From a virus, in the IMG/VR virus record IMGVR_UViG_3300021376_000370, positions 1 through 23,122 of that record: a stretch of DNA of 23,122 bases. One strand, given 5' to 3'. Below, piece by piece: positions 1-23,122 of the stretch. How positions within the stretch are numbered: position 1 is the stretch's first letter; each line of letters starts with the position of its first letter. Below the pieces are notes generated by a model. The model was not told the DNA's origin. It did no database searches and was given only the letters and a program-made list of their open reading frames with translations. Position numbers and translations under genes: made by a program.

Positions 1-21
1 ACATTAATTTAAAAATAAGTT

Positions 22-1569
22 ATGGCCGGACCTTTTGATTTTACAGGTCAAAATATAGAAACAACATACCATAGAGTTCTTCAAACTGATGGTACTGATA
101 TATATGATGGAACTGGATCCTTATTTACCATCACTGGGTCAAATAATATCAATACAGGTTCTTTAGTAACTACATCATCATTCAATACTTTTACTGCATC
201 ATATTATACAGATAGTGCATCATTTAGTTCAAGTATTTCATCACTTTCAGGTAGTTTTGTAACAACTAGTGGTTCATTTTCTACACGTATAATTAATTTA
301 GAGAGTTTTAGCTCATCGCTTGATGTATCTTTTGCAACTGACGCAGAATTAAACGCAGCTACAGCTTCTTTAAGTGCAAGTATAGCTAATTTAAGTTCAA
401 GTTTTGAAATATTTAGTGGATCATACAATACAGGTTCATTTACTGGATCTTTTACTGGTACCTTAACAGGTACTTCTTCCTACTCAACTAATGCTATAAG
501 CGCTTCATTTGCTACTACATCCTTAACCTCAAGTTTAGCTTTAAGAGCATCTGGTTCATTAACTGGTTCACTTTTAGGTACTGCTTCATTTGCTACAAGT
601 GCTACAACTGCAACAACTGCATCTTTTGCTTCAACAGCTTCATATGTTAATCCACTCACACAAGATGTAATAATCACAGGATCTATATTTGCATCCGGGT
701 CTATAGGTGGCATTGATACATTAGGTACAATTGGTGGTGGCAAACCGGTTTTATTTGATACCAATGGTACGGTTCGAGTTCAATGGGCAAATGGTGTATT
801 GGTAGATACCGCTGGAAATACATCAATAGATTGGGAAAACAGAGCAGCTTACGATAGCAATACAAATACATCACTAGATTGGGGAAATAGACAAGCTTAC
901 GATAGCGTTGGAAATGTATCACTAGATTGGGAAAATGCACAATTTTATGGTACTGCTTCATTTGCAACCACATCATCATTTGCAACAACTGCTACAACTG
1001 CAACAAGTGCTTCATTTGCAACAACAGCCCCAGTAGGTATTCACGCACCAAGAATACCAGGATCTGGTGGATTTATAAATGCACTAATGGTAACCAACCA
1101 ACAGTTACTTTCAGTTGGACAAACAGCAAATGCTTTACGATGTTATCCATTTTTTCCAATGAAAACTTTTACAATTGTCAGTTATTCATTCAATGTTACT
1201 ACGGCGGTTGCAAGTTCAAATGCTAGAATATTATTTTTTAGTGATCTAAACGGTGCCCCTAATACAAAATTACACGAATCAACAAATATAAGCACAAGTA
1301 CTACGGGGGTTAAGACAGTAATACAATCATATACATTTAACGCCGGTACTGCATATTGGTTATGTGTTCATACAAGTGCCGCTATTTCTATTCATACTCA
1401 TGGAACAGCCGGGGGATTTGGTTGGAATCAATCAGGAGCAGGTAACCAACCAGTAAACCATATTTTATATTCATACTCTTTAGGTTCTGTACCATCAACA
1501 TTAACAACATCTGGTGCAAGTTACCCTGCAATAGGAGTTAATTTTTTACATTTAATATTTAATTTATAA
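22..1569 (+). CDS. Ser/Thr-rich fibre-like virion protein
   Basis: 515 aa. The first ~215 residues are low-complexity Ser/Thr/Ala/Gly sequence built from variants of TGSFTG, TASFATTA and TASYV, a pattern I associate with elongated trimeric fibres of marine phages. Residues ~250-312 hold four 16-residue repeats with a DW.NR..YDS core. Residues ~335-515 are not repetitive and look like a compact beta-rich terminal domain, perhaps for receptor or surface binding. No signal peptide or membrane segment is seen. The ATG at 22 follows an A-rich stretch without a Shine-Dalgarno site. It lies immediately before the neck genes and its stop overlaps the next start (TAATG). It could be a tail fibre, a neck whisker or a head fibre; the sequence does not decide. 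That it is a structural fibre is well supported; which one is not. Confidence 0.7.
   Translation: MAGPFDFTGQNIETTYHRVLQTDGTDIYDGTGSLFTITGSNNINTGSLVTTSSFNTFTASYYTDSASFSSSISSLSGSFVTTSGSFSTRIINLESFSSSLDVSFATDAELNAATASLSASIANLSSSFEIFSGSYNTGSFTGSFTGTLTGTSSYSTNAISASFATTSLTSSLALRASGSLTGSLLGTASFATSATTATTASFASTASYVNPLTQDVIITGSIFASGSIGGIDTLGTIGGGKPVLFDTNGTVRVQWANGVLVDTAGNTSIDWENRAAYDSNTNTSLDWGNRQAYDSVGNVSLDWENAQFYGTASFATTSSFATTATTATSASFATTAPVGIHAPRIPGSGGFINALMVTNQQLLSVGQTANALRCYPFFPMKTFTIVSYSFNVTTAVASSNARILFFSDLNGAPNTKLHESTNISTSTTGVKTVIQSYTFNAGTAYWLCVHTSAAISIHTHGTAGGFGWNQSGAGNQPVNHILYSYSLGSVPSTLTTSGASYPAIGVNFLHLIFNL
769..957 (+). repeat. Four 48-bp (16-aa) repeats inside the fibre gene
   Basis: Units start at 769, 817, 865 and about 913. 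The protein units read roughly TVRVQWANGVLVDTAG, NTSIDWENRAAYDSNT, NTSLDWGNRQAYDSVG and NVSLDWENAQFYG. Units 2 and 3 are close at DNA level and units 1 and 4 are diverged. The spacing is in frame, so copy number can change without breaking the gene. Such units probably form a repeating beta structure in the fibre shaft. Confidence 0.75.
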
Positions 1570-1724
1570 TGGCACAAATAAGACACGAAATATACGACGA
1601 AAATGGACTTGTAAAAGTTGAATTCATTGAAACAACTGAATTATCACAAGAAGAATTAATTGCTCAAAAAGAAGCAGAACTTTTAGCAATGTATGAAGAA
1701 TTACAAAAACTAAAATCTACTTAG
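1569..1724 (+). CDS. Small acidic helical protein (51 aa), unknown function
   Basis: The start codon shares one base with the stop of the fibre gene (TAATG), so translation is probably coupled. The protein starts MAQIRHEIYDENGLVKVEF and ends in a Glu/Leu/Lys-rich helix (residues ~23-49) likely to form a coiled coil. Similar short ORFs directly after fibre genes in other phages can be fibre partners or assembly factors, but I cannot assign a family here. The tight overlap and the coding-like sequence make it likely a real gene. Confidence 0.6.
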   Translation: MAQIRHEIYDENGLVKVEFIETTELSQEELIAQKEAELLAMYEELQKLKST

Positions 1725-1816
1725 TTTTTTTTAATATAACATACAAACTAGGAAAAAATCATAGACATCCAATAGTAGACGATGTTCTTAAAGTCTACAA
1801 ATCATTTAGAAGTTAA
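1697..1816 (+). other. Start-less open frame, possible gene remnant
   Basis: This frame is open from just after a TGA (1694-1696) to a TAA (1814-1816), in the -1 frame relative to the 51-aa gene. Its last part reads YKLGKNHRHPIVDDVLKVYK, which looks more like real protein than random A+T-rich translation, but there is no ATG or plausible start. It may be a decayed gene end, a frameshift extension of the 51-aa gene, or chance. The rest of the 1725-1840 gap holds only the promoter-like motif. Confidence 0.2.
1705..1732 (+). terminator. Possible weak A+T-rich terminator
   Basis: The arms AAAAACTAA (1705-1713) and TTAGTTTTT (1721-1729) are perfectly complementary around a 7-base loop, and the T run continues to 1732. 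The stem has only one G-C pair and overlaps the end of the 51-aa gene, so it may be weak or fortuitous. Confidence 0.3.
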
Positions 1817-1818
1817 CC

Positions 1819-1834
1819 ATATTTATAACAAAAT
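1819..1834 (+). promoter_or_regulatory. Promoter-like motif ATATTTATAACAAAAT
   Basis: One of a family of near-identical 16-mers upstream of genes in this window. It starts 22 bases before the ATG of the neck gene at 1841 and is identical to the copy at 11859-11874. Probably a phage promoter serving the neck genes. Confidence 0.5.
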
Positions 1835-1840
1835 ATTACT

Positions 1841-2983
1841 ATGAATATTCCTATTTGGCCAGGTTCAAGTTCATTTGCTTCTGGATCTACACCGTTTGGA
1901 TTTTATGATAATGATAATCAATTTCAACAAGATGCTGATAAATTTGCTAAATTTGCCGCTCAACGTTTAGGATATCCATTAGTCGAAATTGAACTTCAAG
2001 ATATAAATTTCTACACTGCTTTAGAAGATGCAGTAACAACCTATGGAAACGAAGTATATGCTTACCAAGTAGCAGATAATTTATTAACTTTTCAAGGAAA
2101 TCCATTAACTATTTCTTCTCCAAATAATAAACTTGTTCAAGAAACATTATCTAATGTTGTTTTACTTTCAAACCAATACGGAACAGAAGCAGGAGTTGGA
2201 GGTAAAGTCACATATTACTCAGGTTCAATTGATCTTATTGCAAATCAGCAAAATTATAACATGAATACTTGGGCAATTTCCCAAAGTATTTCAGGTGGTA
2301 TTGAAATTAGAAGAATATATTACGAGGCACCCCCAGCAATTACAAGATATTTTGACCCATATGCTGGTACTGGTACTGGTATGATGCAAATGTTAGATAG
2401 TTTTGGATGGGGTTCATATTCTCCTGCTATTAACTTTATGTTAATGCCTATAAATTATGATTTACAAAAAATACAAGCAATTGAATTTAATGATCAAATT
2501 AGAAAATCACAATATACTTTTGAACTTGTTAATAATCAATTAAAAATATTCCCAATTCCACGAAATGCACATAAACTTTGTTTTCAATATGTTAAATTAA
2601 GTGAAACTAGACAACCGTATGCAGATATAAGTGGCAGTGTTATAACAAATGTGGCAGATGTTCCATATAATAACCCAGTTTATACTAATATAAATTCAAT
2701 TGGTCGTTCTTGGATATTTGAATATGCTCTAGCTATTTCAAAAGAAATATTAGGATACATTAGAGGAAAATATGCAAATATTCCAATTCCTGGTTCTGAA
2801 ATAACATTAAATCAATCCGATTTAATATCTGCTGCATCAACAGAAAAACAGGCATTAATAGAGCGTTTAAGAGCATATTTAGATACAACTTCACGTAAAG
2901 CTTTACTTGAAAAAAAAGCACTTGAAGCAGAAAGCCAACAAAAAACAATTAATTATGTACCAATGACAATTTTTATAGGATAA
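1841..2983 (+). CDS. Neck protein, T4 gp13-like
   Basis: 380 aa. Residues ~30-80 contain FAKFAAQRLGYPLVEIEL followed by a helix with ALEDAVTTYGNEV. This resembles the N-terminal helical region of gp13-type neck (head completion) proteins of T4-like and cyanophages, where a C-terminal helical/beta region binds the next neck ring. The C-terminus (~320-370) is a long charged helix. In T4, gp13 and gp14 close the DNA-filled head and form the tail docking site. The next gene starts one base after the stop, and the probable gp14 and clear gp15 homologues follow in T4 order, which supports the call. At 380 aa it is longer than T4 gp13 (about 309 aa). The family assignment rests on pattern and synteny. 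Confidence 0.65.
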   Translation: MNIPIWPGSSSFASGSTPFGFYDNDNQFQQDADKFAKFAAQRLGYPLVEIELQDINFYTALEDAVTTYGNEVYAYQVADNLLTFQGNPLTISSPNNKLVQETLSNVVLLSNQYGTEAGVGGKVTYYSGSIDLIANQQNYNMNTWAISQSISGGIEIRRIYYEAPPAITRYFDPYAGTGTGMMQMLDSFGWGSYSPAINFMLMPINYDLQKIQAIEFNDQIRKSQYTFELVNNQLKIFPIPRNAHKLCFQYVKLSETRQPYADISGSVITNVADVPYNNPVYTNINSIGRSWIFEYALAISKEILGYIRGKYANIPIPGSEITLNQSDLISAASTEKQALIERLRAYLDTTSRKALLEKKALEAESQQKTINYVPMTIFIG

Positions 2984-2984
2984 G

Positions 2985-3494
2985 ATGGCATTATTTGGCT
3001 CAGCTCGTGATATTTCATTATTTAAACATCTTAATAAAGAATTGTTGTGGGACATCATTACTCAACAATGTGCATTTTATCAATTAAAAACAGCTGAAAC
3101 TAAAGTAAATATTTATGGTGAAGCAGCAGGTGCTAGACATTATAATGAACCTGTTTTATTAAACGTATTAATTGAAAGAGGAGACTTTTCATCCCCAGTT
3201 GATGATTTTGGAGTAACTATAGACAGGCCTATGACCTTTAAATTTTTTAGAGATGATTTAATTTATGCTGAAATATTACCTAGAGTAGGAGATATTATCA
3301 TGTGGTATGAATCATATTGGGAAATAAATAATGTTAATGATAATCAACTTTTTGCAGGTAAAGATCCAAATTATCCATATAATACAAACCCACTTAACCC
3401 AGGATTAGAAAATTTTGGTTTTAATGTTTCTATTATTTGTACAGCACATTATGTTCCTGCAGATAAAGTTCAAATAAGTTCCGAGAGAATTTAA
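2985..3494 (+). CDS. Probable neck / head-closure protein, gp14-like position
   Basis: 169 aa. It starts one base after the upstream stop (TAAG-ATG), so it is co-translated with the gp13-like gene. Residues 1-60 are helical with KTAETKVNIYGEA. Residues ~60-120 are beta-rich and include RDDLIYAEILPRVGDIIMW, the strand-turn pattern of phage neck and head-closure proteins. Position between the gp13-like and gp15-like genes suggests the gp14 role of joining head and tail. It is shorter than T4 gp14 (about 256 aa), and direct similarity cannot be judged by eye. A non-gp14 head-tail connector is the main alternative. Confidence 0.55.
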   Translation: MALFGSARDISLFKHLNKELLWDIITQQCAFYQLKTAETKVNIYGEAAGARHYNEPVLLNVLIERGDFSSPVDDFGVTIDRPMTFKFFRDDLIYAEILPRVGDIIMWYESYWEINNVNDNQLFAGKDPNYPYNTNPLNPGLENFGFNVSIICTAHYVPADKVQISSERI

Positions 3495-3509
3495 TATATA
3501 TAATAAAAC
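3494..3509 (+). promoter_or_regulatory. Degenerate promoter-like motif before gp15-like gene
   Basis: ATATATATAATAAAAC differs from the ATATTTATAAYAAAAT family at two positions. It lies 53 bases before the ATG at 3547, farther than the other copies, in a 52-base gap with nothing else in it. Weak. Confidence 0.25.
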
Positions 3510-3546
3510 TAAAAATTTTACTTTTTACATATAAAGAATTTAGTGC

Positions 3547-4542
3547 ATGCCTAGAACTAGAAAACCAAATCCAAAATCTCAAAGGCAAATTTTAAATGAA
3601 CAAATTGAGCCATATGTTTTTCCTGAAACTGGAGAGTCACATGGTAACCCTAATTCTCCATCTAATTTTAATCAATTTACACCAAATGAACAAAGTGGAA
3701 TCGATCATAATCGTTCCAAACAAATGTCATTTAAAAATGATTCAGTAAAACCATTTACTCTTGGATTTGAAGATATAGATGAATCTATCCATTATTATTT
3801 TTCTAATGTAATCAAACCCTCAGTTATACAAAATAATAATAGAATTGCAGTACCTATAATTTATGGTTCCCCAGAACGATGGAAATCAACTCAAAAAGAT
3901 GGGTATTATAAAGATAAAAATGGAGCTATCATGGCACCATTAATCATGTTTAAACGTAGTAGTATAGATAAAAATAGGTCTATAGGTAATAAATTAGATG
4001 CAAATAGTCCAAATTTATATACATCTTTTAAAAAAACATACAATACAAAAAATGCCTATTCAAATTTTAATGTATTAAATAATAGGATACCAACAGAACA
4101 ATTTATAGTTAATGTAATTCCTGATTATGTTACTATAACATATGATTGTGCTATTCAAACATATTATGTTTCTCAATTAAATAAAATAGTTGAAGCTATA
4201 AATTATGCATCTGATTCATATTGGGGAAACCCTGAACGATTTAAATTTATGGCTAGAATTGATTCTTATCAAACCCCAATTGAAATTTCAGATAATACTA
4301 ATAGAATTGCAAAAGCTACATTTTCTTTAATTATTAAAGGATACATAGTACCTGATAATATTCAAAAACAATTAACAGCTATAAAAAAATACAATAGTAA
4401 ATCTCAGATTATTATTGGAATAGAAAGTGTAAGTTCAATAGCATCATTTACACCTTCCTCTATATCACCTGTACCTGAACCACTACCTCCATCACCTCAA
4501 GATGACGTGTTTTCAAGTGCCTTTTCTAATGCTTTTAGTTAA
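3547..4542 (+). CDS. gp15: Tail terminator / sheath stabiliser, T4 gp15-like
   Basis: 331 aa. The core matches the layout of T4 gp15 (272 aa): FSNV and a short linker, then RIAVPIIYGSPERW (gp15 has RVPITYASKEH), APLIMFKRSS, PDYVTITYDCAIQTYY with a following helix, an FKFMARIDS strand, and a final ATFSLIIKGYIVP (gp15 has IEWSLTFEVNGWMYP). gp15 forms the hexameric ring that caps tube and sheath and binds the neck. The extra length is a charged N-terminal extension (~1-70) and a C-terminal tail (~300-331) that is Pro/Ser-rich and ends VFSSAFSNAFS. That ending recurs in the insertion of the first sheath protein. In T4, terminase genes follow gp15; they are absent here. Confidence 0.85.
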   Translation: MPRTRKPNPKSQRQILNEQIEPYVFPETGESHGNPNSPSNFNQFTPNEQSGIDHNRSKQMSFKNDSVKPFTLGFEDIDESIHYYFSNVIKPSVIQNNNRIAVPIIYGSPERWKSTQKDGYYKDKNGAIMAPLIMFKRSSIDKNRSIGNKLDANSPNLYTSFKKTYNTKNAYSNFNVLNNRIPTEQFIVNVIPDYVTITYDCAIQTYYVSQLNKIVEAINYASDSYWGNPERFKFMARIDSYQTPIEISDNTNRIAKATFSLIIKGYIVPDNIQKQLTAIKKYNSKSQIIIGIESVSSIASFTPSSISPVPEPLPPSPQDDVFSSAFSNAFS

Positions 4543-4559
4543 AATATAAAATACAGATA

Positions 4560-5300
4560 ATGTCTCAACAAAACAAATCTACTTTACAATCAGCAATTAA
4601 TAGCCAATTAGCTGATAATACATCAGGTGATATCTCTGCAGCAGATGTAAGAGATAACTTGATTAACATGACGGATAGCCTCCTGTTTAATAGTGGCTCT
4701 CAAGATATTACAGGATCTCTTACTGCAACTTCATTTACCGGTTCATTACAAGGAACAGCAACAACTGCTTCCTATGTTGTAACGGCTCAAACGGCTTCCT
4801 ATGTAACAACTGCTGCAACTGCTTCATATGTGTTGCCGACATCACCAGCTTCAGTTTTAGTAGCTGTTGATGGAATTGGAAGTGATTTTGTTTCAAGCAG
4901 TGCTAACACATATAAAGAATATTTAATTCCTGCTAATACATTAACTACTTCTTCAATTTTAGAAGTTGAAGTAGGAATTGTTAAAGATACTTCTAATGGA
5001 GCAACTAATGTTTATTTGTTTTTATCCTCTTCACTTGCATCAAATACTCTTGCATCTGCAACACTTAACACAAATCAAACATATTCCCCGTTATGGAGAA
5101 ATTTTGCTATAAGTGGTTCTTCAATTATATCATTAACCCCAAATTCCACAGCGGCAACAGATGCTGTAGTATCTACCCTAGCAATTACATCTTCTTCAAT
5201 TGATACTACGATTGATAATTATCTTTTAGTTATAACTCTTACCCCTGGCTCTAACGCAATTTCAAGATTATTATATTGTAGAATAACGGCACATAAATAA
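4560..5300 (+). CDS. Short fibre-like virion protein
   Basis: 246 aa. The N-terminus (SAINSQLADNTSGDISAADV, then RDNLINMTDS) matches an N-terminal attachment region I recognise from many phage fibre or appendage proteins. Residues ~48-95 are Ser/Thr/Ala repeats (ITGSLTATSFTGSLQGTATT, TASYV) like those in the fibre at 22-1569. Residues ~97-246 form a beta-rich C-terminal domain, not obviously related to that of the first fibre. It starts 17 bases after the gp15-like gene and is followed by a strong terminator. The repeats shared with the first fibre suggest a common shaft design or related ancestry. Virion location is likely, receptor binding is inferred. Confidence 0.65.
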   Translation: MSQQNKSTLQSAINSQLADNTSGDISAADVRDNLINMTDSLLFNSGSQDITGSLTATSFTGSLQGTATTASYVVTAQTASYVTTAATASYVLPTSPASVLVAVDGIGSDFVSSSANTYKEYLIPANTLTTSSILEVEVGIVKDTSNGATNVYLFLSSSLASNTLASATLNTNQTYSPLWRNFAISGSSIISLTPNSTAATDAVVSTLAITSSSIDTTIDNYLLVITLTPGSNAISRLLYCRITAHK

Positions 5301-5322
5301 ATTTATAATAATTTTTTAAAAT

Positions 5323-5348
5323 GGGCCTCTAAATGAGGCCCTTTTTTT
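5323..5348 (+). terminator. Strong intrinsic terminator
   Basis: GGGCCTC (5323-5329), a TAAAT loop and GAGGCCC (5335-5341) form a perfect 7-bp G+C-rich stem followed by seven T residues (5342-5348). It stands out in this A+T-rich region and ends the neck/fibre transcription unit 23 bases after the fibre stop. Confidence 0.92.
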
Positions 5349-5349
5349 C

Positions 5350-5363
5350 ATATTTATTAGAAA
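5350..5363 (+). promoter_or_regulatory. Promoter-like motif, diverged
   Basis: ATATTTATTAGAAA directly abuts the ATG at 5364 and follows the terminator by one base. It matches the start of the recurring ATATTTATAAYAAAAT motif but is closer to its gene than the others. It would allow only a leaderless transcript. Confidence 0.25.
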
Positions 5364-5507
5364 ATGGCAAAAGCAAAAGCACAAACCGCAGTTTCATTCA
5401 TGAAAAAACCTCGTAAAAAAAGACCTGGTGTTCATGCAAAATCAAAAACTAGTAAACTTAAATCAAGTAAAAACTATATTAAACCTTATACAGCACAAGG
5501 TAAATAA
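5364..5507 (+). CDS. Very basic 47-aa protein, conserved type, unknown function
   Basis: The sequence runs MAKAKAQTAVSFMKKPRKKR, then PGVHAKSKTSKLKSSKNYIK, and ends PYTAQGK. About one third of the residues are Lys or Arg and there is no acidic residue. I recall similar short proteins (KRPGVHAK.KTSK..SKNY) from structural regions of uncultured phages, but know of no assigned function. A nucleic-acid-binding or head-internal role is a guess from the charge. It sits alone between a strong terminator and the coiled-coil gene, with no Shine-Dalgarno site. Confidence 0.7.
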   Translation: MAKAKAQTAVSFMKKPRKKRPGVHAKSKTSKLKSSKNYIKPYTAQGK

Positions 5508-5534
5508 AACTTGGTTACATAATATTTTTATATT

Positions 5535-5550
5535 ATATTGATAATAAATA
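5535..5550 (+). promoter_or_regulatory. Promoter-like motif, diverged
   Basis: ATATTGATAATAAATA matches the recurring motif at most positions and starts 37 bases before the ATG at 5572. The surrounding gap (5508-5571) is almost pure A+T with no other visible element. Confidence 0.3.
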
Positions 5551-5571
5551 AAACAAATAAATAAATAAAAA

Positions 5572-5835
5572 ATGGAAACAGTTACAGAAAAACAGTTTTT
5601 AATTGAAGAAGAATTAAATAACTTAAAACAAATTCAAAACCAAACACAATCCCTAATATTAGAATTAGGTGAAATTGAAATGATCAAAATTCAAATTGAA
5701 GCACGTTACCAAAATGCTAAAGAATTTTTAGCTGAAATTTCAAATTTAGAAAAAGATTTTACAAAATCAATATTTGATAAATATGGTAAAGTAAATATTA
5801 ACCCAAAAACAGGTGAGATCACTAAATTAGATTAA
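5572..5835 (+). CDS. Small coiled-coil protein (87 aa), unknown function
   Basis: Residues ~5-72 form a nearly continuous charged helix with heptad spacing of Leu/Ile (EEELNNLKQIQNQTQSLILE, then LGEIEMIKIQIEARYQNAKE). The C-terminus carries KYGKVNINPKTGEITKLD, a short beta hairpin-like end. I recall this layout, with a LGEIE centre and a KYG...I....G end, as common in uncultured phage tail regions, but with no known role. Position just before the sheath genes suggests an assembly factor or a minor tail component. The start is the only ATG fitting the helix. Confidence 0.7.
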   Translation: METVTEKQFLIEEELNNLKQIQNQTQSLILELGEIEMIKIQIEARYQNAKEFLAEISNLEKDFTKSIFDKYGKVNINPKTGEITKLD

Positions 5836-5853
5836 TTTAGATCAAAATACACC

Positions 5854-5869
5854 ATATTTATAATAAAAT
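5854..5869 (+). promoter_or_regulatory. Promoter-like motif ATATTTATAATAAAAT
   Basis: An exact consensus copy 24 bases before the first sheath gene. Sheath protein is needed in high copy, so a dedicated promoter here is expected. Confidence 0.5.
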
Positions 5870-5877
5870 AATTTATT

Positions 5878-8037
5878 ATGCCTGAAACTATTGTATCACC
5901 TGGTGTATTAGCTATAGAAAACGATCAATCATTTATTACTCAAGGGCCATTACAGGCAGGAGCTGCTATAATTGGCCCAACAGTAAAAGGAAAAGTAGGA
6001 ATCCCTGTATTATGTACTACATATAGTGATTATTCAAATAAATTTGGCTCTACATTTTTAAGTGGAAGTCAAACCTATTCCTACCTAACCTCAATTTCAG
6101 CTTATAATTATTTTAATAATGGTGGCACTTCATTACTTGTAACTAGAGTAGTAAGTGGGACATTTGAACCAGCTACTTCATCAATTATTCCTTCATCAAA
6201 TGCCGCTACTTCAGCTTCACTAACTTTAAATTTATCTTATATTCCTATTGATGTAAACCTTGTAGGTTCAAGTTCATTTGGAGTAAATGGAATTACATTT
6301 TATTTTACTGGGTCAACTGTAGACAATACTCCAACTATTATATATATTAATACAGCTTCATTTTCTGATTCAACTCCAGCAAGTTATGCTGTTACCTCAT
6401 CTGCTATATTTAATATTAGTAGTTCTGCAACAGCATATAGTAGTTCATTACAATATATTTCTTCAAGTGTTTTATCATCTAATATAGTGTTTACTTATAT
6501 TGGATCAAATGGTTTATTAGGTAATTCTCAGTATGTAAATATACCAAATAATATTTCTGGAGCATTTTCTAATGCTTTTTCAAATGCATTTAATACAATG
6601 TACCCAACCCAAAGTCAATTTTTTGGAGGTACAAATACTGAAGCATTTGTATTAGAAACCCTGTCCGAAGGTGAAATAATGAACAGCTCAGGTTCATTAT
6701 ATGCTAATGGTACATTAGAAAATGGAACAGCAGACAATCTTAGATGGCAAATTGTTTCACATAATGTAAATAATGGAACCTTTACTTTATTAATTCGACG
6801 AGGTAATGATTCTACACTTACTCCTTCAATTTTAGAAACATGGTCTAATTTATCATTAGATCCATTTGCTTCAAATTATATTGAAAGAGTAATTGGAAAT
6901 CAATATGAAACTATTGCAAATGACAATGGTGAATATTATGTTCAATTAAATGGTGAATATCTTAATAAATCACGTTATATACGTGTTAAACAAGTAAATT
7001 TGACTACCCCAGATTATTTTGATAATACAGGGAATCCAAAACCTCAATATACTGGTTCTCTTCCAACATCTTCTTTAGGTGTATTTGGTGGAGCAATAGG
7101 AAAAAATTTACCAACAGGAGTAGCAGGAGCATATTACAATAACATTTCAAACACAAATATCCAAGGTTTACCGGCTTCTGCATATGCTGAATCTATTTCG
7201 CTTTTAGCAAATCAAAATGCTTATAAATATAATTTAATTACTGCTCCTGGTTTAATAGCAGATGGAACTAATTTCCCATCCCACTTTCCAGTAGTATCCC
7301 AACTAATTAATACAGTGCAAAATAGAGGAGATGCAATGACAGTAATCGATCTAGTTGGATACGGTTCCAATATACTCCCAGTAACTACAAATGCTATAAC
7401 ATATGATACATCATATGCTGCAACATATTGGCCTTGGGTTTTAACCATTGACCCTAACTCAGGAAGACAAGTTTGGGTTCCTGCTTCAACTATGATTCCT
7501 GGAACATATGCATTTAATGATAGAGTTTCAGCTCCATGGTTTGCACCCGCGGGTATTAGTAGAGGTGTAATGTCTAATGTCATTAGAACAGAACGTAATC
7601 TAACCCAAGGTAATAGAGATTTACTTTATGAATCCAATATAAATTCAATTGCAACTTTCCCTAATACAGGTGTAACAGTATTTGGACAAAAAACATTACA
7701 GAAAAAAAGAAGTGCTCTTGACCGTGTAAATGTAAGACGTTTACTTATTGAATTAAAAAATTTCATATCCCAGGTAGCAAATACTTTAGTATTTGAACAA
7801 AATACTGCTGCAACACGTAATAATTTTTTATCTCAAGTTAATCCATATTTAGCTTCTGTTCAACAACAACAAGGTTTAACAGCATTTAGAGTAATAGTAG
7901 ATGAATCAAATAATACCCCTGAAGTAATAGATAATAACCAGTTAGTAGGCCAAATATATTTACAGCCTACAAGAACAGCTGAATTTATTGTATTAGATTT
8001 TAATATCTTACCTACAGGTGCAACTTTTCCTGCTTAA
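5878..8037 (+). CDS. gp18: Tail sheath protein 1 (gp18-like) with inserted domain
   Basis: 719 aa. The N-terminus (ETIVSPGVLAIE, GPLQAGAAIIGPTVKG, YSDYSNKFG) and C-terminus (ALDRVNVRRLLIELKNFISQ from ~612, then QNTAATRNNF, and VGQIYLQPTRTAEFIVLDF at the end) are the conserved core of contractile tail sheaths. The C-terminal ~110 residues form the inner domain that links neighbours by strand exchange. It is paralogous to the next gene along its whole length, except for an extra ~147 residues (~106-252) between GTFEPAT and AFVLETLSEG. That insert is Ser/Thr-rich, beta-rich and ends with AFSNAFSNAFN. Inserts here usually lie on the outer sheath surface. T4 gp18 is 659 aa. The product is almost certain; the division of labour between the two copies is unknown. 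Confidence 0.95.
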   Translation: MPETIVSPGVLAIENDQSFITQGPLQAGAAIIGPTVKGKVGIPVLCTTYSDYSNKFGSTFLSGSQTYSYLTSISAYNYFNNGGTSLLVTRVVSGTFEPATSSIIPSSNAATSASLTLNLSYIPIDVNLVGSSSFGVNGITFYFTGSTVDNTPTIIYINTASFSDSTPASYAVTSSAIFNISSSATAYSSSLQYISSSVLSSNIVFTYIGSNGLLGNSQYVNIPNNISGAFSNAFSNAFNTMYPTQSQFFGGTNTEAFVLETLSEGEIMNSSGSLYANGTLENGTADNLRWQIVSHNVNNGTFTLLIRRGNDSTLTPSILETWSNLSLDPFASNYIERVIGNQYETIANDNGEYYVQLNGEYLNKSRYIRVKQVNLTTPDYFDNTGNPKPQYTGSLPTSSLGVFGGAIGKNLPTGVAGAYYNNISNTNIQGLPASAYAESISLLANQNAYKYNLITAPGLIADGTNFPSHFPVVSQLINTVQNRGDAMTVIDLVGYGSNILPVTTNAITYDTSYAATYWPWVLTIDPNSGRQVWVPASTMIPGTYAFNDRVSAPWFAPAGISRGVMSNVIRTERNLTQGNRDLLYESNINSIATFPNTGVTVFGQKTLQKKRSALDRVNVRRLLIELKNFISQVANTLVFEQNTAATRNNFLSQVNPYLASVQQQQGLTAFRVIVDESNNTPEVIDNNQLVGQIYLQPTRTAEFIVLDFNILPTGATFPA

Positions 8038-8061
8038 TATAGGATTTTTAGAAAAAAATTA

Positions 8062-8077
8062 ATATTTATAATAAAAA
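8062..8077 (+). promoter_or_regulatory. Promoter-like motif ATATTTATAATAAAAA
   Basis: A near-consensus copy starting 20 bases before the second sheath gene, in a 44-base gap. Its presence implies that the two sheath genes can be transcribed separately. Confidence 0.5.
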
Positions 8078-8081
8078 TACA

Positions 8082-9794
8082 ATGGCAAAATTTACAGTTT
8101 CTCCAGGAACATCAATAAATGAAATAGATAAAACTTTTTTAGCAGGACAACCTATTCAAGCAGGGGCTGCTCTTATAGGCCCTACAGTAAAAGGTCCTGT
8201 TGAAATCCCCACCCTAGTTACTTCTTATTCAGAGTATCAAAACCTTTTTGGAGACACTTTTATAAGTGGTGGACAATCTTATTCATATTTAACTTCAATT
8301 GCAGCTTATAATTACTTTACTTATGGAGGAACTTCATTACTAGTAGCTAGAGTAGCTTCTGGTTCATATGAATACGCAACTAGTACTACTATTAGTTCTT
8401 ATTTAAACCAATCCTCAGCTTCATTTGTTTTAGAAACCCTTTCTGAAGGTATTCTTATGAATAACTCAGGGTCTATAGTTAGTAGTTCTTTAGTTTTGGG
8501 AAGTAAAGATAATATAAGATGGGAAATTACTAATTCAAACACAGGATCAGGTACCTTTAATTTATTAATTAGGCAGGGTAATGATACTGAAAATAATAAA
8601 GTTATATTAGAATCTTGGAACAATATAAATTTAGATCCAAACTCACCCCGTTATATTGCTAAAATAATTGGAAACCAATCAACTAATTATAATTCTAATA
8701 CTAATCAAATAGAAGTTACAGGGGATTATCCAAATAGTTCTAGGTTTATTCGCATTAAATCTGTTAATTTACCTACTATAAATTATTTTGATGCTAATGG
8801 AGTTGCAGTTTCTGCATATACTGCTTCTATTCCACAAAATGGAAGTGGTTTATATGGTGGTTCATTTACAGGTGCTACTGGAAATGTAAATACTACTATT
8901 AATTTATATGATAAAATTTCAAATAATACTCAAGGGTTAGCAGGAAGTGATTATAATAATATGATCACATTATTTTCAAATCCACTTGCTTACCAATTTG
9001 GTCTTTTATTCACCCCAGGATTATTAAATGATGTTCATACATCTCAAGTTACAAGTATCATAACTAATACCATAGCAAGAGGTGACAACATGTATGTAGT
9101 TGATTTAGTATCTTATGGAACTGCAATTTCACAAACAGTAACACAAGCTCTTCAATCAAAAGATACTTCATATGCTGCAACTTATTGGCCTTGGGCTCGC
9201 ATTATTGACCCTGGAACAGGAAAACATGTATGGGTCCCAGCTTCAACACTAATACCAGGAGTATATGCATTTAATGATAAAGTAGCAGCCCCATGGTTTG
9301 CACCAGCAGGTATTAATCGCGGGGGATTAAGTACTGTCCTTCAAGTTGAATCAAAACTATCTCAAGCACAAAAAGACATTTTATATTCTAGTAATGTAAA
9401 TCCTCTTGCAACTTTACCTAAACAGGGTGTTGTAGTATTTGGACAAAAAACATTACAAAAATCATCATCTGCACTTGATAGAGTAAATGTAAGACGTTTA
9501 ATGATAGAATTAAAAAACTATATTCGTCAAATTGCAGATACAATAGTATTTGAACAAAACACAGCTACTACAAGAAATTCATTTGTTGCTAAAGTTACTC
9601 CATATTTAGAAACAATTCAACAAAAACAAGGTTTATATGCCTTTAGAGTAGTAATAGATGATTCAAATAATGGACCAGATATAATAGATAATAATCAATT
9701 AATTGGACAAATTTATATTCAACCAACTCGTACAGCAGAATTTATTTCCCTAGATTTTATTTTATTACCAACGGGAGCAGAATTCCCAGCATAA
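8082..9794 (+). CDS. gp18: Tail sheath protein 2 (gp18-like), short form
   Basis: 570 aa. It has the same core as the upstream copy: KFTVSPGTSINEID, QPIQAGAALIGPTVKGPVEI, SFVLETLSEGILMNNSG, AATYWPWARIIDPGTGKHVW, PWFAPAGINRGG, ALDRVNVRRLMIELKNYI and GQIYIQPTRTAEFISLDF. The outer insert of copy 1 is missing, so this is the minimal sheath. The two proteins are similar but far from identical throughout, which indicates an old duplication maintained by selection rather than a recent repeat. Sheath hexamers stack on the tube and contract to drive it into the cell. It could form the main sheath or a specialised section, for instance near baseplate or neck. Confidence 0.95.
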   Translation: MAKFTVSPGTSINEIDKTFLAGQPIQAGAALIGPTVKGPVEIPTLVTSYSEYQNLFGDTFISGGQSYSYLTSIAAYNYFTYGGTSLLVARVASGSYEYATSTTISSYLNQSSASFVLETLSEGILMNNSGSIVSSSLVLGSKDNIRWEITNSNTGSGTFNLLIRQGNDTENNKVILESWNNINLDPNSPRYIAKIIGNQSTNYNSNTNQIEVTGDYPNSSRFIRIKSVNLPTINYFDANGVAVSAYTASIPQNGSGLYGGSFTGATGNVNTTINLYDKISNNTQGLAGSDYNNMITLFSNPLAYQFGLLFTPGLLNDVHTSQVTSIITNTIARGDNMYVVDLVSYGTAISQTVTQALQSKDTSYAATYWPWARIIDPGTGKHVWVPASTLIPGVYAFNDKVAAPWFAPAGINRGGLSTVLQVESKLSQAQKDILYSSNVNPLATLPKQGVVVFGQKTLQKSSSALDRVNVRRLMIELKNYIRQIADTIVFEQNTATTRNSFVAKVTPYLETIQQKQGLYAFRVVIDDSNNGPDIIDNNQLIGQIYIQPTRTAEFISLDFILLPTGAEFPA

Positions 9795-9809
9795 AAATTT
9801 AAAGACGGA

Positions 9810-9825
9810 ATATTTATAATAAAGA
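9810..9825 (+). promoter_or_regulatory. Promoter-like motif ATATTTATAATAAAGA
   Basis: A near-consensus copy starting 33 bases before the tail tube gene. The intervening leader is almost entirely A. Confidence 0.5.
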
Positions 9826-9842
9826 AATAAAACAAAAACAAA

Positions 9843-10331
9843 ATGGCAATTTTAAATCCCAACGAAATTTTTTTCACAGCGTTTGAACCAAAACAGAAAA
9901 ATCGCTTTATCCTTTATATAGATGGCATTCCATCTTTTATAGTAAAAGGAATGGGCGCTATTACATTAGAACAAACAGCTGTTGCCCTTAATCACATTAA
10001 CATACAACGTTATGTAAAAGGAAAAACAAAATGGTCAACTGTCCAGTTTACTTTATTTGATCCTATTACTCCTTCAGGAGCTCAATCTGTAATGGAATGG
10101 GTTCGTTTAGGTCACGAATCAGTAACAGGTAGAGATGGATATTCTGATTTTTATAAAAAAGACCTAACATTTAATGTTTTAGGCCCAGTAGGTGATGTAG
10201 TTTCTGAATGGATACTTAAAGGAGCTATGATTACTAATGCAACATTTGGTGACTATACTTGGGATGATGAAGGTGCCCCAGTAGATATTACATTAACAGT
10301 CCAACCAGATTATTGCATATTAAATTATTAA
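9843..10331 (+). CDS. gp19: Tail tube protein, T4 gp19-like
   Basis: 162 aa, practically the length of T4 gp19 (163 aa). Recognisable parts are KNRFILYIDGIPSFIVKGMG at the N-terminus, a central VKGKTKWSTVQFTLFDPITP, a helix QSVMEWVRLGHES, DLTFNVLGPVGDVVSEWILK and a C-terminal DDEGAPVDITLTVQPDYC. These form the beta-barrel whose hexamer rings stack into the tube through which DNA passes. Its place after the sheath genes matches the T4 18-19 order. A terminator follows closely. No anomalies seen. Confidence 0.93.
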   Translation: MAILNPNEIFFTAFEPKQKNRFILYIDGIPSFIVKGMGAITLEQTAVALNHINIQRYVKGKTKWSTVQFTLFDPITPSGAQSVMEWVRLGHESVTGRDGYSDFYKKDLTFNVLGPVGDVVSEWILKGAMITNATFGDYTWDDEGAPVDITLTVQPDYCILNY

Positions 10332-10354
10332 TATACATAATCCAACATAAGAAC

Positions 10355-10390
10355 AAAAGCTCCGCATATATTTGTTGGAGCTTTTATTTT
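10355..10390 (+). terminator. Intrinsic terminator after tail tube gene
   Basis: AAAAGCTCC (10355-10363) pairs perfectly with GGAGCTTTT (10377-10385) across a 13-base loop, followed by ATTTTTCTTT. An alternative pairing of TCCAAC (10341-10346) with GTTGGA (10374-10379) overlaps it. It separates the tail tube unit from the baseplate/tape measure unit. Confidence 0.8.
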
Positions 10391-10405
10391 TCTTTAGAAT
10401 ATTAA

Positions 10406-10421
10406 ATATTTATAACTATAT
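10406..10421 (+). promoter_or_regulatory. Promoter-like motif ATATTTATAACTATAT
   Basis: The first eleven bases match the recurring motif; the A-rich right end is replaced. It starts 24 bases before the ATG at 10430 and directly follows a terminator, a logical place for a new promoter. Confidence 0.45.
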
Positions 10422-10429
10422 TATAGTAA

Positions 10430-10801
10430 ATGAACTTAACTACTTTACGTACTTTAGTAAAAGAAGAACTCAAAAAAACTTTAAGTGAAGACTACCAGGA
10501 TAAATTTAAAATGGTAGGAACTCTTATTACTAACCTTGAATCTAGACCCCAAAAAGAAATTTATTCAGATATTCGTTCAATTACTGGAATATCAGTTATT
10601 TCATCAAAAGAACCACTTGAATATAATGAACAAGATACTACTAAATTTCAATCAATATTAACAGTTAAAGTAGATGGTTACCCATTCATGACAAAAGGAG
10701 GATTTAGTAGAGATAAAATGACAGAAATAGCTGCCCAAATTAGAAAAGTACCAGGAGTTATTGCTTTTAATTTTAATCCTGATAATATTTCTCCTCTTTA
10801 A
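10430..10801 (+). CDS. Small protein of unknown function (123 aa), possible ferredoxin-like fold
   Basis: The N-terminus (LRTLVKEELKKTLSEDYQDK) is helical and resembles short helical leaders on many phage tail-region proteins. Residues ~40-115 have a beta-alpha-beta look: IYSDIRSITGISVISS, then FQSILTVKVDGYPF, a helix TEIAAQIRKVPG and VIAFNF. The two IR..(P/T)G(I/V) elements suggest an ACT-like or ferredoxin-like fold, which is inferred and not a family match. It lies between the tube gene and the gp26-like gene, so a role in tail or baseplate assembly is plausible. I do not recognise a named homologue. Confidence 0.65.
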   Translation: MNLTTLRTLVKEELKKTLSEDYQDKFKMVGTLITNLESRPQKEIYSDIRSITGISVISSKEPLEYNEQDTTKFQSILTVKVDGYPFMTKGGFSRDKMTEIAAQIRKVPGVIAFNFNPDNISPL

Positions 10802-10820
10802 TATATGTATATAAGACAAT

Positions 10821-10836
10821 AAAGTTATAATAAAAT
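10821..10836 (+). promoter_or_regulatory. Promoter-like motif, diverged left half
   Basis: AAAGTTATAATAAAAT keeps the right half (TATAATAAAAT) of the recurring motif but not the left. It starts 23 bases before the ATG at 10844. Confidence 0.35.
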
Positions 10837-10843
10837 AAAAATT

Positions 10844-11578
10844 ATGGAAGAATTTGAAGTTCAAACAGAAACAATTGAATTGCCCTCTAAAGGTTTAATT
10901 TACCCCCCAGAAAACCCATTATCATCAGGCACCATTGAAATGAAGTATATGACTGCAAAAGAAGAAGATATTCTTTTGAATCAAAATTACATTAAAAATG
11001 GTACTGCTATTGATAAATTAATGAAAGCACTTATTGTATCTAAAATTAATTATGATGATTTAATAGTTGGTGATAGAAATGCAATTATGGTTGCTTCTCG
11101 TATTTTAGGATATGGACCTGAATATACATTTGAACATAATGGTGAAGAACATACTGTTGATTTATCTCAAATAGAAAACAAACCATTAGATGAAGAAAAT
11201 TTCCCTAAAGGTGTAAACGATTTTCCTTTTACGTTACCTCATTCTAAAATTAATATTACATTTAAACTATTAACTTCTTTAGATGAAAAAAATATAGATA
11301 GAGAATTAGAGGGACTTAAAAAAATGAACAAAGATAGCTCTCCAGAACTATCAACTCGAATGAAATATATAATAACTTCTATAAATAAAAATCAAGAAAC
11401 AAAATATATTCGAGACTTTGTAGATAAGCATCTCTTAGCTAGAGATTCAAAAGCCCTTAGAACATATATTAAAGCTTTCCAACCAGATGTAGATCTAACT
11501 TTTTTTCCCGACGATAGTTCAACTAAAATCAATATACCAATTGGGCTTAAGTTTTTTTGGCCTGACTTTGGAGAATAG
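10844..11578 (+). CDS. Baseplate hub protein, T4 gp26-like (T4_baseplate family type)
   Basis: 244 aa. The N-terminal signature ELPSKGLIYPPENPLSSGTI, followed by IEMKYMTAKEEDILLNQNYI, is the pattern of the gp26-type baseplate proteins (LPS.G....P......I......KEE..LL). Next come a helix AIDKLMKALIV, the conserved VGDRNAIMVASRILGYGPEY, and a His/Asp-bearing segment where related proteins may carry cysteines. The family acts in assembly of the central baseplate hub. T4 gp26 is about 208 aa. The 3' end contains a run of seven T (11552-11558), and from there another frame continues for 94 codons beyond the TAG. Placement just before the tape measure gene also fits a tape measure chaperone. Confidence 0.75.
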   Translation: MEEFEVQTETIELPSKGLIYPPENPLSSGTIEMKYMTAKEEDILLNQNYIKNGTAIDKLMKALIVSKINYDDLIVGDRNAIMVASRILGYGPEYTFEHNGEEHTVDLSQIENKPLDEENFPKGVNDFPFTLPHSKINITFKLLTSLDEKNIDRELEGLKKMNKDSSPELSTRMKYIITSINKNQETKYIRDFVDKHLLARDSKALRTYIKAFQPDVDLTFFPDDSSTKINIPIGLKFFWPDFGE

Positions 11579-11843
11579 TTCTCAAGCTAAAATAGCAATA
11601 TACAAACAAATTCATCAAATTTGTTTTCATGGAAAAGGAGGATACAGTTGGCATGATGTTTACAACATGCCAATTTGGCTCCGTCGTTTTATTTTCTCCG
11701 AAATTAAAACCTACTATTCGGAAGAACAACAATCATATAAGTCTAAATCCCAACCTAATACAAAAACAGTAATAGACTCAGAAGGTAAAGTAAAATCTCC
11801 TGAATATTTAAAACACGTTAAAAAACCAATTAAATATAGTTAA
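11541..11843 (+). CDS. Baseplate/tape-measure-associated ORF, overlapping, likely reached by frameshift
   Basis: The frame is open from 11499 and ends at 11843. The core is SSQAKIAIYKQIHQICFHGK, then GYSWHDVYNMPIWLRRF, with a charged C-terminal tail. I recall similar short segments (Y.MP..LR.F) directly after gp26-type genes in other phages. The only candidate starts are TTG at 11541 or 11568 inside the upstream gene; the first in-frame ATG lies at the Met of NMPIW, past the conserved core. There is no Shine-Dalgarno site. It is therefore either translated as a +1/-2 frameshift extension of the upstream protein or from a rare start. Frameshifted protein pairs just before the tape measure gene are known as tail assembly chaperones in many phages (lambda G/GT, P2 E/E'). 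The exact 5' end is uncertain. Confidence 0.65.
   Translation: MGLSFFGLTLENSSQAKIAIYKQIHQICFHGKGGYSWHDVYNMPIWLRRFIFSEIKTYYSEEQQSYKSKSQPNTKTVIDSEGKVKSPEYLKHVKKPIKYS
11552..11558 (+). promoter_or_regulatory. Candidate frameshift site (T7 run)
   Basis: In the gp26-like frame the run is read AAG TTT TTT TGG. A +1 slip (or a -2 slip) lets the Phe tRNA re-pair perfectly and enter the frame of the downstream ORF, which has no ATG near its beginning. The fusion would be about 332-333 aa. A one-base homopolymer error (six T instead of seven) would give the same fusion and must be excluded. Confidence 0.4.
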
Positions 11844-11858
11844 AAGTATTATAACTTA

Positions 11859-11874
11859 ATATTTATAACAAAAT
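11859..11874 (+). promoter_or_regulatory. Promoter-like motif ATATTTATAACAAAAT
   Basis: Identical to the copy before the neck gene (1819-1834), starting 24 bases before the tape measure ATG. Confidence 0.5.
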
Positions 11875-11882
11875 AACAGAAT

Positions 11883-14195
11883 ATGGCTCTTAGTGATGAT
11901 GCTAAAGACTTAAAAGGTGTACTTAGAGAAGTTCAAGCGGCAATGGAAGCCGCACGTAAATCTGGATTAGGAATAGCTGATGGTATGTCTGCTAGTAAAG
12001 ATGCTTTAGCAGGACTATTAGGTGCAGCCCAACAATTTACAGAGTATCAAGAAAGTTCAACTGGAGCAAGTTATGAGCAATTAAAAGCTCTTCAAGAAAA
12101 ATTTAAAACAGAAAAGGAAAATCTTTCTATATCCCAACAAGCTCTTATAGCACAAAAAACATTAGCTGAGAAACAAAAATTATCGAATGAAAGTCTTATA
12201 AAATCTCTTAAATTAAAAGAAAAATCAGATGAAATTTCAAATTCAGAAATAGTTGATTTAAAAGAAGCTATTAATAAAAATAAAGAATTAAAACAAACTA
12301 TTGCAGAGCAAGGGATTCAAATGGCCCAAAATGAGTTAATTTTAAAAAATGTTGGTGGGGCAGTCCAACAACTAGAAAGTGATTTAGACAAAGCTGCTAA
12401 AAAAGCTAAAGATATAGAAGGATTTGAAAAAGCTATGGGTGGTTTTGGAAAGGCTATAGATAGTGTAAGAACTCCTTTAGATGGCCTTTTAAACCCCCTT
12501 AATTTAATTAATACAATTATTAGTTTTGTTTTTGGTCAATTTAAAGAAGTAGACGAAGCCGCTGGAAAAACGGCTAAAAGTATGAATATTTCCTACAACG
12601 AAGCTGTAAGAATGAGAGAGGAAATGGCAGCTGCTGCTGATGCTTCAGGAGAGTTAACTTTGAACTCTAAAGCCATGGAAGCTACTCTCGTAAACATAAA
12701 TGCTGCTTTAGGATCTAGTGTTAAATATTCTGATTTAAGTGAGCCACTTAAAAAAGATATTCAATTAATGTCCCAATTAGAAGCAGCAGCTGGGTTAACA
12801 GGAGAACAATCCCAAGCTATAATGAAATATTCTATGGGCACTGGGCAACATGCTAAAGACGTTACTAAAGAATTAATGGCTTCATATAAAGTTCAAGGCC
12901 TTAAATCAGGACTTGTACTAAATGAAAAAGATGCTATGAAAGCCATAGAAAAAACATCTAAAGCTATCCAAATGTCTTATGGTGGTAATGCTAAAGAACT
13001 TGGAAAAGCCTTAGCTGCTGCCAAAGGATTAGGTGTTGAATTAAATAAAGTTGATGATATAGCAGGTAGTTTGTTAGATTTTGAACAATCAATTGAAAAC
13101 GAATTAAGTGCTGAATTATTGTTAGGAAAAGATATAAATCTTGAAAAAGCAAGACAAGCAGCATTAAATGGTGATCTAGCAACAGTAGCAGAAGAAATCA
13201 CTAAACAAGTAGGATCAGCAGCTGAATTTAATAAAATGAACCGCCTCCAGCAAGAAGCAATGGCTAAAGCTATTGGTATGAGTAGAGAAGAATTAGCTGG
13301 TGCTTTAATGGAACAAACAGCACTTAAAAATATAGGTGCTGAATCTATTGCACAAGCCCAAGAACAATATAATTTAGCAGTAAAAGAAGGAAGAGAAAAA
13401 GAATTTTTAAATGAACTTGGTGACGAAGCACTAGGTAAACAACTTGAACAAACCTCAGTAGCTGAAAAAGCCCAATTAGCCCAACAAAAAATGGCAGATG
13501 AAACCATGCCTGCTATAGCTAATACTTTAACAAAAGTATCTGATAATTTTGAAGATATTTTTAAGAAGGTAAAGAGTATTATAGACCGTCTTGGAGGAAT
13601 GAAAACAGTTATGATGATAATAGCAGGTATAATGACTGCTAAAATAGTTAAAGGGATTATGGATTTTACTGGAGGGGCTATGAAAGCATATCAATGGGTG
13701 AAAAAAATGAAACAAGCTGAAGAAGGAGCTGCAAAACTATCCCTTATTAAAGGGGCATGGTCCTCTTCAGGTATTATCCCATTTGTAGGTGCTGGTCTAG
13801 CAATAGCCGCCATTGCTGCAGGAATAGCTCTTATATCTAGTATATCTAATACTGGAGATGATGTTTTATCATCATCTCTTGGAGATAGCGGATATGGAAA
13901 AAGAGTATTGTTTGGTCCTGAAGGTGCTATTAAACTTAACAATAAAGATACTATTGTAGCTGGAACAGATTTATTTGCCGATGATGCTGTTATGGAACCT
14001 GGAAAAGCTACCCAATCCGCTAATAAGGGAGAAATTAAAATTAAATCTGAAGGTGGTGGAGGACAAGACATGTCAGCAATGGTATCAGCAATAACATCCT
14101 TAGCAAATAGACCTATCAATAATTATATGGATGGTGAAAAAGTAGGAGAAGCTTCATTCTTAAAAATGAAAAACAGAAATTATCAAATAATGTAA
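11883..14195 (+). CDS. Tail tape measure protein
   Basis: 770 aa. Almost entirely helical and Ala/Lys/Glu-rich, with coiled-coil character at ~60-190 and a long amphipathic middle. Hydrophobic stretches lie at ~570-595 (MKTVMMIIAGIMTAKIVKGI) and ~628-656 (IIPFVGAGLAIAAIAAGIAL), as usual in tape measure proteins, which may insert in the host membrane on ejection. Residues ~675-698 read VLFGPEGAIKLNNKDTIVAG, a C-terminal element I know from tape measure proteins of Bacteroidetes-type phages. It fills the tube lumen and fixes tail length; by the usual ~0.15 nm per residue the tail would be near 115 nm. It corresponds functionally to T4 gp29 (590 aa). It directly follows the probable chaperone ORF. 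No lytic domain is seen in it. Confidence 0.85.
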   Translation: MALSDDAKDLKGVLREVQAAMEAARKSGLGIADGMSASKDALAGLLGAAQQFTEYQESSTGASYEQLKALQEKFKTEKENLSISQQALIAQKTLAEKQKLSNESLIKSLKLKEKSDEISNSEIVDLKEAINKNKELKQTIAEQGIQMAQNELILKNVGGAVQQLESDLDKAAKKAKDIEGFEKAMGGFGKAIDSVRTPLDGLLNPLNLINTIISFVFGQFKEVDEAAGKTAKSMNISYNEAVRMREEMAAAADASGELTLNSKAMEATLVNINAALGSSVKYSDLSEPLKKDIQLMSQLEAAAGLTGEQSQAIMKYSMGTGQHAKDVTKELMASYKVQGLKSGLVLNEKDAMKAIEKTSKAIQMSYGGNAKELGKALAAAKGLGVELNKVDDIAGSLLDFEQSIENELSAELLLGKDINLEKARQAALNGDLATVAEEITKQVGSAAEFNKMNRLQQEAMAKAIGMSREELAGALMEQTALKNIGAESIAQAQEQYNLAVKEGREKEFLNELGDEALGKQLEQTSVAEKAQLAQQKMADETMPAIANTLTKVSDNFEDIFKKVKSIIDRLGGMKTVMMIIAGIMTAKIVKGIMDFTGGAMKAYQWVKKMKQAEEGAAKLSLIKGAWSSSGIIPFVGAGLAIAAIAAGIALISSISNTGDDVLSSSLGDSGYGKRVLFGPEGAIKLNNKDTIVAGTDLFADDAVMEPGKATQSANKGEIKIKSEGGGGQDMSAMVSAITSLANRPINNYMDGEKVGEASFLKMKNRNYQIM

Positions 14196-14201
14196 TGTTC
14201 A

Positions 14202-14217
14202 ATATGTATAACAAAAA
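14202..14217 (+). promoter_or_regulatory. Promoter-like motif ATATGTATAACAAAAA
   Basis: One internal change (T to G) relative to the consensus. It starts 27 bases before the ATG at 14229 and probably drives the baseplate genes that follow, which have no further good copies between them. Confidence 0.45.
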
Positions 14218-14228
14218 ATTAATTAACT

Positions 14229-14477
14229 ATGGGACTATTAGACAAATTAACAACAGAAGGTTCACAATTAAACCAATTTAGCGGGCAAACCCCTCCACTA
14301 TCAAATACAGATGTGCAAGGATCTACTTTACATGATCAATATTCTATTAATGGTACTCCAAACATGACAGGATTTCCAACCCCTTCACAATTAGATTTAG
14401 ATGGAATAATACCCCCAATTTCAACAGTGCCTGGATCTTCACAACAATTGCCTTACTTGAATAATCTCCCAGAATAA
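14229..14477 (+). CDS. Small Pro/Ser/Thr-rich protein (82 aa), unknown function
   Basis: It begins MGLLDKLTTEGSQLN, has a central STLHDQYSINGTPNMTGFP and then PSQLDLDGIIPP. I recall small proteins with the YSINGTPN and LDLDG elements from uncultured phage tail regions, without function. The sequence is mostly extended and disordered-looking, as if it were a baseplate glue peptide. It is first in the baseplate gene run and 9 bases from the next gene, whose product begins with a similar MGLLIRL. Confidence 0.65.
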   Translation: MGLLDKLTTEGSQLNQFSGQTPPLSNTDVQGSTLHDQYSINGTPNMTGFPTPSQLDLDGIIPPISTVPGSSQQLPYLNNLPE

Positions 14478-14486
14478 ACTATTTAG

Positions 14487-16436
14487 ATGGGCCTTTTAAT
14501 AAGATTAAAATCTCCAATTAATGAGGGAGGTACTGCTCTAAAATCTCTTAAATACGGCCATGATAGACCAGGTGGAGGAGATAGTGGACAGCCTTACATT
14601 ATAAGTTCAATTGATCAACCTTCTTCAATATCTGATGAAGATACAATTTTACGAGGTGGTTTAAAGGCACCTTCTTCTGCACTTGAAGACGTTTCGCGTT
14701 TAACTCAATATTTTTTTGATAGTAAAAATCCTGATGGGTTACTTTTTATTGAAAAACAAAATATATTATCTAGAATATCACCAAAAACAGAAGCTTTTAA
14801 TGGAATTTATACTCCTTCTGTAACATTAGGACAAGCTGGTGTTGGATATTTAGGAACCCATTTTCTTAATTCAATTTTATCTTACCAAACGGTAGCTTAT
14901 TCAAATAATGCCAATAATAATAGGCTTATACAATTAAAAGAAGAGTTAGATTCAAATTATGAAGAGAATAATAATAATCCAATTTTACGTTCATATGATG
15001 GTGGTCCTGGTTCTAATCAAGGTATTGGAGAAACACAAATAAAATTTGCTACTAAAAATAATTCGTTAATTCCATTAAAAACCACAGATGGATTATCATA
15101 TCCCCAAATAAATTATACTAGACCAATAGAATATAATCTTAAGAACATATTTGGTAAAAAAGAGTCTAAATTTTATAAAGATAGTACCAATGGAAGTAAT
15201 AGTGTATCTTTAAAACATATTAATAAGAATAATACATCAGAAAATGATTTATTTGGAAAAGATAATTATATAGAAGGCAATAATGGTATTTCACCAGATA
15301 ATAGATTAGGAATCACTACAAATTCACCAAATCCATCTAAAGGAAGTACTGATTCATCTAAATTTTTAACAAATACTAAGAGCAAAGAAGAATCTAAAAT
15401 TAATTTATCTAGTACAACTAGTGATGATTTTAGAAAGACCCTCTTCTCAGATTATTCTAAAACATTTTTAGGTGCTCCTTATGATTCTAAGAACAATATA
15501 GAAACTCTATTTAATTTAGGAAACCCAGGGCAACAAGGGGATTTATCTGATTATAAAAAAGGAAAACATAACGGGCAACCATTAGATAAAGTAAATGCAT
15601 CCTATATATATAAATCAGATACACCCTCTACATCATCAGAATATGATGATTTAATTCCTTTTGTTATAGGAATATTAAATAATGAAGGTGAAAAAAAAAA
15701 TGTAAAATATATGCATTTTAGGGCATTTATTAAAAAAATGTCTGATTCATATAAAGCTGATTGGAAATCAATAGAATATATGGGAAGGGCTGAAAATTTT
15801 TATAGATATAAAGGATTTGATAGAGATATGTCTATTGGTTTTACTGTAGTTGCTCAATCTGTTAAAGAACAAAATTCTATGTATGACAAATTGAATTTCT
15901 TAGCTTCATCCCTAGCCCCAGAATATCTAATTAACGGGTATATGGCTGGGAATATAGCCTATTTAACTATAGGAGATTATATAGTAGACCAACCAGGAAT
16001 TATAACCAGTTTAGGATTTGATATTCCAGATGATTCTCCTTGGGAAACAGGAAGAGAGAGAGATGGAAGCCTATACAAGGATCCCCAATCTCCTAAACGT
16101 TTACCCCATATGATAGATGTTGATCTTAAATTTATTCCTATTCATACATTTAGACCACAGAAATTATATTTTGAAAATACTAATAAAAAAGTAGATGATG
16201 AAAATAATGATCTCCCAGATTTAGGAATACAAAAATATATTAATCCAAGTAGAAAAGTTCCAGAGAATATAAGTTATACTAAAGAAGGAAAAACATTATT
16301 TTCATATACTCCGCCTGCATCTACCTCACCAACTTCTGAAACATCACCCTCATCAACTCAACCTTTAGGCTCAATTTCTGAAGAAGAACTAGCATTCATA
16401 CAATCCGCAGCAGATTTATATATTAGGGGAAATTAA
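14487..16436 (+). CDS. Large baseplate protein, possible tube-initiator (gp48/gp54-like) role
   Basis: 649 aa. The first ~380 residues are Asn/Ser/Gly-rich and poorly structured. Residues ~387-565 are the conserved part: PFVIGILNNEG, MHFRAFIKKMSDSYKADWKS, EYMGRAENFYRYKGFDRDMS, IGFTVVAQSVKEQNSMYDKL, then an IGDYIVDQPGIITSLGFDIP stretch and LPHMIDVDLKFIPIHTF. Alternating beta strands, a helix after the Y.GR.E element and the final strand resemble tail-tube-like domains found in baseplate proteins that start tube assembly. That link is by pattern only. The C-terminal ~50 residues are Ser/Thr/Pro-rich. It starts 9 bases after the previous gene and ends 4 bases before the gp53-like gene, so one transcript is likely. 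Confidence 0.65.
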   Translation: MGLLIRLKSPINEGGTALKSLKYGHDRPGGGDSGQPYIISSIDQPSSISDEDTILRGGLKAPSSALEDVSRLTQYFFDSKNPDGLLFIEKQNILSRISPKTEAFNGIYTPSVTLGQAGVGYLGTHFLNSILSYQTVAYSNNANNNRLIQLKEELDSNYEENNNNPILRSYDGGPGSNQGIGETQIKFATKNNSLIPLKTTDGLSYPQINYTRPIEYNLKNIFGKKESKFYKDSTNGSNSVSLKHINKNNTSENDLFGKDNYIEGNNGISPDNRLGITTNSPNPSKGSTDSSKFLTNTKSKEESKINLSSTTSDDFRKTLFSDYSKTFLGAPYDSKNNIETLFNLGNPGQQGDLSDYKKGKHNGQPLDKVNASYIYKSDTPSTSSEYDDLIPFVIGILNNEGEKKNVKYMHFRAFIKKMSDSYKADWKSIEYMGRAENFYRYKGFDRDMSIGFTVVAQSVKEQNSMYDKLNFLASSLAPEYLINGYMAGNIAYLTIGDYIVDQPGIITSLGFDIPDDSPWETGRERDGSLYKDPQSPKRLPHMIDVDLKFIPIHTFRPQKLYFENTNKKVDDENNDLPDLGIQKYINPSRKVPENISYTKEGKTLFSYTPPASTSPTSETSPSSTQPLGSISEEELAFIQSAADLYIRGN

Positions 16437-16440
16437 TGTT

Positions 16441-16758
16441 ATGAGCAGATATTCACAAATACCAACAACAAAAATACAATTAGAGAATTCTTCTCCTATT
16501 GTATATAAAAAAGTAAGATATCCTTCAATTTCCCTTGATTTTTCAGATATTTATGTATATATTGCCCAAGGTGATAGATATGATACTTTAGCTCAAATTT
16601 ATTATGGAGATTCTAGTTTATGGTGGATTATTAGTTTATCTAATCCTTCTCAAGGGGCTATTTCATTGATCCCTGAACTTGGGTCTCAAATAAGAATTCC
16701 ATCACCTAACAGAATATCAAATATATTAGCTGAATATAATATATTAAATAATAATTAA
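16441..16758 (+). CDS. gp53: Baseplate wedge protein, gp53-like with LysM-type fold
   Basis: 105 aa. The core YIAQGDRYDTLAQIYYGDSS, followed by LWWIISLSNP and ending with QIRIPSPNRI, is the LysM-like pattern (D....A...Y.......I...N) of gp53-type baseplate proteins and of the small LysM proteins next to hubs in other contractile systems. In T4, gp53 (196 aa) helps join wedges around the hub. Here only the LysM-like part plus an N-terminal arm remains. It lies 4 bases after the large baseplate gene and 8 bases before the hub gene. The LysM-type fold is clear, and the exact equivalence to gp53 rests on context. Confidence 0.8.
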   Translation: MSRYSQIPTTKIQLENSSPIVYKKVRYPSISLDFSDIYVYIAQGDRYDTLAQIYYGDSSLWWIISLSNPSQGAISLIPELGSQIRIPSPNRISNILAEYNILNNN

Positions 16759-16766
16759 ATAAAGTT

Positions 16767-19700
16767 ATGAAGAGTAATATAATAGGAGAACCTTTAGAGG
16801 ATTATGTAATAGATCAAATAAAAGCTCGGCAATCTCTTCATGGGAGTGGAGTAGATAAATTTAGAACATTTACTCAAATAAATGTTTTGAATTCTCCAAC
16901 AGCATGGATGAAACTAGCTTCATCCGTTAAAATTACCAAACAACAACGCCTTAAAGAAATAGGTATTGAGGACGATCTTACTGGACTTTTACTAGCTAAA
17001 AAATTCATTTTAAGCAGTGGAGTGTCTGTATTAGATAACAGTAATAATCTTATAAATAGAGGAGGATTTAATCCTTTAAGCGCCGACAATGATTCATCAT
17101 ATACATATGGCCCATATGGGTATGTTCCTATGCCTGGGTTAATATCCGCAGATATTAAAACATTAAATAGAGGTTCAATTAAAAAAGCCACAGTAAAATT
17201 AATTGCCCAAGATACTGCACAACTACAAATTATAGATTTATTATATCTAAGATTAGGATATACTGTTTTATTAGAGTGGGGTAATTCTTTTTATACTAAA
17301 AACGGAATAGATAAACATATTATTCGCGATACTGTTTTAGAAAAATATTTTTATAGTAATACGGATTTTCGAGAAACAAATAGTAAAATTGAAGAAGAAA
17401 GAGATTTTCATAAAGGAAATTACGATGGGTTTTTAGCAAAAGTATCTAATTTTTCTTGGAGTGTAAATAATGATGGTTCATATGATATTGAATTAACCCT
17501 AATTAGTTTAGGAGATGTTGTTGAATCCCTTAAAACCAATCTATCCCCAGATAATGAAACAGTTAAATTTATTAAAGGTACTAAACCTTATGAAATTGTG
17601 ACTATTGAACCACAAGAGAAAAATGATGAAGAAGCAGAAGCTCCAACAGAACCTAATCAAGCCTCTAGTGTAATCAATTCTATGCTTTATATATGGAAAT
17701 GGATAGATGAAGTGAATAAAGGAGTAATAAAGGATCCCACTTATTATGGTGTTAATATCTATGAAACTTTTTATGGTTATAACATGGCTAATAGATTAAG
17801 GGATAGCCTAAATGATGATATAATTACCTATGGTACACATCAATTTTCATATCTTTTTATAGGAGAAATTACTTTATATTGGGGAACAGAACAAGGAAGT
17901 ACGGGAGCTGGTAAAAAATTCCGCAACCCAAACCCCAAAGATCTTGAAGATTGGGAAAACATAAACTCATCTATCTTTGATTTATCATATGATGGAATTT
18001 CATGGGGGACATATGTAACATATAGGGGGCAACATGGGGCTTATACAACTGAAACTAGTTTATATCCTGACCAGTTAAACGGGGGTTACATCACAATGTA
18101 TAGATATGAGATAAAGGACTATTCCCTCCCTTATAATGATTCCCCCCAGGTATTAAAACATTATGAAAATGAAATATATAAATGGGGAAAAAAACTTTTT
18201 AATAATGGAGGAGGGTTTGCAGAAGATATGTCTAAGGGTAATCCAAATTATTTGGCAAATTCTTCAATACTTACAACACAAGTTGATAAAACATTTTTAA
18301 CAGATTCAGATGATGAGAAAGAAAAAAATGATGGTGTAAATGTTGTAAGTGATGGAAGATTTGATGATGGAGCGGGGTTTTTTTACAATACCAAAGGACC
18401 AAAATCAAAAGATAAATATGATAATCCCCACTACTATAATTTATATAGTAGCGTTATATACCCAAATGGTGAAGAAAAAAAAATCTTCCTAAATATTCCA
18501 CATGACTGGTTAATAGGTGGTAAAGTAAAGCCTGATGGGTTTTTAGAAGCAATAATATATAATACACAGACTATTTCCAAAAACTCCTCTGAAAGAGGCC
18601 CCATTACAAATTACATTAAAGAAAAAAAAGGAAAGGATTTTGGTCCACAGATACTTTCAAATCCATTAAAAGATGCTGAACCCCAAGATGCTATTAAAAT
18701 AATATCTAAAAATCCTGCATATTATTTAAGATTTGGATTTTTACTTAAATTTATCCGAGAAAATATTTTACCTAAAATTAAATTAGGGAAAAATAATAAC
18801 CCTCCTATATTCGATATTAAATTTGATTCTGTGAAGGATATAATGTTTTCTGTTGAAGATCATATTTCATTGGATCCTAAAGTATGTATCATTAGAAACG
18901 ATAAATTTCTAACCAATTCTAGTGGAACCTCGATCAAAGCATTTGAGGGAGGTTGTTTGATTTTTAAAGTAGCAGACAACCCATACTCTAGCTCAGACCC
19001 TAATCACCCAAAAGTAAATAAAGATTTTGCTGGATATATAATGAACATTTATTTAAATTTTGATTTTATAGAGGAAAGTTTAGCAGAAGATGAAAGAGGA
19101 GATGTAAATTTATTTCAATTTCTTAGCAACATATGTAATGGGATAAATAGGGCTCTAGGTGGAATTAACAATTTAGAACCAATATTAGATGAAGATACTA
19201 ATTCTTTACGAATTATAGATACTACTCCAATACCTGGAACCCATAGAGATTTCAACCCAAAAGACTATAGTCTTATATTAACAGGATATAGTAATAAAAA
19301 AAATATATATGAATCAAATTTTATTAGAAAAGTAGATTTAAAAACAGCAATAACACCAGAATTTGCAACTATGATTACTGTTGGAGCAACTGCAGGGGGT
19401 TATATAAAAGGAACAGATGCAACAGCATTTTCAAAATGGAATGATGGCTTAGTAGACCCATATAAACCAAAATTAGTTGTTACAAAATCAACATCATCTA
19501 AAACAGAGAAGAATGAGGAGGAAGAAGCAGAATCAAACTGGAAAGACAAATTTGAAGAATTAAGAGATGATCAAAAAATACAAAGATTTGGGTATATTCA
19601 AATTGTAGAAGAAAGTGGGGAAGATCCATTTTTTGAATTAAAGGATAGTATTATTAAAGAAAACATTACTATTGGAACAGAATATTATAAACATTATGTA

Positions 19701-20705
19701 GCTAAAACCTCTAATAAAGAAAACAATGGTGGAGGTACTATTGGATTCATTCCATTTAAATTAAGCATTACTATGGATGGCTTATCTGGAATAAAGATAT
19801 ATAATAAACTTAATGTCGATACTAGTTTTTTACCTCAATCATATGGAAATAATTTAGATTTAATAGTAACGGGAGTATCCCATAGAATCCAAAACCAGGA
19901 TTGGGAAACAAGTATTGAAACCACTGTAATTCCAAAATCATCCCCAAATAAATCTAGCCGGGTTAGAATATCTAGCGTTGTTAGCAATGAATCCCCAAGT
20001 AACCCAAATATCGGAGGTGGAGGAGGGGCATCCACTCCAACTATAACTAGTACAGAATGCCTTATTCCTGGTGGAGGTGGATATAAATGGAAACAAACAT
20101 CCTTAGAAACAAGATTTGGCATTCCTATTAAATATTATTCTGATGGAACTGCTCCATTAAAAAAACCTATTGAAAAGAAACGAGCTTGGTTTTACCTATG
20201 TCCAAAATGGGGAGCTGCAAATTTAGAAGAAATACAATTTCCTTGGAATGACAAAGGAACTAAAAAATTTCGAAAACTTAGAGTATATAAAGACTATGCT
20301 GCTAAACTTAAACCCCTATTAGCCCCAGGATCAACAATAGATACCGAAGGATGGAAATATATTACCCAATTCCCAGAATCTTTAGCCTCTCGTAATTCTT
20401 CCACATCAACTAGATTATCAAACCATGCTTTTGGTCTTGCTATAGATTTCAATTATAACATAGATGGATTTGACATTGGAGAAAAAATTGATCCAAATAC
20501 AATGCAATATAAGCCAACAACAACCTCTAGTTTAAAACTAATATCATCCCATCCAAAGAGAAATATTGTAGAAGGATTTATAGAATATGTTGCTAAACCT
20601 ATGGGGATAGCTGGAATTGGGTGGTTATGGAGAAACGATGCAATGCATTTTTCTATCTATGAAGGAACTTCTACTTATAACCAAACCACAGGTAAATGGA
20701 GTTAA
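16767..20705 (+). CDS. Baseplate hub protein with C-terminal M15 zinc peptidase (tail-associated lysin)
   Basis: 1312 aa. Residues ~100-260 include YVPMPGLISADIKTLNRGSI, LYLRLGYTVLLEWGNSFY and GNYDGFLAKVSNFSWSVNND, a hub region I recall from uncultured phages. An acidic spacer lies at ~280-296. The central part (~600-900) includes PEFATMITVGATAGGYIKGT, then a second acidic spacer (~908-930) and a final barrel ending VTGVSHRIQNQDWETSIETT. Gly-rich linkers at ~1082 and ~1101 lead to the peptidase (~1105-1312). It has SNHAFGLAIDFN with H1220 and D1227, and DAMHFS with D1291 and H1294, the metal-binding pattern of family M15 (VanY/CwlK/Ply500 type) peptidoglycan peptidases. The protein thus probably combines T4 gp27-type hub and cell-wall-opening functions, with peptide cross-bridge cleavage instead of the lysozyme of T4 gp5. 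The ATG at 16767 follows AATAAAGTT. Confidence 0.85.
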   Translation: MKSNIIGEPLEDYVIDQIKARQSLHGSGVDKFRTFTQINVLNSPTAWMKLASSVKITKQQRLKEIGIEDDLTGLLLAKKFILSSGVSVLDNSNNLINRGGFNPLSADNDSSYTYGPYGYVPMPGLISADIKTLNRGSIKKATVKLIAQDTAQLQIIDLLYLRLGYTVLLEWGNSFYTKNGIDKHIIRDTVLEKYFYSNTDFRETNSKIEEERDFHKGNYDGFLAKVSNFSWSVNNDGSYDIELTLISLGDVVESLKTNLSPDNETVKFIKGTKPYEIVTIEPQEKNDEEAEAPTEPNQASSVINSMLYIWKWIDEVNKGVIKDPTYYGVNIYETFYGYNMANRLRDSLNDDIITYGTHQFSYLFIGEITLYWGTEQGSTGAGKKFRNPNPKDLEDWENINSSIFDLSYDGISWGTYVTYRGQHGAYTTETSLYPDQLNGGYITMYRYEIKDYSLPYNDSPQVLKHYENEIYKWGKKLFNNGGGFAEDMSKGNPNYLANSSILTTQVDKTFLTDSDDEKEKNDGVNVVSDGRFDDGAGFFYNTKGPKSKDKYDNPHYYNLYSSVIYPNGEEKKIFLNIPHDWLIGGKVKPDGFLEAIIYNTQTISKNSSERGPITNYIKEKKGKDFGPQILSNPLKDAEPQDAIKIISKNPAYYLRFGFLLKFIRENILPKIKLGKNNNPPIFDIKFDSVKDIMFSVEDHISLDPKVCIIRNDKFLTNSSGTSIKAFEGGCLIFKVADNPYSSSDPNHPKVNKDFAGYIMNIYLNFDFIEESLAEDERGDVNLFQFLSNICNGINRALGGINNLEPILDEDTNSLRIIDTTPIPGTHRDFNPKDYSLILTGYSNKKNIYESNFIRKVDLKTAITPEFATMITVGATAGGYIKGTDATAFSKWNDGLVDPYKPKLVVTKSTSSKTEKNEEEEAESNWKDKFEELRDDQKIQRFGYIQIVEESGEDPFFELKDSIIKENITIGTEYYKHYVAKTSNKENNGGGTIGFIPFKLSITMDGLSGIKIYNKLNVDTSFLPQSYGNNLDLIVTGVSHRIQNQDWETSIETTVIPKSSPNKSSRVRISSVVSNESPSNPNIGGGGGASTPTITSTECLIPGGGGYKWKQTSLETRFGIPIKYYSDGTAPLKKPIEKKRAWFYLCPKWGAANLEEIQFPWNDKGTKKFRKLRVYKDYAAKLKPLLAPGSTIDTEGWKYITQFPESLASRNSSTSTRLSNHAFGLAIDFNYNIDGFDIGEKIDPNTMQYKPTTTSSLKLISSHPKRNIVEGFIEYVAKPMGIAGIGWLWRNDAMHFSIYEGTSTYNQTTGKWS

Positions 20706-20727
20706 CATATATTAAATAATAGTAATA

Positions 20728-21756
20728 ATGTCATATTATCCAAAATCTCAAATAAAAACTAATCTTTACACAGCAGGAAAATATAGAATTCCTTCTTCCC
20801 CTATAGAAGGATATAAAGGATATTACTATGAAACTTCTTCTGGTAAAAAATATACTGGAAAATTCCCTGGAGATGGATTAAATACACTATTAACCCCTAA
20901 CATACCTTCAGGAGAAGTAAACCCTTATGATCTCTCTAATTATCAACCAGATACATACATAATTGTAAACAATGTAGTAGTAGGTGATAGAGCAGGAGAC
21001 CCAGATTTTGATCATAATTATACTCCATTAAATCAAAATTTACTACCTCGTTCAATCCCCTCATTTCATTATCCAAAACCAACCCCACAAGAAATTCAAC
21101 AAGGAGCAATTACAAGATATTTTTGTAAAAAGAACAATGAGTATAAATACATTGAAATCAATAAAGACACATTTAATAAACTTCAATCTCAAGATAAATC
21201 AATAGCATGGGACTTATATACTCCTACATCTTTAACATATAATCTTAATAGTAGATCATTTTACCTTTCCCCATCAATTATTGAATCTCGGCTTGGGTGG
21301 ATTGGATTTTCTAAATATGCAAAACTATTAAAAGTATATACTGAAGGAAGTAGAACAACCGGCAACATAGCAAATCCATCATCACCTAGTAATATTAATG
21401 ATTTATATACTTCTGGAGATGAATTTACTACTCAAAATGGCCAAAATTATGTAGGATTTTACCATGTACATAAAAACACCACCCCAATGGTAGGAAAAAC
21501 TCATACTGATGCTCCTCATGAAACCCTTATCCCTGTTTCAGGCAAAACCCTTCTCCAAATAGTTACCAAATACCTATCTAACCCAGAAAATTTGCCAACA
21601 TTTCTTCAAAATAATACAAATACTTCTTATTCCCAACCTGATACTACAGAAAATATGGGATCTAGTGGTGGAGGAATGAGTAGTGGTGGAGGATATAGTG
21701 GTGGAGGAATGAGTAGTGGTGGAGGATATAGTGGTGGAGGAGGTGGGGGTTATTAA
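20728..21756 (+). CDS. Structural protein with His cluster and Gly-rich tail, probable baseplate/tail tip part
   Basis: 342 aa. The N-terminal half is Tyr/Pro/Asn-rich (SSPIEGYKGYYYETSSGKKY). Residues ~240-270 contain YVGFYHVHKNTTPMVGKTHT and a further His, giving H246, H248, H259 and H264. The HxH element recalls metal-binding HxH motifs in phage spikes and fibres, but no fold is recognisable. I recall the YH.H..T.PMVG..H element from other uncultured phage proteins downstream of hubs. Residues ~311-342 are Gly/Ser repeats ending GGGGGGY. It follows the hub gene by 22 bases and is the last structural-looking gene. No enzyme domain is identified. A tail tip, adhesin or baseplate role is inferred from context. 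Confidence 0.6.
   Translation: MSYYPKSQIKTNLYTAGKYRIPSSPIEGYKGYYYETSSGKKYTGKFPGDGLNTLLTPNIPSGEVNPYDLSNYQPDTYIIVNNVVVGDRAGDPDFDHNYTPLNQNLLPRSIPSFHYPKPTPQEIQQGAITRYFCKKNNEYKYIEINKDTFNKLQSQDKSIAWDLYTPTSLTYNLNSRSFYLSPSIIESRLGWIGFSKYAKLLKVYTEGSRTTGNIANPSSPSNINDLYTSGDEFTTQNGQNYVGFYHVHKNTTPMVGKTHTDAPHETLIPVSGKTLLQIVTKYLSNPENLPTFLQNNTNTSYSQPDTTENMGSSGGGMSSGGGYSGGGMSSGGGYSGGGGGGY
21664..21729 (+). repeat. Two 33-bp tandem repeats encoding SGGGMSSGGGY
   Basis: Units 21664-21696 and 21697-21729 are identical in sequence and in frame, followed by a shortened Gly-rich unit up to the stop. The perfect identity suggests recent expansion or slippage. The encoded Gly/Ser/Tyr tail would be flexible. Confidence 0.9.
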
Positions 21757-21766
21757 TTTTTTTTGG

Positions 21767-21778
21767 ATATTTAAAATA
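21767..21778 (+). promoter_or_regulatory. Promoter-like motif, partial, before polymerase gene
   Basis: ATATTTAAAATA differs from the left part of the recurring motif at one position and starts 31 bases before the ATG at 21798. The A-rich right end is missing. Weak; the polymerase may be expected to use a different (early or middle) promoter. Confidence 0.25.
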
Positions 21779-21797
21779 CTTTTTGTATCTTCAAAAC

Positions 21798-23048
21798 ATG
21801 TATTGGCTTATAGAAGATCAAAAGAAAATAGATATATTTTGTCAAATTAAGTACGAGGTAGCTTATGTTGAAGTAATACCTACATCACATAATTTACATC
21901 CTGTTGAAAACGAAATATGTGCCTTATATATTCGTCCAAGAGACGATTCAAAAGGATATATCATACCAATAAACCACAGTGAAACAATAAATACAACAAT
22001 AGAAGATTGTTTAAAAGTACTAAATAGTATAAAACATATTTATGTAAGAGATAGGAAGGAGTTTTTACATTATTTTTGCATTAAACATTGTGCCCAATAC
22101 TCACCTTCCCCACATACGTATATACCACAACTAACACAAGCTCACACATATGTTTACAACAAATACCCAACTTTATACAATTTAAATACAATAGTTCCAA
22201 TTGTAAAACATTACGAGGTATGTGAACAAAATTTTGCTAATTTTAAGTTAAAAGAATTAAATCCATTTTACAATAAAGCAGCGCTTGTGTTTAATCAACT
22301 AGAACGAGCGGGTATAAAAGTAGACCAAGCATTATTCGAACAACATTTTGATAAAGAAATAGATGAGTTTATATACACGCAATACAATTTAAATACATTA
22401 ACAACCCGTCCTTCAAACACATTTGGAGGAATTAATTTTTCAACTTTAAATAAAGACAATGGAGAAAGAGAATGTTTTATCCCCCGCAATAACATTTTTA
22501 TTGAAATGGATATTAGTGCTTACCACCCTACCCTTCTTGCTAGTTTATTGGATTATAATTTTGGTGATGTGGATATTCACAGTAGTTTCGCTCAAATGTA
22601 TGGAGTGGACTATGCCAAAGCAAAAGAAATCACGTTTAAACAACTTTACGGTGGAATTTGGAAAGAATACAAAGAAATAGAATTCTTTAAAAGAACCCAA
22701 GCGTATATAGATGATTTATGGAATACTTTTAGCTCTGGTGGATATATTAAATGCCCTATTTCAGACCATAAATTTATAAAAAATGAAATGGAGGATATGA
22801 ATCCACAAAAGCTTTTAAATTATGTTTTACAAAACTTGGAGACTGCAAATAATGTTCTTATATTATGGGACATTTTTAAAATATTACAAGGAAAAAATAC
22901 TAAACTTGTATTATATGTTTACGATTCATTTTTATTTGATTTTGACCAGAATGAATCAGAAATAATACCTAAAATACTAGAGATATTTAATAAACATAAA
23001 TTACAAGTTAAAATTAAAAAAGGTACAAACTACAATAATATTAAATAA
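21798..23048 (+). CDS. Compact family A DNA polymerase, divergent active site
   Basis: 416 aa from the ATG at 21798; an upstream in-frame TTG (21783) is less likely. Residues ~200-416 carry family A palm/fingers motifs in order: TTRPSN (202-207, cf. TGRLSS); motif A EMDISAYHPTLLASLL with D238, and a following DIHSSFAQMYG; motif B AKEITFKQLYGG with K276, F280 and Y284; and motif C LVLYVYDSFLFD with D376. Conserved D, K, F and Y line up with Klenow D705, K758, F762, Y766 and D882. However, the E710 position is His243, the R754 position is Tyr272 and HDE is YDS. The N-terminal ~200 residues (FCQIKYEVAYVEVIPTSHNL, IYVRDRKEFLHYF) look like a degenerate exonuclease-type domain without the DxE pair. 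It is much shorter than Pol I and T7 polymerase. It likely replicates phage DNA, perhaps with a separate exonuclease. Confidence 0.85.
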   Translation: MYWLIEDQKKIDIFCQIKYEVAYVEVIPTSHNLHPVENEICALYIRPRDDSKGYIIPINHSETINTTIEDCLKVLNSIKHIYVRDRKEFLHYFCIKHCAQYSPSPHTYIPQLTQAHTYVYNKYPTLYNLNTIVPIVKHYEVCEQNFANFKLKELNPFYNKAALVFNQLERAGIKVDQALFEQHFDKEIDEFIYTQYNLNTLTTRPSNTFGGINFSTLNKDNGERECFIPRNNIFIEMDISAYHPTLLASLLDYNFGDVDIHSSFAQMYGVDYAKAKEITFKQLYGGIWKEYKEIEFFKRTQAYIDDLWNTFSSGGYIKCPISDHKFIKNEMEDMNPQKLLNYVLQNLETANNVLILWDIFKILQGKNTKLVLYVYDSFLFDFDQNESEIIPKILEIFNKHKLQVKIKKGTNYNNIK

Positions 23049-23052
23049 AGTT

Positions 23053-23122
23053 ATGCACACTATTTTGAACCAACCATATCATATGTATGATCAGTATGAC
23101 TTTGATCAAGTTTTTGATTTTA
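23053..23122 (+). CDS. 5' end of a further gene, cut by the window edge
   Basis: An ATG four bases after the polymerase stop opens a frame that runs to the end of the window (MHTILNQPYHMYDQYDFDQV, then FDF). It is preceded by TTAAATAAAGTT, the same leader that precedes the hub gene at 16767. Too short to identify. By position it may be a second replication protein. Confidence 0.45.
   Translation, partial: MHTILNQPYHMYDQYDFDQVFDF

Follow-up and report, generated by a model that had tools for sequence, protein, structure and literature searches.

What is the short word that recurs ahead of gene starts in this viral DNA, and which machinery would read it? The window (the whole stretch analysed, 23,122 nt of IMG/VR record IMGVR_UViG_3300021376_000370) was the subject of an earlier note, which considered a phage promoter on the + strand that gives a short leader, a T4 late box firing antisense, or a translation signal. 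Our analysis favours the first of these readings, because the motif has a fixed orientation, stands at the starts of gene units, is biased towards late genes and comes without a -35 signal, and because relatives of the virus encode a sigma-like protein; the other two readings fared poorly. The motif is probably a T4-type late promoter on the sense strand whose box has changed, and the host RNA polymerase would use it together with a phage sigma factor.

The recurrence itself proved real. At up to two mismatches, the window contains ten copies of ATATTTATAAYAAAAT, every one on the + strand and 5' of a gene (mean of 1.40 and maximum of 5 in 100 shuffles), and at up to one mismatch it contains four against 0.09 expected. 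These ten copies fall in the 3.6% of the window that is non-coding by the gene list made in this analysis, those at 3494 and 5350 each sharing a single base with a gene. A three-mismatch search of both strands together gave 20 copies against 11.6 expected, so that this looser list includes noise. The bare 8-mer TATTTATA was found 10 times against 8.6 expected, without enrichment, and was dropped as a signal at this chance-level count; the information resides in the longer word and its position rather than in the 8-mer. All seven copies described previously as clear were recovered at the same positions (Table 1), and their reported placement 20-33 nt before an ATG agrees with measured distances of 22, 24, 20, 33, 24, 24 and 27 nt. 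The tightly coupled genes said to lack the motif do so: those at 1569, 2985, 14487 and 16441 both in the window and in relatives, and that at 16767 by having no copy at up to three mismatches in the window.

Table 1. Copies of the motif in the window, the gene that follows each, and the presence of the motif 5' of the relatives of that gene
Feature	Positions	Strand	Following gene	Relatives with motif
Late-promoter box (candidate), exact	1819..1834	+	neck/head-tail adaptor, ATG 1841	12/13
Weak copy, doubtful	3494..3509	+	ATG 3547, 53 nt downstream	0/20
Box variant ATATTTATTAGAAAAT, likely real	5350..5365	+	unlisted 47-aa gene, ATG (5365) abutting the box
Weak copy, doubtful	5535..5550	+	87-aa gene, ATG 5572	7/55 (scoring as motif)
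Box, exact	5854..5869	+	tail sheath gene 1, ATG 5878	60/74
Box	8062..8077	+	tail sheath gene 2, ATG 8082	78/79
Box	9810..9825	+	tail tube, ATG 9843	69/70
Box	10406..10421	+	123-aa gene, ATG 10430	24/39
Variant box AAAGTTATAATAAAAT	10821..10836	+	baseplate hub, ATG 10844	1/33 (reaching motif score)
Box, exact	11859..11874	+	tape measure, ATG 11883	22/23
Box variant TATGTATAA	14202..14217	+	82-aa gene, ATG 14229	16/25

The copies previously listed as weak were of unequal quality. The copy at 5350 is likely a real box, since TATTTATAATAAAATG precedes genes of 47-48 aa in L076, L078 and L081 whose N-terminus resembles that of the gene at 5365; a terminator-like hairpin (5323-5341) lies upstream of this copy. 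The copy at 10821 is a conserved variant, AAGTTATAAYAAA being kept in most of 14 inspected sequences upstream of the baseplate hub gene. Those at 3494 and 5535 are doubtful, and that at 21767 is unconvincing. Among the clear copies, TATGTATAA occurred 14 times in the intergenic DNA of Flavobacterium phage immuto and of the relatives G002 and G003 against 0.74 expected, and of the 20 exact copies 5' of relatives of the 123-aa gene, 16 are separated from the ATG by 12-13 nt. Upstream of the box at 10406, inspection by eye showed an inverted repeat between the genes that ends in a T-rich tail.

Placement and orientation are strongly conserved. Across 80 related viral loci, TATTTATAAYA occurs in 334 exact copies on a single strand, the one that also carries 753 of the 768 called genes, and 308 of these copies lie 10-36 nt 5' of a start codon. 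By the earlier note's own standard, the motif should not be equally common, at chance frequency, inside genes or on the other strand; 331 of the 334 exact copies are intergenic, and all follow the gene strand. Orthologous genes carry the motif from one relative to the next, and coupled genes are without it. Between the genes of G002, G003 and immuto, TATTTATAAYA was counted 23 times, 2 of them in reverse orientation (shuffles, 0.52), and TATTTATA 51 times, 21 of them in reverse orientation (shuffles, 5.8), with a mild enrichment of the canonical T4 box TATAAATA (21 against 9.75) that is partly a by-product of TATTTATAAATAAA. Immuto has 10 copies on the forward strand and 4 on the reverse, a point against the promoter reading. 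An inverted gene pair in G002 has its box in the pair's own orientation, and its homologue in L037 is preceded by TATTTATAA 11 nt 5' of the ATG. Seven minority-orientation exact copies in sigma-bearing contigs were taken as chance, none having a called start on the same strand within 40 nt.

The genes that carry the motif are largely those of the virion. Among immuto genes with an upstream gap, the motif precedes 11 of 24 in the virion region and 1 of 57 others (p 2e-6), with gene classes that come from annotation rather than timing and were assigned after the motif sites were known. The remaining 13 of the 24 virion-region genes with a gap have no motif, 3 of 153 non-late immuto genes have one, and in G003 it also stands 5' of a homing endonuclease gene.

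The architecture of the sites resembles that of T4 late promoters, described in PMC2988020 as a single 8-bp TATA box with A/T-rich DNA just 3' and no conservation at -35; placement before late genes is a further likeness. The core TATTTATA nearly always has an A directly 5' and often AYAAAA 3', and in a set of 67 sites drawn from immuto, G002 and G003 an A-rich stretch occupies +11 to +18, counted from the first T of the box (A at 72-87% at +11 to +13). No -35 signal was found over these sites, columns -45 to -2 reaching at most 0.18 bits, a value to be read against column nulls of 0.083 bits (95%; exceeded by some columns) and 0.190 bits (99.9%; exceeded by none). A peak of C at -33, which came from orthologous sites of few genes, was gone with the 67 sites. 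The canonical T4 box TATAAATA is not what the sense strand carries: the box is TATTTATA, identical to it at 6 of 8 positions and differing in two central bases, whereas the T4 relative Aeh1 is changed at -13/-12. Variation of the box among the T4 relatives KVP40, 44RR, S-PM2 and Aeh1 was already known, according to the same source (PMC2988020). TATTTATAAYA itself was absent from eight named phages (T4, six others with annotated gp55, and Microcystis phage Mel-JY01), a set that lies apart from those four.

Under the preferred promoter reading, a clade of large contractile-tailed phages, with immuto as the nearest named relative, would use the motif as its late promoter. The box TATTTATA would be read along the gene strand without a -35 element, and the A-rich stretch would melt. 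If the geometry is that of T4, where the box spans -13 to -6, the predicted start site lies some 13 nt downstream of the box's first T; leaders would most often measure about 8 nt, and several transcripts would have none. The spacing between box and start codon is 12 to 36 nt in relatives for genes with a conserved N-terminus. The smallest box-to-ATG distance was discarded as proof of the start site; it is a weak argument because box and ATG would overlap at that point anyway, and the single 10-nt case was read as coding sequence. The predicted leaders, very short and without Shine-Dalgarno sites, would set these phages apart from T4. The earlier note had suggested that a short leader would fit the lack of Shine-Dalgarno sites; the lack was borne out and the explanation was not, because genes without the motif lack such sites as well, and their absence is general in Bacteroidetes according to PMC6847099. 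Similarly, the remark that two copies directly follow terminators holds locally for those two and does not extend further, since terminators lie upstream of 6 of 53 motif genes and 38 of 215 other genes in immuto, two genome-sized contigs and the window; without enrichment, a coupling of terminator and promoter was set aside as general support.

A candidate for the factor that reads the box was found when a gp55-like late sigma or phage RNA polymerase gene, suggested in the earlier note, was sought. Relatives encode an unannotated protein of 232-245 aa (gene 153 of immuto, a "hypothetical protein") whose predicted model is like sigma-70 region 2 and T4 gp55. The Sigma70_r2 profile matches 32 of 45 family members at E <=1, with a best value of 0.0024, which falls short of the curated cut-off. 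The gp55 profile phrog_234 matches 2 of 9 records (G003, E 7e-4; immuto, E 0.008) and 8 of the 45 members at E <=0.1, and also 7 of 14 cellular control genomes; a profile of the sigma family aligned to gp55 with hhalign at a weak probability of 26%, and nine of the 45 members match a PHROG of unknown function better. Residues 24-126 of the model superpose on region 2 of sigmaE (Z 9.7, rmsd 2.3 over 91) and residues 20-145 on T4 gp55 (7d7c_F; Z 10.4, rmsd 5.1 over 110), values for which the structure tool cautions that a Z below about 13 may reflect a common arrangement in helical models. Several named matches in a viral structure library were sigma factors; Foldseek alone gave no PDB match at E 0.001, and a search of solved structures by sequence with the sigma profile matched nothing. 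The modelled fold resembles a sigma-70 region-2 domain. T4 gp55, in contrast, has 185 aa and lacks the additional helical C-terminal domain, which when modelled separately (pTM 0.81) gave no clear fold match; a fused sigma region 4 or gp33 had no counterpart among the matches listed, which were weak ones such as a Fur-like HTH, though such a fusion may exist.

In the proposed mechanism this phage protein would direct the host RNA polymerase to the box. TATTTATAAYA is present in 12 of 13 sigma-bearing contigs and in none of 8 named comparison phages, the 13 being long contigs drawn from 160 sigma loci and some having one or two copies. We infer the link between sigma and box from this co-occurrence, which is confounded with common descent. 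The sigma gene was found neither among the ORFs of the window nor in the 51-kb contig G001, which has an identical sheath protein; both may be fragments. Another late-sigma family, phrog_12791, was unmatched in 9 records. No multisubunit RNA polymerase beta-prime turned up among 11 records, in a search that matched every one of its 14 controls; this negative covers the multisubunit type, the single-subunit search being silent in every control and thus uninformative. A gp45-like clamp may be a further likeness to the T4 system (gp55, gp33 and gp45): the gp45 profile matched one of 9 records directly (G002, E 2.7e-7; immuto unmatched), and a G003 homologue is 84% identical to the G002 protein.

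More distant phages extend the comparison. Mel-JY01 has a distant homologue of the sigma candidate, and in its first 50 kb ATATTTAT lies within 70 nt 5' of 9 of 43 annotated + strand genes (0.92 in shuffles, maximum 6), with one antisense copy. Six of the nine are 41-45 nt from the start and belong to late-region genes, with Shine-Dalgarno-like sites seen by eye between ATATTTAT and the start. Two copies on the minus strand lie 49 and 89 nt 5' of one minus-strand gene. The 484-kb uncultured phage LR756508 encodes a sigma homologue 40% identical, and showed no clear motif within a 31.6-kb stretch around its sheath gene.

The sense-strand promoter might instead be read by a host sigma or another phage factor, the sigma-like protein having a different task. 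We consider this unlikely, although sigma and box are tied by co-occurrence alone and the motif includes TATAAT, which resembles -10 elements in general, with positions 5836-5864 scored as a sigma-70-like site; such sites numbered 111 against 117.3 in shuffles, without enrichment. Bacteroidetes sigma-A promoters carry TTTG as their upstream part. The motif has neither TTTG nor an upstream element, in contrast to what is likely the host's own promoter class, the Flavobacterium/Bacteroidetes sigma-A type, for which PMC9723704 gives the Flavobacterium box TAnnTTTG. The two-part host site TTTG-N17-20-TANNTTTG was not found in the sense orientation between genes of G002, G003 and immuto, and a host TAnnTTTG promoter was rejected on both grounds. 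The missing -35 signal also speaks against a host sigma, a factor active throughout infection would leave the late bias unexplained, and the core common to Mel-JY01 is ATATTTAT, not TATAAT.

A signal for translation initiation, carried by the mRNA of a phage whose host does not use Shine-Dalgarno sites, would account for a motif near start codons of genes that lack such sites. It is nevertheless highly improbable, given the 12 to 36 nt spread to starts with conserved N-termini, the scarcity of the motif among non-late gap genes, its absence from coupled genes, and the Mel-JY01 box, which mostly stands farther from the start, with room taken between them by a Shine-Dalgarno-like site. Fainter still is the prospect of a protein-binding operator or a replication or packaging site unrelated to transcription starts, which would explain a recurring conserved intergenic word; a single orientation relative to genes, a late bias and a near-start position would then be unexpected. 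An authentic T4 late box, TATAAATA read from the bottom strand and sending antisense RNA into the upstream gene, has next to no chance. TATTTATA is its exact reverse complement, which weighs little, since TAT..ATA reads the same on both strands and the sense strand also matches T4 at 6 of 8 positions. All 334 copies follow the gene strand (one of them lies within a called gene, antisense to it), their position is set by the start codon that follows, the conserved A-run is on the gene side, and the box has turned with the flipped pair in G002.

Late transcription in phages of Bacteroidota seems little described. Our literature searches found nothing on Flavobacterium phage late promoters or on Mel-JY01, nothing on a Bacteroidetes phage sigma factor or late promoter beyond a jumbo-phage overview, and, among the matches listed for the motif string, no title on phage promoters; a gp55-like late system of Bacteroidota myophages appears undescribed so far. 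The fuller picture, to which we give roughly even chances, is of a Bacteroidota myophage clade with such a system, in which a sigma of the phages' own, made up of region 2 and a C-terminal domain of unclassified fold, would read ATATTTATAAYAAAA and virion mRNAs would be leaderless or nearly so in hosts without Shine-Dalgarno pairing, while a cyanobacterial sister lineage would keep the ATATTTAT core mostly about 42 nt upstream, with room for a Shine-Dalgarno site. The putative promoter and the candidate sigma meet in a named phage, immuto, which has a complete genome and a host, Flavobacterium sp. LMO8, so that the idea is directly testable. If true, it would provide an orthogonal promoter-sigma pair for Flavobacterium, make late genes recognisable across many metagenomic contigs, and supply a natural example of mRNA that is nearly leaderless where the hosts do not use Shine-Dalgarno sites.

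The window is in itself a virus record of 23,122 bases and probably a fragment. A contractile tail is encoded by its main genes, all on the + strand: a head-tail adaptor, two sheath proteins in tandem, tube, baseplate hub, tape measure and wedge subunit. A 51-kb contig (L004/G001) has a protein 100% identical to sheath protein 2. Among named phages the closest, at about 51% identity, are the Flavobacterium phages immuto, in which one sheath gene is annotated vs two in the window. Family-A polymerase is annotated as two separate genes in immuto, so the polymerase may be split. The terminator-like hairpin sequence of the window also occurs in G002, a genome-sized relative contig, where it precedes a 383-aa head-completion gene, directly ahead of a box.

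Features of the window and their positions
Feature	Position	Remarks
Terminator-like hairpin GGGCCTCTAAATGAGGCCC followed by T's	5323-5341	
47-aa lysine-rich gene	5365-5508	Shorter than the ORF-list length cut; similar genes in some relatives
Tail sheath genes 1 and 2 in tandem (719 and 570 aa)	5878-9794	Both match phrog_23; each has its own box
Whole 48 nt ahead of the baseplate hub gene, TTTAATATATGTATATAAGACAATWAAGTTATAAYAAATAAAAATT	10796-10843	Conserved across L004, L006, L013 and L050, far beyond promoter needs
Glycine-rich tandem repeats (SGGGYSGGGM)	~21650-21756	C-terminal end of the 342-aa protein
421-aa gene	21783-23048	Only the later part of DNA polymerase profile phrog_17 matched

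The recurrence of an A/T-rich motif, pointed out in the earlier note, exceeded chance: ATATTTATAAYAAAAT with up to two mismatches had 10 copies in the window, on the + strand only (mean 1.40, maximum 5 in 100 dinucleotide shuffles), and with up to one mismatch 4 copies vs 0.09 expected, while TATTTATA alone was not enriched there (10 vs 8.6 expected). Among the best 80 of 436 loci reached via the sheath protein, which cannot be taken as independent samples, many being close relatives (distinct flanked sites fell from 267 to 229 by 45-mer; L004 is virtually the window's own phage), the strict form TATTTATAAYA had 334 copies, every one on the + strand of its locus, as were 753 of 768 called genes in a tally that takes in three window pieces. 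Of the 334 copies, 331 lay between called genes, two within genes in sense and one in antisense orientation. A called start followed 308 copies at 10-36 nt and seven at more than 100 nt, and 19 had no following gene.

Orientation was also counted over 240 loci at a matrix score of at least 14, giving 293 distinct sites. Intergenic sites on the majority strand numbered 283, with 241 of these 10-40 nt from a same-strand start; four were intergenic on the minority strand and six lay inside genes. One of the four preceded a minority-strand gene, in a two-gene G002 unit running against its neighbours, and the homologue of this unit in locus L037, likewise inverted, has TATTTATAA 11 nt upstream of its ATG; the other three had no near gene. 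Of seven minority-orientation copies in other contigs, none had a called start on its own strand within 40 nt. Immuto had 10 forward and four reverse copies, the latter divided equally between intergenic regions and genes.

That the motif precedes particular genes held in relatives, where the same orthologues were marked. As the scoring matrix was built from TATTTATAAYA sites of the same loci, these counts describe placement and are not independent discovery: sheath 2, 78/79; tube, 69/70; sheath 1, 60/74; tape measure, 22/23; adaptor, 12/13; and the 123-, 82- and 87-aa genes, 24/39, 16/25 and 7/55. The box preceded only 1/33 hub and 1/10 fibre orthologues, and none of those of the genes of 51 (n = 3), 169 (17), 331 (20), 246 (5), 100 (27), 649 (20) and 105 aa (18); the tally leaves out the 47-, 1312-, 342- and 421-aa genes. 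Ahead of the hub gene stands a conserved variant particular to it, AAGTTATAAYAAA (14 upstream sequences compared).

A general translation signal should not distinguish late genes, as the box does in immuto. The looser form TATKTATAA lay within 45 nt upstream of 11/24 virion-region genes vs 1/57 others with a gap of at least 25 nt (Fisher p 2e-6), and of 12/62 vs 3/153 among all genes, the virion region (81.9-104.4 kb and 113.9-160.4 kb) having been set from the annotation after the sites were seen. Spacing from box to start, for conserved N-termini, was 12-36 nt once five outliers above 100 nt and a single case at 10 nt are set aside. The lack of Shine-Dalgarno sites was borne out, with such words at or below background in G002 (5/153 starts vs 46/453 internal ATGs), the genome-sized relative G003 (14/171 vs 41/508) and immuto (5/153 vs 65/451); they occurred at 1/18 starts in the window and 8/23 in a piece of T4. 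Position, orientation, gene class and architecture make the box a well-supported candidate for a sense-strand late promoter.

Architecture was drawn from 67 TATKTATAA sites lying at most 40 nt ahead of a start, in immuto, G002 (166 kb) and G003 (174 kb). No column from -45 to -2 was strongly conserved (top 0.18 bits; null 95% 0.083, 99.9% 0.190), A directly preceded the box in 90%, and an A-rich run lay 11-18 nt past the first T. This form matches the published description of T4 late promoters as a single 8-bp TATA box, A/T-rich downstream, with no conserved -35 (Geiduschek and Kassavetis, PMC2988020). In 24,085 intergenic bases before + genes of the same three genomes, TATTTATAAYA occurred 23 times (shuffle 0.52; reverse strand 2), TATGTATAA 14 times (0.74; 1) and the T4 box TATAAATA 21 times vs 9.75 in shuffles. 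The part aligned with the T4 box may be TATTTATA (6/8 identical) or the overlapping TATAAYAA; where the box lies 11-13 nt from the ATG, as in some genes, only the TATTTATA register fits, with leaders near zero. We do not class the box as a T4 late promoter because it differs from the canonical box. No paper combining 'Flavobacterium phage' and 'late promoter' came up in the literature searched, and a word search of a Baltic Flavobacterium phage paper (PMC7077304) found neither 'immuto' nor 'promoter'. Immuto also has annotated 7-deazaguanine pathway genes (QueC, QueD, QueE, QueF, FolE and DpdA; L085:18607-37015), which suggests modified DNA; such modification might affect promoter reading.

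Microcystis phage Mel-JY01 lacks TATTTATAAYA. In its first 50 kb, the core ATATTTAT lay within 70 nt upstream of 9/43 annotated + genes (shuffle mean 0.92, maximum 6; antisense 1), at 41-45 nt from the start in six and 22-27 nt in three, the tail tube gene and the gene following terminase included; by eye, Shine-Dalgarno-like sites lie between box and start. Over the whole genome, 26 copies are intergenic, and for 21 of these a start on the same strand follows within 120 nt; among the 21 are two copies on the minus strand ahead of one minus-strand gene. Another 64 copies lie in genes (28 sense, 36 antisense). A common core with a different leader in the two lineages is as expected of a promoter. 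A gene annotated as ribosomal protein S21 lies amid the Mel-JY01 head genes (L294:22183-22410).

The proposed search for a gp55-like late sigma, run on nine records, gave matches to the gp55 profile in two of them, G003 (E 7e-4) and immuto (0.008); this profile also matched in 7/14 cellular controls. With Sigma70_r2, the homologues in G003 (1e-4) and G002 (0.02) matched below cut-off; the G002 and immuto proteins (the latter gene 153, annotated 'hypothetical protein') are 86% and 45% identical to that of G003. Relatives are encoded in at least 600 viral-contig stretches. Mel-JY01 has a 36%-identical homologue of the sigma, whose gene shares a stretch with a tail lysozyme gene. Among 45 members aligned from 160 loci, 32 matched Sigma70_r2 with E no higher than 1 (best 0.0024), eight the PHROGs late sigma family phrog_234 (best 0.01) and nine a PHROG with no assigned function (best 5e-4); hhalign against eight gp55 proteins gave a probability of 26% (E 7e-4).

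In the AlphaFold model (mean pLDDT 74.9, pTM 0.45), residues 24-126 resembled sigmaE region 2 (Z 9.7, rmsd 2.3, 91 residues) and residues 20-145 T4 gp55 (7d7c_F; Z 10.4, rmsd 5.1, 110 residues), Z values that, as the structure tool warns, may reflect an arrangement common in helical models. Sigma factors made up most of the list in this comparison. Used by itself, Foldseek matched nothing in the PDB at E ≤0.001; in a viral structure library the sole match at that level was unnamed, and several named lower ones were sigma factors. The C-terminal 98 residues, modelled alone, folded well (pTM 0.81); the matches listed for them included no sigma region 4.

Of the 160 sigma loci, 13 long contigs were checked for TATTTATAAYA and 12 had it; it was absent from all eight named phages examined (T4, Mel-JY01 and six more in which gp55 is annotated). 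A gp45-like clamp was present in G002 and G003 and was not found in immuto. From the co-occurrence of sigma and box and the predicted fold, the most economical inference is that the phage sigma reads the box, which would work like a T4 late promoter.
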